The notes beneath the pieces were generated by a model. It saw nothing but the letters and a program-made list of their open reading frames with translations, had not been told where the DNA came from and made no database searches. 64,000 bases of DNA from Sinorhizobium glycinis (lineage in GTDB: Bacteria; Pseudomonadota; Alphaproteobacteria; Rhizobiales; Rhizobiaceae). Shown here piece by piece: positions 1-64,000 of the stretch; positions within the stretch are counted from its first letter, which is position 1, and each line of letters begins with the position of its first letter. Both the position numbers and the translations under genes were made by a program. Where the stretch lies: contig NZ_LPUX01000064.1 in NCBI RefSeq assembly GCF_001651865.1, positions 496,001 through 560,000 of the forward strand. The letters run 5' to 3'.

Positions 1-2324
1 TCGAGGCGATCAAGAAAATTTCCGTGCAGCGCGGCTACGACGTGACGCGCTATGCGCTGAACTGCTTCGGCGGCGCCGGCGGCCAGCACGCCTGCCTCGT
101 CGCCGACGCGCTCGGCATGAGGAGCATTCTCCTGCACCCGATGTCGGGGCTGCTCTCCGCCTACGGCATGGGTCTCGCCGATATCCGCGCGACGCGGCAG
201 AAGGCGCTCGGCGTGGCGCTCGACGATGCCGCACCGCAAGCGCTCGCCAAACTCGGGGCGGAACTGCAGGTCGAATGCCTCGCGGAACTTGACGCCCAGG
301 GGATTGGCCGTGACCGTATCCGCACGCATCTGCGCGCCCATATCCGCTACGCCGGTACGGATACGGTGCTCGCCGTCGCGGCGAGCTTCCCGGACCATGA
401 CGATGCGCCGCGCCTGCGCGCCGAATTCGAGACGCTGCACAGGCGCCGCTTCGGCTTCGTCGCCGAGAACAAGCCGCTGGTGATCGATGCCGTCGAGGTC
501 GAGACGGTGGGCGGCGGGGCTGCGCAGATGGAGGCGGACGGTCTCCCGACCATCTCCGGGGAGGGGGCCGTTCGCCGGAAAACCCGCTTCTATTCGCAAG
601 GCGAATTCCATGACGCGCCGGTGGCGCTGCGCTCGGAGATCAAGCCGGGGCAACGGCTGGCGGGACCGGCGATCATCGTCGAAGCGAACCAGACGATCAT
701 CGTCGAGGATGGCTGGCAGGCCGAGTTGACGGCCAGGGACCACATCGTGCTGAAGCGCATCAAGCCACTGCCCGAGCGCACGGCGGTCGGCACCAGGGCC
801 GACCCGGTGATGCTGGAGATCTTCAACAACCTCTTCATGTCGATCGCCGAGCAGATGGGCGTGACGTTGCAGAACACCGCCTATTCGGTGAACATCAAGG
901 AGCGCCTCGATTTCTCCTGCGCGGTCTTCGACAACAAAGGCAATCTCGTCGCCAACGCGCCGCATATGCCCGTGCATCTCGGCTCGATGGATGCGTCGGT
1001 CGCGACCGCGATCCGCGAGAACCCGGTGATCCATCCGGGCGACGTGTTCCTGATCAACGCGCCCTACAACGGCGGCACGCATCTGCCGGACCTGACGGTC
1101 TGCACGCCGGTCTTCGACGACGAGGGCCGCGCGATCCGCTTCTGGGTGGCAAGCCGTGGCCACCACGCCGATATCGGCGGCATTTCGCCCGGTTCGATGT
1201 CGCCGCTCGCCACCAATATCGAGGAGGAAGGCGTCTATATCGACAATTTCAAGCTGATCGACCGGGGCCGCTTCTCCGAGGAGGAGCTGGAGACGTTGCT
1301 CAACGGCGCGCGCTACCCGGTGCGCAACATCCTCCAGAACGTCAACGACCTGAAAGCCCAGGTTGCCGCCAACGAGAAGGGGGTGGCGGAACTGAAGAAG
1401 ATGATCGCCCTGTTCGGCGAGGACGTCGTCGAGGCCTATATGGGCCACGTCCAGGACAATGCGGCCGAAAGCGTGCGCCGCGTGCTCGACCAGCTGAGCG
1501 ACGGCGAGTTCTCCTACGAGATGGACCAGGGCTGCCGGATCGTCGCGAAGATTACGATCGATCGCGAGAGGCGCGAGGCGACGGTCGATTTCACCGGCAC
1601 GTCGGCGCAGCGTTCGGACAACTTCAATGCGCCGGGGCCGGTGACCCGCGCGGCGGTGCTCTATGTCTTCCGGGTGCTGGTCGAGGCCGATATCCCGATG
1701 AATGCCGGCTGCCTCAGGCCGATCCGTATCGTCATCCCCGAAGGCACGATGCTTTCGCCGCGCTATCCGGCGGCCGTCGTCGCCGGCAATGTCGAGGTGA
1801 GCCAGGCGGTGACCAATTGCCTGTTCGGCGCTGTCGAGGCGCAGGCCGCAGCGCAGGGGACGATGAACAACCTGACCTTCGGCAACGCGAGCTACCAGTA
1901 TTACGAGACGATCTGCTCCGGCGCGCCGGCCGGGCCAGGCTATAATGGCGCTGACGCGGTTCACACCCACATGACCAATTCGCGGCTCACCGATCCGGAA
2001 ATCCTCGAGACGCGGTTCCCGGTGGTGCTCGAGGACTTCCATATCCGCAAGGGCTCGGGGGGGCGCGGCCAGTGGTCGGCGGGCGACGGCACCGAGCGGA
2101 CGATCCGGGCGCGCGAGCGGCTGGACTTCGCCATCCTCTCCGGCCACCGGCGCATCCGCCCCTTCGGTTTGAAGGGCGGGGAGCCGGGCGAGCTCGGTCG
2201 CAATTCTGTTCGGCGCAACGACGGCCGGATCGAAGACCTGCCGGGCTCTGCTCACACCGTTCTCGAGGCCGGCGAGGCCTTCACTGTGGTGACACCGACC
2301 GGCGGGGGTTACGGGAAGGCGTAG
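1..2324 (+). CDS. hydantoinase/5-oxoprolinase, fused HyuA(C-term)-HyuB, 5' end outside window
   Basis: The reading frame is already open at the left edge (codons from base 3), so the N-terminal part is missing. The visible part is about 774 residues. The first 250 match the C-terminal region of the HyuA/oxoprolinase A-type ATPase-like subunit (CFGGAGGQHA, then PGQRLAGPAIIVE). From about residue 260 a complete HyuB-type domain follows (DPVMLEIFNNLFMSIAEQMG, HMPVHLGSMD, NAPYNGGTHLPD). A fused A-B protein of this family is normally about 1200 residues and performs ATP-dependent ring opening of 5-oxoproline or hydantoins in the cytoplasm. The exact substrate cannot be read from the sequence. The gene ends TAG and is followed by a palindromic repeat and the tail of a convergent gene. 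Confidence 0.9.
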   Translation, partial: EAIKKISVQRGYDVTRYALNCFGGAGGQHACLVADALGMRSILLHPMSGLLSAYGMGLADIRATRQKALGVALDDAAPQALAKLGAELQVECLAELDAQGIGRDRIRTHLRAHIRYAGTDTVLAVAASFPDHDDAPRLRAEFETLHRRRFGFVAENKPLVIDAVEVETVGGGAAQMEADGLPTISGEGAVRRKTRFYSQGEFHDAPVALRSEIKPGQRLAGPAIIVEANQTIIVEDGWQAELTARDHIVLKRIKPLPERTAVGTRADPVMLEIFNNLFMSIAEQMGVTLQNTAYSVNIKERLDFSCAVFDNKGNLVANAPHMPVHLGSMDASVATAIRENPVIHPGDVFLINAPYNGGTHLPDLTVCTPVFDDEGRAIRFWVASRGHHADIGGISPGSMSPLATNIEEEGVYIDNFKLIDRGRFSEEELETLLNGARYPVRNILQNVNDLKAQVAANEKGVAELKKMIALFGEDVVEAYMGHVQDNAAESVRRVLDQLSDGEFSYEMDQGCRIVAKITIDRERREATVDFTGTSAQRSDNFNAPGPVTRAAVLYVFRVLVEADIPMNAGCLRPIRIVIPEGTMLSPRYPAAVVAGNVEVSQAVTNCLFGAVEAQAAAQGTMNNLTFGNASYQYYETICSGAPAGPGYNGADAVHTHMTNSRLTDPEILETRFPVVLEDFHIRKGSGGRGQWSAGDGTERTIRARERLDFAILSGHRRIRPFGLKGGEPGELGRNSVRRNDGRIEDLPGSAHTVLEAGEAFTVVTPTGGGYGKA

Positions 2325-2390
2325 GTGAGGGTCTCCGATTCTCCCCACGAGCGATCCGCACCAGGGCGAGGGGAAGCGGCGCCGCGAGTC

Positions 2391-2443
2391 GCCTTCTCCC
2401 CGTCAAAACGGGGAGAAGGTCGCGGCAGCGGGATGAGGGGCGG
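2391..2443. repeat. RIME-like palindromic intergenic repeat
   Basis: The perfect inverted repeat CCTTCTCCCCGT...ACGGGGAGAAGG is followed by GCGGGATGAGGGGCG. This is the layout of rhizobial intergenic mosaic (RIME-like) elements. It lies between the convergent 3' ends of the oxoprolinase and monooxygenase genes, so the hairpin may also act as a bidirectional transcript end. A related element sits at about 60566-60692. Confidence 0.7.
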
Positions 2444-2492
2444 ATTCGACCAGGACTCGCCGCCCTTTCTTCATTCTGCGCGGCCGGGCCGA

Positions 2493-4037
2493 TCAGGCGG
2501 CGGTCCGTGCCGTGCGCGGGCCGATGAGGCGCCATAGCGCCTCCTCCTCCGGCGTGAAGCGGTCGTCCTCGATGGCGCCGAAGGCGGCCGCCGCGGCAAG
2601 CGTCTTCGCGGGGGCGTCCGCCTGGGCATCGGGGCCTCTCAAGCGGAACGAAACCGGCGACAGCGGTCCGAACAGCAGCGACCGCTCGAGCTCCGGCCAT
2701 TGGTCGAGATCCGGTTCGATGCCGGCGTTGCGCGCGAAAATCAGCGCGGCGACATGCATCGGCAGGCTCGGCGGGCCGGAGCGCATCGCGCGGGCCTCTT
2801 CGACGCCCGCCCGCATCGCCTCGGGCGACGGCAGCGGCAGCCGGCCGGCGAGGCAATAGGCGATCCAGCGGGCCTGCAGTTCAAGGACCGGGAAATAGGG
2901 TCCGATCAGGTCATAAAGACCAAGGAAGGCAAGACCCGACAGGTCCGGATGGAAGGTGTGGTGGTGGAGGTCGAGACGGCTTCCGTCGTGGCCGATCGTC
3001 TCGGCAATCTCTTCGGAGAGCCAGGGCAGCGACAGGCGGTAGCCGGTGCCGAAGAGAAGCCCGTCCGCCTCGGCGGTCGAGCCGTCCGAGAAACGCACGG
3101 TACGTCCCTCGATGCGCTCGATCCAGGGGCGCGTGGTGATGCGCCCCTCCGCCACGGCGACAAGGAAATGCTGCGACTGGGAGATGCCGGCGGCGAAGAT
3201 GTTTTCCGCCGCTGCCGGCGCGCCGAACTGGTCCGGCCTGCCGGCGGCCTTGACGACAGTAGACCTCATTCCGGCCGCAAGCTCTTCCGGCGGCAGGACC
3301 TCGCCGAGAAGGGCGGCGGCGCGGGTGAACATCACATGGTCGGTTGGCACGCCGGCAATCAACTTCGGCAGGATATAGCGCTGGCGGCGGTTGGTGGAAA
3401 CGACCTCCCCGGCGCCGGAGAGCGCGAGGTCAGAGGCGATTTCGAGCGCGCTGATCGAGCAGCCGGCGACCACGACGTTTCGGCCGCGGTATCGCTCTGC
3501 GCCGGTGTATTGGGCGGTGTGCGAGATCCCGAGCGCACCGCCGAAGGACTTGAGGCCGGCGACGTCCGGCACGTGAGGAAGGTTGTGGCGGCCGGTCGCG
3601 ACGACCACTTGCCGGAAGATCTCGGTCCGCGTCTCCTCTTCGGAGACCGAGCGGATCAACCACGCCCCTTCCGCCGCCCGCTCGAGCCGCTCCACCCGGG
3701 TGCCGAGGCGCAGATGCGGCAGCAGCCCGAAAGTGAAGGCATAGCGCTCCAGGTAATTCAGCATCTCCTCCTGCCGGACATAGGTGGGCGTGCCCGGAGC
3801 GTGGTCGAGATCGGAAAAGGCGGTCATGATGCGGCTTGTATTGGTTCGCATGCCCGGCCAGGTGGCGCTCGTGGCGGATGCGGAGTTCCACTGGCCGCCG
3901 AGGCGTGGAGCGGTCTCGAAGATTACCGGCACCAGGCCGTGGGCGCCGAGCCAGCGGCTTACGGCAAGGCCGCCGGGGCCGGCGCCGATCACGGCGACGG
4001 CGTTTTCGGGCATTTTCACTTTTCGATCGTCTTGCAT
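2493..4037 (-). CDS. flavin-containing monooxygenase (FMO/BVMO-like)
   Basis: The protein is 514 aa. A Rossmann FAD motif VIGAGPGG lies at residues 16-23, with ETAPRLGGQW following as in class B flavin monooxygenases. An ATG motif (VVVATGRHNLPHVP) sits near 144-157. FGGALGISHTAQY near 165-177 is a loosened version of the FMO fingerprint. A second dinucleotide motif, VVVAGCSISALEIA (about 188-201), would bind NADPH. The likely role is oxygenation of a small nitrogen-, sulfur- or carbonyl-containing molecule; the substrate is unknown. The start is well supported by AAAGGAGG eight bases upstream. An alternative start MPENAV lies eight codons in. It is divergent from the PPOX gene, and the shared intergenic region carries direct repeats. 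Confidence 0.85.
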   Translation of the reverse strand: MQDDRKVKMPENAVAVIGAGPGGLAVSRWLGAHGLVPVIFETAPRLGGQWNSASATSATWPGMRTNTSRIMTAFSDLDHAPGTPTYVRQEEMLNYLERYAFTFGLLPHLRLGTRVERLERAAEGAWLIRSVSEEETRTEIFRQVVVATGRHNLPHVPDVAGLKSFGGALGISHTAQYTGAERYRGRNVVVAGCSISALEIASDLALSGAGEVVSTNRRQRYILPKLIAGVPTDHVMFTRAAALLGEVLPPEELAAGMRSTVVKAAGRPDQFGAPAAAENIFAAGISQSQHFLVAVAEGRITTRPWIERIEGRTVRFSDGSTAEADGLLFGTGYRLSLPWLSEEIAETIGHDGSRLDLHHHTFHPDLSGLAFLGLYDLIGPYFPVLELQARWIAYCLAGRLPLPSPEAMRAGVEEARAMRSGPPSLPMHVAALIFARNAGIEPDLDQWPELERSLLFGPLSPVSFRLRGPDAQADAPAKTLAAAAAFGAIEDDRFTPEEEALWRLIGPRTARTAA

Positions 4038-4089
4038 AAACAGCCTCCTTTGCTGCCGTCTTTTCTAATCGTGTTGCGGGAGGTCGTTT

Positions 4090-4136
4090 CCTAAAACCTT
4101 CCTAAAGGGTGGCCTGGAACCCTAAAACCTGCCTAA
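4090..4136. promoter_or_regulatory. tandem direct repeat CCTAAAACCT(T/G)CCTAA, candidate regulator site
   Basis: Two near-identical 16-mers start at 4090 and 4121 (CCTAAAACCTTCCTAA and CCTAAAACCTGCCTAA). They are 31 bp apart, about three helical turns, in the 128-bp region between the divergent monooxygenase and PPOX genes. Each unit itself contains two CCTAA half-sites. The spacing and the divergent context suggest an operator bound on one DNA face. The winged-helix-like protein encoded at 4639-5973 is the nearest candidate binder (inference). Confidence 0.5.
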
Positions 4137-4165
4137 CTGCTGTATGGGTAAACCATGGGGGACGA

Positions 4166-4642
4166 ATGCCGATGATTGAGGAAGACTTGGCCAGTTTCAT
4201 CGAGAGCCCGGTGATGCAGATCGTCGGGACGGCCGACGAGGCGCTGAAGCCGGAAATCGGGCGCGGGGCGGGGGCCTGGGCGTCGGCCGACCGGCGCAGG
4301 GTTTTTCTGGTGCTGTCGGCCTGGCAATGGCCGGGAACCGTGGCCAATCTCAAGGCAAACGGCCGCGTTGCCGTCACCTTCGCGCGTCCAGCGGACTATG
4401 TTTCCTATCAGGTCAAGGGTGCGGCGACACTCCAATCCGCCGTAGCCGACGAGATCGATCGCTCCGCCCGCTACCTGGCCGAGATGGTCTCTACGCTGAT
4501 GCGACTCGGCATTCCCGCGGAGGTCATTGCGCCGTGGCTGTCGAACCGCGATCCGTTCCTCGTCGGCATCGAAGTCTCCGACATCTTCCTGCAGACGCCC
4601 GGCGCGAAGGCCGGCACCAGACTTTGGAGCGCCACCGTTTGA
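4166..4642 (+). CDS. pyridoxamine-5'-phosphate-oxidase-fold (PPOX) protein
   Basis: The start MPMIEEDL is preceded by GGGGGA at a good distance. An upstream in-frame ATG at 4109 lies inside the repeat region and is unlikely. The product is 158 aa, the usual size of single-domain FMN-binding split-barrel proteins. Features typical of the fold are QIVGTAD near the N-terminus, VFLVLSAWQWPGTVANLKANGRVAVTF in two pieces across the barrel, and YVSYQVKG. It may bind a flavin, F420 or heme. Its stop overlaps the start of the next gene (TTGA), so the two are translationally coupled and probably work together. Confidence 0.75.
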   Translation: MPMIEEDLASFIESPVMQIVGTADEALKPEIGRGAGAWASADRRRVFLVLSAWQWPGTVANLKANGRVAVTFARPADYVSYQVKGAATLQSAVADEIDRSARYLAEMVSTLMRLGIPAEVIAPWLSNRDPFLVGIEVSDIFLQTPGAKAGTRLWSATV

Positions 4643-5973
4643 CGCTGAGCCTGTTTGATCTCGAAGCCTGCTTCGAAGGCGTCGTGCCCTCGATCATCGC
4701 GACCGCCGACGGCAACGGCGTTCCCAACATCTCCTATCTCTCGCACGTCGCCATGGTGGACAGCGAACACGTGGCGCTTTCGAACCAGTTCTTCGGCAAG
4801 ACATCCGCCAATATCCGGATGAACCCTCAGGCGACGCTGATCGCCGTGGACGCCGGGACCGGCGTCCAGTTCCGCTTGGAGCTCACCTTCGCCTATTCGC
4901 TCGATGCCGGGCCGCTCTTCGAGCATCTGTCGCTGCAGCTCGATGCGACCAGCGCTCAGGTCGGCATGGCCGGGATCATGCGGCTGCGCGGCCTCGATGT
5001 CTTCCGCGTCCTCAAGATCGAATCCGTCAGAGCGACGATGGAGCCCGAACGAAAAGCATCGCCACAGCGCGACCGGTTGGCGGCCGCCGCCCGTGTCGTC
5101 GAGCTGATTGCAGCCGAAACCGACGCGGAAGGTATCGTCGATGCGACGCTGAACGGTCTCAAGACCTGGCTCGGCTTCGAACATGGACTCTTCCTCGAGC
5201 TTTACGACGAGCGACGACAGCTCGTCACGATCGGCAGTCTCGGCTACGCGGCCTCCGGTATCGGCTCGGAAGTCGAAATCGGCGACGGCGTCATTGGCGC
5301 GGCCGCCGCCAGCGGGAGCATCGTCAAGGTCAGCGACATGAGCCGCGTTCGGCGTTTCAACGCGGCGGTCCGCAATTCGTCAAGCGACGAGAACCGTACC
5401 CGGTCGATCGTCCTGCCGGGCATGCCGGACGCGATGAGCCAGATCGCAGTGCCGCTCGCCGTTGCCGGCAGACCCCGCGGCGCGCTGTTCTTCGAGAGCC
5501 GGGCGCGGCTTGCCTTCACGCGGGAGGACGAAACGGCGCTGTCGATCATCGCCCGACATGCGGCGCTGGCGCTGGCCTTCAGCGAGCGGACTTCCGAGGA
5601 GGCGGAGTCCGATCGTCGGGCACAGCCCGCGTCGACGGCTACCGACCGGGGCATTCACGTCGCCCATCACCGCTTCGACGACAGCGTCTTCATCGACGGC
5701 ACCTATGTCATCAAGGGCGTTGCAGGACGTTTGCTTGCCTGGATGCTCGAGCAGCATCTGGCAAATGGACGCAGCGAGTTCACGAACCGGGAGATCCGCC
5801 TCGACGGCGGGCTGCGGCTGCCAGACTTCAAGGACAATCTCGAAACGCGCCTGCTGCTCCTGCGCCGCAGGCTAGAGGAAAAGAGCCTGCCCATACGCCT
5901 CCTGCGTCTTGGCCGGGGCCGGATTGCCCTTGAGGCGGAAGGCTGCGTACGGCTGAGCAGGGAAGGTATTTGA
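4639..5973 (+). CDS. PPOX-fold + GAF + winged-helix-like sensor protein
   Basis: The frame has no good ATG near the family start. A TTG at 4639 overlaps the preceding TGA and has GGAGCG eight bases upstream, giving 444 aa. Residues 1-130 form a second PPOX-like barrel (ATADGNGVPNISYLSHVAMVD). Residues about 150-310 are GAF-like, with a long sensor region ending in FFESRARLAFTREDETALSIIA. Residues about 340-444 (TNREIRLDGGLRLPDF followed by NLETRLLLLRRRLEE) look like a winged helix. The architecture suggests a ligand- or redox-responsive regulator coupled to the neighbouring PPOX protein. DNA binding is inferred from the C-terminal pattern only. Confidence 0.7.
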   Translation: MTLSLFDLEACFEGVVPSIIATADGNGVPNISYLSHVAMVDSEHVALSNQFFGKTSANIRMNPQATLIAVDAGTGVQFRLELTFAYSLDAGPLFEHLSLQLDATSAQVGMAGIMRLRGLDVFRVLKIESVRATMEPERKASPQRDRLAAAARVVELIAAETDAEGIVDATLNGLKTWLGFEHGLFLELYDERRQLVTIGSLGYAASGIGSEVEIGDGVIGAAAASGSIVKVSDMSRVRRFNAAVRNSSSDENRTRSIVLPGMPDAMSQIAVPLAVAGRPRGALFFESRARLAFTREDETALSIIARHAALALAFSERTSEEAESDRRAQPASTATDRGIHVAHHRFDDSVFIDGTYVIKGVAGRLLAWMLEQHLANGRSEFTNREIRLDGGLRLPDFKDNLETRLLLLRRRLEEKSLPIRLLRLGRGRIALEAEGCVRLSREGI

Positions 5974-6207
5974 AGCGCTGCCTGGCTTTCAGAGCGTCCC
6001 GAGCACCGCGGAGGCTGGCAGGTCGGCAACCGCCCGTTCGGCCCGGTCGCAGAGCCTTTGCCAGCCGATCTCGTCCTTCAAGGCGAAGCCCGCGGGTGCG
6101 CGAGGCGACGTCAACGAGGAGATGCGCGCCGGAATGCCACTTGCAGCCTACACTTTCGTGGATTCTCGGCCGGCAATCCTCTACATTCTCCCTGGGAGGA
6201 TACGGTT

Positions 6208-7959
6208 TTGGAACGCCGCCTCGCCGCCATCATGGCATCCGATGTCGTTGGCTACTCGCGTCTGATCCGGGCCGACGAGGAGGGCACGCTCGCGGCGCTG
6301 AAATCGCTTCGTACCCAGCTGATCGGCCCGAAGATCGCGGAGCATCACGGGCGTATCGTCAAGCTCATGGGCGACGGCTTGCTCGCGGAATTCCCGAGCG
6401 TGGTGGAGGCGGTGCGGGCCGCCTGCGAGATGCAGCAGGCGATCGCTGAACGCAATGCCGGTCTGCCGGAACGGCAGCGGGTCGAGTTCCGCGTCGGCAT
6501 CAATCTGGGCGATGTGGCAATCGACGGCGACGACATCCATGGCGACGGCGTCAATGTCGCGGCCCGCCTCGAGGCACTAGCGGAGCCTGGCGGCATCTAC
6601 ATCTCCGCGGCCGTTCATGACCAGGTGCGCGATCGCCTCGAACTTAGGTTCGAGGATCTCGGAAGACAGCAGGTTAAGAATATCGATCGTCCGGTGCGCG
6701 TCTGGCGTTGGCTGCGCGGTGGCGTGGCGGCCATCGACAACGACGTTCGGCCGGCGAAATCGCTTCCGGACAGGCCATCGATCATAGTGCTCCCCTTCAA
6801 CAACATGAGCCGCGATGCCGATCAGGAGTATTTCAGCGACGGAATCACTGAAGACATCATCACCGATCTCAGCAAGGTCTCCGGCCTGTTCGTCATCGCG
6901 CGCAATTCCGCTTTCGTCTACAAGGACAAGGCGTTCAACGTCCCTCAAGTATGCCGCGATCTCGGCGTCAGGTTCGCCCTCGAAGGCAGTATCCGCAAGG
7001 CAGGAAATCGCGTTCGGGTCACCGCCCAGCTGATCGACGGATCGAGCGGCGGCCACGTCTGGGCCGAGCGCTACGATCGGCAACTAACCGACATCTTCGA
7101 GGTCCAGGACGACATCACGCAGCAGATCGTGAGCGAATTAAAGGTCACGCTCAGCGAAGCGGAGAAATCGCGCAGCGCCGAAGCGGGGACGAGGGATGTC
7201 GGCGCCCATGATCTGTTCCTGCGCGGCCGGGAATTGCTTCGCGGGGTCAAGAAGGATCGCGAGATGTTCGAGGAAGCGACGGCCTGCTTCCGGCGGGCGC
7301 TCGCGCTCGACCCGAACTATGCCGCCCCTTATGCGGGTTTGGGCATGGCCTATACCCTCGATTACCAGAACCATTGGAGCGCCGCGCCCGAGACCTCGCT
7401 CGACGAGGCGGAGCGCTATGCCGAGGAGGCAATCGGCAAGGACGACCAGGATCCCTACAATCACTTCGTGGTTTGCCTCGTCGCCATGTTCCGGCGTAAT
7501 TATCAGCGGTGGGCGCAAGAAGCCGATCGCGCGCTGGCGCTCAGTCCCAATTTCGCCTCCGCCCTGAACATTCTCGGGGTGCTGTCGATCTATACCGGGG
7601 AGCCGAAAAAGGGGATTCCCTATATCGAGAGGGCGATGCGCCTCGATCCGGCCGTGCAGCAGCAATATCTGCACTTCCTCGGCACCGCCTATTTCGTGGC
7701 CGGCGACTACGAAAAGGCGGCCGCCCTGTTCAGCGACAGGATCGAAGTCAATCCGACCACGGACCTGTCACGCGCCTTTCTCGCCGCCACATTGGGGCAT
7801 CTCGGCAAACGTGACGAAGCCCACCGGATCTGGCGCGAGCTCATGGAGATCAATCCGAAATATTCGCCCGCGGAGCATGTTGCGCGCCTGCCGTTTCGGG
7901 ATCCTTCCGACGCCGAGAAAATTACCGAAGGCCTGCGCAAGGCGGGTCTGGTGGAGTGA
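6208..7959 (+). CDS. class III adenylate/guanylate cyclase with TolB-like and TPR domains
   Basis: A TTG start at 6208 has GGGAGGA seven bases upstream and begins exactly at the cyclase domain (LERRLAAIMASDVVGYSRL), giving 583 aa. Residues 1-170 hold the class III catalytic core: metal-binding Asp in ASDVVGYS, the KLMGDGLLAEF hairpin, and NVAARLEALAEPGGI with transition-state Asn/Arg. Around residues 190-320 follows the TolB/CadC-like domain (IIVLPFNNMSRD, YFSDGITEDIITDLS, FALEGSIRKAG). The rest is TPR-like helices. This three-part layout is very common in rhizobia, which carry many paralogous cyclases with unknown inputs. No membrane segment was seen, so a cytosolic enzyme is likely. Confidence 0.85.
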   Translation: MERRLAAIMASDVVGYSRLIRADEEGTLAALKSLRTQLIGPKIAEHHGRIVKLMGDGLLAEFPSVVEAVRAACEMQQAIAERNAGLPERQRVEFRVGINLGDVAIDGDDIHGDGVNVAARLEALAEPGGIYISAAVHDQVRDRLELRFEDLGRQQVKNIDRPVRVWRWLRGGVAAIDNDVRPAKSLPDRPSIIVLPFNNMSRDADQEYFSDGITEDIITDLSKVSGLFVIARNSAFVYKDKAFNVPQVCRDLGVRFALEGSIRKAGNRVRVTAQLIDGSSGGHVWAERYDRQLTDIFEVQDDITQQIVSELKVTLSEAEKSRSAEAGTRDVGAHDLFLRGRELLRGVKKDREMFEEATACFRRALALDPNYAAPYAGLGMAYTLDYQNHWSAAPETSLDEAERYAEEAIGKDDQDPYNHFVVCLVAMFRRNYQRWAQEADRALALSPNFASALNILGVLSIYTGEPKKGIPYIERAMRLDPAVQQQYLHFLGTAYFVAGDYEKAAALFSDRIEVNPTTDLSRAFLAATLGHLGKRDEAHRIWRELMEINPKYSPAEHVARLPFRDPSDAEKITEGLRKAGLVE

Positions 7960-7992
7960 TTGGCGTCGTTCGCGCTCACGAAGCCGGTGTGC

Positions 7993-9042
7993 TCAGCTGC
8001 CCCGGCGCGGCTGGGCGAATTCCGGTATCTTGAAGCGCCGGCGGTAGCTTCCCGGTGTCACGCCGGTGACGCGTTTGAAAAGGCGGCGGAAGAAGGCTGG
8101 TTCCTCATAGCCGACCTGCCAGCTGATCTCATCGACCGGGGCCTCCGTTCGCTCGAGCCGACGCTTCGCCTCCTCGATCCTCAGGCGCTGCACATAGGCG
8201 ATCGGGCTCAGGCCCGTCGCGCCGGTGAACCTACGCTTGAAGGTGCGTTCTGCCAGTCCGGTCAAGCGGATCATTTCCTCCAGCGGGCTGGCGACCGAGA
8301 AATGCGTTGCGAGCCAATCCTGCGCGGCGCTTATCGTGAGGTCGCCGTGGTCCTTGCGTCCCTCGAAGGTGATGTAGGGCGCCAGCCCATCCTGGTGCCA
8401 TTGCAGCGCGAAGAGCCGTGCGACGGCCTGGGCGGCGGTTGCGCCGGCATGACGGGCGATCAGGTAGAGGACCAGATCGTGCCAGGTCATCGAGGCGCCC
8501 GAACTGATCAGTTCCTCGCGCTTGCCGGAGACGACCAGCACCTGCTCGGGCCGGACAGGCACCTTCGGAAAGACCGACCGGAAGGCGCTTGCATAGCCGA
8601 AATGCACCGTCGCGTCGACGCCGTCGAAGAGCCCGGTTTCGGCGAGCAGGAAGATCCCCGAGCAGGCCGAGCACAAGAGCGCGCCGCGCCGGTGCATGGC
8701 CTGGAGCCACTCGACCAGCCCCGGGTGTCGGCCCGTCCGCCAGCCTTCCGGTCCGAGCAGGATCGACGGGACGATGACGATATCGGTCGCCTCAAGCGAC
8801 GCGATGCTGCGCTGGACCACGATCGGCACATGGCTGGCGAGCTGCAGCGGACCCTGTTCCAATCCGACGATCTCGACCCGAAAGGGCGGCGGATCGAGCG
8901 GCGCAGGCCCGAGCGGCGCCATCACGGCAAAGGCATTCATCACGTCGAAGATGCCGGTCAGCGTGGAGACAACCGCCTCGGGAATGGCGACGAGGCTGAC
9001 ATGGACGGGGTCCGGATCGGTCTCGGCTCTCTGACGTGGCAT
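7993..9042 (-). CDS. GlxA-family transcriptional regulator (DJ-1/PfpI + AraC HTH)
   Basis: The protein is 349 aa. The N-terminal half is a DJ-1/PfpI-like domain (SLVAIPEAVVSTLTGIFDVM, then GALLCSACSGIFLLAETG with the nucleophile-elbow Cys). The C-terminal 100 residues hold two AraC helix-turn-helix motifs (PLEEMIRLTGLAERTFKRRF and VDEISWQVGYEEPAFFRRLF). GlxA-type regulators usually sense small metabolites and activate catabolic genes. It is divergently oriented to the methyltransferase gene at 9201, which may be its target. Confidence 0.85.
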   Translation of the reverse strand: MPRQRAETDPDPVHVSLVAIPEAVVSTLTGIFDVMNAFAVMAPLGPAPLDPPPFRVEIVGLEQGPLQLASHVPIVVQRSIASLEATDIVIVPSILLGPEGWRTGRHPGLVEWLQAMHRRGALLCSACSGIFLLAETGLFDGVDATVHFGYASAFRSVFPKVPVRPEQVLVVSGKREELISSGASMTWHDLVLYLIARHAGATAAQAVARLFALQWHQDGLAPYITFEGRKDHGDLTISAAQDWLATHFSVASPLEEMIRLTGLAERTFKRRFTGATGLSPIAYVQRLRIEEAKRRLERTEAPVDEISWQVGYEEPAFFRRLFKRVTGVTPGSYRRRFKIPEFAQPRRGS

Positions 9043-9200
9043 ATCGGATCCCCGGCGTGATTACGTCGACGTGTAAACAGGGCTCGTCGCATGGCCTAAA
9101 CGGCCCGATTGTGGACTGTTCGGCTCTGCCGCTCAACCGCGATCGCTGCGATGTTCAGCCATGGCCGAAATATCTCGGCGCCCGTGGAGGAGAAACGAAG

Positions 9201-10277
9201 ATGCAACAGACCCAAAGCAAGGGCGTGGACGCCGCGAAACTCGACGCCTTCGTGGCGCGCGCCATCGGAGACCTGTCGGCCGGATATGGCGGCGTGATGG
9301 TGAGCCTCGGCCACCGGCTCGGCCTCTACAAGGCGCTGGCGGAAGCCGGCCCGCTCACCTCGCGGGAGCTCGCGAGCCGCGCCGGCTGCGCCGAACGCTA
9401 TGTGCGCGAGTGGCTGGGCTCCCAGGTCGCCGGCGGCTATGTCGGCTACCATGCGATCAGCGACACCTACGAGCTTGCGCCGGAACAGGCCCTGGTGCTT
9501 GCCGACGAGGACAGTCCTTACTTCATCCCGAACGCCTGGGCCGTTCCGGCGTCGATGTGGTCGGACGAGGAGAAGGCCGTGGAAGCCTTCCGCAGCGGCA
9601 GGGGCATTGCCTGGGGAGACCATGACGGGAGGCTCTTCTGTGGGGTCGCCGCCTTCTACCGCAATGCCTACAAGGCCAGTCTGGTTTCCGAATGGCTGCC
9701 GGCGCTCGACGGCGTCGTCGACAAGCTTCGGGCCGGCGCGCGCGTCGTGGATGTCGGCTGCGGTCACGGCCACTCGACCGTGCTGATGGCCGAGGCCTTC
9801 CCCGCCTCCGAGTTCCGCGGTTTCGACAGCCACCTGGGCTCCGTGGCGGAGGCATGGAAGGTCGCCGCATTGGCAGGCGTTGCCGAACGGACCAGCTTTG
9901 CGACCGCCCGGGCCGATAATTATCCGGGTGCGGGCTACGACCTCATCTGCTTCTTCGATTGCCTGCACGACATGGGCGACCCGGTCGCCGCGGCCGCGCA
10001 TGCCGCGAAAGCGATCGCACCGGGGGGCAGCGTGATGCTGGTCGAGCCCTTCGCCCACGACCGGGTCGAGGACAACGTTTCGCCGGTGGCGCGGATCTAT
10101 TATGCCGCCTCGACGACGATCTGCTGCGCCCACGCGATCTCCGACGGGGGCCGTCTGGTGCTCGGCGCCCAGGCCGGCGAAGCTCGCCTGGAGGAGGTGT
10201 TCCGCAAGGCCGGCTTCAGCCGCTTCCGGCGCGCCTTGGAAACGCCGTTCAACCTGATCCTGGAGGCGCGGCTTTAG
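9201..10277 (+). CDS. class I SAM-dependent methyltransferase with N-terminal winged-helix-like domain
   Basis: ATG at 9201 is preceded by GGAGGAG; upstream in-frame codons are non-coding. The protein is 358 aa. The N-terminal 90 residues (GLYKALAEAGPLTSRELASR, then CAERYVREWLGSQVAGGYV) look like the winged-helix dimerisation domain of Rv2258c-type methyltransferases. The SAM-binding glycine motif VVDVGCGHGHS is near residue 180, followed by an acidic FRGFDSHLGSV strand and FFDCLHDMGDP. The substrate is unknown. It lies divergently from a GlxA-type regulator. Confidence 0.75.
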   Translation: MQQTQSKGVDAAKLDAFVARAIGDLSAGYGGVMVSLGHRLGLYKALAEAGPLTSRELASRAGCAERYVREWLGSQVAGGYVGYHAISDTYELAPEQALVLADEDSPYFIPNAWAVPASMWSDEEKAVEAFRSGRGIAWGDHDGRLFCGVAAFYRNAYKASLVSEWLPALDGVVDKLRAGARVVDVGCGHGHSTVLMAEAFPASEFRGFDSHLGSVAEAWKVAALAGVAERTSFATARADNYPGAGYDLICFFDCLHDMGDPVAAAAHAAKAIAPGGSVMLVEPFAHDRVEDNVSPVARIYYAASTTICCAHAISDGGRLVLGAQAGEARLEEVFRKAGFSRFRRALETPFNLILEARL

Positions 10278-10349
10278 GGCCGCGCGCCGGGCATCAAAAC
10301 CGTGACCGGGGGCCTGGCGCCCGGCGCATGCCCGCTGCCTTGGACAAGT

Positions 10350-11228
10350 TCATATCGCAGACAGGGCGGCGATGTTCTTCCGATGCACCGCTTCATAGGG
10401 TTCGAAATACGAAACGGCTCCCGACGCCAGGTCCTGAGCGATGAAATCCTTCAGGGATGCGGTATCGGCTCGGGCCTGCTTCACCGCATCCATCAAATGC
10501 TCGAGGTAATGCCGGTTGGCATTGATCAGGCTTGCTTCATATCCGCCCGTCGCAATCCGGTCCGGATCGCCGTGGTTCGGCAGAATGTGATGGACGGGCC
10601 AGGTCGCCAGGCGCTCCAACTCGCGAATATGCTTCGCCGTGTTTTCCGCTTCCGAAACATAGGTGACCGTATCTTCGAGCGTATCGCCCGCCAGTAGAAT
10701 CCTCTCGTCCGGCAGCCAGAGGACATTGCCGTCGGCGCTGTGGATGTCGAAGTGGTGAAGCTCGACACGGCGCTTTCCGACTTGAAGGTCCAAACGCGTT
10801 TCAAAGAGCCGGTTGGGCATGACCAGCGGGGCGATGGGCGGCACGCGAGCGGCGATCTGCTCACGATTGGCATGGAGCGCATCGGCGGTCAGATTCAGCG
10901 CGATGATTTCGCAATCGGCGAAGACCGCATTGCCGGCGATATGGTCGTTGTGCCAATGGCTGAGGACGACGCGGATGGACTTTGCGCCAAGCTCCTCCAG
11001 ATGGCGCCTGACGGCTTGCGCATGGGCGAGCGAGATATGCGTATCGTAGACGAGCGCCTCGCCTGCATCAAAGATCGCATAGGAGGCGACGCCCAAGCCG
11101 TAGGCACCGTCGTCGAGCCAATTCGGCTCTGCACCATGAAGCCTCCGCCCCTCGACGCGGCCGTCGTAATAGGCAAACACGCCCGGATGGGGTTCAAAGG
11201 TTCTCAGCGTCGAGGTCATGTCTGTCAT
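10350..11228 (-). CDS. metallo-beta-lactamase-fold hydrolase
   Basis: The protein is 292 aa. The zinc motif SHWHNDHIAGN is present, then downstream metal ligands in AGDTLEDTVTYV and HHILPNHGDPD, so the dinuclear site looks complete. It has no obvious signal peptide. A second possible start (MTSTL) lies three codons in. This belongs to the large hydrolase superfamily that includes lactonases, glyoxalase II-like thioesterases and phosphodiesterases; nothing in the sequence fixes the substrate. It stands alone between the methyltransferase (convergent) and the uronate operon, which is on the same strand but separated by a hairpin. Confidence 0.75.
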   Translation of the reverse strand: MTDMTSTLRTFEPHPGVFAYYDGRVEGRRLHGAEPNWLDDGAYGLGVASYAIFDAGEALVYDTHISLAHAQAVRRHLEELGAKSIRVVLSHWHNDHIAGNAVFADCEIIALNLTADALHANREQIAARVPPIAPLVMPNRLFETRLDLQVGKRRVELHHFDIHSADGNVLWLPDERILLAGDTLEDTVTYVSEAENTAKHIRELERLATWPVHHILPNHGDPDRIATGGYEASLINANRHYLEHLMDAVKQARADTASLKDFIAQDLASGAVSYFEPYEAVHRKNIAALSAI

Positions 11229-11301
11229 GCGGGACTCTTAGGCTAATCTGGCTTCACTCATTGCTGCGACGGTGGGACCTACAGGCTTCAGGAATTCTCG
11301 G

Positions 11302-11328
11302 AGCACCGGCGCATTGTCCCGGTGCTCT
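11302..11328. terminator. hairpin after the uronate operon
   Basis: A perfect 9-bp stem (GAGCACCGG / CCGGTGCTC) with a 9-base loop lies downstream of the broken cupin gene and upstream of the metallo-hydrolase start. There is no T-run on either side, so it is a weak candidate for factor-independent termination and may instead be a protein site. Confidence 0.4.
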
Positions 11329-11506
11329 ACCACACCTCTGTCCGGCATGCATATCAAGCTTCGCGGCCCGATGGCTTTCCTCTCAATCAGCGGATCCTCG
11401 ACGGCCGGTCATGCCGCGCGGGCAGGCGAAACCGCCCGTGCGGGAGGGGAAAATGAAATCGACGACATCTTTGCCGTGGGTCGACGCAACCCGAAATCCC
11501 GGTGAT

Positions 11507-11851
11507 CTAACGTCCGCTCACGAACTCGGCTCGAAAGGGGGTGAAGGAATCGATCAGCCGCCCGCGTTCGAGAGCCCTTACGCCATGGATCAGGTCGGGC
11601 GGGACGATGAAGCTGTCCCCCTATTCGAGGATCCCGGATTTTCCGTCGATTACCACCTCGAACCGGCCTTCCGCCACGTAGCTCGCCTGGACATGCGGGT
11701 GTGAATGGAGCTGTCCGACAGCGCCCTTTTCGAAGACGACCTCGACCATCATCATTTCCGGCACGTAGCTCATGACGCGTCGGGTTATGCCCGGTTCGGG
11801 GCTGGTCCAATCCGCCCCGACGGCCGATACGAAGAGACCGCTCGAACTCAT
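11507..11851 (-). pseudogene. kdgF: KdgF-like cupin interrupted by an in-frame TAG
   Basis: The start ATG at 11851 has AAGAGG upstream; a GTG three codons earlier is also possible. The frame reads as a single-domain cupin closely resembling KdgF (MMMVEVVFEKGAVGQLHSHP, with the HxHxH metal site). It then meets TAG at 11621-11623 (codon 77). The same frame continues without any shift through GDSFIVPPDLIHGV, which holds the last metal-binding His, and ends DSFTPFRAEFV at 11507, giving 114 codons in all. A single base change (for example from GAG or CAG) explains the stop. The truncated product would lack the second cupin motif. KdgF linearises unsaturated uronates from pectin or alginate, which fits the upstream uronate genes, 70 bp away on the same strand. 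Confidence 0.85.
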
Positions 11852-11921
11852 CCTTGTCACCTCTTTTCAGGTCTTCGGCTTCTGTTGGACGGAGCTACAC
11901 CCTGGCCTGGTGAACGCCGTC

Positions 11922-12833
11922 CTACGCCTCCGTTTTCGGTTCCCACGTCTTGAGGAGCCCGGCAAGGATGACGCGGTCTTCGGCATCGAGCTGCGGCAGC
12001 CCCGGCAGGCGCACGGCACCAACGGCGAGGCCGGTCATGCCCACGGCTTCCTTGACGACCGTCACATTGGCGCCGTTGCGGTATTTCGTGCGCATGCGCT
12101 CGAAGGGCTCGATGAGGGCGAGAACATCCCGTGCCGCCGCGAAGTCACCACTCTCCAGAGCCGCATGGACGCGGAGCGAGAGCTGAGGGGCGACATTGAC
12201 AAGGCCGGAGGTGAAACCCCGTGCGCCAGCAGCGGTGAAAGCCGGAGCCCAGCTTTCCGCCAGACCGCAGACGAAGAGCGCTCCCTTCGGGTCGCTGGCG
12301 GCAATCGCGCGTGTCAGAAGCATGATATCGGTGGTGGCGAATTTGATACCCGCGATATTGGGGTGCCCGGCAAGCGTCACCATGTCGTCGAGGCCGAAGC
12401 CCTCGGCACGCACATAGGCAATCAGCGGCAGCGGCGATTCATCGGCGACTGCCCGGAAATAGCCGATCTGCGACTGGGGGGCCGCAAAAGGATCGACCGG
12501 CTGGTGCGACATGACCGCCGAAGCCCCCATGGTTTTCGCGGCCCTGGCCATGGCAACGGCTTCCCGCTGCGAACGGCCGACGGCGGCCGTGACCGGCGCC
12601 CTGCCGTCGACGCCGGCAACCGCCGCTTCATGCACGATCCGGATTTCGTCGGGGGTCAGCGCATAGAATTCGCCGGTGTTGCCGGCCGCTACGATGTTAT
12701 GGATCCCGGCCTCGGCCACGCGCGCGTAGACCTTCGCGGTGATGCGGGGATCGACCTCGCCATCCGCGTCATAGGCCGTCACGGGGACGCCGGATACGCC
12801 GCGCAAGACCTTGCGCAAATCCTGAATGTTCAT
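11922..12833 (-). CDS. DapA-family aldolase/dehydratase (2-keto sugar-acid lyase)
   Basis: ATG at 12833 (MNIQDLRKVL) has GAGGGAAGG in front, and the protein is 303 aa. The long open frame upstream is non-coding overlap with the lactonase gene. AAGNTGEFYAL replaces the usual GTTGE-type loop, LPLIAYVRAEG carries the conserved Tyr, and IAGIKFATTD carries the Schiff-base Lys. Members of this superfamily split or dehydrate 2-keto-3-deoxy sugar acids. With uronate dehydrogenase and lactonase encoded just upstream, the likely substrate is a keto-deoxy aldarate/aldonate (for example 5-dehydro-4-deoxyglucarate), not a lysine precursor. The gap to the lactonase gene is 47 bp. Confidence 0.8.
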   Translation of the reverse strand: MNIQDLRKVLRGVSGVPVTAYDADGEVDPRITAKVYARVAEAGIHNIVAAGNTGEFYALTPDEIRIVHEAAVAGVDGRAPVTAAVGRSQREAVAMARAAKTMGASAVMSHQPVDPFAAPQSQIGYFRAVADESPLPLIAYVRAEGFGLDDMVTLAGHPNIAGIKFATTDIMLLTRAIAASDPKGALFVCGLAESWAPAFTAAGARGFTSGLVNVAPQLSLRVHAALESGDFAAARDVLALIEPFERMRTKYRNGANVTVVKEAVGMTGLAVGAVRLPGLPQLDAEDRVILAGLLKTWEPKTEA

Positions 12834-12880
12834 GTCCTTCCCTCTCTGGTTTTCCTTGTCGCCGGGCGGATCGACCCGGC

Positions 12881-13759
12881 TCACAATGCGAAGCGATGGA
12901 CGGGCGTGCCTGCGACCGGCGCTTCGAAGGCGAGCAATGTTCCGGCCTGGAGCCGGCCGGAGCGGTCGCTCTCGAGGCTCGTGACATACAATGTCTTGAG
13001 ATCCGGGCCGCCGAAGCAGGGCATGGTCGGCGCGCTCACCGGGAGCTTGTAGATCTCGATGATCTCCCCCTCGGGCGAAAGGCGGTTGAGGCAACCGGCG
13101 GAGACGCCGGCGCTCCAGTAAAAGCATTCGGCATCTGTCGCGCCACCGTCGGGCCTGCCCTCCTCGGAGGTGAAGTCGCGCAGTTTGAGCGCTTCGCCGA
13201 TCGCGCCGGTGGCCGGATCGAAGTCGAAAGCCTGCAGGAACTGCCAAGTGCTGTCGGAATGGTACATGCGACGGCCGTCCGGGCTCCAGGCCAGGCCATT
13301 GGAGGTTTTCAGGCCGTCGGCGACGCAGGAAAATGTGCCGTCGGGCGAAACCCGGTAGAGCCGGGCATTGCCGGTTTGCGGCACCGCCTCGTCGCGCGTG
13401 CCCACCCAGAAATGTCCGTCCGGCCCGACCTTGCCGTCGTTCAGCCGGCTGTCGGGGCGGCCGCTGTCCGGGTCGCAAAGGAGCTTCAGCGAACCGGTTT
13501 TCGGATCGAGGATGTGGACGCCGCTCTGGAGCGCGACCGCCACGTCGCCGCTTTCGCAAAGGGCAAGGCAACCGATGGCGGCCGGCATGTCGTAACGATC
13601 GATGCGGCCACCGGACCGGAGGCACATCGCGGCCGGCGCAAGAATGTCGACGAACCAGAGATCGCCCGTCCCGTCATCCCATGTGGGCGACTCGCCGACC
13701 TTCATCGGGGTATCGATCAGACGGCGCGTCTCGGGGGTGATGATCGCCGGACCGCTCAT
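12881..13759 (-). CDS. SMP-30/gluconolactonase family sugar lactonase
   Basis: The protein is 292 aa, the usual length of the six-bladed propeller lactonases. The N-terminal GESPTWDDGTGDLWFVDI carries the first metal Glu, and SRLNDGKVGPDGHFWVGT and SNGLAWSPDGRRMYHSDS carry the Asn/Asp ligands. Such enzymes hydrolyse aldonolactones and aldarolactones. The start codon overlaps the stop of the uronate dehydrogenase gene (ATGA), so the lactone product of Udh is very probably its substrate. Confidence 0.85.
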   Translation of the reverse strand: MSGPAIITPETRRLIDTPMKVGESPTWDDGTGDLWFVDILAPAAMCLRSGGRIDRYDMPAAIGCLALCESGDVAVALQSGVHILDPKTGSLKLLCDPDSGRPDSRLNDGKVGPDGHFWVGTRDEAVPQTGNARLYRVSPDGTFSCVADGLKTSNGLAWSPDGRRMYHSDSTWQFLQAFDFDPATGAIGEALKLRDFTSEEGRPDGGATDAECFYWSAGVSAGCLNRLSPEGEIIEIYKLPVSAPTMPCFGGPDLKTLYVTSLESDRSGRLQAGTLLAFEAPVAGTPVHRFAL

Positions 13760-14586
13760 CGTGGCGCCTCCGCTCGGACGGCCAGGCCGTCGCGATCGCG
13801 CAGACGAATTTTCCCGTCATGGTCGCCCTCGCAAAAGCCGCCGCCCTGAAAATAGGCGGCAATCGCTCCCTCGGTCGGGTTTTCAAGGCGCAGGTGGTCG
13901 CGCGGGTTGTCCTGCGGCCGATATCCAAGCCGCCAGGCTAGATCGTCCTTCCACCAGTTCGCATCGGTCCGGGAAACCCCGTAGACGACCGCCGCGGCGA
14001 TGTCGGGATGGGTGAGTCCGATGCGTACGAGCTGCGCCAGATCGCGGGCACTGATCCAGATCGCCGCCGAGCGCTCGCTGTTCGGATAGGTGCCGGCATT
14101 GCCGATGCGGATCGACAGCGTGCGAATGCCCGCCGTGTCGTAATACAGGCCGGCGAGCAGTTCGCCGAAACATTTCGAGAGGCCGTAGCGGCTGTCCGGA
14201 CGGGCGGGATCGAGCGGCGTGATGGTCTCGCTGCGTGGATAGAATCCGCTTGCATGGTTGCTGGAGGCGAAGACGATGCGTTGAACGCCATTGGCGCGCG
14301 CCGCCTCGTAGACGTTGAAGGTGCCAAGCGCGTTGGCGCGCAGGATCGCCTCGATATCGCTCTCCTGGGCAATGCCGCCGAGATGGATGACGCCATCCAT
14401 GCCGGCGAGCGCTCCTTTCATCGCCTCCGCATCGGCGAGATCGGCCTCGACGAAGCTCTCGTTCGGCCGGAGCTCCTCGGCTCGCCTAACGTCGATCAGC
14501 CGCAGATGCTCGACTTCCGTGCAAAGGAATCCCCGGAGCAGCGTGGCTACGTGGCCGGCGCCGCCCGTCATCGCTATCCGTCTCAA
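13756..14586 (-). CDS. udh: uronate dehydrogenase (NAD-dependent SDR)
   Basis: The protein is 276 aa, close to the 265-275 aa usual for Udh. It has the NAD motif TGGAGHVATLL at the N-terminus, VIHLGGIAQE, IVFASSNHASGFYP and the YGLSK catalytic pair, then NWWKDDLAWRLGYRPQDN and FQGGGF. This set closely follows Agrobacterium Udh (HLGGI, FASSNH, YGVSKCFGE, GWKPKDNAE, FQGG). It oxidises D-galacturonate/D-glucuronate to the aldarolactone in the cytoplasm. It is fourth in the leftward operon after the RraA-like and GntR genes. Confidence 0.85.
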   Translation of the reverse strand: MRRIAMTGGAGHVATLLRGFLCTEVEHLRLIDVRRAEELRPNESFVEADLADAEAMKGALAGMDGVIHLGGIAQESDIEAILRANALGTFNVYEAARANGVQRIVFASSNHASGFYPRSETITPLDPARPDSRYGLSKCFGELLAGLYYDTAGIRTLSIRIGNAGTYPNSERSAAIWISARDLAQLVRIGLTHPDIAAAVVYGVSRTDANWWKDDLAWRLGYRPQDNPRDHLRLENPTEGAIAAYFQGGGFCEGDHDGKIRLRDRDGLAVRAEAPR

Positions 14587-14637
14587 GGTAAATGCTCCTC
14601 CCGGTTTACACCGCCCGCGTCCAACCCGTCCGCGCGG

Positions 14638-15402
14638 TCAGGTCCCTCCGTCCCTGGGTCCTTGCTCGCCGGGTCGCGGCGTCTCGGTCCCCACGCCCTG
14701 GAACATGCGCGCCCGCGCATTCAGGATATGCCGTTTCATGGCGTCATGCGCCTCGGTCTCGGCCCGAGCGAAAATCGCCTCGACGATCGCCGCGTGCTCG
14801 TCCTGGACCTCGCGCACATGCGCCGGGGTGCGCTTGAGGCTCAGGCTGCGGGTGACCGACATGCCGATCGCGAAATGCGGTCGGAACCATTCCCGGACAA
14901 TGACGTGAAACTGGTTGCCGGTCGCGATCGCGATCGCTTCGTGCAGCGCCTGATCCTCGTCGGCGCCCAGTTCCCCGAGCACCAGGCATCGTTCCAGCGC
15001 CTCGAGGGCGGCGCTGATGCGCGCCTTGTCGGCGGGCTGCCAGTTGCGGGCGGCAAGCTCGGCCGCCTCCGCTTCGAGCCCGGCCCGGAATTCGAAGAAG
15101 CGCTGCACGTCCGCAAGCGATCCGACCGGAACCTGCTTCAGCACCGAGGAATCCGGACGCTGCCGCACATAGGAGCCCGACCCCTTCCGCGACACGATGA
15201 GATTGTCGGCGCGCAGCCGTTCCAGCGCCTCGCGCACGACCGGCCGGGATGCCCCGAGCATGAGAGCCAGGTTCTGTTCCGACGGCAGCCGCTCATTCAC
15301 CGGGAAGCGTCCATCGGCGATCATGCCGACGATCTTCTCGTAGATGATGTCGCTGAAACGCGGTTCGCTTCTATCGGCCGCCAGGGCGTGCCCGGGATTC
15401 AT
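14638..15402 (-). CDS. GntR-family (FadR subfamily) transcriptional regulator
   Basis: The protein is 254 aa. The N-terminal winged helix (YEKIVGMIADGRFPVNERLP, SEQNLALMLGASRPVVREAL) is followed by an all-helical FCD effector domain (RFFEFRAGLEAEAAELAARN) with metal-binding His candidates toward the C-terminus. FadR-type GntR proteins commonly repress sugar-acid catabolic operons and are released by a pathway acid. The start overlaps the RraA-like stop (TGATG). It most likely controls both this operon and the divergent importer operon from the shared region 16116-16300. Confidence 0.85.
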   Translation of the reverse strand: MNPGHALAADRSEPRFSDIIYEKIVGMIADGRFPVNERLPSEQNLALMLGASRPVVREALERLRADNLIVSRKGSGSYVRQRPDSSVLKQVPVGSLADVQRFFEFRAGLEAEAAELAARNWQPADKARISAALEALERCLVLGELGADEDQALHEAIAIATGNQFHVIVREWFRPHFAIGMSVTRSLSLKRTPAHVREVQDEHAAIVEAIFARAETEAHDAMKRHILNARARMFQGVGTETPRPGEQGPRDGGT

Positions 15403-16115
15403 CAGCGCCTCTTTTCCTGCCTCCAGCGGAGGAATTCCGCCTGCGCTTCAGGCCCCGGAGGATAGAGCCCGAATATGCCGCGGCCCTCCTTCACCCGCTC
15501 CTCGACGAAATCCTCGAAAACGGTCTGCTCGAATGCCTCGTTCGCGACCTCGTCGGCAATCGCCGATGGGATCACGACCACACCCTCGTCGTCGCCGACG
15601 ATGACATCGCCCGGATAGACCGGCACGTCGCCGCAACCGATCGGCTGATTGATATCGAGCGCATGGTGGCGGATCAGGTTGGTGGGAGCGGACGGCGCCG
15701 AGTGATAGGCCGGGAAGGGGAGCTTGGCAATGTCCGGCGTGTCGCGGAAACCGCCGTCGGTCACCACCCCTGCGACGCCCCGCATCCACAGGCGGGTCAC
15801 CAGAATTCCGCCGGCCGAAGCGGCACTTGCATCCTTGCGGCTGTCCATCACCAGCACGTGCCCTTCCGGGCACTCTTCAACGGCTCGCCGCTGCGGATGG
15901 CCACGGTCGTTGAAGGCGCCGACATGATCGAGATCCTCGCGCGCCGGGATGTAGCGCAGCGTAAAGGCCGGCCCGACCAGACGCGGCGCAGCGGGATTGA
16001 TCTTGTGGATGCCGCGAATGAAGACATTCCGCAGGCCTCGTTTCATGAGCACCGTCGTCAGGGTCGCGGTCGATACCGTCTTGAGCTTCTCGCGGGTCGC
16101 CTCGGAAAACTGCAT
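15402..16115 (-). CDS. RraA-like family protein (HMG-aldolase/RraA fold)
   Basis: The start MQFSEATREK at 16115 is chosen because GGGAGGGAC lies just upstream; the open frame extends 21 codons further without a good ribosome site. The protein is 237 aa. LVGPAFTLRYIPAREDL, GILVTRLWMRGVAGVVTDGG and FRDTPDI are the family's core, with GGFRD contributing the catalytic Asp/Arg. Relatives are 4-hydroxy-4-methyl-2-oxoglutarate aldolases or oxaloacetate decarboxylases. Here, as first gene of a uronate operon, it probably acts on a keto-acid of that route. Its regulatory role on RNase E in E. coli should not be assumed. Confidence 0.75.
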   Translation of the reverse strand: MQFSEATREKLKTVSTATLTTVLMKRGLRNVFIRGIHKINPAAPRLVGPAFTLRYIPAREDLDHVGAFNDRGHPQRRAVEECPEGHVLVMDSRKDASAASAGGILVTRLWMRGVAGVVTDGGFRDTPDIAKLPFPAYHSAPSAPTNLIRHHALDINQPIGCGDVPVYPGDVIVGDDEGVVVIPSAIADEVANEAFEQTVFEDFVEERVKEGRGIFGLYPPGPEAQAEFLRWRQEKRR

Positions 16116-16300
16116 CTGTCCCTCCCGGCTGTCATTCCAATCGAGGTCAGGCTTACCCAAGATGTAAAAATCTGTCAATTCTTGTAATTATCTGAAAACG
16201 CGTTATCGTCACGCTGCTGGCCAGTGGAGGGGCCGGCTCCGGAATCCCGGCCTTAAGCGGCCGGCCTCCGGTGCGACTGATCCTAGGGAGGAGACATCAG
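16116..16300. promoter_or_regulatory. divergent promoter region of the uronate locus
   Basis: This 185-bp region separates the leftward RraA/GntR/udh operon from the rightward importer operon. The stretch 16140-16205 is clearly AT-richer than its surroundings and contains short imperfect inverted repeats around AATTCTTGTAATT. It probably holds both promoters and the GntR operator. I could not define a convincing palindrome or -35/-10 boxes. Confidence 0.5.
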
Positions 16301-18250
16301 ATGCATGATGGACAGAAACCATCGCGCGGCGTGACGCGCCGAACCGTATTGGCAGGTCTGGGGGCGGCCGTGGCACTTTCCGCAGTCGCGCGCCGGGCAG
16401 CGGCCGCAACCGGGAAGGAGGCGCCGCAACTCGCAGCGCTTGTCAAGGACGGCAAGCTGCCGCCGCTTGCAGAGCGAATTCCTCCGAAGCCGATGGTGGT
16501 CAAGCCCTTCGAGAAGACCGGTGCCTATGGTGGCACCTTGCGCCGCGGCCTGCGCGGCTCGTCCGATCACAACGGCATTCTGCGCATGGTCGGCAACCAG
16601 GGCCTCGTGCGCTGGAACATGGACTTCACCGAAGTCCTTCCCAATCTCGCAGAGAGCTGGGAGGTCAGCGCCGACGGCACGCAGTTCACCTTCCACCTCA
16701 TTCCCGGCGTGCGTTGGTCCGATGGGCACCCGTTTACGGCCGAAGACGTGGTCTTCGCGATCGAGGATTGCGTCAAGAACAGCGAGCTCTACAGCGCGAC
16801 GCCCGCCCAGTTGACGGTGGCCGGCAAGCCGGTGGTGGTCGAGAAGATCGATGACCATACGGTGAAATTCACCTTCGCCGCGGCAAACGCGCTTTATCTG
16901 GAGAACCTCGCGACGCCGCTTGGCCAGCATCCGACGCTGTTCCCGAAACACTACTGCAGCAAGTTCCTGCCGAAGTACAATCCGAATCTCGAGGCGGACG
17001 TCAAGGCGGCGGGCGTGACCAGCTGGACGGAACTCTTCCGCGCCAAGTGCGGCGACATCGAAATTCCTTCGAGGTGGGGGAATGTGGACAAGCCGACGCT
17101 CGATCCCTGGGTCGTCAAGGAGCCCTATTCCGGCGGGGCGACCCGCGTCGTCATGACCCGCAATCCCTATTTCTGGCAGGTCGACACCGAGGGCAACCAG
17201 CTTCCCTATGTGGATGAAATCAACTTCGGCATCTCGCAGGACGTCGAGTCGCTGATGCTGAACGTCATCTCCGGCAAGATCGACATCCAGGAGCGCCATA
17301 TCAGCGTCCTGGCGAACAAGCCGACGCTGTCGCAGAACATGGAGAAGGGCGACTACCGCCTGCTGACGCTGGTGCCCTCGGCGGCCCAGCAATGCCAGAT
17401 CTATCTGAACATGACCCACAAGGATCCGGCGATGCGGAAGATGTTCGCCGACAAGTCCTTCCGTCAGGCGCTGTCGCTGGGGCTCAACCGGCAGGAGATC
17501 ATCGACATCGTCTATTTCGGCCAGAGCGAGCTCTTTCAGACGGGGCCCCGGCCGGGCCACCCCTGGTATCACGAAAAGCTCGCCCGGCAGTTCACCGAGT
17601 TCGATCCGGACAAGGCGAACGCCATGCTGGACAAGGCGGGCTACGACAAGAAGGATGCCGACGGCATCCGCAAGCGCCCGGACGGCCAGCGCGTCTTCTT
17701 CGCGATCGACGTCATTCCGACGCTCTATCCCGACCTCGTCGACACGTTGGAACTGGTGAAGGCGCAATGGGCGCAGATCGGCATCGACGTCAAGGTCAAC
17801 ACGATCGAGCGCGCGCTCTACTACACGCGCGGCGACGACAACGCCCATGACGCGGCGGTCTGGCCGGGCTCCGGCGGGCTCGATCCGATGCTCGACCCGC
17901 GCGACTTCTTCGCCTTCCACCCGCAGGGTTCCCGCTACGCGATCCCGTGGACGCTCTGGTACACCTCGAACGGCGAGAAGGGCGAGGAACCGCCGGAAAG
18001 CCAGAAACAGCGCTTCAAGCTCTTCGACGAGGCCCGTTCGACCGCCGACCTCGCCAAGCGCGGCGAGATCATGAAGCAGCTGTTCGACATCACCGCCGAA
18101 GAGTTCGAGACCATCGGCGTGTGCCTGGCGGTCGGCGGCTTCGGCATCATCCGCAACAACCTGCGCAACGTGCCGGAGAAGCAGCCGGACAGCTGGAGCT
18201 GGCCGAACCCGGGACCCGCCCTGCCGCAGCAGTTCACCTTCACCAGCTGA
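16301..18250 (+). CDS. ABC transporter substrate-binding protein, family 5 (peptide/oligosaccharide type), Tat-exported
   Basis: ATG at 16301 follows AGGGAGGAG. The protein is 649 aa. A twin-arginine leader is visible at residues 10-36 (GVTRRTVLAGLGAAVALSAV, then an Ala-rich cleavage region). The mature part has the family-5 hallmarks: NLAESWEVSADGTQFTFHLI, GVRWSDGHPFTAEDVVFAIE and VNTIERALYY. Large family-5 proteins of this length in rhizobia often bind oligosaccharides or opine-like compounds rather than peptides. With the uronate enzymes around it, an oligo-uronide or acidic sugar is the likely ligand. A 713-aa antisense frame across this gene is a GC-skew shadow. Confidence 0.85.
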   Translation: MHDGQKPSRGVTRRTVLAGLGAAVALSAVARRAAAATGKEAPQLAALVKDGKLPPLAERIPPKPMVVKPFEKTGAYGGTLRRGLRGSSDHNGILRMVGNQGLVRWNMDFTEVLPNLAESWEVSADGTQFTFHLIPGVRWSDGHPFTAEDVVFAIEDCVKNSELYSATPAQLTVAGKPVVVEKIDDHTVKFTFAAANALYLENLATPLGQHPTLFPKHYCSKFLPKYNPNLEADVKAAGVTSWTELFRAKCGDIEIPSRWGNVDKPTLDPWVVKEPYSGGATRVVMTRNPYFWQVDTEGNQLPYVDEINFGISQDVESLMLNVISGKIDIQERHISVLANKPTLSQNMEKGDYRLLTLVPSAAQQCQIYLNMTHKDPAMRKMFADKSFRQALSLGLNRQEIIDIVYFGQSELFQTGPRPGHPWYHEKLARQFTEFDPDKANAMLDKAGYDKKDADGIRKRPDGQRVFFAIDVIPTLYPDLVDTLELVKAQWAQIGIDVKVNTIERALYYTRGDDNAHDAAVWPGSGGLDPMLDPRDFFAFHPQGSRYAIPWTLWYTSNGEKGEEPPESQKQRFKLFDEARSTADLAKRGEIMKQLFDITAEEFETIGVCLAVGGFGIIRNNLRNVPEKQPDSWSWPNPGPALPQQFTFTS

Positions 18251-18344
18251 TCGTTTCGCGACGCCGCCGCTCGCGCGGCGGCGTCTCATCTCAAACCAGG
18301 GATGGGGGAGCCGGCCCCCGCCTGGACAGCCGCGAGACATTTCC

Positions 18345-19331
18345 ATGCTGAAGTTCATCGTCAAACGCCTGCTCTGGATGATCCCATCGCTGTTCGCCGT
18401 CAGCTTTCTTTCTTTCGTTCTCATCCAGCTGCCTCCGGGCGACTACGTCACCACCTATATCGCCACGCTCGCCGCCTCCAACGAGATCGTCGACCAGAAC
18501 ACGGCCGCCCAGCTGCGCGAGCGGTTCGGCCTCGATGACCCGATGCTGGTGCAATATTTCAAGTGGATCTGGGGCATTCTCACCCGTGGCGACTTCGGCA
18601 TCTCCTTCGAATGGCAGCAGCCGGTTTCCGGACTGATCTGGGAGCGCATGGCACTGACATTGCTGCTGGCCGTGGCCAGTCTGCTTGCCACCTGGGCGAT
18701 TGCGCTGCCGATCGGTGTTTTCTCGGCAGTCCGCAAATACTCGATCGGCGATTATTTCTTCACTGCCTTCACCTTTTTCGGCCTGTCCGTGCCCTCGTTC
18801 CTGCTTGCCCTGGTGCTGATGTATGTCGCTGCCGTGGAGTTCGGCCAGGATGTCGGCGGGCTGTTCTCCTCGGAGTTCGAAACGGCGCCGTGGAGCATCG
18901 CGAAGATGCTCGACCTCCTCACCCATCTGTGGCTGCCGGTCGCCATCCTGGCGGTCTCCTCGACCGCAAGCCTCATCCGGGTGATGCGCGCCAACATGCT
19001 CGACGAACTGCCGAAGCCCTATGTCACGACGGCGCGGGCCAAGGGACTGTCGGAGTTTCGCCTGCTGACGAAATATCCGATGCGCATCGCGCTCAACCCG
19101 TTCATCTCGACGATCGCCTGGCTGCTGCCGAACCTGATATCGGGCTCGGTGGTGGTGGCGATCGTGCTCAACCTGCCGACCGCCGCGCCCTTGCTGCTGC
19201 AGTCGCTGATGGCGCAGGACATGTATCTCGCCGGCGCCTTCGTGCTCCTGATCTGCGCCCTGACGCTCATCGGATCGCTCATCAGCGACATCCTGCTGGC
19301 GCTGATCGATCCCCGCATTCGTCTCGAATAG
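18345..19331 (+). CDS. ABC transporter permease (DppB/OppB type)
   Basis: The protein is 328 aa with about six membrane spans. The first span (MLKFIVKRLLWMIPSLFAVS) is typical of OppB/DppB N-termini, and the EAA-like loop ARAKGLSEFRLLTKYP contacts the ATPase. It forms the inner-membrane channel with the next permease. It lies 94 bp downstream of the binding-protein gene and 11 bp before the partner permease. Confidence 0.9.
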   Translation: MLKFIVKRLLWMIPSLFAVSFLSFVLIQLPPGDYVTTYIATLAASNEIVDQNTAAQLRERFGLDDPMLVQYFKWIWGILTRGDFGISFEWQQPVSGLIWERMALTLLLAVASLLATWAIALPIGVFSAVRKYSIGDYFFTAFTFFGLSVPSFLLALVLMYVAAVEFGQDVGGLFSSEFETAPWSIAKMLDLLTHLWLPVAILAVSSTASLIRVMRANMLDELPKPYVTTARAKGLSEFRLLTKYPMRIALNPFISTIAWLLPNLISGSVVVAIVLNLPTAAPLLLQSLMAQDMYLAGAFVLLICALTLIGSLISDILLALIDPRIRLE

Positions 19332-19342
19332 AGGGCGCTTCC

Positions 19343-20464
19343 ATGACCGATATCGCCGTCACCAATGTCCAGCCGGATCGCGCCGCCGTCGCCTCGCAGT
19401 GGCAGCTCATCTGGTGGGCCTTCCGCCGCCATCGCCTTGCCATGGTTGCCTTGGTCGTCACCGTCGCAATGTATGTGGTTGCACTCGTTCCAGGCTTCTT
19501 CGCGATCAACGACCCGACATTGCAGAATGCCCGCGCGACCTTTCACCCGCCGCAGGGGCTGCACCTGATCGATACCTCGGACGGTTTTTCGATAGGGCTC
19601 CATTACTACCCGCTGAAGCTCACGCGCGACCCGGACACACTGGCGGCGATCTACAAGGAGGATACCAGCCAGAAGATGCCGGTCGTCCTGTTCGGACGCG
19701 GCTACGAATATTCGGTCCTCGGCCTTTTCAGGACAAACATCCATCTCTTTGCCTCGGCGGATAAATCGCGGCCGCTCTTCCTCTTCGGCGCGGACCGGCT
19801 CGGCCGCGATGTCTACAGCCGTGTCGTCCAGGGCGCGCAGATATCGCTATCGATAGGTCTCGTCGGCGTGTTCATCTCGCTCCTGCTCGGGATCGTGCTC
19901 GGCGGCATCTCCGGCTATTACGGCGGGCGCATCGACTTCGTCATGCAGCGCGTCATCGACTTCGTGCTGTCGCTGCCGACGATTCCGATCTGGCTGGCGC
20001 TCGCGGCAGCCCTGCCGCAGGGGTGGCCGGCGACGCTGCAATACATGATGATCACCATCATCCTGTCCTTCACCGGCTGGGCGCAGCTCGCCCGCGTGGT
20101 GCGCGGCCGCTTCCTGTCGCTGCGCACCGAGGAGTTCGTCGCCGCGGCGCGTCTCGACGGCGTCTCGGAGGGCCGCATCATCTTCCGGCACATGCTGCCG
20201 AGCTTCTCCAGCCATATCATCGCCTCGGTGACGCTCGCCGTCCCCGCAATGATCCTCGCCGAAACCTCGCTCTCCTTCCTGGGGCTCGGGCTGCAACCGC
20301 CGACGATCTCCTGGGGCGTGTTGCTGCGCGAAGCGCAGAACATCCGCTCCATTGCGACCGCTCCCTGGCTGTTCATGCCGGGCGCGGCCGTCGTCATCGC
20401 GGTGATGGCGCTGAACCTGCTTGGCGACGGCCTGCGCGATGCCGCCGATCCCTACAACAAATGA
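19343..20464 (+). CDS. ABC transporter permease (DppC/OppC type)
   Basis: The start MTDIAVTNVQ at 19343 gives 373 aa. It is longer than standard DppC (about 290) because of an extra periplasmic segment between the first span (residues 30-55) and the conserved FGADRLGRDVYSRVVQGAQI near 155. The EAA loop is AARLDGVSEGRIIFRHMLP. The gene is part of the importer operon, and its stop overlaps a possible upstream start of the ATPase gene (ATGA). Confidence 0.9.
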   Translation: MTDIAVTNVQPDRAAVASQWQLIWWAFRRHRLAMVALVVTVAMYVVALVPGFFAINDPTLQNARATFHPPQGLHLIDTSDGFSIGLHYYPLKLTRDPDTLAAIYKEDTSQKMPVVLFGRGYEYSVLGLFRTNIHLFASADKSRPLFLFGADRLGRDVYSRVVQGAQISLSIGLVGVFISLLLGIVLGGISGYYGGRIDFVMQRVIDFVLSLPTIPIWLALAAALPQGWPATLQYMMITIILSFTGWAQLARVVRGRFLSLRTEEFVAAARLDGVSEGRIIFRHMLPSFSSHIIASVTLAVPAMILAETSLSFLGLGLQPPTISWGVLLREAQNIRSIATAPWLFMPGAAVVIAVMALNLLGDGLRDAADPYNK

Positions 20465-20472
20465 GGCCGACG

Positions 20473-22190
<1,718 letters not shown>

Positions 22191-22194
<4 letters not shown>

Positions 22195-23408
22195 AGATCA
22201 CAGGCATCCGTACCTTCCTGATGCATGCGGGCCAGCCGGACCCGTCGAAATGGGCCTCGGACGGGCATGCCAGCCATGTGACGCAGCACAAGCTGGAGGG
22301 CACGCGCAACTGGCTGTTCCTGAAGATCGAGACGGACGAGGGGATCACCGGTATCGGCGAATGCTCCGGCTGGCCGCGGGTGATCGAGACGGCGATCAAG
22401 GATATCGCGCCGCTGCTGATCGGCGAGGACCCGGCGCATATCGAAAAGCTCTGGCAGAAGATGCAGATCGCCATGATGGGCCATGGCATGCTCGGCACCG
22501 TGGGGGCAGGGGCCATGACCGGCATCGACATGGCGCTCTGGGACATCAAGGGCAAGGCGCTCGGCGTGCCGGTCTGGATGCTGCTCGGCGGCAAGCTGCG
22601 CGACCGCATTCCGATCTATTCGCATGCCAACACCGCCGAGCGGGCGCTTGCCGTCAAGGAGCGCGGCATCAAGACGATCAAATGCGGCGGCGTCTCCGAT
22701 CCGGTCCGCAAGGTGGCGATGCTGCGCGAGACGGTCGGCGACGAGATGGACATCGCGATCGACCTGCATGGCCCGCCGTGGATGACGCCTGCCGACGCCT
22801 GCCGGCTGGTCAGGGCGCTGGAGCCCTACGAGCTGCTCTGGGTCGAGGATCCGATCGCCCCGGACAATATCGAAGGCTACCGCCGCATCCGCGACGCCGC
22901 CCATATCCCGCTTGCCTCCGGCGAGCGGACCGCGACGATCTTCGGCGAGCGGCAACTGATCGAGGAAGAGCTGGTCGACGTCATCCAGCCCGATACGGGC
23001 CGGGCCGGCGGCATCACCCAGATGAAGAAGATCGCGGCGATGGCCGAAGCGCATCACATCCAGATGGCGCCGCATTCCGGCTCGCTCGGGCCGGTTGCCG
23101 AATATGCGGCGCTGCATGTGCTGGCGTCGATCCCGAATGCGCTGATCCTCGAGCGCATCGACGACGACTGGGAAGGACGCCGCCACACCATCGTGCCGCA
23201 CCCGGTGCAGGAAGGCGGCTCGATTGCCGTCCCGGACGCGCCGGGCCTCGGCTGCGACATCGACGAGGAATTCGTGGTGCGCTTCCCGAGCGAAGGCAAT
23301 GTCTCCGTGCCGGTGCAGGAAAGCGCCAAGTCCTACAATCCGGGCACCTATGGGGAGCGCCTTTATGTGCAGACCCGCCTGTCGCGCCGCAGCTATTTCA
23401 ATCCTTGA
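22191..23408 (+). CDS. enolase-superfamily sugar-acid dehydratase (galactonate-dehydratase-like)
   Basis: The protein is 405 aa with the enolase-superfamily capping domain followed by a TIM barrel. Active-site elements are TIKCGG (Lys), IAIDLHG (Asp metal ligand plus His), LLWVEDPIAPDN (Glu), PLASGERTATIF (Glu) and QMAPHSGSLGP (second His). The DxH plus APH arrangement resembles D-galactonate/D-mannonate dehydratases rather than mandelate racemase. It should dehydrate an aldonate or aldarate to the 2-keto-3-deoxy acid, feeding the DapA-family enzyme encoded on the other arm of the locus. It overlaps the ATPase gene by four bases. Confidence 0.85.
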
Positions 23409-23417
23409 GGACGTGGC

Positions 23418-24605
23418 ATGAAGATCGATCGCATGCGGGTCTTCGTCACCCGCGACAAGGACAGGCCGCGTGTCATCGTGGCGCTCGACACCGACGACGG
23501 CCTGACCGGCTGGGGCGAGTGCTACAATCATGGGCCCGACAAGGCGCTGCCGCCGCTCCTCGACTACCTCTATGGCTTCCTTTCCGGCCAGGATCCGACG
23601 CGCGTCGAATACCTGTACAACCTTTTGATCCAGCAGAGCCGCTTCCCGCCCGGCGCCCTCGGCCTTTCAGCCATCTCGGCGCTCGACCATTGCCTGTGGG
23701 ACCTGGCGGCCAAGGCGGCGGGCGTTCCGGTCTACAAGCTTCTCGGCGGCGAAGTGCGCGACCGCGTGAAAGTCTATGCCGGCGTCTATACGGCACCGGA
23801 CGCCCCGGCGGCCAAGGAGGAATTCGACCGGCTGAACGAGGTATGGGGCTTCAAGGCCTTCAAGCTCAGCCCCTGGCGGATCGACATCCATGCCAATCGC
23901 TGGGGCGAGGTCGTCAGGAGCTCGGCGGAGTATTTCCGCTCTCTCAGGGAAGCCGTTCGTCCGGATTACGAGATCGCCTTCGACGCGCATGCCAAGATCT
24001 TCGAGCCCGCTGCCGCTCGCCAGCTCGGCAACGCCCTGGCGCCCTATGATCCGCTGTTCTACGAGGAACCGCTTCGTCCCGAGAACATCGAGATGTGGGG
24101 CGATCTGAAGCAGGGGCTCGATTGCATCCTGGCGACCGGCGAATCGCTCTATCATCGCAACGAGTTCCTGCGGCTGTTGCAGGTGAAGGGCGCGGACCTC
24201 ATCCAGCCCGACATCTGCGTCGTCGGCGGCATCTCGGAAATGCGCCGCATCGCCACGCTTGCCGAGGCCTTCTTCGTCGGCGTCGCCCCGCACAATCCGA
24301 TGGGACCGCTGGCAACGGCCGTCAATGTCCACTTCGCCGCGGCGCAGCAGAACTTCCGGATCCTCGAATACCGGCTGCCGAAGGGCCAGTGCTATGTCTA
24401 TGGCGGCACCGACCTGGAACAGCGCGAGGACGAGACGCGCTACGTCGTCGATCCCTATCTGCCAAAGGACGGCTACCTGGAGCTTCGGCCGGACCGTCCC
24501 GGCTGGGGCGTCGAGATGGATGAAAAGGCGATGCGTGAGGACGGTTACGTCCACTGGCAGCGGCGCGTGCCGAAAAGACCCGACGGTTCCTATGCCTTCG
24601 CGTGA
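23418..24605 (+). CDS. second enolase-superfamily sugar-acid dehydratase
   Basis: The protein is 395 aa and starts nine bases after the first dehydratase. The capping domain ends in LGLSAISALDHCLWDLAAKA. Barrel residues include GFKAFKLSPW (Lys), IAFDAHAKIFEP (Asp/His), LFYEEPLRPEN (Glu), ILATGESLYHR (Glu) and VGVAPHNPMGP (His). It is clearly diverged from its neighbour, so the two probably act on different epimers or on an aldonate versus an aldarate. The exact substrate cannot be assigned. Confidence 0.85.
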   Translation: MKIDRMRVFVTRDKDRPRVIVALDTDDGLTGWGECYNHGPDKALPPLLDYLYGFLSGQDPTRVEYLYNLLIQQSRFPPGALGLSAISALDHCLWDLAAKAAGVPVYKLLGGEVRDRVKVYAGVYTAPDAPAAKEEFDRLNEVWGFKAFKLSPWRIDIHANRWGEVVRSSAEYFRSLREAVRPDYEIAFDAHAKIFEPAAARQLGNALAPYDPLFYEEPLRPENIEMWGDLKQGLDCILATGESLYHRNEFLRLLQVKGADLIQPDICVVGGISEMRRIATLAEAFFVGVAPHNPMGPLATAVNVHFAAAQQNFRILEYRLPKGQCYVYGGTDLEQREDETRYVVDPYLPKDGYLELRPDRPGWGVEMDEKAMREDGYVHWQRRVPKRPDGSYAFA

Positions 24606-25503
24606 AACGCTGGAAATGGAGTGCGGGCCGCTTTGGGCCCGCTTCGCTCCGCAGAATGGCGGGCGCATGACCCGTCTTCGTCACGAGACGACCGGCGACA
24701 TTCTCGTTCCAACGCCGGAGGCGAGCTTCGATCCGCTCTACTGGCCGAAAGCCGGCGCTTACCCACTATTCCCCTATCACAACCGATTGATCGGGGCTGC
24801 CTTTGTCCACGACGGTCGGCGGCGTGCGGTAAGGCCGCATCCGGCGCTCGGCACGGACGCCGTCCATGGCCCTGCGCACCGGCGGCCGTGGGAGGTGGTC
24901 GGCCACGGGAGCGATCGGCTGGTTCTGGGCCTGGACTACCGGGCGGATGAGGATTGGCCGTTCGACTTCCGTGCCCTGCAATCTTTCCATTTGCAGCCGC
25001 ACGGGCTCGAGGTCGTGCTCAGCCTGAGCAATACCGGTCGGGAACCGATGCCCGGCGGCTTCGGCTGGCACCCGTATTTCGCCGCTGCCCTTGGGAAACG
25101 GGTCTCTTGTGATGCGGCAAAACGCTGGCCGCTCGATGCCGTCGGCATCCCGAGCGGCGTGCCGCCCGAGGCGCGTGATGGTGAGAAGCCGCTTCCGGGC
25201 GAAACCTTCACCGAGCATCTTTCGGAATGGAGCCAGGCGGCCGCCGTGCTGAATGGCGGTGCGAGGATCACGCTCGTCGCGGATCGTGCGCTGCCGCATC
25301 TCGTCGCCCACCGGATGCCGGATTACATCTGCCTCGAGCCCGTGTCCCATGTCGCCGGGGTCTTTGGATTTCCGCCGCAATCGCGCGCCGGGGCCGGACT
25401 CGCCCTTCTGGAACCCGGCGAAGAGCGATCGGCTCGCATCTCTCTTTGCGTCATGGCGGACACGAATGACGATCAGCCCGGACCCGCCGGATCATCTTCG
25501 TGA
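24592..25503 (+). CDS. aldose 1-epimerase family protein (mutarotase fold)
   Basis: The protein is 303 aa. It starts at MPSRETLEME, 14 bases inside the previous gene; MECGPLW eight codons in is an alternative start. The fold is marked by WPKAGAYPLFPYHNRL, the catalytic His in GGFGWHPYF and the catalytic Glu in YICLEPVSHV. It probably interconverts anomers of the imported sugar acid so that the dehydrogenase or dehydratase receives the right form. It is the last gene of the rightward uronate operon; a GC hairpin follows at 25543-25564. Confidence 0.8.
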   Translation: MPSRETLEMECGPLWARFAPQNGGRMTRLRHETTGDILVPTPEASFDPLYWPKAGAYPLFPYHNRLIGAAFVHDGRRRAVRPHPALGTDAVHGPAHRRPWEVVGHGSDRLVLGLDYRADEDWPFDFRALQSFHLQPHGLEVVLSLSNTGREPMPGGFGWHPYFAAALGKRVSCDAAKRWPLDAVGIPSGVPPEARDGEKPLPGETFTEHLSEWSQAAAVLNGGARITLVADRALPHLVAHRMPDYICLEPVSHVAGVFGFPPQSRAGAGLALLEPGEERSARISLCVMADTNDDQPGPAGSSS

Positions 25504-25542
25504 GCGACGGACCGTGATTGTTTTGAGACCCGCGGCCTTGCT

Positions 25543-25564
25543 CCGCCGCCGAGGTCCGCGGCGG
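25543..25564. terminator. GC-rich hairpin after the aldose epimerase gene
   Basis: The stem CCGCCGC/GCGGCGG (7 bp) has an 8-base loop and lies 40 bases after the aldose-epimerase stop. No T-run follows, so termination would need Rho or be partial. It marks a plausible border between the uronate operon and the glycoconjugate locus. Confidence 0.35.
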
Positions 25565-25712
25565 CTGCCGAAAGCTCTGGATCGGGCTGGAAGAGTCGCA
25601 CGGTCGTGGCCGCTCATCCCGGCAGTTTGCGACGAAGGTCATGCGCATCCACCTGAAGCCTTCGCGGGAACCTACCTTTCTGCGCCCGGTTAGATGCGCA
25701 GAGGATCGACCA

Positions 25713-26786
25713 TTGGCGAAACTGGGTGTCCTGACATTCCACCGCTGCATCAATTACGGCTCGTTCTGGCAGACACGGTGCTTGATCGACGGGCTGCGTT
25801 GTCGCGGCACGGATCCGATCGTCCTCAACCACAGTTCGGATCGTGTCAGCCGGGCCGAATGGCGCTGCGCCTTGCAGCCCCTGCTGCCGGTCAGGACCTC
25901 GTGCGCGGACTCTCGGCTCTACGCCACGAAGATCAGAAAGTTCTTCAAGGCCATCGAAGCGCTTCCACTCAGCACAGCCTTTGCGCTGCATGATCCGACG
26001 GGCAGCGAGAACTGCGATCTGGTCATCGTCGGCAGCGACGAGGTCTGGAACCTGCGTCATCCCTGGTATGGCGGATGCCGGCTGTTCTACGGCGACAGCC
26101 TCGCCGCGCGGCGGGTCGTCTCCTATGCCGCGACATTCGGGAACCATCCCGCTGCAAACGGGCTCGACGGCTTTTGGGCGGAGGGACTGCGGAAATTCGA
26201 GAGCATTTCCGTGCGGGACGAGAACTCGAAGACAATTGTCGAGAATGCGCTTGGACGCGAGGCGACGCTTGTCCTCGACCCCTGCCTCCAGTTTCCCGAG
26301 GCAATCGCGCCTTACCAGCAGGTTTCGAGAAAGGTGCTCCCGCGCCGCTACGCCGCCGTTTATGGCCACTCGTTTCCGAACTGGTTCAAGGACTCGGTTC
26401 GCCGCTGGGCGCAATCACGGGCGGTCAGGCTTGTCAGTATCGGTTATCGAAACGATTGGGCCGATGAACAGTGGATCGATGCCGGGCCATACGATTTCGC
26501 CGGCTTCATTGCCGGAGCCGCGGCGGTGGTGACGAATTTCTTCCACGGCTGCGTTTTCTCCTTGCTCAACTCCAAGCCTTTTGCGTGCGTCTTGTCGGAT
26601 TACCGCTGGAACAAGATTTATGACCTGACTGAACTCTTGGGCGCAGAACGCCATGTCATCTCGAAGGAGGCGGGCGAGCAGGACTATGAGGCCGTTCTGG
26701 ACGACGCACCGGACGCGGCCATCGGAACCCGGCTGGCGCAGCATCGCCTCCGCTCACAGGCCTATTTGGATCATGTCCTTGACTGA
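25713..26786 (+). CDS. polysaccharide pyruvyl transferase family protein
   Basis: I choose the TTG at 25713 (LAKLGVLTFHRCINYGSFWQ), which has AGAGGA seven bases upstream and begins right at the family's first strand. An ATG 24 codons upstream has a poorly placed ribosome site. The protein is 357 aa. CDLVIVGSDEVWN, then YAATFG, ISVRDENSK, LVLDPCL and NFFHGCVFSLLNSKPF follow the PS_pyruv_trans pattern (DxVWN, RDxxS, HG). Such enzymes transfer pyruvate from PEP to make ketals on surface sugars. Its 3' end overlaps the FrhB-like gene by 14 bases. Confidence 0.8.
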   Translation: MAKLGVLTFHRCINYGSFWQTRCLIDGLRCRGTDPIVLNHSSDRVSRAEWRCALQPLLPVRTSCADSRLYATKIRKFFKAIEALPLSTAFALHDPTGSENCDLVIVGSDEVWNLRHPWYGGCRLFYGDSLAARRVVSYAATFGNHPAANGLDGFWAEGLRKFESISVRDENSKTIVENALGREATLVLDPCLQFPEAIAPYQQVSRKVLPRRYAAVYGHSFPNWFKDSVRRWAQSRAVRLVSIGYRNDWADEQWIDAGPYDFAGFIAGAAAVVTNFFHGCVFSLLNSKPFACVLSDYRWNKIYDLTELLGAERHVISKEAGEQDYEAVLDDAPDAAIGTRLAQHRLRSQAYLDHVLD

Positions 26787-28203
26787 TCTGCCGAAAGTCC
26801 CGCCTGACGATCCCAGGCTCACGCCGAGACAGATCGGGAAGTCCGGCTTGTGCATCGGCTGCGGAGCCTGCGTAGCGCGGTCAGGCGGCAGCAATGCAAC
26901 CATGCGGCTCGACCGCTATGGCCAGTTCAAGCCGAGCATCCCCGGCCGGTCGACGGACAAAGGCTTGCCAAACTTCGCTGAGCTCTGCCCCTTCTCCCCG
27001 CACGCCCGGAACGAGGACGAAATCGCCCGCGAGCGGTTCCCGTCAGCCAGGTACCGTGATCCGATGATCGGGCACTTCGAGACGGCTTATGTCGGCCATG
27101 TCCGCGAGGCGAGCTTTCGGGCGGACGGCAGCTCCGGCGGCATGGCGAGCTGGACGGCCGTCGAGCTCCTGGCAAGGAACATGGTCGACGGGGTCGCTCA
27201 TGTGGTACCCCGCTCTGACGGCGAGGACGATCGCCAACCTCTCTTCCGCTACAGGATTTCGCGAACGGTGGAAGACGTGCGCAGTGGCGCCAAATCGCGT
27301 TACTATCCGGTCGAGATGTCCGCGATCATCGACGAAATCAGGCGCCGCCCCGGGCGTTACGCGGTGGTCGGCATTCCCTGTTTCGTCAAAGCCGTACATC
27401 TCCTTCGCCGGCAGGAACCGGTCCTGCGCGAACGCATTGCCTTCACCCTCGGTCTCTTTTGCGGGCACATGAAAAGCGCTCGCTTCGTCGAGAGCTTCGC
27501 CTGGCAGTTGGAGGCAGGAATGGGAGAGGTTGCGGGTGTCGATTATCGGCTAAAGGATGCCGGCCGGCCGGCAAACTGGTACACCGCCCAGCTGCGGCTC
27601 AAGGACGGGAGTTCGAGGAGCAAGGACTGGTGGCATCTCGTCGACGGCGACTGGGGTGCCGGTTACTTTCAGAACTCGGCCTGCAACTTCTGCGATGACG
27701 TGGTCGCCGAGACGGCCGACATTTCCTTCGGCGACGCCTGGGTCGAGCCCTACTCATCCGATGGCCGGGGCACGAATGTCGTCGTCGTTCGCTCTCCTCT
27801 GCTGCAACGGCTCGTCGTTGATGCCGCAGACGAAGGACGGCTGGACCTCAGCGAGATCGACGGCGATTTCGTAGTGCGAACCCAAGCGGCCGGATTCAGG
27901 CAACGACGCGAGGGGCTCGCCTTCCGCCTCTCTTGGCTGCGTTCCGGCATAGGGCCGAACAAGCGCGTCGCTCCGAAACGGAGCGGCCTGCCGGCGCGCC
28001 GCATGCTGGTCTACTGGCTGCGCAGTTCGATCAGCGCTTGGAGCCATCGCGTTTTCTGGCTTGCCAGAGCGCTGCACATGCCACGCCTCTATACAAGCTG
28101 GGCTTCGACGATGCTCGCCCTTTACCAGGGCCTCACCTATTCGCGGGGCTGGGTTGGAAAACTCATCGATCGCATCGCCGGGCGGACTGACACCGGAGAC
28201 TGA
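26773..28203 (+). CDS. FrhB-like iron-sulfur flavoprotein (coenzyme F420 hydrogenase beta family)
   Basis: The start MSLTDLPKV at 26773 gives 476 aa. The N-terminal cluster CIGCGAC, with a fourth Cys in ELCPFSPH, is followed by the FrhB core: SSGGMASWTAVELL, YAVVGIPCFVKAVHLL, LFCGHMKSARFVESF and the C-terminal ACNFCDDVVAETADISFGDA. This family is regularly encoded beside pyruvyl transferases in polysaccharide loci, where its reaction is unknown; reduction of a sugar-linked group by a flavin has been proposed. Residues after about 400 form a basic, amphipathic tail that may attach to membranes. The gene runs 67 bases into the 3' end of the convergent glycosidase gene. Confidence 0.78.
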   Translation: MSLTDLPKVPPDDPRLTPRQIGKSGLCIGCGACVARSGGSNATMRLDRYGQFKPSIPGRSTDKGLPNFAELCPFSPHARNEDEIARERFPSARYRDPMIGHFETAYVGHVREASFRADGSSGGMASWTAVELLARNMVDGVAHVVPRSDGEDDRQPLFRYRISRTVEDVRSGAKSRYYPVEMSAIIDEIRRRPGRYAVVGIPCFVKAVHLLRRQEPVLRERIAFTLGLFCGHMKSARFVESFAWQLEAGMGEVAGVDYRLKDAGRPANWYTAQLRLKDGSSRSKDWWHLVDGDWGAGYFQNSACNFCDDVVAETADISFGDAWVEPYSSDGRGTNVVVVRSPLLQRLVVDAADEGRLDLSEIDGDFVVRTQAAGFRQRREGLAFRLSWLRSGIGPNKRVAPKRSGLPARRMLVYWLRSSISAWSHRVFWLARALHMPRLYTSWASTMLALYQGLTYSRGWVGKLIDRIAGRTDTGD

Positions 28204-29114
28204 TGTCGGGCGCCGACCGACGGCGCGCGAGGTGCATAGCGCTCGGTCATCTCGGCACAGAACGCGGCAAACTCTTCCGGCACGGTCGGCGCGCTCGTAT
28301 GGTGCGGGGCGAGGCCCCTGTGTTCCGGGGTGAAGCAGAAGGTGACGGTGACGTCGAAATCCTCGAGCGCCTGCATCTGGCGGTCGAACCATGCCAGGGC
28401 GCCGGGCCGGAAGCGGTCGGCCCAGGAGAGGCCGGTGCGCAGATAGGTGACCCCGAGGCGCTTCATCCATCGGACGGCATCGTCAAGCCGCGGGTCCTCG
28501 AAATGGAACCATTGCACGAGCCCGATTTCCGGCGTGTGCCGGGCAAATTCCTCGAGCGCCAGCTTCGGCGCGCCGTCCTCCCGCAGAAGGCCCATGTAGA
28601 AATGCCGGTAATAGGAGGAGCCCTCCGCCTCCCTGTGCCGGGTGGTCGCCGGCCAGGCGCGCGGCAGGTCGTAGAGGCTGTACCATTGTATCCGATCGAC
28701 CCTGCCCTTGAGCAGTTCGGCGGTTCTTTTCAGCCCCCAAAGCTGAACCTCCTCGGCCCCGAAAGTCGACACGCCGACCTCGCTTATCCAGATCGGCAGA
28801 TCGGTCACGCTGCGCAGCTCCTCGATCTTCTGCGGCCATTCGTGGATCTGCCAGAGGTTCCAGTCGAGCGGGAATCCGTGGGCGGCCACGGCGTCGACGT
28901 GATCGAGCACGCCGTAAGTCTTCATAAGGTCAAGGAAGCCGGGGTCGATCGGCGAAATGCCGCCGAGCACCCTTGTAAGACGGGGGTTCACATCCTGGAT
29001 CGCATCTGCGGCGAGTTTCGCCATATTGGCAAAGCAACTCCAATCCGGATCGATTTCCGGATCCCAATGCGACTTGTTGTTCGGCTCGTTCCAGATCATT
29101 GCGGCTTCGATCAT
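28137..29114 (-). CDS. GH-like TIM-barrel glycosidase (beta-xylosidase-like), apparently circularly permuted
   Basis: ATG at 29114 has GGAGGT five bases upstream, and the protein is 325 aa. It opens with AAMIWNEPNNKSHW, the acid/base strand (strand 4) of clan-A glycosidases, then has the nucleophile strand LPIWISEVGVSTFG near residue 110. Only after residue 230 do sequences appear that normally form strands 1-3 (MKRLGVTYLRTGLSWADRF, ALEDFDVTVTFCFTPEH, EEFAAFCAEMTERYA). The barrel therefore looks permuted, not truncated. There is no signal peptide. The last about 22 residues overlap the FrhB-like gene on the other strand and may be non-essential. It is the third gene of the inositol-phosphate synthase operon. 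Confidence 0.72.
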   Translation of the reverse strand: MIEAAMIWNEPNNKSHWDPEIDPDWSCFANMAKLAADAIQDVNPRLTRVLGGISPIDPGFLDLMKTYGVLDHVDAVAAHGFPLDWNLWQIHEWPQKIEELRSVTDLPIWISEVGVSTFGAEEVQLWGLKRTAELLKGRVDRIQWYSLYDLPRAWPATTRHREAEGSSYYRHFYMGLLREDGAPKLALEEFARHTPEIGLVQWFHFEDPRLDDAVRWMKRLGVTYLRTGLSWADRFRPGALAWFDRQMQALEDFDVTVTFCFTPEHRGLAPHHTSAPTVPEEFAAFCAEMTERYAPRAPSVGARHQSPVSVRPAMRSMSFPTQPRE

Positions 29115-29181
29115 CAGTACCTCCGAACCGCCGGGAACCGGCGAGTTTCTACGAACCGCGCCATCGTGATGCCCGGCGCGC

Positions 29182-29781
29182 TCACGACGGGTCTTCGTTC
29201 AATGTCAGTATCTTCGCCCCCCAGTCGCCCATCACGACGACGGAGATGGAGGCGGGAGCAATCTCGAAGCGGGGCCAGGCGTCCGCCGAAAGGCCGAGCA
29301 CATGGCAGACCAGGGACTTGATGACGTCGGCATGACTGACAAGGACGATCTTTCGGTCACCCTTCCGCCGGCCGAGCGTCTCGACGAGCGCCAGGACGCG
29401 CGATTGAACCTCCAGCATCGTTTCGCCGCCGGGGGCGCGAACCTGGCTTCTCGTGCAATTCCACTGCCGCCAAAGCGGGTCGGTGTTCAGGACTTCGAAG
29501 CTCTTGCCGGACCAGGTGCCGAAGTCGACCTCGTCGAGCGCTTCGGCCGTTTCGACCTCCGAGATTTCGGATGCATTGGCGATCGCCGCGGCCGTCTCCC
29601 GGGTGCGCTTGCGCGGGCTGGCATAGATCGCGCCGATGTCCTCGCGGGCGAGACGCGCCGCCAGACGCTTGGCCTGTTCCAGGCCGGCCGGCCCGAGCGG
29701 AACGTCTCCCGTTCGCCCCGCCAGAAAATTGCCGATCTTGTCATGGGCGGCGTGCCGCACCAGAAGGAAAGTGGTCGTCAC
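29182..29781 (-). CDS. histidine phosphatase superfamily (phosphoglycerate-mutase-like)
   Basis: A GTG start at 29781 overlaps the stop of the upstream inositol-phosphate synthase gene (GTGA), giving 199 aa. The catalytic motif [11 protein letters not shown] is at residues 5-15. [11 protein letters not shown], the phosphate-pocket Glu in [13 protein letters not shown], and the second His in [13 protein letters not shown] complete the active site. Translational coupling to Ino1 suggests it removes the phosphate from inositol-3-phosphate or from a later phosphorylated intermediate, such as a phosphoribosylated product of the nearby PRTase-like protein (inference). Confidence 0.82.
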
Positions 29782-30881
29782 TCGGCCGCTCCCCGGAGTG
29801 CGTCGGTATCGCCCGCGATGAATTCTTCGAGCCGGGTGCGCGCCTCGGCATCGGTGAATTGCCGGGGCGGTGATTTCATGAAGTAGCTCGATGGGGCGAT
29901 CAGCGGACCGCCGAGGCCGCGGTCCATGCCGAGCTTGGCACATCGCACCGCGTCGATGACCACACCGGCGGAATTCGGCGAATCCCAGACCTCCAGCTTC
30001 AGTTCGATATTGAGCGGAACGCTGCCGAAGGTGGTCCCCTCAACGCGAATGTAGGCGAACTTGCGGTCGGCGAGCCAGGGCACGTGGTCGCTCGGCCCGA
30101 CATGGATGTCTCCGGGAGCAAGGGGCATGTCCATTTGGCTGACGACCGACTGCGTCTTCGAGATCTTCTTCGATTCCAGCCGCTCCCGTTCGAGCATGTT
30201 GAGGAAGTCGGTATTGCCGCCGAAGTTGAGCTGATAGGTCCGGTCGATCCGGACGCCGCGGTCGCGGAAGAGAGTGGCGAGCAGCCGATGGACGATGGTG
30301 GCGCCGACCTGGCTCTTGATGTCGTCGCCGATCAGCGGCAGGCCGCGCTCGGCGAATTTCCTCTGCCAGGACCGGTCCGAGGCGATGAAAACGGGGATGC
30401 AGTTGACGAAACCGCAGCCGGCGGCAAGCGCCTGCTCTGCATACCATCGCGTCGCCACTTCCGAACCGACCGGGAGATAGGAGACCAGCACATCCGTTTC
30501 GCTTTGCCGCAGCACATCGGCGACATCGACGGCGGGGGCCTCCGATTCTTCGATTTCCTCTCGCAGGTATCGGCCGATCCCGTCGAGCGTTCTGCCGCGC
30601 TCGACTGTGACCCCGGTCGATGCGACATCTGCGAAACGGAAGGTGTTGTTCGGAGGAGCATAGATCGCTTCGGCAACGTCGCGGCCGACCTTCGAAGCGG
30701 CAACGTCGAAGGCGGCGGACACTTCGATATCGCTTATATGGTAGCCGCCGAGACTGACATGCATCAGTCCCGGCACGGGTTCGTCTTCCCTGGCGTCGCG
30801 ATAGAAAGTCAGCCCCTGGACGAGCGAGGAGGCGCAATTACCGATTCCGACCAGACCGATTCGAATGGATTTCGATCGCAT
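29778..30881 (-). CDS. ino1: inositol-3-phosphate synthase (actinobacterial/archaeal type)
   Basis: I choose [15 protein letters not shown] at 30881, with GGGAG at a good distance; an ATG seven codons upstream is also in frame. The protein is 367 aa. The NAD motif [16 protein letters not shown], then [28 protein letters not shown], the [18 protein letters not shown] region and [11 protein letters not shown] are hallmark Ino1 sequences, including the catalytic lysines. It converts glucose-6-phosphate to inositol-3-phosphate. Ino1 is uncommon in Proteobacteria, and here it heads a three-gene leftward operon with a phosphatase and a glycosidase inside a glycosyltransferase locus. Confidence 0.9.
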
Positions 30882-31011
30882 CTCCGCACTCCCGCAATGC
30901 ATCTACAATGCTCGCCAAACCCGCGCGCCGAGGAATGGTTCCCTTTCTCGGTTGCGCACGCATCCCGCGGATCGAAATGAGGTGCTGCGCGTTCAACGCG
31001 AATGAAGAGCG

Positions 31012-32793
31012 ATGGGCGGAGCGATGCTGATCTACGGTGACCCGACGCGCAGCGTGCGGGCCGACATTCTGTGCGAGACGATTGCCGCGCGGTTGCGGGC
31101 GCTCGAAGTCCGGCCACCCGGCCTCGAACGGCACGCCGCGCTGGTCGGCATCTTCATCAAGGCGGGCGAGCTGGTGCAGGGGCTGTCGGATTTCGAGCTC
31201 GAGACCGTCGGGGCGGACGAGCTGTCGGCAAGGCGCGAAAAGTCTGGCGTTCTGCTCCTCGATCTGGCGCGGCTCGTCGCCGAATCCTGGTCTCGGGGGT
31301 TCTCCGGTCGCCTGGCTCCGCCAGATCGTGTTTGGCCGCTGCTCCAGGAGCTTCGGGCGCCATTGCCGCTGTCGATCAAGGAAGGGGAGGGCTATGCCTT
31401 CTACGCGCTCTATCCCGAAAGCTACATCGAAGCGGCAAGGCGCTCGGGGCTGGGTGCGAACACCGTGGTGATCGGCATTCGCTCGATCGGCGCCAGCCTT
31501 TCGGCGGCGGTTGCCGCTGCGATCGGGGCGGGCGCGCCGGTCACGGTGCGGCCGGTCGGCCATCCATTCCGGAGAAAAATCCACGTCGGCCCGCAGCTTT
31601 CGCAACGGCTTCTCAAGGACAGGACGGCCGATTTCGCGATCGTCGACGAGGGGCCGGGCCTTTCCGGCAGCTCCTTCGGAGGCGTGGCGGATTGGCTGGA
31701 GGCGAATGGCGTCAGCGAAAGCCGAATCCACTTCTTTCCCGGCCACAGTGGTGACCTGGGACCAGAAGCCAGCCAGGATCACCGCAAACGCTGGGCAGCG
31801 CGCCCCCGCCAGGTCGTCGAGCTGGATGAGCTTGTCGTTGCAGCGGGTCCATCGCCGCGCTCGCTCGCCGCCTGGGTGAGCGAGCTTGTCGGGCCCCTAT
31901 CGCGGCCACTCCAGGAGATTTCCGGCGGAGGCTGGCGGAGCATGCTTCCGCGCAGTCACGAATCCTGGCCGCCCGCCGATCCCAGGTTCGAGCGGCGAAA
32001 ATTCCTGGCGCACACGGCCGATGGTCCATGGCTCGTGAAATTCGCGGGTATCGGCGACGTCGGGCAGCGCAAGCTCGAAAAGGCACGCCTGTTGGCGGAG
32101 GCCGGGTTCACGCCACCCGTTGCCGGGCTGTGCCATGGTTTCCTGGTCCAGAAGTGGGTAGCGGCGACTCAACCTGGGCGAAGCGACGTTCACCGGGCGG
32201 ATTTCAGGGAACATCTCGGACGGTACTTGGCATTTCGGGCTCGCCGTCTGCCGCCGCCGGCGACCCACGGCGCCTCAATGGCAACGCTGTGCGAAATGGC
32301 CATTACCAATACGGGAGAAGCGCTTGGCGAATCCGTTGCGGCCCAGCTGCGGCCACTGCTGTCCAAGGCTTTGCAGCACGATTTTCCGATCATGCCCGTC
32401 GATACCGACAACCGCCTTCACCGATGGGAGTGGCTGGCCGGCGAGCGCGGCTTCCTCAAGGCCGACGCACTCGATCACTGTGCCGCCCACGACCTTGTCG
32501 GTTCTCAGGATGTCGCCTGGGATGTCGCGGGCGCCGTCGTCGAGTTCGACCTCACGCCAGAGGAAGGGGCTGCTCTCCAAGGCATTGTATCCGACGGCAG
32601 CTCGCGTGCCGTCGACGCGGAACTGCAGGAGATCTTCGAGCTTTGCTACCTGGCCTTCCAGCTCGGGCTCTGGACCTCCGCCAAGACTGGCGCCGGCTCG
32701 GACGAGGTCCCGAGGCTGGACGCGGTCGCGGCACGCTATGCGAACCTCTTGCTCCGGCGCATCGAAGGGTACGCCGGATCAATGTGCCGGTGA
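31012..32793 (+). CDS. PRTase-like domain fused to a kinase-like (APH-fold-like) domain, unknown function
   Basis: The protein is 593 aa (or 589 from MLIYGDPTRS, which may be the true start). Residues about 125-250 resemble type I phosphoribosyltransferases: VVIGIRSIGASLSAAVAAAI, then the PRPP-loop pattern FAIVDEGPGLSGSSF at 208-222. Residues about 330-510 resemble aminoglycoside-phosphotransferase-type kinases: WLVKFAGIGDVGQRKLEKA with a candidate ATP Lys, LCHGFLVQKWV, and HDLVGSQDVAWDVAGA with an Asp of the DFG type. I do not recognise a named family for this fusion. It starts divergently from ino1 (about 130 bp) and ends 11 bp from the convergent Gfo/Idh gene. A role in making or moving a phosphoribosyl group on an inositol-based product is a hypothesis. 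Confidence 0.65.
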   Translation: MGGAMLIYGDPTRSVRADILCETIAARLRALEVRPPGLERHAALVGIFIKAGELVQGLSDFELETVGADELSARREKSGVLLLDLARLVAESWSRGFSGRLAPPDRVWPLLQELRAPLPLSIKEGEGYAFYALYPESYIEAARRSGLGANTVVIGIRSIGASLSAAVAAAIGAGAPVTVRPVGHPFRRKIHVGPQLSQRLLKDRTADFAIVDEGPGLSGSSFGGVADWLEANGVSESRIHFFPGHSGDLGPEASQDHRKRWAARPRQVVELDELVVAAGPSPRSLAAWVSELVGPLSRPLQEISGGGWRSMLPRSHESWPPADPRFERRKFLAHTADGPWLVKFAGIGDVGQRKLEKARLLAEAGFTPPVAGLCHGFLVQKWVAATQPGRSDVHRADFREHLGRYLAFRARRLPPPATHGASMATLCEMAITNTGEALGESVAAQLRPLLSKALQHDFPIMPVDTDNRLHRWEWLAGERGFLKADALDHCAAHDLVGSQDVAWDVAGAVVEFDLTPEEGAALQGIVSDGSSRAVDAELQEIFELCYLAFQLGLWTSAKTGAGSDEVPRLDAVAARYANLLLRRIEGYAGSMCR

Positions 32794-32804
32794 GGCCGTC
32801 GCCG

Positions 32805-33830
32805 TTATCTTCCGTAAATCCTGTCGAGGACATCGGCGACGGTGACGAAGCGATCATTCTCCGGATCGAAGCGCTCGCCTGCGGCAAGGCGCTCCGCCCA
32901 GCGGGCCGCGGCGCGCCCGCCCCAGGCGTCCGGGGGAAGCGCGAGAACCTCCCGCTGCGTCCCGCGATACCGTTCGGCCGTAAAGTCGAGATAGGATCCG
33001 TCGACATTCCTGAAGCTGGCGCCGCCCTCGGTGCCGTAGAAGTCCGCGCTGATCACCGCGTCGCATCCCGCCTGCAGGTGCCATGAGCAGGCGACGCGGG
33101 CGACCACCCCGTTTGCCAGTTCGAGCGTCGCGGCGGCATAGTCCTCGACGACATCGCCGTCGCGGCGGATGGGAACACCCTTGTAAAACAGCCTGCTTTC
33201 AACCCGAGCCACCTTCGGGAATCCGAGCACCCAGAGGAGGAGGTCTACCAGGTGTACGCCGAGATCGATGACGCAGCCGCCGCCGGAAAGCGCCTTGTCG
33301 TAGAACCACGGCTTGCTCGGCCCATAGGCGTTGTGAAAGGTGAGATCGACCGCGAAAACTGTGCCCAGTTCTCCCGACGTGATCAGATCACGTATCCGCT
33401 GCATCCCGGCCGTGTAACGATAGGAGAGATCGACTCCCAGCAGCCTGTCGGCGTGCTGCGCCGCCTCGACGACCGCTACCGTCTCGTCCCGCGTGCGGCC
33501 GAGCGGCTTCTGGCAAAAGACCGCCAGGCCTTGTTCCAGGGCCACGATCGATTGCGCGGCGTGGAGTGCGCTTGGAGAGGCGATGACGATGCCGTCGAGT
33601 TCCTCGTCGAGCAGCGCTTCAAGCGAATTGACGACTGCGGCCTCGGGCGTCAGCTCGCGCGCCGCCGCCGCCATTTCCGGTGTGGGGTCGAATATCGCAG
33701 CCGTTTCGACGGCGCCGGTCTCGACGATCGCCCGCATGCGGTGCAGGCCGATCCGCCCCACTCCGAGGAAGCCGACGCGTGGGCGGCTGGCGGCGTTCAG
33801 GTTCGTTGCAAGCGGGGTCGCGTCACTCAT
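32805..33830 (-). CDS. Gfo/Idh/MocA-family oxidoreductase (inositol-dehydrogenase-like)
   Basis: The protein is 341 aa. The Rossmann motif RVGFLGVGRIGLHRM, the dinucleotide-side SALHAAQSIVALEQGL and the catalytic region CQKPLGRT are present, with GGGCVIDLGVHLVDLLLW supplying the Asp/His pair. The family's usual EKP is QKP here; the Lys is kept. This group includes myo-inositol and scyllo-inositol dehydrogenases, which fits an Ino1 gene nearby. The start overlaps the 3' end of the upstream MDR dehydrogenase gene by eight bases. Confidence 0.8.
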   Translation of the reverse strand: MSDATPLATNLNAASRPRVGFLGVGRIGLHRMRAIVETGAVETAAIFDPTPEMAAAARELTPEAAVVNSLEALLDEELDGIVIASPSALHAAQSIVALEQGLAVFCQKPLGRTRDETVAVVEAAQHADRLLGVDLSYRYTAGMQRIRDLITSGELGTVFAVDLTFHNAYGPSKPWFYDKALSGGGCVIDLGVHLVDLLLWVLGFPKVARVESRLFYKGVPIRRDGDVVEDYAAATLELANGVVARVACSWHLQAGCDAVISADFYGTEGGASFRNVDGSYLDFTAERYRGTQREVLALPPDAWGGRAAARWAERLAAGERFDPENDRFVTVADVLDRIYGR

Positions 33831-34815
33831 CGTAGATCACCAGTGCCTTGATGAAGCCTTCGGGACGATCGCGCGTCATATCCAGTGCCGCGCCGAGCTC
33901 TTCGAGCCGGAACCTGTGCGTATAGAGCGGTGACGGCGACAGGCGCCCGGCGGCCGTCGCCTCGATCGCCTCACGGATGCCGCGCATGTAGATCGCCGGA
34001 TCGCGCTCATGCGCGTTGATCACGTCGAGGCCGCGCCAGTTCCAGAGCTGCATGTTCACCTGGCGCGGGCCGTCCTGGTGATAACCCGCAATGACGAGCC
34101 GGCCGCGCTCCTTGGTCAGTTCGCCGGCAAGGTCGAGAGGCCACTGCTTGCCGACCGCCTCGATGACGCAATCGCAGAACGCGCCGGAGGTCAGTCGCTT
34201 CACCCTGTCGATGATCTGCCAATGATCATCCATGGCGATCGTTTCGTTCGCGCCGGCGCTTTTTGCCGCAGCGAGCGAGGAAGGCCTGCGCGATATGGCG
34301 ATGACCCGTGCGCCGGCCGCGCTCGCAAGCTGCGTCAAAAGGATGCCGAGAAAGCCGATGCCGATGATCGCCACGGTTTCGCCGGGCCCGATGGCGCTGC
34401 GCCGGAAGATGTTGAAGGCGCAGCCGAGCGGCTCCCCGGGGAACGGCTCGTTCGCGAGTGCGGCGGGCAGGGGGGCGATGGCGGCCTGATCCGCAATGTC
34501 GTGCGTCGCATAGGCGTGATAGGTGAGCGCCGCAACGCGGTCGCCCGCCGCGAATCCATGCACATCTTCGCCCACAGCATCGATGATCCCCCAGCCCTCG
34601 TGGCCGAGCCCGCCGGGTTCGGTCGGGAACCGCATCCATTCCGGGCCTGCCCAGGGTACGAGGTTGGAGGCGCAGACGCCGCAGCCTTGCAGCTTGATCC
34701 GCACCTGTCCGGGACCCGGCTCGGGCAGCGGCAATGTATCGACGCGCAGTTCGCCCGGCCCGGTAACGATCGCCGCCGACATGGTGCCTGTCCTCGACTG
34801 TGCCCTGATATTCAT
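33823..34815 (-). CDS. medium-chain (MDR) alcohol dehydrogenase-like protein
   Basis: I choose MNIRAQSRTG at 34815 because GGGAGG lies just upstream; the open frame extends 28 codons further. The protein is 330 aa. The active-site region GCGVCASNLVPW and GLGHEGWGIIDAVGEDVHGF matches MDR enzymes, and the NAD motif is IGIGFLGILLTQLA. The four-Cys structural zinc lobe is absent. Distant relatives oxidise cyclitols (for example NeoA-type 2-deoxy-scyllo-inosamine dehydrogenase) as well as simple alcohols. It is encoded just ahead of, and overlapping, the inositol-dehydrogenase-like gene. Confidence 0.78.
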   Translation of the reverse strand: MNIRAQSRTGTMSAAIVTGPGELRVDTLPLPEPGPGQVRIKLQGCGVCASNLVPWAGPEWMRFPTEPGGLGHEGWGIIDAVGEDVHGFAAGDRVAALTYHAYATHDIADQAAIAPLPAALANEPFPGEPLGCAFNIFRRSAIGPGETVAIIGIGFLGILLTQLASAAGARVIAISRRPSSLAAAKSAGANETIAMDDHWQIIDRVKRLTSGAFCDCVIEAVGKQWPLDLAGELTKERGRLVIAGYHQDGPRQVNMQLWNWRGLDVINAHERDPAIYMRGIREAIEATAAGRLSPSPLYTHRFRLEELGAALDMTRDRPEGFIKALVIYDE

Positions 34816-35163
34816 GCCTGCCTCCCGCTGCTTGACATGGAACATGCCGGCGGCTCGGCGCGAAGCGGGGATATCGAGCGAAAGAGAATCCCCCGTCATG
34901 CCCTCGCCGCGGCGGCTGGAAAAATGACGCTCGGCCGCCTGGAGCCCATAACTTCATGTTCGGGGTTTTGTTCCTGCCGGGCGATTGTCATGGAACCTCA
35001 TGCGGAGAGCGAGGTTTGTAGCTTGGGCGTGCGTGGGCGAGCAGCAGCTCAATCATCAGCTATGTAGATGTTCAAAGAAGAAGTCATAGATGAAGGAACC
35101 TTTGCTGCAGACGTTTGTTGGAGCTTTGTCTCTATCTCTGATTGGTCATAGTCGGGAGCGTTT
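34816..35163. promoter_or_regulatory. 348-bp divergent intergenic region before the sugar-epimerase operon
   Basis: The right half (about 35030-35160) is clearly AT-richer than the surroundings, as expected for promoters serving the rightward eight-gene glycosyltransferase run and the leftward dehydrogenase pair. No convincing ORF, repeat or terminator was found. GGGAG at 35153-35157 is the ribosome site of the epimerase gene. Confidence 0.45.
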
Positions 35164-36270
35164 ATGACAAAGGTACTTGTCACCGGCGGCTGTGGATTCA
35201 TTGGGCGGCACGTGGTCGAGGAACTTGTCTTAAGGAATTACGAGCTGCGCGTGCTGGACTCGTTCAACGAGCAGGTCCATGCGGACGCGCAGATCACGTT
35301 GCCGCGGAACGTCGACATGCGTCGGGGCGACATTCGCGATGCAAATGCGGTCAAGGATGCGCTGGCGGAGATCGACTGCGTCGTCCATCTCGCCGCAGAG
35401 GTGGGTGTCGGCCAGTCGATGTACGAGATCGCCCGCTATGTGGGCGTCAACGATCTCGGGACGGCCGTGCTGCTCGAGGCGATGATCGAGAGCCCAGTCC
35501 GCCGCATTGTCGTCGCATCGTCGATGAGCGTCTATGGCGAAGGTCTTTACGAGACGACGGCGGGCGAGCGCATGCCAAGTGCGAGACGCTCGCCTGCCCA
35601 TGTCCAGGCCGGATCATGGGATCCGCTCGGTCCGAACGGAGAGAGCCTCAGGCCCGTTGCCACGGACGAGCACAAGCCGGTCGACCTCGCTTCCATCTAC
35701 GCTCTGACGAAGTACGCCCAGGAGCGTCAGGTGTTGATCTTCGGCGAAGCCTACGGCAGGGAAGCGGTAGCGCTCCGTCTCTTCAACGTGTTCGGAGCAG
35801 GGCAGGCGCTTTCCAATCCCTATACCGGCGTGCTTGCGAATTTCGCGTCCCGGCTTGCCAATGGGCAAGCGCCGATGGTGTTCGAGGACGGCAGGCAGCG
35901 GCGCGATTTCGTTCACGTCGGCGACGTGGCGCGCGCCTTCCGGCAGGCGCTCGAGCAACCGCAGGCGGCGGGGCACGTCATCAATGTGGGCAGTGGTCAC
36001 GCCTACGCCATCGCAGATGTCGCTTCGCTGCTGGCGGAAGCAATGGGTGTGCCTGAACTCGAGCCCGAGATCATGAACAAGGCCCGCTCCGGCGATATCC
36101 GCAATTGCTTCGCCGATATCTCCAAGGCCCGCGACCTGCTCGGATTCCATCCAGCACACAGGCTCGAACACTCGCTTGAGGACTTCGCGCACTGGGTGCT
36201 CAGCGTCGGCGCCATCGACCGCGGCGCCGAAATGAAGCGGCATCTGGAAACGCGGGGGCTCGTTCGATGA
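35164..36270 (+). CDS. NAD-dependent sugar epimerase/dehydratase (extended SDR)
   Basis: The protein is 368 aa. VLVTGGCGFIGRHVVEEL is the NAD motif, VVHLAAEVGVGQSMYEI and ASSMSVYGEG precede the YALTKYAQE Tyr/Lys pair near residue 180, and FNVFGAGQALSNPYTGVLA and DFVHVGDVARAF complete the extended-SDR pattern. It resembles nucleotide-sugar 4-epimerases acting on UDP- or dTDP-sugars. It is the first gene of a run in which most genes overlap by ATGA. Confidence 0.82.
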   Translation: MTKVLVTGGCGFIGRHVVEELVLRNYELRVLDSFNEQVHADAQITLPRNVDMRRGDIRDANAVKDALAEIDCVVHLAAEVGVGQSMYEIARYVGVNDLGTAVLLEAMIESPVRRIVVASSMSVYGEGLYETTAGERMPSARRSPAHVQAGSWDPLGPNGESLRPVATDEHKPVDLASIYALTKYAQERQVLIFGEAYGREAVALRLFNVFGAGQALSNPYTGVLANFASRLANGQAPMVFEDGRQRRDFVHVGDVARAFRQALEQPQAAGHVINVGSGHAYAIADVASLLAEAMGVPELEPEIMNKARSGDIRNCFADISKARDLLGFHPAHRLEHSLEDFAHWVLSVGAIDRGAEMKRHLETRGLVR

Positions 36271-37394
36271 GCGCCAGGCCGATTGACAGGCATGAGGGCG
36301 TGCCGGCGCCCGCTCTTTCCGGGAAAACGGCGGCAATTCTCGTCGTGGGCGGCAGCGGGTTCCTCGGCTGCAATCTCGCCGACAGCTTCCTACGCGACGG
36401 TGAGAAGGTGATCGTCCTCGACAATCTGAGCCGCCCGGGCGTCGAGCGGAACCTGGAGTGGCTGGTCGAAAACCATGGCAGTGCCGTCCAGGCGGAAATT
36501 GCCGACATCCGCGACCTCTCCGCAATCGAGCCGGTCTTCAAGGAGGCAAAGGCGATCTTCCATTTCGCGGCGCAGACGGCGGTGACGACCAGCCTTCTGC
36601 AGCCGGTCGACGACTTCGAAACCAACGCGCGCGGTACGCTGAACGTCCTCGAAGCGGCCAGACGTGCCGGGCGCCGCGCGCCCGTGATCTTCGCCAGCAC
36701 GAACAAGGTCTATGGCGCGCTGACGGGTCTGGAGATGGACGAGGCTGGCGATCGCTACCTCCCGGCCGATGCCGTAACGCGCAGATATGGCGTCGGAGAG
36801 GCGCAGCCGCTCGATTTCTGCACGCCCTATGGCTGCTCGAAAGGCGTCGCGGATCAGTACGTGCTCGACTATGCCAAGTCCTTCGGGCTTGCTACGGCCG
36901 TGCTCCGGATGAGCTGCGTCTATGGTCCGCGCCAGTTCGGCACGGAGGATCAGGGATGGGTCGCGCATTTCCTCATTCGCGCCCTCGCGGGTGAGCCGAT
37001 CTCGATCTATGGCGACGGCAAGCAGGTCCGCGATATTCTCCATGTCAGCGACGCGGTGGCCGCCTACAGGGCGCTCCTGGCGTCGATCGACCGCCTTGCC
37101 GGACGCGCCTTCAATCTCGGAGGCGGCCCTGGCAATGCGGTGAGCGTCGCCGAGGTACTGCACGAAATCGAACGCGTGACGGCGCGCCGGGTGAGGAGGG
37201 TGAAGAGCGACTGGCGTGCCGGCGACCAGCTGTACTTCGTCGCCGACACGCGCGCGCTCATGGACGCGCTCGGCTGGAGAGCCCGCACCGGCTGGCGTGC
37301 CGGCTTGCGCGACCTGCATGCCTGGCTTCTGCAGGATTGGGCGGACGTCAACAAGGCTCCTTTTCAGCGCCGGCCGCGGAGGATCACCGCATGA
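36267..37394 (+). CDS. CDP-paratose-2-epimerase-like NAD-dependent epimerase
   Basis: The protein is 375 aa. ILVVGGSGFLGCNLADSFL, then HFAAQTAVTTSLLQPVDDFE, IFASTNKVYGAL and the catalytic TPYGCSKGVADQYVLDYAKS, followed by MSCVYGPRQFG, closely follow the CDP-tyvelose/paratose 2-epimerase (RfbE) subgroup of extended SDRs. The exact nucleotide sugar is unknown. It overlaps both the previous gene and the following glycosyltransferase gene by four bases. Confidence 0.82.
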   Translation: MSARPIDRHEGVPAPALSGKTAAILVVGGSGFLGCNLADSFLRDGEKVIVLDNLSRPGVERNLEWLVENHGSAVQAEIADIRDLSAIEPVFKEAKAIFHFAAQTAVTTSLLQPVDDFETNARGTLNVLEAARRAGRRAPVIFASTNKVYGALTGLEMDEAGDRYLPADAVTRRYGVGEAQPLDFCTPYGCSKGVADQYVLDYAKSFGLATAVLRMSCVYGPRQFGTEDQGWVAHFLIRALAGEPISIYGDGKQVRDILHVSDAVAAYRALLASIDRLAGRAFNLGGGPGNAVSVAEVLHEIERVTARRVRRVKSDWRAGDQLYFVADTRALMDALGWRARTGWRAGLRDLHAWLLQDWADVNKAPFQRRPRRITA

Positions 37395-38533
37395 TCGCCC
37401 GCGCCATATCCGCCCCGCACCCCTCCGCCCATGACGGACGGCTGCCGCGGCGCATCCTGATGAGCGTCGATGCGGTCGGCGGCATCTGGCGCTATGCGAT
37501 GGATCTTGCCGAAGTCCTCCGCAAGGCGGGCGTCGAAACGGTCTTCGCTGGCTTCGGTCCCGCGCCGTCCGAGGCGCAGCGTCGAGAAGCCGCCCGCATC
37601 GGCCGGCTCGAATGGCTCGTTGCCCCCCTCGATTGGATGGTCGACGACGAAAGCGAATTGACAGCCGTCGCGGATGGTCTTGGCGAACTGTCGCTCCGGC
37701 ACTCGGTCGATCTCATGCATCTGAACCTGCCGTCACAGGCGGTCGGTCTTGACATGGAAAAGCCTGTCGTCGCGGTCTCCCACTCATGCGTCGTCACCTG
37801 GTTCGAGGCCGTGCGCGCCGGCGGCTTGCCGGAGCGGTGGTTCTGGCAGAAGCGGCGCAATCGGCTGGGTTTCGATCGTGCCGGCGTGGTTCTGGCGCCG
37901 AGCCGAAGCCACGCGGCCGCACTTGAGCGCTGCTATGGGCCGATCGACAATCTTGCCGTGGTCTACAACGCCAGCGCCGACCAGGCGGCGACGCCCCCCA
38001 AGGAGAATCTCGTCTTTGCCGCGGGGCGCTGGTGGGACGAGGGCAAGAACGGCGCGGTGCTGGACAGGGCTGCCGCGTTGATCCGCTGGCCGGTGATCAT
38101 GGCGGGCGCGTGCAACGGGCCGAACGGCCAGCACCTCCACATTGCGCAGGCCGATCACAGGGGCGAGCTCAGCCACGAGCGGGCGATGGCGCTGACGTCG
38201 AGCGCCGCGATTGTCGTCTCGCCGTCGGTCTACGAACCGTTCGGCCTGGCTCCCCTCGAGGCGGCCGGCGTCGGGGCGGCGTTGGTGCTCGCCGATATCG
38301 GCACCTATCGGGAGCTCTGGGACGGCGTCGCCCGGTTCTTCGATCCGCACGATGCGGAGGCATTGGCGAGCGCGGTCAACGACTTGACGCAGGATGCGCG
38401 GCTTCGCGCAGAGCTTGGTCGGCAGGCCCGTTTGCGGGCGCGATCCTTCACCGTCGAAGCCCAGCGCGACGGGATGCTCGATGTCTACGGTCAGGCGATG
38501 CGCGGATCCACCCGATTGACGGCAGCGGAGTGA
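37391..38533 (+). CDS. glycosyltransferase family 4-like
   Basis: The start MIARAISAPH at 37391 overlaps the epimerase stop by ATGA; the protein is 380 aa. The N-terminal domain carries DAVGGIWRYAMDLAEVL, the usual GT4 opening (a glycine-rich loop before the first helix). The C-terminal GT-B domain has VFAAGRWWDEGKN and the nucleotide-sugar motif VVSPSVYEPFGLAPLEAAGV, equivalent to EPFGLxxLEA. It is a cytosolic or peripheral enzyme. The coupled order with two epimerases suggests it uses their product. Confidence 0.85.
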   Translation: MIARAISAPHPSAHDGRLPRRILMSVDAVGGIWRYAMDLAEVLRKAGVETVFAGFGPAPSEAQRREAARIGRLEWLVAPLDWMVDDESELTAVADGLGELSLRHSVDLMHLNLPSQAVGLDMEKPVVAVSHSCVVTWFEAVRAGGLPERWFWQKRRNRLGFDRAGVVLAPSRSHAAALERCYGPIDNLAVVYNASADQAATPPKENLVFAAGRWWDEGKNGAVLDRAAALIRWPVIMAGACNGPNGQHLHIAQADHRGELSHERAMALTSSAAIVVSPSVYEPFGLAPLEAAGVGAALVLADIGTYRELWDGVARFFDPHDAEALASAVNDLTQDARLRAELGRQARLRARSFTVEAQRDGMLDVYGQAMRGSTRLTAAE

Positions 38534-38536
38534 GCG

Positions 38537-39670
38537 ATGCGGTTCCTCTTCTACACCCAATCCCTCGTTTCCGACTGGAACCATGGAAATGCGCATTTCC
38601 TGCGCGGCGTCATGCGCGAACTCGTCGGCCGCGGACACCGGGCGACGGCTCTCGAACCGCGCGACTCCTGGAGCCGCCTGAACCTGATCGCGGACCAGGG
38701 CGTCGGGCCGATCGCCGCCTTCCGCAAGCACTTTCCGGAATTGCACGCGGAGAGCTACGACGCGAACTTCGATCACGAGGCAGCGGTAAGCGATGCCGAT
38801 GTGGTTGTCGTGCATGAATGGACGGAGCCGGCCTTGATCGCCCGGCTCGGGCGCATCCGTCGCAATGGCGGCCGTTTCACGCTCGCCTTTCACGACACGC
38901 ATCATCGGTCCGTCTCTCAGCGGCGCGAGATCGCCCGGCTCGATCTGACCGGTTACGATTTCGTCCTGGCTTTCGGCGAGGCGCTCCGCGAGCGTTATCT
39001 CAGTGCCGGCTGGGGCAAGCATGTGTTCACCTGGCACGAGGCGGCCGATACCTCGCTGTTTCAGCCGATGCCGGAGGTGGAGAAGACCGGCGATCTTGTC
39101 TGGATCGGCAATTGGGGCGACGACGAGCGCAGTGCGGAGATCGCCGCCTTCCTCGTCGAGCCGGCGCGACGACTGAAGCTGAGGACGACGGTGCGGGGCG
39201 TCCGCTATCCGGGCGCCGCCCTGAAGGCGTTGCGGGCGGCGGGGATCTGCTATGGCGGCTGGGTCGCAAACGCCGCCGTTCCCCGGACCTTCGCCGCGCA
39301 TCGCGCGACCATGCACATTCCGCGGCGACCTTATGTCGAGGCGCTGCCCGGCATCCCGACCATCCGCGTGTTCGAGGCGCTTGCCTGCGGCATTCCGCTG
39401 ATCTCGGCGCCCTGGAACGATGCGGAAGGCCTTTTTCGCGCCGGCAAGGATTTCCTCTTCGCCCGCAGCGGAGAAGAGATGACGCGCCTCCTGCGCCAGG
39501 TGCTTTCCGACCCGGCCTTTGCCGAAGAAATGACGGCGAGCGGATTGGAGACGATCCGGCGACGCCACACCTGTGCGCATCGCGTCGACGAGCTTCTCCG
39601 CATCGTCGCTGCCTATGGACCGAGACAGGCTGTGGGCGATAGCGCCACGACCAAGGAGGCAGCGATATGA
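38537..39670 (+). CDS. CgeB-like glycosyltransferase 1 of 3
   Basis: The protein is 377 aa. The opening MRFLFYTQSLVSDWNHGNAH and the C-terminal block RVFEALACGIPLISAPWNDA with EEMTRLLRQVLSD are typical of the CgeB/GT-B group (named after a Bacillus spore-coat maturation protein). The middle strand DLVWIGNWGDDERSAEI begins the nucleotide-binding domain. Three bases separate it from the GT4 gene, and its stop overlaps the next start. Confidence 0.82.
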   Translation: MRFLFYTQSLVSDWNHGNAHFLRGVMRELVGRGHRATALEPRDSWSRLNLIADQGVGPIAAFRKHFPELHAESYDANFDHEAAVSDADVVVVHEWTEPALIARLGRIRRNGGRFTLAFHDTHHRSVSQRREIARLDLTGYDFVLAFGEALRERYLSAGWGKHVFTWHEAADTSLFQPMPEVEKTGDLVWIGNWGDDERSAEIAAFLVEPARRLKLRTTVRGVRYPGAALKALRAAGICYGGWVANAAVPRTFAAHRATMHIPRRPYVEALPGIPTIRVFEALACGIPLISAPWNDAEGLFRAGKDFLFARSGEEMTRLLRQVLSDPAFAEEMTASGLETIRRRHTCAHRVDELLRIVAAYGPRQAVGDSATTKEAAI

Positions 39671-40755
39671 GGATTGCCTTTTACGGATCGAGCCTCGTTT
39701 CGGCCTATTGGAACGGCGCGGCAACCTATTACCGCGGACTGCTCAGGGCGTTGGCCGCGCGGGGTTACGAAATCACCTTCTATGAACCGGACGTCTATGA
39801 TCGGCAGAAGCACCGCGACATCGATTCGCCGGATTGGTGCAGCGTCGTCGTTTACGAAGGGACTGTCGCGGCGCTGAAGCGGGCCGCTGCCTCGGCGGCC
39901 GAGGCCGACGTCGTCATCAAGGCGAGCGGCGTCGGCTTCGAGGACGATCTGCTGCTCGTAGAGGTGATGGCTGCGGCACGTCCGGCGGCGCTGAAAATCT
40001 TCTGGGATGTCGACGCGCCCGCCACGCTTCAGGAGCTCCGGGCGGCCCCCGATCATCCGCTGCGGCGCGCACTCTCTTCGCTCGATCTCGTCTTGACCTA
40101 TGGCGGCGGCGATCCGGTTGTCCGCTCCTATCGGGCGCTCGGCGCCTGCCAATGCGTGCCGATCTATAACGCCGTCGACCCGGAGACGCATCATCGCGTC
40201 TCCGAAGACCCGCGCTTTGCCGCCGAACTTGCCTTCCTCGGCAATCGCCTGCCGGATCGCGAGGCGCGGGTGGAAGCGTTCTTCCTCGCGCCCGCGGCCC
40301 GACTCGGCAACCGGCGATTCCTGCTCGGCGGGGCCGGCTGGCATGACAAGCCGCTGCCCGCGAATGTTGCCTATATCGGCCACGTTCCGACGGCCGATCA
40401 CAATGCCTTCAACGCGACGCCCCACGCGGTCCTGAACATTTCGCGCGCCAGCATGGCGGAAAACGGCTTCTCGCCGGCAACCCGCGTCTTCGAGGCGGCC
40501 GGCGCCGGCGCCTGTCTGATCACCGACGCATGGGAAGGCATCGAGCTCTTCCTGAAGCCGGGGGAGGAGGTACTGGTCGCCCGCGACGGCCAGGACGTGG
40601 TCGAACTGATGCGGAAGCTGACGCCTGCAAGTGCGCAGCAGATCGGAGAGCGGGCGCTCGCCCGCGTCCTCGGCGAACATACCTACGCGCATCGGGCTGC
40701 GGAAGTGGACCGCGTCTTTCGCGATCGGTCGAGCCGTGTGGAGGCAGCCGAATGA
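39667..40755 (+). CDS. CgeB-like glycosyltransferase 2 of 3
   Basis: The protein is 362 aa. MRIAFYGSSLVSAYWNGAAT mirrors the opening of the previous gene product, and RVFEAAGAGACLITDAWEGI with LARVLGEHTYAHRAAEV mirrors its C-terminus, so this is a diverged tandem paralogue. ELAFLGNRLPDREARVEAFF marks the second Rossmann domain. It overlaps both neighbours by ATGA. Acceptor and donor are unknown. Confidence 0.82.
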   Translation: MRIAFYGSSLVSAYWNGAATYYRGLLRALAARGYEITFYEPDVYDRQKHRDIDSPDWCSVVVYEGTVAALKRAAASAAEADVVIKASGVGFEDDLLLVEVMAAARPAALKIFWDVDAPATLQELRAAPDHPLRRALSSLDLVLTYGGGDPVVRSYRALGACQCVPIYNAVDPETHHRVSEDPRFAAELAFLGNRLPDREARVEAFFLAPAARLGNRRFLLGGAGWHDKPLPANVAYIGHVPTADHNAFNATPHAVLNISRASMAENGFSPATRVFEAAGAGACLITDAWEGIELFLKPGEEVLVARDGQDVVELMRKLTPASAQQIGERALARVLGEHTYAHRAAEVDRVFRDRSSRVEAAE

Positions 40756-41870
40756 ACCGCCGGCTCGACATCGCCATCCTGGGCCTCTCGCTCTCCTCCT
40801 CGTGGGGTAACGGCCATGCGACGACATTTCGAGCCCTGCTGCGCGGCGTCCATGCGGCCGGCCACCGGGTGACCTTCCTGGAACGCGACGTTCCCTGGTA
40901 TGCGCGCCATCGGGACATGGCCGAGCCCGACTTCTGCGAGCTTGTCCTTTACAGGAGCGTTGACGAACTGCTGATGCGACATGCTGGCAAGTTGGCCAGT
41001 GCCGATGCCGTGGTCATCGGCTCCTACGTGCCCGACGGGGTGGAGGTGATCGACGCTGCCGTCGATCTCGGCGCCAAGCGTCTGTGCTTCTACGACATCG
41101 ACACGCCGGTGACGCTTGCAAGGCTCGGGCGCGGCGACGAGGAATATCTGGCCTGCCGGCAGGTGCCTTTGTTCGATCTCTATTTCTCCTTTTCCGGAGG
41201 CCCGATGCTCGATCGGCTCCGGAGCGATTTCGGGGCGCGCCGAGCCGTGCCGCTCTATTGCGCCGTCGATCTGGACATCTATCGCAATACGGGTGCGCCG
41301 AGAGAATGGGATCTCGGCTATCTCGGAACCTTCAGCCCCGACCGGCAGCCGGCGCTCGAGCGTCTGCTCATCGAGCCGGCTCGGCGTTTGCCCGAGATGC
41401 GCTTCGTCGTTGCCGGCCCGAACTACCCGGCCGGGCTCGACTGGCCGGGCAATGTGCAGCGCATCGAGCATCTGCCGCCTGCCGAGCACGCCGATTTCTA
41501 CAGCCGCCAGCGGTTCACGCTGAACGTGACGCGCGCCGACATGGTAGCGGCGGGCTGGTCGCCCAGCGTCCGCCTCTTCGAGGCGGCCGCCTGCGGCACG
41601 CCCCTGATCAGCGATTGGTGGGAGGGCTTGGACAGCTTCTTCCCGCCCGGACAGGCCGCGATCATCGCGACGAGCAGCGACGATGTCGTCGCGGCACTGA
41701 CGAGTCTCGACGATCGTCAGTGCAAGGCGATTGCCGACAGCGCCTATCAGCGTGTCGCAAGCGCACACAGCGCTGCGGTTCGCGCCAGAACCTTCGTCGG
41801 GGCCATCGAAAGCATCGCGCCCAAGACCGATCTCGCCACGAGACATTCAGAGCGGCGGCTTCGGGTATAA
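40752..41870 (+). CDS. CgeB-like glycosyltransferase 3 of 3
   Basis: The start MNRRLDIAIL at 40752 overlaps the previous stop by ATGA; the protein is 372 aa. IAILGLSLSSSWGNGHATTF, WDLGYLGTFSPDRQPALERL and RLFEAAACGTPLISDWWEGL match the other two copies. The three form a tandem array that probably adds successive sugars. The C-terminal 15 residues are basic and unlike the other copies. Confidence 0.82.
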   Translation: MNRRLDIAILGLSLSSSWGNGHATTFRALLRGVHAAGHRVTFLERDVPWYARHRDMAEPDFCELVLYRSVDELLMRHAGKLASADAVVIGSYVPDGVEVIDAAVDLGAKRLCFYDIDTPVTLARLGRGDEEYLACRQVPLFDLYFSFSGGPMLDRLRSDFGARRAVPLYCAVDLDIYRNTGAPREWDLGYLGTFSPDRQPALERLLIEPARRLPEMRFVVAGPNYPAGLDWPGNVQRIEHLPPAEHADFYSRQRFTLNVTRADMVAAGWSPSVRLFEAAACGTPLISDWWEGLDSFFPPGQAAIIATSSDDVVAALTSLDDRQCKAIADSAYQRVASAHSAAVRARTFVGAIESIAPKTDLATRHSERRLRV

Positions 41871-41888
41871 CCGAAAGGAGAACGGCCT

Positions 41889-42929
41889 ATGGCAAAGAGA
41901 AAAGGAGCAAATCGCGGAAGGGTCATCCTGGTTGCCGGAGGGGCCGGCTTCGTCGGATCCCACCTTTGTTCAGCCCTGCTCGGCGCCGGCAACCGGGTGA
42001 TCTGCCTCGACAGCTATCTGACGGGATCTCCGGACAATGTCGCCGCGCTTCAGCGCAACCCTTACTTCACCATGGTCGAACAGGATGTCTGCGACGAGAT
42101 CGTCAGCGATGAGCCGCTCGACGAGATCTACAATCTCGCTTGCCCCGCCTCGCCGCCGTCCTACCAGGCCGACCCGATCCATACGATGATGACCAGCGTG
42201 ACCGGAACCGGAAATCTGCTGCGGCTTGCCGCCCGGCACGGTGCCAGGTTCCTCCAGGCCTCGACGAGCGAGATCTACGGCGATCCGCAGCAGCACCCGC
42301 AGCAGGAGGAATATTGGGGGCATGTCAATTGCACCGGCCCGCGGGCTTGCTACGACGAAGGCAAGCGGGCGGCCGAGGCGCTGTGCTTCGACAGTCTGCG
42401 GGCCGGCAGCGTCGACGCGAAAGTGGCGCGCATCTTCAACACCTACGGCCCGCACATGCGGCCGAACGACGGCCGGATCGTCTCGAACTTCGTCGTGCAG
42501 GCGCTGAACAACGAGCCGCTCACGGTCTATGGCAGCGGTGAGCAGACGCGGTCCTTCTGCTATGTGTCCGATCTCGTCGAGGGATTGATCAGGCTGATGA
42601 ACCGCGATCCCAATCCGGGTGTACCCGTAAACCTCGGCAATCCGGGCGAGTTTACCGTCATCGAATTGGCCGAACTGGTGCTTTCGAAAGTCAGGACGGC
42701 GTCGGCTATCGTCCACGCACCCTTGCCGCCCGATGATCCGCAGCGCCGCCGGCCCGACATCTCCCGAGCAAAATCGCTTCTTGGCTGGGAGCCGAAGGTT
42801 CCGCTGCAGGACGGACTGACGCACACGATTGCGTGGTTCCAGAGGGCGCTTCCGCAGCAGCCGCCAATGCGCCGGCGCGGCCGTCCTGCGCGTCAGCCGG
42901 AAATGTCCGTGCTTTCTCAGGACCTTTGA
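41889..42929 (+). CDS. UDP-glucuronate decarboxylase (UDP-xylose synthase)-like SDR
   Basis: The protein is 346 aa with AAAGGAGA in front. The pattern VILVAGGAGFVGSHLCSALL, LDSYLTGSPDNV, IYNLACPASPPSYQADPIHT, STSEIYGDP, the YDEGKRAAEAL catalytic pair and ARIFNTYGPHMRPNDGRIVS is characteristic of UXS-type enzymes. It would supply UDP-xylose (or a related UDP-pentose) to the glycosyltransferases encoded just before it. The last about 25 residues are an Arg/Pro-rich extension. Confidence 0.85.
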   Translation: MAKRKGANRGRVILVAGGAGFVGSHLCSALLGAGNRVICLDSYLTGSPDNVAALQRNPYFTMVEQDVCDEIVSDEPLDEIYNLACPASPPSYQADPIHTMMTSVTGTGNLLRLAARHGARFLQASTSEIYGDPQQHPQQEEYWGHVNCTGPRACYDEGKRAAEALCFDSLRAGSVDAKVARIFNTYGPHMRPNDGRIVSNFVVQALNNEPLTVYGSGEQTRSFCYVSDLVEGLIRLMNRDPNPGVPVNLGNPGEFTVIELAELVLSKVRTASAIVHAPLPPDDPQRRRPDISRAKSLLGWEPKVPLQDGLTHTIAWFQRALPQQPPMRRRGRPARQPEMSVLSQDL

Positions 42930-42931
42930 TC

Positions 42932-43714
42932 ATGGTTCAGGAGACGAAATACCGAACGGCTATCGAGAATGAGATCGCGGCACTCGGCCCCTGGTTCCAC
43001 AATATGCGGATCGCGGGCGTCGAAACGTCTCCCGATCACTTCCTCGGCGATTATCCAGCGGTGAAATGGGAGAGGTTCAAGCATGTCGTGCCGGAGGACC
43101 TAGATGGCCGGAGCGTGCTCGACATCGGCTGCAATGCCGGCTTCTACTCGCAGGAAATGAAGCGCCGCAACGCCGGCCGGGTGCTCGGCATCGACTCCGA
43201 CCCGCGCTATCTGCGGCAAGCGAAATTCGCCGCCGAACAGGCCGGAATGCAGGTCGAGTTCAGGCTGATGTCCGTTTACGACGTGGCACAGCTTCGCGAC
43301 AGGTTCGACCTGGTCATCTTCATGGGCGTTCTTTACCATCTGCGCCATCCGCTCCTGGCGCTCGATTTGCTCTACGAGCACGTGGTCGATGACAAGATGC
43401 TCTTCCAGTGCATGCAGCGCGGAGCCAATTCGGTCTCGCCGCTCGAGGCTAACTACGATTTCCGTGAATGGGGAATTTTCGATCGTCCGGACTATCCCAA
43501 GCTGTTCTTCGTCGAAGACCGGTTCGCCGACGATCCCACCAACTGGTTCATTCCGAACCGAGCCGGTGTCGAGGCGATGCTTCGCAGTTCCGGTTTCGTC
43601 ATCGAAGCCAACCCGGAGCGGGAGGTCTATCTGGTGCGGAAAGGGGAACGGCCCTTCATGAGCGAGCCAACGCCGCTTGTCGGCTCCCCGGGCCGCTACT
43701 GCTTGCTTCCTTGA
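42932..43714 (+). CDS. CmoB-like SAM-dependent methyltransferase of the glycosyltransferase cluster
   Basis: ATG at 42932 lies two bases after the previous stop; the protein is 260 aa. GPWFHNMRIAGVETSPDHF, YPAVKWERF, VLDIGCNAGFYSQEMKRR, then VLYHLRHPLLALDLL and WFIPNRAGVEAMLRSSGF resemble tRNA cmo5U methyltransferase CmoB. CmoB-like proteins encoded next to glycosyltransferases form a separate group thought to modify small molecules or glycans. Position as last gene of the run suggests a methyl cap on the sugar product (inference). Confidence 0.82.
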   Translation: MVQETKYRTAIENEIAALGPWFHNMRIAGVETSPDHFLGDYPAVKWERFKHVVPEDLDGRSVLDIGCNAGFYSQEMKRRNAGRVLGIDSDPRYLRQAKFAAEQAGMQVEFRLMSVYDVAQLRDRFDLVIFMGVLYHLRHPLLALDLLYEHVVDDKMLFQCMQRGANSVSPLEANYDFREWGIFDRPDYPKLFFVEDRFADDPTNWFIPNRAGVEAMLRSSGFVIEANPEREVYLVRKGERPFMSEPTPLVGSPGRYCLLP

Positions 43715-43722
43715 GCCGTTGC

Positions 43723-43790
43723 CGATTTAAGGGCAAAGACATGCAGCAATTCAAAGTCCAGCCATCTTGGCGCGTCTGACAAGACGCGCG
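43723..43790 (+). repeat. MQQFKV mini-ORF/hairpin element, copy 1
   Basis: CGATTTAAGGGCAAAGAC precedes an ATG at 43741 that opens a 12-codon frame (MQQFKVQPSWRV) ending in TGA at 43777. AAGG lies eight bases before the ATG. A perfect 7-bp stem, GCGCGTC (43770-43776) with GACGCGC (43783-43789), encloses the loop TGACAA, so the stop codon is exactly in the loop. The first 35 bases differ at only one position from a second copy on the minus strand at 57978-58057. It begins nine bases after the methyltransferase gene and may act as an mRNA 3' end, a leader or a small RNA. Confidence 0.7.
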
Positions 43791-43917
43791 GCGCCACCAG
43801 CCATCGAGACGAACCAAAATTGCACATACCTCGACTGTTTGCAGAGCATGCATCCCCATTGGAACATCGGCGCATCCCGCTGGTTCGGCAGCATGCATGA
43901 GGAAACAGGAGGGCAAG

Positions 43918-44358
43918 ATGAGTGCTTCCGGGGTTGCCGCGTTCGACAAGACGCTTCAGATCACCAATATCTGGCTCGATGAAATCATGGAGCATCAGGG
44001 CCCGGATCGTCAGCTGGCATGGCATATCCTCGGCGCCGTCCTCCACACAGTGCGCGATCGCTTGCCAGCAGACCTCGCGGCGCATCTTTCCGCGCAACTG
44101 CCGCTGCTTGTGCGCGGCGCCTACTACGATCAGTACGAGCCTTCGAAACAGCCGACGCGTTCGCGGAGCTTGGACGAGTTCCTCGGGCAGGTGAAGGACG
44201 AACTCGCCTTCACCCGGCCGGTCGACGCAAAGGAGGCGGTGCAGACTGTATTCCACGTCCTGTCGCATCACCTGGACCCGGGCGAAGTGCGCAAAGTCCG
44301 CGATGGATTGCCTGCCGACGTGCGGGCGCTCTGGCCCGATCCTGCCCAGCGACATTGA
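43918..44358 (+). CDS. DUF2267-like protein
   Basis: ATG at 43918 is preceded by AGGAGGG; the protein is 146 aa. The pattern FDKTLQITNIWLDEIMEHQG, AWHILGAVLHTVRDRLPADL, LPLLVRGAYYDQYEP and VFHVLSHHLDPGEVRKVRDG is a repeated helical pair typical of DUF2267 proteins, whose function is not established but which often appear with stress-related genes. It is probably cytosolic and stands alone. Confidence 0.75.
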   Translation: MSASGVAAFDKTLQITNIWLDEIMEHQGPDRQLAWHILGAVLHTVRDRLPADLAAHLSAQLPLLVRGAYYDQYEPSKQPTRSRSLDEFLGQVKDELAFTRPVDAKEAVQTVFHVLSHHLDPGEVRKVRDGLPADVRALWPDPAQRH

Positions 44359-44416
44359 TGGCGTGGAAGGTCGGCGACGGCGAAATTCATCAATCGCGTG
44401 AATTCGGAGGGCGCCG

Positions 44417-45415
44417 ATGGACGTCATTTTCCTAAAAGCCGGAATCCGGTTTCTCGGGCTCGCCGCGGTCGCGACGGTTGCCTCCGGCGTCGCCCTCGGC
44501 CCGGCGCGGGCGGAACTGCTCGCCCGGGTTCCCGCTGCGCGCGAAATGGCGGTCTGCGGCGACACATTGTTCGTCGGAACAAAAGGGTCCTCGGTCTATG
44601 CCGTGCCGCTGTCCGGCGGCCGCGCCCGACGGGCCGCCTCCGGATTCTCCGCACCGAATGGCGTCGCATGCTCCCGCGGCCGCTTGTTCGTCGCTTCGAG
44701 GGACAGAATCACTGCGTTCGAGATCGGGCGCGGCGGCACCCTGAACGGCCGGCGCGATATTCGCCGCGGGTTGCCGAATTCGGGGGGCCACAGTTTTCGC
44801 TACATCGCCGTCGGTCCCGATTCGAGGCTCTACGTGTCGTTTGGATCGCCTTGCAACATCTGCTTGCCGCGCGGGCTGCAAGGCACGATCGCCAGCATGA
44901 ACCAGGATGGGTCCGATCTACGACGCGTCGCCTGGGGTGTGCGCAATTCGGTCGGATTCGACTGGCGGGGCAGCACCATGTTCTTCACCGACAACGGAGC
45001 CGACCGAATGGGGGACGATATCCCGCCCGACGAGCTGAACGTGCTTCGGCAGGGCGGCTTCTATGGCTTCCCCTATTTCGGCGGCCGAATCCGTCTCACA
45101 GGGTTTGAGGACGCGCCGCCGCCCGCCCGTCAGATAGCGCCCGTTTTCAACTTTCAGGCCCATGTCGCAGCCTTGGGGATCCATTTCTTCCGCAGCCTCG
45201 GCGGTGACGCACTGGTCGCCCAGCACGGCAGTTGGGACAGGTCGGTCCCGGTCGGCTATCAGGTCGTGCGGCTGAGCTTCCGGGGCGGCCGGCCAGTCTC
45301 GGCGACGCCTTTCCTGCGAGACGTCGGCCGGCCGGTGGACGTCAAGGAGGCGCTGGACGGTTCCGTCCTCGTCTCCGACGACGCCGGAGGCGCGATCTAC
45401 GTCTTCAGGCGATAA
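44417..45415 (+). CDS. secreted sorbosone/glucose dehydrogenase-like beta-propeller
   Basis: The protein is 332 aa. A Sec signal peptide covers about residues 1-32 (FLGLAAVATVASGVALGPAR, cleavage after ARA). The mature protein has propeller repeats (VCGDTLFVGTKGSSVYAVPL, NGVACSRGRLFVAS, GWDFR-type NSVGFDWRGSTMFFTDNGAD) as in PQQ-dependent sorbosone dehydrogenases. A PQQ ligand set cannot be confirmed by eye, and some relatives are non-catalytic. A periplasmic location is likely. It is 58 bp downstream of the DUF2267 gene on the same strand. Confidence 0.75.
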   Translation: MDVIFLKAGIRFLGLAAVATVASGVALGPARAELLARVPAAREMAVCGDTLFVGTKGSSVYAVPLSGGRARRAASGFSAPNGVACSRGRLFVASRDRITAFEIGRGGTLNGRRDIRRGLPNSGGHSFRYIAVGPDSRLYVSFGSPCNICLPRGLQGTIASMNQDGSDLRRVAWGVRNSVGFDWRGSTMFFTDNGADRMGDDIPPDELNVLRQGGFYGFPYFGGRIRLTGFEDAPPPARQIAPVFNFQAHVAALGIHFFRSLGGDALVAQHGSWDRSVPVGYQVVRLSFRGGRPVSATPFLRDVGRPVDVKEALDGSVLVSDDAGGAIYVFRR

Positions 45416-45785
45416 TGGCGCACGGAGTCACTGCAGCGGCCGTCATGCTTCGGGAGCGGGGATGGTTGGGTTTCGCCCTTACCGCGACCGGCCCGCTCGC
45501 CTGACGACGAGGCATGGCCGGTCGCGACGCCTTCAAGGCTTTTGGCTTTGGTCCGCCGCATCGTGGACGGTTCCGAATTTATCCGAGGGTAGGAGGGGTG
45601 TCGATACGAAGCACCGGTCGGCACCCGGCCCGGACCCGGATTTGGAGCGTCACAGTGACCTTATCGGCACAGTACGACACGTTGTGGTTGAGAGGGGTGG
45701 AGGGGACCTTCATGCGCAAGGTGAAAGATCGTCGCTGACATGCCCTGCGCTCGCGGACAGAACCGTTAGCGGCTCACACCAAATG
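45416..45785. other. 370-bp intergenic region, no supported gene
   Basis: This lies between convergent 3' ends (propeller gene and AraC regulator). Short open frames on both strands have no family-like pattern and no clear ribosome site. I see no repeat, tRNA or strong hairpin. Confidence 0.5.
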
Positions 45786-46766
45786 CTATCTACGAACCGA
45801 AGGGGAGCGGAGTGTCTGCGACGGAAGCTCGCCGAACCGGTTGCGGTAATCCGTGGCCAGCCGCCCCATATGGGTGAAGCCCCAGCTGAGTGCGACCTCG
45901 GCGACGCTTTGGCCCGGTCTGGCCTCCACCAGTTCTTCGCGGAAGGCCTCCAGGCGCAAATGTTGGAGGTAGTTCATCGGAGTGGTATTTTTGAACTGAC
46001 GGAAACCCTGCTGGAGCGTACGCGAACTGACACCGCAGGCGACGGCGACCTCCACCAGGGTCATTGGCTTCGACAGGTTCGCCGTCATGAACTCGATTGC
46101 TTTCTTGACGTGACGGGGCACCGGCGAGGCGGCGCGGCGCATCTTCTCCGAAAAGCGGTGCGGCAACGTCTCGAGAATCATCTGCATCAGCGCTTCGCTA
46201 AGCCTCGTCAACGCGAGCGGAGACTTGCGCAACGGTGCGCTTCCGGCCAGTCCGGCCTGAAGTGTAGCTGCAATGCGGGCAATCGCCGATCCTGGCCCGG
46301 ACAACAGGTCGAACTCCGGCGAGAATTCCAATCCTCCGGAAACCGGCACCTCGACCATCTCGCTCAGATGGCGGCAAAGTGCCGCTCGCTCGATGGCGAC
46401 AGCCATGTGCTCGCGCGAGCTCAAGGAGAGTGCGGTGATGCGCCTGCTGCCTTCGATGATCGCTCCGCGTTCGGGTGACGAGCAAATTGTGCGATCTCCC
46501 ACACGAATGTCCACCCGGCCCTTTTGCGGCATGACGAACACGAGCTGATCGCCAACCCCTTCGCTCTCCACGAGGAGTTGCCCGTCATAGTGACTGTGCC
46601 CGATCGACATTGCGCCGGCGTTCGCCCACGCGCATTTGTAGTAGATACCCTCGGTGGAAATCGGTTTGACGAGCACCCGCGATGTCCAGCCAGTCAGCGT
46701 GGCAGCAAGGCGGTCCGGGTCGCTCCCTTCAAACGAGAAGTACTCCGGTCTGTCCCGCAAGACCAT
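45786..46766 (-). CDS. AraC-family transcriptional regulator
   Basis: The protein is 326 aa. The N-terminal 200 residues are a cupin-like sensor of the ARMADA/AraC-binding type (IGHSHYDGQLLVESEG, GAIIEGSRRITALSL). The C-terminal domain has two HTH motifs: TLVEVAVACGVSSRTLQQGF, and SVAEVALSWGFTHMGRLATD preceding the NRFGE box. Its target is not visible; it is flanked by convergent genes and by a 240-bp upstream gap. It resembles the AraC regulator at 51146 in layout, but the sequences differ. Confidence 0.85.
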   Translation of the reverse strand: MVLRDRPEYFSFEGSDPDRLAATLTGWTSRVLVKPISTEGIYYKCAWANAGAMSIGHSHYDGQLLVESEGVGDQLVFVMPQKGRVDIRVGDRTICSSPERGAIIEGSRRITALSLSSREHMAVAIERAALCRHLSEMVEVPVSGGLEFSPEFDLLSGPGSAIARIAATLQAGLAGSAPLRKSPLALTRLSEALMQMILETLPHRFSEKMRRAASPVPRHVKKAIEFMTANLSKPMTLVEVAVACGVSSRTLQQGFRQFKNTTPMNYLQHLRLEAFREELVEARPGQSVAEVALSWGFTHMGRLATDYRNRFGELPSQTLRSPSVRR

Positions 46767-46892
46767 GCGTTTTTCCTCTCATTGCAGAACCCGCTCAACA
46801 GGAGTCGGAGGCTATGGAATGCGAATTCCAAATAATGTCAAGAATAAAACGTCCGTTTCGTTGAGCTTCATCCGCAATGCGAGTTGAGGGTC

Positions 46893-47090
46893 ATGCGCCG
46901 TCTCTTTGGAAGAGCGGCAAAGGATTTTGCCCGATGGGCCGCGTACGAGCGAAATGTAAACGATTACTTCGACAGAAGCGTTTCGCCAGGAGCAATCCTG
47001 CGGGGCGTTACGTCATTTTGCGAACGACCCAGAGAGACCGGCCCGCATGCGCGATTCCGGACACCTGCCGAAGGCGCGGATTGTCCTTGA
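46893..47090 (+). CDS. possible small basic protein
   Basis: This is a 65-codon frame from ATG at 46893 with GAGGG two to seven bases upstream; a TTG three codons earlier is alternative. The first 28 residues (MRRLFGRAAKDFARWAAYER, then NVNDYFDRS) look like a plausible amphipathic basic N-terminus, but the rest is low-complexity. It overlaps the convergent small gene by 83 bases. Doubtful; listed because the gap before it contains no other gene. Confidence 0.25.
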   Translation: MRRLFGRAAKDFARWAAYERNVNDYFDRSVSPGAILRGVTSFCERPRETGPHARFRTPAEGADCP

Positions 47091-47262
47091 GCCGCTCGGC
47101 CTCAACCGCATCGAGAAGCAGAACCTGCCGATCCGTCTCGTTCGCGTTCGGTGTAATCCAGCAGCGCCGATCGTCGCAGCAAAGCCCCGCTTCCGGATGT
47201 TCCTGCAGGTACTCGATCGCATATTCGGCGTTCACTTTTTGCGGACCCGCATCGCCGGACAT
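47008..47262 (-). CDS. small conserved-looking Cys-containing protein of unknown function
   Basis: I choose MSGDAGPQKV at 47262 because AGGAGG lies nine bases upstream; the frame runs 41 codons further. The protein is 84 aa. It contains AEYAIEYLQEHPEAGLCCDD, then RRCWITPNANETDRQ and LLLDAVEAERLKDNPRLRQV. The closely spaced Cys residues (CCDDRRC) could bind a metal or form a disulfide. No signal peptide. I do not recognise the family. It is divergent from the cobalamin riboswitch operon, about 200 bp away. Confidence 0.6.
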   Translation of the reverse strand: MSGDAGPQKVNAEYAIEYLQEHPEAGLCCDDRRCWITPNANETDRQVLLLDAVEAERLKDNPRLRQVSGIAHAGRSLWVVRKMT

Positions 47263-47458
47263 CTGTGCTTTCCTCCTGCTTCTGGATTGCTCGAGGACCG
47301 TATGATCATACGCGATTACGGCGGCCGGTGCAGGGGGACGATTCTTGCCGGCTTCCGCGGCATGGGGCTGGATGCAACTCCGCACGGCAGAGGACGCCGG
47401 GCCTCGCCTGGCAACAGCACCGGCCTTGACCAGTCCAGATCAACTATTTAAGGAAGCC

Positions 47459-47665
47459 GTCGACGGTTCCCCTACGACGAAGCGAAGGGGATTAATAGGG
47501 AACACGGTGCGGACGACCCAAGAGGGACCAAGACCGTGGCTGCCCCCGCAACTGTAAGCGGATTGCCGCCACCCTCGTGACGCGCAAGCGTCATGCCACT
47601 GCGAGTTCGATCGCGGGAAGGCAGGTGCAGGCAGATATCCGCGAGCCAGGAGACCTGCCGTCATG
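47459..47665 (+). promoter_or_regulatory. cobalamin (B12) riboswitch
   Basis: Conserved aptamer blocks are present in order: TAATAGGGAACACGGTG, then GCTGCCCCCGCAACTGTAAG with the B12-box-adjacent core, GCCACTGCGA, GGGAAGGC, and the B12 box GAGCCAGGAGACCTGCC near 47643-47659. The order and spacing match class I adenosylcobalamin riboswitches. The element lies about 205 bp upstream of a BtuFCD-like importer operon on the same strand and should switch it off when cobalamin is plentiful. Confidence 0.93.
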
Positions 47666-47789
47666 CGTTCACTCCAGTGCCACGGGCGGGGATGCCCGGA
47701 ACAGGAAAAACCATGACCTCTCCTTGCGCCGATCTGTGCCTTGCTGCCTTCGGTTTTCCCCGCTCCTCGACGCCGTCGAACTGCCGGCA

Positions 47790-47810
47790 GGCGGACTGAC
47801 TCCGTCCGCC
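47790..47810 (+). promoter_or_regulatory. candidate expression-platform hairpin of the riboswitch
   Basis: A perfect 7-bp stem (GGCGGAC / GTCCGCC) with a 7-base loop lies 125 bases after the B12 box and 60 bases before the first start codon. There is no T-run, so if it is regulatory it would act through Rho access or ribosome binding, not intrinsic termination. Other hairpins in the same leader are possible. Confidence 0.4.
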
Positions 47811-47869
47811 CGCGCCACGAGCAGGCCGCCTTCCTTGCGCGCCGCTTCATCGAAATTTGGGGAATTCTG

Positions 47870-48904
47870 ATGAGAAGCATCTTTGCAAAATCAAGTCGCG
47901 TCGTCCTGTGCGCTGCAGCCGTACTTCTGGCGGCAATCGGCATGGAGGCCGAGGCCGCCGAGACCAGCTACCCGCTGACGCTGACGAATTGCGGCCGTCA
48001 GGTCACCTTCGAGAAGGCGCCCGAACGCGCCGTCTCGATCGGCCAGAGCAGCACGGAGATCCTCTACCTGCTAGGCCTCAACGATCGGATGGTCGGGACC
48101 GCCGTCTGGATCGGTCCGGTCATCGAGGGCTACGAGGAAGTAAATGCCAACGTCGAGCGGCTCGCCGACAACGACCCGAGTTTCGAAGGCGTCCTCGCCA
48201 GGAAGCCGGATCTCGTGACGGCGCAGTTCCAGTGGCATGTCGGGCCCGAGGGCGTCGTCGCCAAGCCCGAGCAGTTCGAGGAGCTCGGCATTCCGGTCTA
48301 TACGTCCCCGGCCGATTGCGTCGGCAAGGACAATAGCGGCGGCGGCGACGGCGTTCGCCACACGGTCTTCACCATGGACCTGATCTATTGGGAGATCAGC
48401 GAACTCGCCCGGATCTTCAACGTCCAGGAGCGCGGCGAGAAGCTGGTCGCCGATCTGAAGGCGCGCGAGGACGCGGCGAAGAAGAAGATCGCCTCGGCGG
48501 ACGGCAAGCTTTCCGCCGTGTTCTGGTTCTCGAGCGCCGAGCTCGACATCGATCCCTATGTCGCCGGCAAGAACGGTGCGCCGGGCTACATCATGCGGGC
48601 GCTCGGCATCAGGAATGTCGTCGAAAGCGAAGAGGAATGGCCGACCGTCGGCTGGGAAACCATCGCCAAGTCCAGCCCGACGCTGATCGTCGCGGGCAAG
48701 ATGGAGCGCCGTCGCTTCCCGGCCGACGACATTGCCGTCAAGCACAAGTTCCTGGGGTCCGACCCGGTCGCCAGCCTGATGCCCGCCGTGAAGGAGGGCC
48801 ACGTCGTCGAGATGGACGCCCAGGCGATGAACCCGACGATCCGGACCATCGAAGGCATCGAGGCGCTCGCCGATGCCGTCGAAAAATCCGGCCTGAACAA
48901 GTGA
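47870..48904 (+). CDS. ABC transporter substrate-binding protein for cobalamin/corrinoid or metal chelate (BtuF-like)
   Basis: ATG at 47870 gives 344 aa. A Sec signal peptide spans about residues 1-29 (VVLCAAAVLLAAIGMEAEAA). The mature protein has the helical-backbone type III binding fold: LTNCGRQVTFEKAPERAVSI, then SSTEILYLLGLNDRMVGTAV, ARKPDLVTAQ and GIRNVVESEEEWPTVGWETI. Binding proteins of this class carry B12, heme or siderophores; the riboswitch upstream argues for a corrinoid or cobalt-related ligand. It overlaps the permease start (GTGA). Confidence 0.85.
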   Translation: MRSIFAKSSRVVLCAAAVLLAAIGMEAEAAETSYPLTLTNCGRQVTFEKAPERAVSIGQSSTEILYLLGLNDRMVGTAVWIGPVIEGYEEVNANVERLADNDPSFEGVLARKPDLVTAQFQWHVGPEGVVAKPEQFEELGIPVYTSPADCVGKDNSGGGDGVRHTVFTMDLIYWEISELARIFNVQERGEKLVADLKAREDAAKKKIASADGKLSAVFWFSSAELDIDPYVAGKNGAPGYIMRALGIRNVVESEEEWPTVGWETIAKSSPTLIVAGKMERRRFPADDIAVKHKFLGSDPVASLMPAVKEGHVVEMDAQAMNPTIRTIEGIEALADAVEKSGLNK

Positions 48905-49929
48905 TCGGCATCGTGCCATCGCTCTCCCGGACGAGCGCCAGCCTGCTGGCGCTCGTCGTGCTGCTTGTCGCCCTCTGGCTGGGCGCGGCGATCGGCGAGA
49001 CGTCGATTCCGATGGGCGTCGTGGCCAAGACGGTCGCCAACCGTCTGTGGGATGCCGGTTACGGTCTCGATGCGCTCGACGAGGGCATCATCTGGAACTA
49101 CCGGGTGAGCCGCGCCATCGTCGCCGCCTGCTGCGGTTCGGCGCTGGCGCTTTCAGGCGTCGTGCTGCAGTCGCTCTTGCGCAATCCCCTGGCCGACCCC
49201 TATATCCTTGGTATCTCTGCGGGTGCCTCAACGGGCGCGGTCGGTGTCGCCGTCCTCGGAATCGGCGCCGGCCTTATGACGCTGCCGGCGGGGGCGTTCG
49301 TCGGAGCCATCCTCGCCTTCGGGCTCGTCAGCCTGCTCGCGATGCGTGCCGGCAGGGGGCACGGGGCGATCATCCTGGCCGGCGTCGCCGGCTCGCAGCT
49401 TTTCAACGCGCTCACATCCTTGATCGTCACCAAGGCCGCCAATGCCGAGCAGGCGCGCGCGATCATGTTCTGGCTGCTCGGCAATCTGTCCGGAGTGCGC
49501 TGGCCGGATGTCTGGCTCGCCGTGCCCGTCGCGGTGGTCGGCCTCATCGTCTGTCTGTGGCACGCGCGGGCGCTCGACGCCTTCACCTTCGGCTCCGAGT
49601 CGGCAGCCTCGCTCGGCATCCCGGTCCGCCGGGTCTATGTCGTCCTGATCGGCACAACGGCGATGATGACCGCGGCCATGGTCAGCATCGTCGGTTCGAT
49701 CGGTTTCGTCGGCCTCGTCATCCCGCACGTGTCGCGGATGATCGTTGGCGTCCGGCACGGGTTGCTGCTTCCCGCTTCCGCCTTGATCGGGGCGGTGTTC
49801 ATGATCGCCGCCGACATCGTGTCGCGCGTCGTCATTCCGGGCCAGGTGCTGCCGATCGGCGTCGTCACCGCGCTGGTGGGCGCACCCGCCTTCGCCGTCA
49901 TCCTCAGTCAGAGCAGGACAGTTCGATGA
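48901..49929 (+). CDS. FecCD/BtuC-type ABC permease
   Basis: A GTG start at 48901 overlaps the previous stop; the protein is 342 aa. About ten membrane spans are expected. The family signature SALALSGVVLQSLLRNPLAD, then PYILGISAGASTGAVGV and GFVGLVIPHVSRMIVG, is clear. It forms the inner-membrane channel of the type II importer. It overlaps the ATPase gene by ATGA. Confidence 0.92.
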   Translation: MIGIVPSLSRTSASLLALVVLLVALWLGAAIGETSIPMGVVAKTVANRLWDAGYGLDALDEGIIWNYRVSRAIVAACCGSALALSGVVLQSLLRNPLADPYILGISAGASTGAVGVAVLGIGAGLMTLPAGAFVGAILAFGLVSLLAMRAGRGHGAIILAGVAGSQLFNALTSLIVTKAANAEQARAIMFWLLGNLSGVRWPDVWLAVPVAVVGLIVCLWHARALDAFTFGSESAASLGIPVRRVYVVLIGTTAMMTAAMVSIVGSIGFVGLVIPHVSRMIVGVRHGLLLPASALIGAVFMIAADIVSRVVIPGQVLPIGVVTALVGAPAFAVILSQSRTVR

Positions 49930-50729
49930 AACTCTCCGCTTGCAATGTTTCATGGTCGACCGGCGGCGTTTCCATCCTGCGGGATGTCTCTCTCGACGTC
50001 GTCGCGGGCGAGTTTCTCGGCATCGTCGGGCCGAACGGCTCCGGCAAGACCAGCCTGATGTCGCTGCTTGCCGGCCTTCGGCGGCCGAGGTCCGGTCGGG
50101 TGCTGCTGGACGGGCAGAGCGTCGACAAGCTGGGACGGAAGGAAATCGCCAGGCGCATTGCGCTGGTCGAGCAGCAGGCCGAAACGAGCGAGCGCATCTC
50201 GGCGCGCCAGGCCGTCGAACTCGGCCGCACGCCGCATCTCGGGCCTTTCACCCCATGGTCGGCGAGGGACGATGACATCGTCGACGAGGCAATCCGCAAC
50301 GTCGGCATGGCGCAGCTTACGGCGCGCATGTGGCACACGCTGTCGGGCGGGGAGCGGCAGCGCCTGCACATCGCGCGTGCCCTGGCACAGGAGCCACAGA
50401 TCCTCCTTCTCGACGAGCCGACCAACCATCTCGACATAGGCCATCAGATCGGCCTTCTGCATCTGGTGCGGCAGCAGAAGCTGACGGCGGTCGCCGCACT
50501 CCACGATCTCAACCATGCCGCCATGTTCTGCGACCGGGTCGCGTTGATGAGCGGCGGTCGCATCGCTGCGCTGGGACGCCCGTACGAAGTTCTGACCGAA
50601 GAGCGAATCCGCACCGTCTTCGGACTGGACGTCGATGTCGAGCACGAAGGCGAGGGCCGCTGCCATATCCGTTACCGCGCACCGGGTGCGCCGACTGCCG
50701 TAAGGCCGATGCTGAAGCGGATTTCATGA
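49926..50729 (+). CDS. FecE/BtuD-type ABC ATPase
   Basis: The protein is 267 aa. Walker A is GPNGSGKTSL near residue 36, the Q-loop lies in LVEQQAETSERISA, the signature LSGGERQRLHIARALAQEPQ and Walker B ILLLDEPTNHLD are intact, and the H-loop His is in AALHDLNHAA. It powers the importer and is the last gene of the riboswitch-controlled trio. Confidence 0.92.
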   Translation: MKLSACNVSWSTGGVSILRDVSLDVVAGEFLGIVGPNGSGKTSLMSLLAGLRRPRSGRVLLDGQSVDKLGRKEIARRIALVEQQAETSERISARQAVELGRTPHLGPFTPWSARDDDIVDEAIRNVGMAQLTARMWHTLSGGERQRLHIARALAQEPQILLLDEPTNHLDIGHQIGLLHLVRQQKLTAVAALHDLNHAAMFCDRVALMSGGRIAALGRPYEVLTEERIRTVFGLDVDVEHEGEGRCHIRYRAPGAPTAVRPMLKRIS

Positions 50730-51145
50730 TCAACTCGTCAGGCTGCTGTTGACCGCTGATCGTAATCTCGATGCCGGCCTGGCGAGCGCCGGGACGATCG
50801 ACGGCATGGTCCCGGACGGACATCCGGGGTTCAAGGGCAAGATCAACGAGAAGAGCGTCGTCACCTGCGCAGGGAGGTAACGGACGGGACAACCGGTCGC
50901 TGAAGCGGGACGGGATGTTCGATTTGCCGAGGGCGCACCCCCCTCTGCCCTGCCGGGCATCTCCCCCACATGGGGGGAGATGGTCAAAGGCAAAGCCCTG
51001 CCCACCGGTAAGCTCGTGAATGCCGAAACGCTGAATTGTCGAGCAAGACGCTGCTGCTCGCCGATCTCCCCCCTTGTGGGGAGATGCCCGGCAGGGCAGA
51101 GGGGGGTGCTCCCGAGTTTTCGCTGCGATCGGCTTGGGCACTAAA
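50730..51145. repeat. intergenic region with a long inverted repeat of a rhizobial palindromic element
   Basis: Two copies of one element face each other. ACCCCCCTCTGCCCTGCCGG, then GCATCTCCCCC, runs at about 50937-50986. The reverse complement (GATCTCCCCCCTTGTGGGGA, then GATGCCCGGCAGGGCAGAGG) runs at about 51063-51110. About 75 bp separate them. The first 150 bases also carry an open frame without a start (ending TAA at 50878-50880, residues such as GHPGFKGKINEKSVVTCAGR) that may be a decayed gene end. No intact gene was seen. Confidence 0.65.
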
Positions 51146-52141
51146 CTAATTCAGCCGGAAGCCATTGCCCTTCAGACCGGGCCGGGCCAGATCGGAGGAT
51201 GGCGAGACACCAAATGCAGCCCGGTATTCCTGGGAAAACCGGCCGAGATGCACGAAGCCCCAGCGCTGCGCGATTTCGGCTACCGTCGCCGATGGGCGCG
51301 CCTCGATCATTTCGCGGCGGGCGCCTTCGAGCCGCAGCTGCCGAAGGTAGCTCATGGGCGTCGTATTGAGGAATCGGCGGAAATTCACCTGAAGGGCGCG
51401 GGCGCTCACGCCCGCGGCAGCCGCCATGTCCGCGACACCGATTGGCAAGGCCGCATGCATCCTGGCGAAATCCATGGCTCTTCTGAGCTGGCGCGGCGCG
51501 ATCGTATTGACCGGCAGATTGGACTGGGAAAGGGAATGATGGAGGTTTTGCACCATCAGCAGGCAGAACATCTCCTTGAAGCTGGCGAGCGCAATGGGCG
51601 AGGCCGCCAGATTCTGGCTTTCGCAGATGTTCTCCCGGAAGAACCGGATCAGGTTGAGCATGTGGGCCATGGGCCCGCTGTTGAGGTCCTGCACCGGCGT
51701 GAATTCGAATCCTGCCGGAATTGCCCGCTCGTAGGTTCCGACAAGCGCCGCCATGACCGCCTCGCGCGGCACGCAAAATCCTTCGCCGACCGACCCTCCG
51801 CCGATGGTAATACCGGAATAGCGATCCGCCGACGTCAGCAATCCCGAACCAGGCGTGACGTGGTGCCGTATGCCTCCGGTCGCCAGCTCGTAGCTTGTTC
51901 CATGCTCCATGAAGAACATGAAATCGTCGCTCTCGATGTTGACGGCAAACTGCCGGAGGGTGGAACTCGAGCCCGACCAGCCGCCGAAGCCATCGATGCC
52001 GTGCATGCTGAACGAAAAATGGTCGCGGCAATCGCGGTTCAGCGGTTTGTATATTTCGCCCTTTTCCGCCGACAGCCAGTTCGAAATTTCTCCCGCCGTG
52101 AGCGGTGCTTCATCGAGCTTTGCAGTCAGAATTCCGGTCAA
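51146..52141 (-). CDS. AraC-family transcriptional regulator
   Basis: The protein is 331 aa. The N-terminal part is a sensor domain similar in plan to the AraC regulator at 45786 (AVNIESDDFMFFMEHGTSYE, GSGLLTSADRYSGITIGGGS). The C-terminal HTH pair is PIGVADMAAAAGVSARALQV and ATVAEIAQRWGFVHLGRFSQ, followed by EYRAAFGVSP. It is divergently oriented to the sugar importer operon at 52408, but that operon carries its own LacI regulator, so the target of this protein is uncertain. Confidence 0.85.
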   Translation of the reverse strand: MTGILTAKLDEAPLTAGEISNWLSAEKGEIYKPLNRDCRDHFSFSMHGIDGFGGWSGSSSTLRQFAVNIESDDFMFFMEHGTSYELATGGIRHHVTPGSGLLTSADRYSGITIGGGSVGEGFCVPREAVMAALVGTYERAIPAGFEFTPVQDLNSGPMAHMLNLIRFFRENICESQNLAASPIALASFKEMFCLLMVQNLHHSLSQSNLPVNTIAPRQLRRAMDFARMHAALPIGVADMAAAAGVSARALQVNFRRFLNTTPMSYLRQLRLEGARREMIEARPSATVAEIAQRWGFVHLGRFSQEYRAAFGVSPSSDLARPGLKGNGFRLN

Positions 52142-52351
52142 ATGGCACCCCTTGGCGTTCCTGCCTGAAGGCTTCGCAAGGATCGCCGGAAGCCCGAACG
52201 TACCGTGCCCCCATGCCGCAGGCGCTATCGCCCGAAAGTATAGCCTCTCGCTTTAGCGGGCAAGTTCGCCGCCTGGTGTGATGGCGGGATCTTCACAGGC
52301 AAAGGTGCGCTCCAGCACAGCGAAGTCGCGATACAACTTTAAACTCGGCAT

Positions 52352-52365
52352 TGAAATCGATTACA
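52352..52365. promoter_or_regulatory. LacI-type operator in front of the sugar ABC operon
   Basis: TGAAATCGATTACA is a near-perfect 14-bp palindrome (7 of 8 positions match between the half-sites TGAAATCG and TGTAATCG, with a central CG). This is the shape of LacI/GalR-family operators. It lies 43 bases before the start codon of the binding-protein gene. The LacI-family regulator encoded as the last gene of the same operon is the likely binder, giving feedback control. Confidence 0.65.
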
Positions 52366-52407
52366 TTTTCTGGCTTCATGGCTCACGCAAGATTTTGGGA
52401 GGATCTT

Positions 52408-53433
52408 ATGACGAAATTCATTGCATTTGCGCTTGGCACGGTCGCGTCTCTCGTTGTCTCGGCCTCGGCGGTCAACGCGGAGACCTTCAAGATCGGCCTG
52501 TCGAACGGCTGGGTCGGCAGCGAGTGGCGTACCCAGATGATCGACGAGGCGAAGGAAGCCGCGGCGAAATGGAAGGACAAGGACGTCGACGTCGAGGTTT
52601 CGGTGCAGAGCGCCAATGTCGACGTGCCCGGGCAGATCGCCCATATCCGCAACTTCATCGCCGAGGGCGTCAACGCCATCATCGTCAACCCGAACAGCCC
52701 GACGGCCTTCGACCCGATCTTCGCCCAGGCGAAGGAGGCCGGCATCCTGGTGATCGCGACCGATGCGGAAGTCTCCTCGCCCGATGCGATCTATGTCGGC
52801 ATCGACCAGACCGCCTGGGGCGCGGCCGGCGCCAAATGGCTTGCCGAGACGCTCGACGGCAAGGGCAAGGTGGTGGCGATCAACGGCGTTGCCGGGCATC
52901 CGGCCAACGAGATGCGGGTCGCCGGCTACAAGTCGGTCTTCAAGGACTTTCCGGATATCCAGATCGTCAATGAAGTGAACGCCAACTGGGACCAGGCCCA
53001 GGGACAGCAGGCGATGCAGAACATCCTTGCCACCTATCCCGACATCAACGGAGTCGTCGTGCAGGACGGCATGGCCGCCGGTGCCTGGAAGTCGATCATG
53101 GATGCGGGCAAGAAGGACCAGATCGCCGCGACCGGTGAGATCCGCAAGGACTTCATCGACCTCTGGATCAAGGACAAGCTGAACTCCGGCGCGACCGTGA
53201 ACCCGCCCGGCGTCATGGCGAGCGCGCTCAATGTCGCCGTCCTGATGCTGCAGGGCAAGGAACTGAAGGAGCCGGCCAAGGCGGGCCAATACGGCAACGC
53301 CCTCTACCTGCCGATCCCGTTCATCGATTCGAAGAACGTCGAGGAGGCGGCAAAGCAGCTCGAAGGCAAGCCCGGCTATTACTCCTATACGAGCTCGCTT
53401 TCAATCGAAGAGGCGGAAGCGCTCTTCAAGTGA
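52408..53433 (+). CDS. ribose-type sugar ABC transporter substrate-binding protein
   Basis: ATG at 52408 follows GGGAGGA; the protein is 341 aa. The signal peptide is residues 1-25 (FIAFALGTVASLVVSASAVN, cleavage after NAE or nearby). The mature protein matches periplasmic-binding proteins of the RbsB group: FKIGLSNGWVGSEWRTQMID, NFIAEGVNAIIVNPNSPTAF, ILVIATDAEVSS and ATYPDINGVVVQDG. The sugar is unknown. It heads a five-gene operon with an ATPase, two permeases and a LacI regulator. Confidence 0.88.
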   Translation: MTKFIAFALGTVASLVVSASAVNAETFKIGLSNGWVGSEWRTQMIDEAKEAAAKWKDKDVDVEVSVQSANVDVPGQIAHIRNFIAEGVNAIIVNPNSPTAFDPIFAQAKEAGILVIATDAEVSSPDAIYVGIDQTAWGAAGAKWLAETLDGKGKVVAINGVAGHPANEMRVAGYKSVFKDFPDIQIVNEVNANWDQAQGQQAMQNILATYPDINGVVVQDGMAAGAWKSIMDAGKKDQIAATGEIRKDFIDLWIKDKLNSGATVNPPGVMASALNVAVLMLQGKELKEPAKAGQYGNALYLPIPFIDSKNVEEAAKQLEGKPGYYSYTSSLSIEEAEALFK

Positions 53434-53504
53434 GCCTTTCCGGGTAGGGCGCGGGCCGATCACGGCCTGCGCCCGGCAAGCCGAAGCGTAACGGACGCAG
53501 TCGC

Positions 53505-55010
53505 ATGTCGAAATTAAAACTGAGCGGCGTGAGCAAGGCTTACGGCGCGACCTTGGCGCTCCGCCGCGGCGACCTCGAAGTCCTGGCCGGCGAGGTCCAT
53601 GTACTCATGGGCTCGAACGGTTCCGGCAAGAGCACGCTCTGCAAGATCATTGCCGGCAGCGTGCGGCCGGACGATGGCAGGATCCTGATCGACGACACGC
53701 CGGTGACGATCACCGGTCCGCGTTCGGCCCGCGCTCAAGGCATCGGCATCTTCTATCAGGAGCTCAGCCTCGCTGCCCACCGCACGGTCGAGGAGAACGT
53801 CTGCCTTGCCGCGCTGCCGGCCAAGGCCGGGCTCTTCGTCGACCGCACGGCGCTGAAGGAGCGGGCGGCGCGCTATATCGCGCTGTTCGACGGCGTCTCC
53901 GGCGATGGCTTTTCCGCGGATGCGCTCGTCGGTAACTTGCGCCCGGACCAGCGCCAGCTCGTCGAGATCATGAAGGCGCTCGCCAGCGAAGCGCCGCTCA
54001 TCATCTTCGACGAGCCGACCTCGGCGCTCGACCGCGCCCAGGTCGAGCGCTTCTTCGAGATCCTGCGCGATCTGAAGCGACGCGGCCGCGGCATCATCTT
54101 CATTTCGCACCGGATGGACGAGATCAAGGCGATCGGCGATCGCGTCACGATCATCCGCGACGGCGAGACGATCACGACCCTCAATCTGGGCGAGACCGAT
54201 GCCGGCACGGTGATCCGGCTCATGGTCGGCGGCGCCGGCGACATGCCGGCCTCGCAATCCTCGGTGCCGGCGGTTGTCGACGCGAAGGACGGGGCGGCGC
54301 TGACGGTCCGCAATCTTTCGGGCGCCGGTTTCCGCAATGTCAGCTTCGAAGTGGCCCGCGGCGAAATCCTCGGTTTCGGCGGCCTGCACGGCCAGGGCCA
54401 GTCGGCGCTTCTCAGGGCGATCTTCGGCGCCGGCGCGGTCGCGTCGGGCGAGATCCTGATCGGCAGCGAGCGGTTTGATGCGGCAAGTCCCCGCGACGCG
54501 ATCCGCCGCGGCTGCGCCTATGTCTCCGGCGACCGCGGCCGTGACGGCGTCATCAGCGGCCGGCCGATCATCGAGAACGTCACGCCGATCCATTACCTGC
54601 GCGACCGGCTGATGATCGCCAGGCCCTCGAAGCTCAGCGACCGGGTCGCGCCGGCGCTTGAAAGCATGCATACGAAATTCGCGAGCCTCTTCCATCCGAT
54701 CAATTCGCTCTCCGGCGGCAACCAGCAGAAGGTGATCATCGCCCGCTGGCTGATCGACCGTCCGGATGTGCTTTTGCTCGACGACCCGACCAAGGGCATC
54801 GATCTTTCGGCCAAGGCCGACCTCTTCGCGCTGATCCGGCAATTGGCGGCCGAAGGTCTCGGCATCGTTCTCTACTCCTCGGAAGATGCCGAACTGCTCG
54901 GCAATGCCAACCGCATCCTGGTCTTCAACGGCGGCTCGGTCAGCCGGGAACTCATCGGGGCGGATCGCACCCGCTACAACCTCTACCAAGCCGCTTACGA
55001 GGCCGCCTGA
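53505..55010 (+). CDS. RbsA/XylG-type sugar ABC ATPase (two domains)
   Basis: The protein is 501 aa. The N-terminal domain has Walker A GSNGSGKSTLCK and Walker B LIIFDEPTSALD. Its signature is degenerate (NLRPDQRQLVEIMKALA), as usual in the group. The C-terminal domain has the loose Walker A GGLHGQGQSALL and the signature LSGGNQQKVIIARWL with DDPTKGIDL. This asymmetry is typical of RbsA-type proteins. Its stop overlaps the next start by one base (TGATG). Confidence 0.9.
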   Translation: MSKLKLSGVSKAYGATLALRRGDLEVLAGEVHVLMGSNGSGKSTLCKIIAGSVRPDDGRILIDDTPVTITGPRSARAQGIGIFYQELSLAAHRTVEENVCLAALPAKAGLFVDRTALKERAARYIALFDGVSGDGFSADALVGNLRPDQRQLVEIMKALASEAPLIIFDEPTSALDRAQVERFFEILRDLKRRGRGIIFISHRMDEIKAIGDRVTIIRDGETITTLNLGETDAGTVIRLMVGGAGDMPASQSSVPAVVDAKDGAALTVRNLSGAGFRNVSFEVARGEILGFGGLHGQGQSALLRAIFGAGAVASGEILIGSERFDAASPRDAIRRGCAYVSGDRGRDGVISGRPIIENVTPIHYLRDRLMIARPSKLSDRVAPALESMHTKFASLFHPINSLSGGNQQKVIIARWLIDRPDVLLLDDPTKGIDLSAKADLFALIRQLAAEGLGIVLYSSEDAELLGNANRILVFNGGSVSRELIGADRTRYNLYQAAYEAA

Positions 55011-56002
55011 TGGCAGAGATCGCAACCAGCCCGACCTACCGGCGCGCCGGCGGCATCCGCAGGCTGCTCGAGCGCTATCCTTTCCTGCCGGCGCTCGCCA
55101 TCGTCCTGGTGCTGCTTGCGCTCAACGGCGTCTTCTCGCCGAACAGCCTCAGCTACCGCTCGCTGACCGGGCTGCTCAGCACCTACATGGCGCTGATCCT
55201 GCTTGCGATCGCCCAGACCTATGTCGTCTATGCCGGCGACATTGATCTGTCGGCGGGCTCGATCCTGTCGCTCGTCAATGTCGCGATCGTCGTGCTGATG
55301 GAGCGCTGGGGGGGAGGCGCCGGCGCGGTGCTGCTGGCGCTCGCCATCGGCCTGCTCATCGGGCTCGCCTGCGGGCTCGTCAACGGGTTCGTCGTCGCTG
55401 CGCTGCGGCTGCAGGCGATCGTCGCCACTTTCGCGACCAGCATCTTCTTCACCGGCCTGGCGCTCTACATCCTGCCGGTTGCCGGTACGCCGGCGCCGAC
55501 CATCTTCTGGCGCACCTATGGCGGCCGGCTGCTCGGGCTGCCCTTCGTGTTCTATATCCTTGCGGCGCTGGTCGTCCTGCTCACGGTGCTGAGCCGCACG
55601 CGCCTCACTACGCAATTGCTCGCCGTCGGCGACGACCAGCAGGCGGCCTACCAGACCGGCTTGCCGGTGGTCGCGATCAGGATCCGGGGCTATCTGCTCT
55701 GCGGCCTGTTCTCGGCGCTTGCGGCCTTCTGCATCACGGGAGATACGGCAAGCGGCGATCCGCTGGTCGGCGGCAAGATGACGCTCTTCAGCGTCGCCGC
55801 CGTTGTGCTCGGCGGCAGTGCGCTTTCCGGCGGCTGGGGAACGGTGGTCGGCTCGCTCCTCGGCGCGCTGACGATCGGCCTTATCAGTTCCGTCGTCTTC
55901 TTCATGGGGACGCCGTCCGAGTGGCAGAACTTCGTCCAGGGGCTGGCGATCCTGATCGTTCTGATGGCCGGAGTGCTTGCCGGGCGGAGGGCGCGGCCAT
56001 GA
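55010..56002 (+). CDS. RbsC-type sugar ABC permease 1
   Basis: The protein is 330 aa with about eight to ten membrane spans. AIAQTYVVYAGDIDLSAGSI is the family's conserved loop, with LACGLVNGFVVAALRLQAIV and VAAVVLGGSALSGGWGTVVG further on. It pairs with the next permease as a heterodimer, since each is a single-length subunit. It overlaps the next gene by ATGA. Confidence 0.9.
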   Translation: MAEIATSPTYRRAGGIRRLLERYPFLPALAIVLVLLALNGVFSPNSLSYRSLTGLLSTYMALILLAIAQTYVVYAGDIDLSAGSILSLVNVAIVVLMERWGGGAGAVLLALAIGLLIGLACGLVNGFVVAALRLQAIVATFATSIFFTGLALYILPVAGTPAPTIFWRTYGGRLLGLPFVFYILAALVVLLTVLSRTRLTTQLLAVGDDQQAAYQTGLPVVAIRIRGYLLCGLFSALAAFCITGDTASGDPLVGGKMTLFSVAAVVLGGSALSGGWGTVVGSLLGALTIGLISSVVFFMGTPSEWQNFVQGLAILIVLMAGVLAGRRARP

Positions 56003-56955
56003 GCAGGATAACGTCTTTCCTCCGCCAGCCGATCGTCGTCGCGCTCATCCTGATCGTCCTCCTCCTCTATCTCGGCGAACTGCTCTCCCCGGGCTTTGCC
56101 AGCGGTGCGCAGATCCTCAGGCTGATGATCGTCGCCTCGTTGCTCGGCATCGTCGCGGCCGGCCAGAACGTGGTTATCCTCGGCGGGCGCGAGGGCATCG
56201 ATCTCTCGGTCGGCGGCGTCGTGTCGCTGTCGGCGATCATCGCCGGCAATGTCATGAACGGCGCCGATGGGGGTATCTTGCCGGCGATCGCCGCCTGTCT
56301 TCTGGCCGGTGCCTTCTTCGGCCTCCTGAACGGCCTCGGCATCACGCTGCTGCGCATCCCGCCGCTCGTGATGACGCTCGGCATGCTCGGCGTGCTGCAG
56401 GGCCTGCTCGTCGTCATCCGCATGGGCATTCCCTCCGGCCAGGCGGCGCCTGCCCTGTCGCGCTTCGTCACCCAGCCGCTCGTCCTCGGCGTGCCGGGCA
56501 TCATCTGGCTGTGGGTCGCGATCGGTATCCTGATGGCCTTCATGCTCAACCGGACGGTCTTCGGCCACCGCATCTATGCGATCGGCTCGAACGAGCATGC
56601 GGCCTATATGGCCGGCGTGCCGGTCAGGCTGATGCGAATAGCCCTCTTCATGATCTCCGGCATGTTCTCGGCGATCGCCGGCCTCTGCCTGCTCGGCTAT
56701 TCCGGCTCGTCCTTCGCCAATGTCGGCGAGCAATACACGCTGACCTCGATCATCGCCGTCGTCTTCGGCGGCACCTCGCTCGCCGGCGGCAAGGGTGGCT
56801 ATACCGGTACGATGGCCGGCGCCTTCCTGCTGGTCATCCTGCAGGGGATCCTCACCACCGTGAACATCGACGAATCCGGCCGGCAGATGGTGTTCGGTGC
56901 GACACTTCTTGTCCTCATGATGTTCTATGGCCGGGGCCGGGCGATGCGCGCATGA
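55999..56955 (+). CDS. RbsC-type sugar ABC permease 2
   Basis: The start MSRITSFLRQ at 55999 gives 318 aa. Conserved parts are QNVVILGGREGIDLSVGGVV, GLLNGLGITLLRIPPLVMTL, NEHAAYMAGVPVR and VVFGGTSLAGGKGGYTGTMA. It is the partner of the previous permease in the inner membrane. The stop overlaps the LacI start by ATGA. Confidence 0.9.
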   Translation: MSRITSFLRQPIVVALILIVLLLYLGELLSPGFASGAQILRLMIVASLLGIVAAGQNVVILGGREGIDLSVGGVVSLSAIIAGNVMNGADGGILPAIAACLLAGAFFGLLNGLGITLLRIPPLVMTLGMLGVLQGLLVVIRMGIPSGQAAPALSRFVTQPLVLGVPGIIWLWVAIGILMAFMLNRTVFGHRIYAIGSNEHAAYMAGVPVRLMRIALFMISGMFSAIAGLCLLGYSGSSFANVGEQYTLTSIIAVVFGGTSLAGGKGGYTGTMAGAFLLVILQGILTTVNIDESGRQMVFGATLLVLMMFYGRGRAMRA

Positions 56956-57971
56956 GGGACCGGCCGAAGATCAAGGATATTGCCGAGAAGGCCGGAGTGT
57001 CGGTCGCCACAGTCTCGCGCGCGCTTTCCGACTCGGCGCTGGTGACGCCCGAAACGCGCCAGCGCATCCACGATCTGGCGCGCGAGCTCAACTACCGCCC
57101 CAATGTCAGCGCCCGGAACCTGAGGACGCGCAAATCGATGGCGGTGCTCCTTGTCGTGCGCGATGTCGGCAACCCCTTCTATCTCGACGTTCTGAAAGGT
57201 GTCGAGGCGACGGCGCGGGAAGCGGGCTATGCGGTGCTGATGGGCAATACCGAGAACGATCCGCTCCGCGAGATCGAATATTTCAACATGCTGCGCGACG
57301 GCCATGCCGACGGCATGATCCTGATGACCGGCAAGCTGCCCCCGGAAGGCGGCAATCGCACCGGCGCCTGGAACCATCTGCCGGTGGTGGTGGCGCTCGA
57401 AATGATCGAGGGTTCGGAACTGCCGCATGTGCAGGTCGACAATGTCGGGGCCGCGCGCGAGGCAGTGGAGCATCTGATCGGGCTTGGGCACCGACGAATC
57501 GCCCATATCAGTGGGCCGGTTCCGGAACCGATGAGCGTCTACCGCCGCGAGGGCTATCGGCTCGCCATGCGCGAAGCCGGTCTGGATATCCCGCCCGGCT
57601 ACGAAGTTCGCGGCAACTTTCTGCTGGAGGGCGGGCTGGAATGCTGCCGAGCGCTCTTTGCACTTCCGGAACCGCCGACGGCGCTGTTCGTGGCCAATGA
57701 TGAAATGGCCTATGGTGCCGCCCATGAGCTGAGGCGCATGGGGCGCGACGTCCCGAGCGAGGTCTCGGTGGTGGGTTTCGACGATCTCTATCTGAGCAAG
57801 GCCTTCTACCCGCCGCTGACGACCGTCAGCCAGCCGCGCGCCGAAATCGGCCGCACCGCCATGGGGCTCCTGCTCAGCATCCTGTCGGGCGGGCGCGTCG
57901 AGGGCGGCGAACCGATCGTGCTGCCGACGGCGCTCAACATTCGCGGCAGCACGGCGCCGCCTTGCATCTGA
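56952..57971 (+). CDS. LacI-family transcriptional regulator of the sugar operon
   Basis: The protein is 339 aa. The N-terminal HTH is textbook (KIKDIAEKAGVSVATVSRAL, hinge LNYRPNVSARNLRTRK). The effector domain has NPFYLDVLKGVEATAREAGY, HLIGLGHRRIAHISGP, ALFVANDEMAYGAA and SVVGFDDLYLSKAFYPPLTT. Being cotranscribed with the importer, it probably represses the operon through the palindrome at 52352 until its sugar arrives. Confidence 0.9.
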   Translation: MRDRPKIKDIAEKAGVSVATVSRALSDSALVTPETRQRIHDLARELNYRPNVSARNLRTRKSMAVLLVVRDVGNPFYLDVLKGVEATAREAGYAVLMGNTENDPLREIEYFNMLRDGHADGMILMTGKLPPEGGNRTGAWNHLPVVVALEMIEGSELPHVQVDNVGAAREAVEHLIGLGHRRIAHISGPVPEPMSVYRREGYRLAMREAGLDIPPGYEVRGNFLLEGGLECCRALFALPEPPTALFVANDEMAYGAAHELRRMGRDVPSEVSVVGFDDLYLSKAFYPPLTTVSQPRAEIGRTAMGLLLSILSGGRVEGGEPIVLPTALNIRGSTAPPCI

Positions 57972-57977
57972 GCTATC

Positions 57978-58057
57978 CTACAGCGCCGCGCGCCTTATCA
58001 GGCGCGCAAAGGTCGCTGTAGCACTTTGAATTGCTGCATGTCTTTGTCCTTAAATCG
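57978..58057 (-). repeat. MQQFKV mini-ORF/hairpin element, copy 2
   Basis: Read leftward, CGATTTAAGGACAAAGAC precedes ATG at 58039 and a 13-codon frame (MQQFKVLQRPLRA) ending TGA at 57998. The inner 7-bp stem is GCGCGCC/GGCGCGC with loop TGATAA (the stop plus a second stop). An outer 8-bp stem CTACAGCG/CGCTGTAG (58014-58021 with 57978-57985) encloses it. Compared with copy 1 (43723-43790), the inner stem changes one U-A pair to C-G, a compensatory change that supports the structure. It lies after the LacI gene, pointing toward it. Confidence 0.7.
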
Positions 58058-58094
58058 AGGTCGATTCAAGGAGACATGCAGTAGGGAGGAAGGA

Positions 58095-59328
58095 ATGACG
58101 ACATTGCCAAAGCAGACCCTGCGCATCGGATTTGTCGGAACCGGCTTCATCGCCCACTTCCATCTGAAGTCGTTGGTCGGCGTGCGCAACGTGGAGGTGA
58201 CGGGCGTCTACAGCCGCAAGGCGGAAAACCGGGAGCGCTTCGCGGAAGCGGCGAAGGAACTCGAACTCGGGACCTGCCGCCCCCATGGCAGCCTCGACCA
58301 CCTTCTCTCGGCCGGCGACGTCGATGCGATCTGGATCGTGTCGCCGAACTATACACGGCTGGAGGTCATGCGGGCGCTCCATGCGGAGATCAAGGCGGGG
58401 CGCAGCCAGGTCTTCGCCGTCGCCTGCGAAAAGCCGCTGGCGCGCACCGTCGCCGAGGCCCGCGAGATGCTGCGTCTCGCCGAGGACGCCGGCCTCAACC
58501 ATGGCTATCTCGAAAACCAGGTCTTCTGTACCCCGGTGCTGCGCGGCAAGGAGATCATCTGGCGCCGCGCCGCCACGACCACGGGCAGGCCCTATCTGGC
58601 CCGCGCCGCCGAAGAGCATGCCGGCCCGCACGAGCCGTGGTTCTGGCAGGGCGACAAGCAGGGCGGCGGCGTGCTTTCCGACATGATGTGCCACAGCGTC
58701 GAGGTGGCGCGCCATCTGCTGACGGCCCCCGGCGCGCCGCGCAATTCGCTCAGGGTCAAGGCGGTGAACGGCACGGTGGCGAACCTCAAATGGACCCGCC
58801 CGGCCTATGCCGACCAGCTGCAGCAGCGATACGGAAACGAGGTCGACTACCGCAATCGCCCCTCGGAGGATTTCGCCCGCGCCACCGTCACCCTCGAGGA
58901 CGAGGCGGGCAACGAGCTGATGATCGAGGCGACGACCTCCTGGGCCTTTGTCGGCGCCGGCTTACGCATCCAGCTCGAACTCCTCGGCCCCGAATATGCG
59001 CTGGAATACAATTCGCTCGGCACGGGGCTGAAGATCTTCCTGTCGCGGGCGGTAAAGGGGTCCGAGGGCGAGGACCTGGTCGAAAAGCAGAATGCCGAAC
59101 AGGGGCTGATGCCGGTACTCGAGGACGAGGCCGGGGTCTATGGCTACACGGACGAGAACCGGCACCTTCAGGAAGGGCATGAAACCGCTCGAGACCTTCG
59201 AGGACGGGCTCGCCGTCGTCGAGATCCTGATGGGGCTCTACCGCTCGGCCGAGATCGGCGCGACGCTCAATTTCCCGGCGCCGGAGCTTGAGAACTACGT
59301 GCCGCTGGTGGCACGCACCGGGGCATGA
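58095..59328 (+). pseudogene. Gfo/Idh/MocA-family oxidoreductase gene with a C-terminal frameshift
   Basis: ATG at 58095 has GGGAGGAAGGA upstream. The frame encodes a typical oxidoreductase: LRIGFVGTGFIAHFHLKSL, IVSPNYTRLEVMRAL, ACEKPLARTVAEA with the catalytic EKP, and GGGVLSDMMCHSVEVARHLL. After YGYTDENRH at about 59162 this frame turns into an Arg-rich tail ending at 59291. The expected C-terminus (FRKGMKPLETFEDGLAVVEI, then LMGLYRSAEIGATLNFPAPE) continues in the +1 frame to the stop at 59328. Loss of about 11 bases that usually encode MVEA after ENRH explains the shift. This is a recent pseudogene or a sequencing error. It lies downstream of the sugar ABC operon and was probably its catabolic enzyme. 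Confidence 0.8.
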
Positions 59329-59753
59329 GGGGGGAAGGCGCGGCTGCTATTCCTGAAGCGAAAATCGGCAAGTGGATGAGGCTACCCCCCTCTGCCCTGC
59401 CGGGCATCTCCCCCACAAGGGGGGAGATCGGCTGGAGGCGCGGCCTTACCTTACTATAACGGGCGCATGCCGCAGCACAGTATCCCTTGATCGAGGCGTT
59501 GTGACATTGGTGAGCGGGACATTGCCACCTGCCCATCTCCACCCCTGTGGGGGAGATGCCCGGCAGGGCAGAGGGGGGTGCCGCCTTACGTGCCGGCAGC
59601 CTCTATCGGCTATCGCTTCGATAGCGCCTCCGGCTATAGTCAGCGCCGAGGAATCGACGCCGTGCAGCGGCGCTACGCGATAAGCGATGGGAGGAGAACG
59701 ATGATTGAAAGGAATTCGGCCCCGCGGCTCCCCACGCCCGACGGAGCGCGGCC
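59329..59753. repeat. intergenic region with an inverted pair of rhizobial palindromic repeats
   Basis: ACCCCCCTCTGCCCTGCCGG...GCATCTCCCCC (about 59384-59430) faces its reverse complement (CCATCTCC...GATGCCCGGCAGGGCAGAGG, about 59534-59580) across about 100 bp. It is the same element as at 50937-51110, again as an inverted pair. The rest of the region contains the small frame at 59701 but no other supported gene. Confidence 0.65.
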
Positions 59754-59760
59754 ATGCTGA
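59701..59760 (+). CDS. possible 19-aa leader ORF overlapping the SDR start
   Basis: ATG at 59701 has GGGAGGAGAACG directly upstream, one of the best ribosome sites nearby, whereas the SDR gene start at 59754 has none of its own. The frame ([19 protein letters not shown]) ends in TGA at 59758-59760, seven bases inside the SDR gene. This layout would let ribosomes reload onto the SDR start. It could also be a remnant of a larger gene. Confidence 0.4.
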
Positions 59761-60521
59761 TCCTCGACAAGGTATTTCTGGTCACCGGCGGCGGCTCGGG
59801 GCTTGGCGCCGCCGTCGCTCGGATGTTCGTCGCCGACGGCGGCCAGGTGGTCATCGCCGACGTCAATGAAGAGGCGGGAGCGGCGATGGCCGCCGAACTC
59901 GGTGACCGCGCCCGCTTCGTGCGGACGGACGTGACGAGCGAGGCGGACGGTGCCGCGGCGGTGCAGGCGGCGCTCGACACCTTCGGACATCTGCACGGGC
60001 TCATCAACTGCGCCGGCATTGCGCCCGGCGAGAAGGTGCTCGGCCGTGACGGGCCGCATCGGCTCGACAGTTTTACGCGAGCGATCGGCATCAACCTCAT
60101 AGGCACCTTCAACATGATCCGCCTTGCGGCCGCGGCGATCGCCCGGGAGGAGCCGGATCTGGAAGGCGGCCGCGGCGTGATCGTCAACACCGCGTCGGTC
60201 GCCGCCTTCGACGGGCAGATCGGCCAGGCGGCTTACGCGGCCTCGAAAGGCGGCGTCGTGGCGATGACGCTGCCGATCGCGCGCGAGCTCGCCCGCTCCG
60301 GCATCCGCGTCGTGTCGATCGCTCCGGGTATCTTCGAAACGCCGATGATGGCCGGCATGCCGCAGGAGGTGCAGGATTCGCTCGGCAAGAGCGTGCCGTT
60401 CCCGCCGCGCCTCGGCCGGCCGGGGGAATATGCCGCGCTGGTGCGGCATATCTGCCAGAACGACATGCTGAACGGCGAGGTCATCCGGCTCGACGGGGCG
60501 CTGAGGATGGGGGCGCGGTAG
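59754..60521 (+). CDS. short-chain dehydrogenase, HSD10-like (3-hydroxyacyl-CoA dehydrogenase type 2)
   Basis: The protein is 255 aa, typical for classical SDRs. [18 protein letters not shown] is the NAD motif, [40 protein letters not shown] and the catalytic [12 protein letters not shown] follow, with [12 protein letters not shown] and [17 protein letters not shown] at the C-terminus. These features match the HSD17B10-type subgroup, which oxidises 3-hydroxyacyl-CoA with NAD. It probably acts in fatty-acid or branched-chain degradation. The start may depend on coupling to the small upstream ORF. Confidence 0.85.
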
Positions 60522-60565
60522 GCGCGGCAATGAGAGCCAGAGGTTTGTCGACTTCGGCCTGCACC

Positions 60566-60692
60566 CGCCCCTCATCCGGCCTGCCGGCCACCTTCTCCCC
60601 GCAGGCGGGGCGAAGGAGACTCGCGGCGGGCTCCGGCTCGAAAATCCCCTCGCCCCGCTTGCGGGGAGAGGGCTAGGGTGAGGGGCAGCTGG
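60566..60692. repeat. RIME-like palindromic repeat between SDR and lacK
   Basis: Two hairpin modules lie in this region: CGCCCCTCATCCGGCCTGCC followed by CCTTCTCCCCGCAGGCGGGG, and CTCGCCCCGCTTGCGGGGAG followed by TAGGGTGAGGGGC. CCCCTCATCC and GGTGAGGGG pair across the whole element. It is related to the repeat at 2391-2443. It sits between the convergent SDR and lacK genes and can serve as a bidirectional transcript end. Confidence 0.65.
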
Positions 60693-60714
60693 CGTAGCCA
60701 GCGCTTTGAACCTC

Positions 60715-61787
<1,073 letters not shown>

Positions 61788-61791
<4 letters not shown>

Positions 61792-64000
61792 GCGCGCGCC
61801 GCTCCTTCGGTGGTGGCCGACAGTTCGAGCTTCGCCGTGCCAAGGCGCGACGAGGTGACGCTGACGGAAATGTCGCCGGCGGCACCCGTCGATTCCAGCC
61901 AGAAGCCGGTCGAGCCGCCCTGGAAGACAAGCCGGTTCGGTCCGATAACGCGTGCCGGGCCGTCAACCGCGATGTCGATGGCATCGTTCAGGAACGGCAG
62001 GATGTTGCCGGCCTGATCAAGGGCGCGGACGATGACCCGCACGCTGTCGCGCCCTTCGGCCCTAAGCGTCTGGCTGTCGGCCTCGATCGCGAGCGTCGTC
62101 GGCAGGGGATCGGCGACCATCCGGAGATGGGCGACGGCCTTGCCGTCGACGAAGCCGGTGAATTCGGCGCTCTCCCACTTCATGCCCCAGACGCCGAGCT
62201 CGTCCTTGGTGAAGTGGCGGTGGTCGATGACGACGGGCGCATGCGGCAGGTGCGGGAAGGTCTCGCGGTCCGGGCCGACGCGCTTCGTAAGCGAGCCGTA
62301 TCTCAGTTCGATCTCGTCGCAATTGGTCAGCACGATCAGGGGCAGCACGCCGCCGATGTTGCGCTCGCCGCGGGCCCAGAAGGTGACCGGCTTCATCACC
62401 ACTTCGTTCGACGGCTCGCACTGGCTGGTATAGACGTAAGCGGCGAATTTCGGCTCGCGGAACATGTCCATGACGCCGTGATAGCAGATCCGGTCGCCGG
62501 AGCCGAAGTCCTTGTGCGTGTTGTAGTCGAACATGCACCAGCCGATCGCGCCGGAAATGCTTAGGCTCCCATGGGCGGCGTTCAGCACTTCGAGGTGACG
62601 GCGGACATGTTCGGCCTGCCGCTGCTCCTGGTCGTAGATCTTCGTCGGATACATGTGGCCGCCGAATTCGGTGATGAGGTACGGCACCTTGCGCGAAAGC
62701 CCGGTGCATTCCTGCTGCGGGCGGAGCGCTGTGCGCGGCCGGTTCGAGCCGGGCAGCTCCTCGTTGCCGAGGATGAAGTCGTTCATCGTGTAGACGTCTT
62801 CGAGGAATTCGCTGTCGGTGATGTAGCGCACGCCGCCGGTCTGACGGGTCGGGTCGAGCTCGCGGGCGAGGCGATTGGTCTCGACATAGAAATCGTGCGA
62901 ATCCTGCGACTCGTTGATCCTGACGCCCCAGATGACGATCGACGGATGGTTCCAGTCGCGCTCGATCATCCGGCGGACGTTCAGGATCGCTTCCTGTTTC
63001 CAGGCCTCGCCGCCGATGTGCTGCCAGCCGGGGATCTCCTCGAAGACCAAGAGGCCGATGCGGTCGCAATGGTCGAGGAACCATTTCGACTGCGGGTAAT
63101 GCGAGGTGCGGACGAGATTGCAGTGCAGCTTGTGCTTCAAGAGTTCCGCGTCGCGCTCCTGCGCGCTGCGCCCCATTGCATAGCCGACATAGGGAAAGGC
63201 CTGGTGGCGGTTGAGGCCGCGGATCTTCAGCGGCCGGCCGTTCAGCCGGAAGCCGTCGACCGTGAACTCCGCCGTTCGGAAGCCGAAATGCGAGGAGAGG
63301 AGGTCACCGCCGTGATCGGTGCGGAGCTGGACTTCCACTCGGTAGAGCACCGGATCGTCGATGTCCCAGAGCGACAGGCCCTCAAGCCCCGTCATTTCCA
63401 GCGTGACGCTCTCGCCACGGGTCTCGCCGACCGCCTCAGCCAGCAATTGGCCATTGGCGTCCCTGAGCAGCGCCGTCACGGTGCCGGAGAAGGCGAGGCC
63501 TTGCGGATTGGCGAGGTCGCAACGGACGGTGACGGATTTGGCGTCGCTTAGGACGTCGTGGGTTTCGATCTTGAGATTGCCGATCGCGACCGCGTCGGTG
63601 AGCTTCAGCCAGACGTCGCGATAGATGCCGGCATAGGTGAGATAGTCGATGCGCCCGCCGAAGGGTGGGATCTCCGGGTTTTCGCTGCCGTCGATCTTGA
63701 CGGTGATGAGGTTGTCGCCGTCGCGAAGCCTGCCGGTGAGGCGCGCTTCGAAGGGGGTGTAGCCGTCCTTGTGGGCGACGATCTCCTCGCCGTTGAGGTA
63801 GACGACGGCATCGGCCATCGCGGCACCGAAGACGAGCGAAACCTCGCGGCCGGCGAAGTCGGGACGCCAGGCGAGCACCTTCTGATAGGTGAAGGCGCGC
63901 TGATAGGAGGTCTCGTCGAAATAGTTGAAGGGCAGCTCGACGGCGTTGTGCGGCAGGCTGACTGGCTTGCCGGCTTGCAGTTTGCCGGCAGTGGCGGCGT
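61788..64000 (-). CDS. lacZ: GH2 beta-galactosidase, N-terminus beyond the window
   Basis: The frame is open to the right edge. Residues such as [15 protein letters not shown] and [13 protein letters not shown] near the edge show that the N-terminal jelly-roll domain is only partly present. About 737 residues are visible. The catalytic barrel has [20 protein letters not shown] with the acid/base Glu, and [14 protein letters not shown] with the nucleophile Glu. [16 protein letters not shown] and [20 protein letters not shown] are standard GH2 motifs. It is cytosolic and probably hydrolyses lactose or galactosides imported through the lacEFG-lacK system. It overlaps lacK by four bases. Confidence 0.88.

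Follow-up and report, generated by a model that had tools for sequence, protein, structure and literature searches.

The window analyzed here, a 64,000-nucleotide stretch of Sinorhizobium glycinis DNA, contains a gene cluster at ~25.6-43.7 kb (about 25641-43714) that we read, at about even odds (~0.5), as an EcfG/RpoE2-controlled cluster that makes an inositol-containing glycoside, small, probably cytosolic and most likely stress-induced. The cluster contains two NDP-sugar epimerases, four glycosyltransferases, an enzyme of the UDP-glucuronate decarboxylase type, a TIGR04290 methyltransferase and a small glycosidase-like protein, and usually also the inositol-3-phosphate synthase Ino1 and a histidine phosphatase. 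It encloses the interval singled out in an initial annotation, which had proposed an inositol-glycoside pathway with inositol phosphoribosylation at its core; our analysis partly supports that proposal, favoring its first part and not its second. All genes named there are present with open reading frames, and the run of glycosyltransferases beside Ino1 consists of four genes (37391-41870). The initial annotation was silent on the full extent of the cluster and on the glycosidase-like gene within its own interval (28137-29114, - strand). The features are as follows.

25641-26786, + strand, polysaccharide pyruvyl transferase-like protein of a facultative module (PF04230, 114 bits; possibly starting near 25714 instead, downstream of the promoter-like site)
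25667-25691, + strand, GGAAC-N17-GTT, EcfG/RpoE2-like promoter site ahead of the pyruvyl transferase gene
26737-28203, + strand, FrhB/FdhB-like partner of the pyruvyl transferase (PF04432, 114 bits)
28137-29114, - strand, glycosidase-like barrel with a circularly permuted PslG-like fold (clan GH-A type), 325 aa
29182-29781, - strand, histidine phosphatase (branch 1; PF00300, 166 bits; GTG start)
29778-30902, - strand, inositol-3-phosphate synthase Ino1 (PF01658; TIGR03450, 548 bits)
30918-30942, - strand, EcfG/RpoE2-like promoter site upstream of ino1
31012-32793, + strand, PRTase-like/choline-kinase-like fusion (PRTase-kinase), accessory gene
32805-33830, - strand, Gfo/Idh/MocA oxidoreductase
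33823-34899, - strand, zinc-type MDR dehydrogenase (more probably starting near 34815 or 34782, judging from a shorter orthologue)
34950-34974, - strand, EcfG/RpoE2-like promoter site upstream of the MDR-Gfo genes
34992-35016, + strand, distal of two EcfG/RpoE2-like promoter sites ahead of SDR1
35095-35119, + strand, proximal of two EcfG/RpoE2-like promoter sites ahead of SDR1
35164-36270, + strand, SDR1, NAD-dependent NDP-sugar epimerase/dehydratase
36267-37394, + strand, SDR2, CDP-tyvelose 2-epimerase-like NDP-sugar epimerase (PDB 9rl0, E 6.4e-81; 1orr, E 3.4e-75)
37391-38533, + strand, GT1, GT4-type glycosyltransferase (PF13439, PF00534)
38537-39670, + strand, GT2, Glyco_trans_1_2 glycosyltransferase (PF13524, 127 bits)
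39667-40755, + strand, GT3, Glyco_trans_1_2 glycosyltransferase (PF13524, 138 bits)
40752-41870, + strand, GT4, Glyco_trans_1_2 glycosyltransferase (PF13524, 132 bits)
41889-42929, + strand, UDP-glucuronate decarboxylase-type SDR (UXS; PF01370; counterparts in annotated clusters are so named)
42932-43714, + strand, TIGR04290-family methyltransferase (374.3 bits, above the cut-off of 300)

The grouping of these genes is not a matter of chance, as the same set is found again in many genomes. Among 398 genomes of the phylum sampled for TIGR04290, Ino1 and the PRTase-kinase, TIGR04290 is present in 14, and 12 of these 14 carry Ino1, which is found in 32 of the 398 overall. Within Sinorhizobium, the PRTase-kinase and TIGR04290 co-occur in the identical 26 of 33 genomes. 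The gene order is reshuffled among the Alphaproteobacteria loci compared (n=29), a set that is not independent, with five loci from one genus and two from S. meliloti, and that was partly picked by the genes counted. Excluded from it were seven of ten genome_contigs loci, which were short or closely related to others, as well as L045 (Comamonadaceae), L134 (S. parapaucimobilis) and the unannotated L135 (Paraburkholderia). In L134, Ino1 lies outside such a cluster, and no annotated histidine phosphatase adjoins it. The cluster is conserved and apparently unstudied: our literature search found no paper on it, and none naming TIGR04290 or TIGR04295 ('Rta_06860'), families that are familiar as protein models alone. 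No mention of cluster terms was found in PMC7083833 or PMC4814048. A search by the locus tags SMb20227 and SMb20229-SMb20251 found nothing, which is a weak miss, as the tags were guessed from one anchor tag.

The general stress response (EcfG/RpoE2) probably switches the cluster on, judging from the promoter-like sites. The full EcfG/RpoE2 form is GGAAC-N16-17-CGTT, and we used the relaxed consensus GGAAC-N17/18-GTT; the sites found retain GTT and seldom the preceding C, and the strict form GGAAC-N16-CGTT has no match within the window. In the 29 loci, 44 of 78 leading genes have a relaxed site in front of them, as against 2 of 26 phosphatase genes and none of 278 other genes; the split into leading and other genes was chosen after an earlier site survey had been seen. 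That survey, with a wider search range, also had two sites overlapping GT2 starts. Forty scrambles of the motif gave a mean of 0.35 and a maximum of 2 sites at leading genes, and the motif is overall about four times as frequent in the loci as its scrambles (196 vs 46). In 17 loci, a site is found 5-49 bases ahead of the projected ino1 start. Within the window, the relaxed motif occurs 6 times, compared to 4.05 in shuffles, and 24 of 100 shuffles reach 6; what speaks for promoters is their position and conservation. The survey found none in L041 (Azospirillum) or L042 (Roseomonas), or at the cluster genes of G263 and G227, and in G377 one before the phosphatase gene alone. PMC6599016 lists glycosyltransferases and a Zn-dehydrogenase among EcfG targets of Sphingomonas melonis, with no tie to this cluster established.

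Ino1 is intact, as initially annotated (PF01658, 117.1 bits against a gathering score of 27). It falls below the cut-off of the mycothiol-type INO1 equivalog TIGR03450 (548.4 vs 638 bits), which none of the 398 genomes passes. The ino1 start may be an inner ATG near 30881, downstream of GGAG. The proposed translational coupling to the phosphatase has a real geometric basis, in which the GTG start of the phosphatase overlaps the TGA stop of Ino1 (GTGA). The phosphatase belongs to the superfamily PF00300 and scores below the cut-offs for alpha-ribazole phosphatase (120.5 vs 162.9 bits) and the MSMEG_4193 phosphomutase (151.3 vs 203.85 bits). All 26 Ino1-bearing cluster loci have it, whether or not the PRTase-kinase is there too, and the two clusters of the 29-locus set that lack Ino1 do not. 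The clusters of two of the 14 TIGR04290 genomes (G359 and G409) lack Ino1, so inositol may not be part of every version of the product.

Cluster Ino1 sequences occupy two places in the Ino1 tree, and a single clade is rejected (p-AU 0.00213), suggesting that ino1 was recruited to the cluster twice, or replaced once. Ino1 in the window shares 64% identity with its counterpart in the actinomycete Nonomuraea. In mycothiol synthesis, the phosphate is removed after the first sugar has been attached. The start of that pathway (Ino1, MshA, phosphatase) shares Ino1, a GT4-type glycosyltransferase and a phosphatase with the cluster, but the cluster has several additional sugar genes, and the window cluster proteins scanned contain no MshB, MshC or MshD-type Pfam match. 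Ino1 and the phosphatase might instead serve only to provide free inositol, which would act as a compatible solute or be used in another way, next to unrelated glycosyltransferases. The stress-type sites would fit such a role, as would the salt response of inositol transport and catabolism genes in Ensifer aridi described in PMC8877191. However, two Ino1 lineages occur in one and the same type of glycosyltransferase cluster, and in 14 of 14 TIGR04290 genomes the type of glycosidase, permuted or canonical, follows the presence of Ino1, which leaves the free-inositol explanation little chance of being right.

For the inositol-containing glycoside, we infer the following route. Ino1 would convert glucose 6-phosphate to inositol 3-phosphate, and the coupled phosphatase would strip the phosphate, either directly from inositol phosphate or after the GT4-type enzyme has added the first sugar. 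SDR1, SDR2 (2-epimerase type) and the UDP-glucuronate decarboxylase-type enzyme would provide unusual NDP-sugars, which the four glycosyltransferases would add. The methyltransferase and the facultative modules (MDR+Gfo or B12-radical SAM; pyruvyl transferase+FrhB) may decorate the product, the permuted barrel may trim or transfer sugars on it, and the PRTase-kinase would be accessory to the pathway and not required. Such a product, if real, would be a conserved small-molecule output of the general stress response in Alphaproteobacteria, and would offer a reason for the actinobacterial-like Ino1 on rhizobial megaplasmids such as pSymB.

The glycosidase-like protein has the eight strands of a clan GH-A barrel, with a Glu after strands 4 and 7, in the order 4-8 then 1-3 instead of the canonical 1-8. 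Glu10 (in NEPN) and Glu112 (in SEVG) are unvaried among 10 sequences, and both catalytic-type glutamates of PslG, a GH39-like glycosidase of the Psl cluster, are retained. When the two halves are swapped back, the alignment with PslG extends nearly end to end (E 1.5e-7), whereas in native order it covers only a part (E 0.019). The GH39 family (PF01229, cut-off 26 bits) is not reached in either order (12.4 bits native, 12.7 swapped). The folds of the two modeled proteins have moderate confidence. PslG is not among the best 50 structure matches listed for the barrel, which are topped by generic TIM barrels, as expected of a sequential aligner that penalizes a permuted relative. Searches with the C-terminal half alone against the PDB, and with the canonical glycosidase domains of G409 and G359 against the PDB and/or Pfam, gave nothing useful. 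The sister clusters keep a canonical, fused relative of the barrel. The permutation, if real, would be a naturally occurring case in a barrel of the clan GH-A type.

PslG acts in the Psl polysaccharide system, and this kinship, together with the pyruvyl transferase and FrhB pair in 11 of the 29 loci, would suit a cluster that builds or decorates a cell-surface polysaccharide (a stress-induced capsule or EPS) exported by genes elsewhere. We consider this unlikely. By product names, no flippase, polymerase, chain-length protein or lipid-linked initiating transferase is found in eight annotated clusters, whose gene tables are incomplete, and the pyruvyl module is present in none of 12 radical-SAM-type loci. 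In four annotated clusters, the annotated start of the glycosidase-like protein coincides with the catalytic strand and leaves no room for a signal peptide, though several open frames offer additional start codons upstream of it. The small glycoside that we favor may be exported through unlinked machinery.

The initial annotation placed a PRPP-dependent phosphoribosylation of inositol at the center, carried out by the PRTase-kinase. Of that label, the kinase half is structurally firm, with a choline kinase/APH fold over residues 272-588, and the PRTase half has weak to moderate support from Foldseek matches of the model to PRTases (E 0.03-0.09), whose place in the model is unstated. The AF2 model, from an alignment of 11 sequences, has a pLDDT of 73.5, and its VIA rows cover 270-590 only. 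Unlike LicA-type choline kinases, APH kinases and type I PRTases, the fusion has no sequence family match: neither Pfam nor NCBIfam matches it at E 0.01, searches of Pfam, NCBIfam and PDB sequences gave weak matches only (uL14, E 0.0093), and single homologues gave DUF6989 (E 0.04) and, for one of 10, Choline_kinase (E 0.11). In hhalign comparisons with its halves, PRTases and APH kinases from the genome itself fared no better than decoys. The motif DEGPG-x-SGSSF is unvaried across 10 homologues, and the loop DEGPGLSGSS deviates from the usual PRPP-loop pattern.

In butirosin synthesis, a PRPP-dependent transferase works together with a phosphatase, and in the window a cyclitol-forming enzyme likewise has a phosphatase and a possible PRPP enzyme for neighbors. 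By analogy, the PRTase domain would use PRPP to phosphoribosylate inositol or a cyclitol, with dephosphorylation by the histidine phosphatase and glycosylation following. The fold matches, the unvaried motif and the genome comparison, in which all eight carriers of the fusion in the 398-genome sample have the cluster, speak for this route. However, the phosphatase accompanies Ino1 and not the PRTase-like gene, and is present in four genomes where the latter was not found. The fusion is missing from 4 of 12 Ino1-cluster genomes and has no stress site before it (0/18), which argues that inositol phosphoribosylation is probably not a core step; it also sits away from the cluster in some genomes. 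We regard the butirosin-like route as decidedly improbable, and the PRTase-kinase, from its distribution, as a probable accessory gene, linked to the cluster by gene content and dispensable for it. A fuller and more tentative version of our preferred reading, with odds well below even, is an undescribed, stress-protective inositol glycoside of Alphaproteobacteria under EcfG/RpoE2 control, with ino1 drawn from two lineages, a permuted GH-A-type trimming or transglycosylating enzyme and, in many strains, a PRTase-choline-kinase fusion that would represent a new enzyme family and add a phosphoribosyl or phosphate group. The PRTase-kinase of A. ramasamyi, without Ino1 nearby, was considered as a counter-example and rejected, as its Ino1 cluster is on another plasmid; the Ino1 cluster of A. 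lipoferum is likewise on another plasmid. A match in Comamonadaceae was discarded, with 13% of the protein covered and no cluster gene nearby by product names.

The Gfo/Idh and MDR genes do overlap, by 8 bases, as initially described. The Gfo/Idh protein scores 112.5 bits against inositol 2-dehydrogenase IolG (TIGR04380, cut-off 355), and the MDR protein 90.9 bits against scyllo-inosose 3-dehydrogenase IolM (NF041097, cut-off 450). With scores this far under the cut-offs and one MDR+Gfo pair found without Ino1, we do not accept cyclitol specificity as proven. In the 29 loci, the MDR+Gfo module and the TIGR04295-type B12-radical SAM protein are mutually exclusive; a homologue of the annotated A. 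brasilense TIGR04295 protein is found in 12 loci, and in Sinorhizobium it is replaced by MDR+Gfo.

The genes named in the initial annotation, which had suggested a possible inositol-glycoside pathway with a phosphoribosylated core at 28137-34815, are present and arranged as described there, according to the window sequence and profile searches. They form the middle part of a longer sugar-gene cluster, which extends from a pyruvyl transferase gene at 25641 to a TIGR04290 methyltransferase gene ending at 43714. The annotated interval also contains one conserved gene that had gone unmentioned:

28137-29114, (-) strand, glycosidase-like gene

Its counterparts in other loci are annotated as 'beta-xylosidase' or 'glycosyl hydrolase'. 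On the upstream side, a tandem gene pair at 22191-24605 resembles enolase-superfamily sugar-acid dehydratases (on a reading of the translations only) and is preceded by a peptide-type ABC transporter ATPase frame at 20023-22194. The pair is probably an unrelated catabolic operon. Downstream of the methyltransferase, a GSDH-like (glucose/sorbosone dehydrogenase) protein (44417-45415, 36 bits) has a match in just one of 29 loci, that of the window itself.

Conservation was assessed by tblastn of the window's proteins against these 29 loci: the window's own, 13 genomes with TIGR04290 as anchor, two S. meliloti plasmids together with six plasmid loci and three genome contigs with the PRTase-kinase (a PRTase-like/choline-kinase-like fusion) as anchor, and a further four plasmid loci with Ino1 as anchor. 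Since the anchors decided which loci entered the set, how often PRTase-kinase and Ino1 occur among the 29 loci does not give their frequencies, which were taken from genome samples instead. The cluster, in shuffled order, is found in S. meliloti pSymB, Ensifer adhaerens, Rhizobium, Azospirillum, Roseomonas, Sphingobium and Paracoccus; three locus sequences (L027, L030, L130) stop inside it. Its regular members are two NDP-sugar epimerase-type proteins (SDR1 and SDR2), four glycosyltransferases, a UDP-glucuronate decarboxylase type, the methyltransferase and the glycosidase-like gene. By tblastn, the decarboxylase type was not found in three Azospirillum clusters (L041, L130, L131), nor SDR2 in L041. 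In Rhizobium sp. NXC24 (L043), the only cluster genes within 18 kb on each side are the glycosidase-like gene, Ino1, the phosphatase, the PRTase-kinase and the pyruvyl module, and L040 has the PRTase-kinase with no other cluster gene. Other modules are facultative. Counting loci that are not independent samples, a zinc-type dehydrogenase (MDR) with a Gfo/Idh oxidoreductase occurs in 14 of 29 and a TIGR04295-type radical SAM protein in 12, together in none and neither in three (L034, L040, L043); the pyruvyl transferase and FrhB pair occurs in 11, and all 12 radical-SAM loci lack it.

Every one of the 26 cluster loci with Ino1, regardless of the PRTase-kinase, also has the phosphatase; the two clusters that lack Ino1 lack the phosphatase too. 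Read most simply, the phosphatase acts on the inositol phosphate portion. Ino1 and the phosphatase would supply the inositol part of a glycoside. An undescribed inositol glycoside pathway, as initially proposed, is probably right, and phosphoribosylation as its core is probably wrong, as the phosphatase tracks Ino1 and not the PRTase-kinase. Ino1 is absent from the clusters of genomes G359 and G409, with no match in those genomes at E 1e-60. The two clusters without Ino1 carry a canonical-order glycosidase-like domain naturally fused to the SDR2 epimerase (L084, about 8400-10500; L077, about 5900-7900, (-) strand).

We built an Ino1 tree of 45 sequences (26 cluster and 19 non-cluster), leaving out two duplicate rows; 2 of 32 Ino1 matches had no locus sequence. 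Twenty-two cluster sequences form one clade, and four (G227, G377, Sphingobium, Paracoccus) fall in a second clade together with the non-cluster Ino1 of Sphingomonas parapaucimobilis. Monophyly of cluster Ino1 was rejected (p-AU 0.00213; 43 rows, two long-branch rows removed). This split means that ino1 was recruited twice, that one lineage replaced it, or that the cluster around it was lost. The first two would be hard to explain unless the pathway requires inositol phosphate. The S. parapaucimobilis gene (L134, 17144-19811) lies between CDP-alcohol phosphatidyltransferase and NTP transferase genes, a different inositol context.

We take the locus to be a glycoside cluster under putative stress control, a reading from sequence. 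GGAAC-N17-GTT lies directly upstream of ino1, MDR, SDR1 (two sites) and the pyruvyl transferase, which account for five of the six sites in 64 kb. This number is not in excess (4.05 expected; at least six in 24 of 100 shuffles), and the evidential weight therefore rests on position and conservation. Over the 29 loci, 44 of 78 upstream regions of leading genes, a set picked after a first look at the sites, carry the site (Ino1 17/26, SDR1 16/27, MDR 9/14, pyruvyl transferase 2/11). At the same leading genes, 40 scrambled motifs averaged 0.35 and never exceeded 2. The site precedes the phosphatase in 2 of 26 cases and all remaining genes in 0 of 278, including the PRTase-kinase (0/18); an earlier scan of wider upstream regions additionally picked up two sites that overlap GT2 starts. 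In the literature the motif reads GGAAC-N16-CGTT (PMC3892343), and RpoE2 promoters have been mapped (PMC6180224). Sites in our loci mostly lack the C of CGTT, and the strict motif has no match in the 64-kb window.

Our literature searches found no paper on TIGR04290, TIGR04295 or Rta_06860, none joining RpoE2 to SMb202 locus tags, and, among the matches listed, nothing on the cluster in work on Sinorhizobium inositol-3-phosphate synthase, the RpoE2 regulon, EcfG/general stress response with Ino1, or permutation in clan GH-A. A search by S. meliloti locus tags, which were guessed and make this a weak negative, surfaced one paper, in whose accessible text SMb20231 is an ABC sugar-binding protein (PMC12542648); SMb20231 is probably part of an operon neighbouring the cluster. 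Inositol/RpoE2 work in Ensifer aridi concerns, in the part available, transport and catabolism (PMC8877191).

A DUF1003 gene adjoins the cluster in S. meliloti, E. adhaerens, A. brasilense and Paracoccus yeei (L038 7820-8371, L039 12168-12722, L041 5280-5882 and L133 19047-19625), and perhaps belongs to the same stress regulon. On Sphingobium yanoikuyae pKN1 (L132, 2335-25181), the cluster is bordered by a sigma-70 family factor with NrsF, peroxiredoxin, manganese catalase and DUF892, a stress-gene neighbourhood. An ADP-ribose pyrophosphatase gene (21136-21702) directly follows Gfo/Idh in this Sphingobium cluster.
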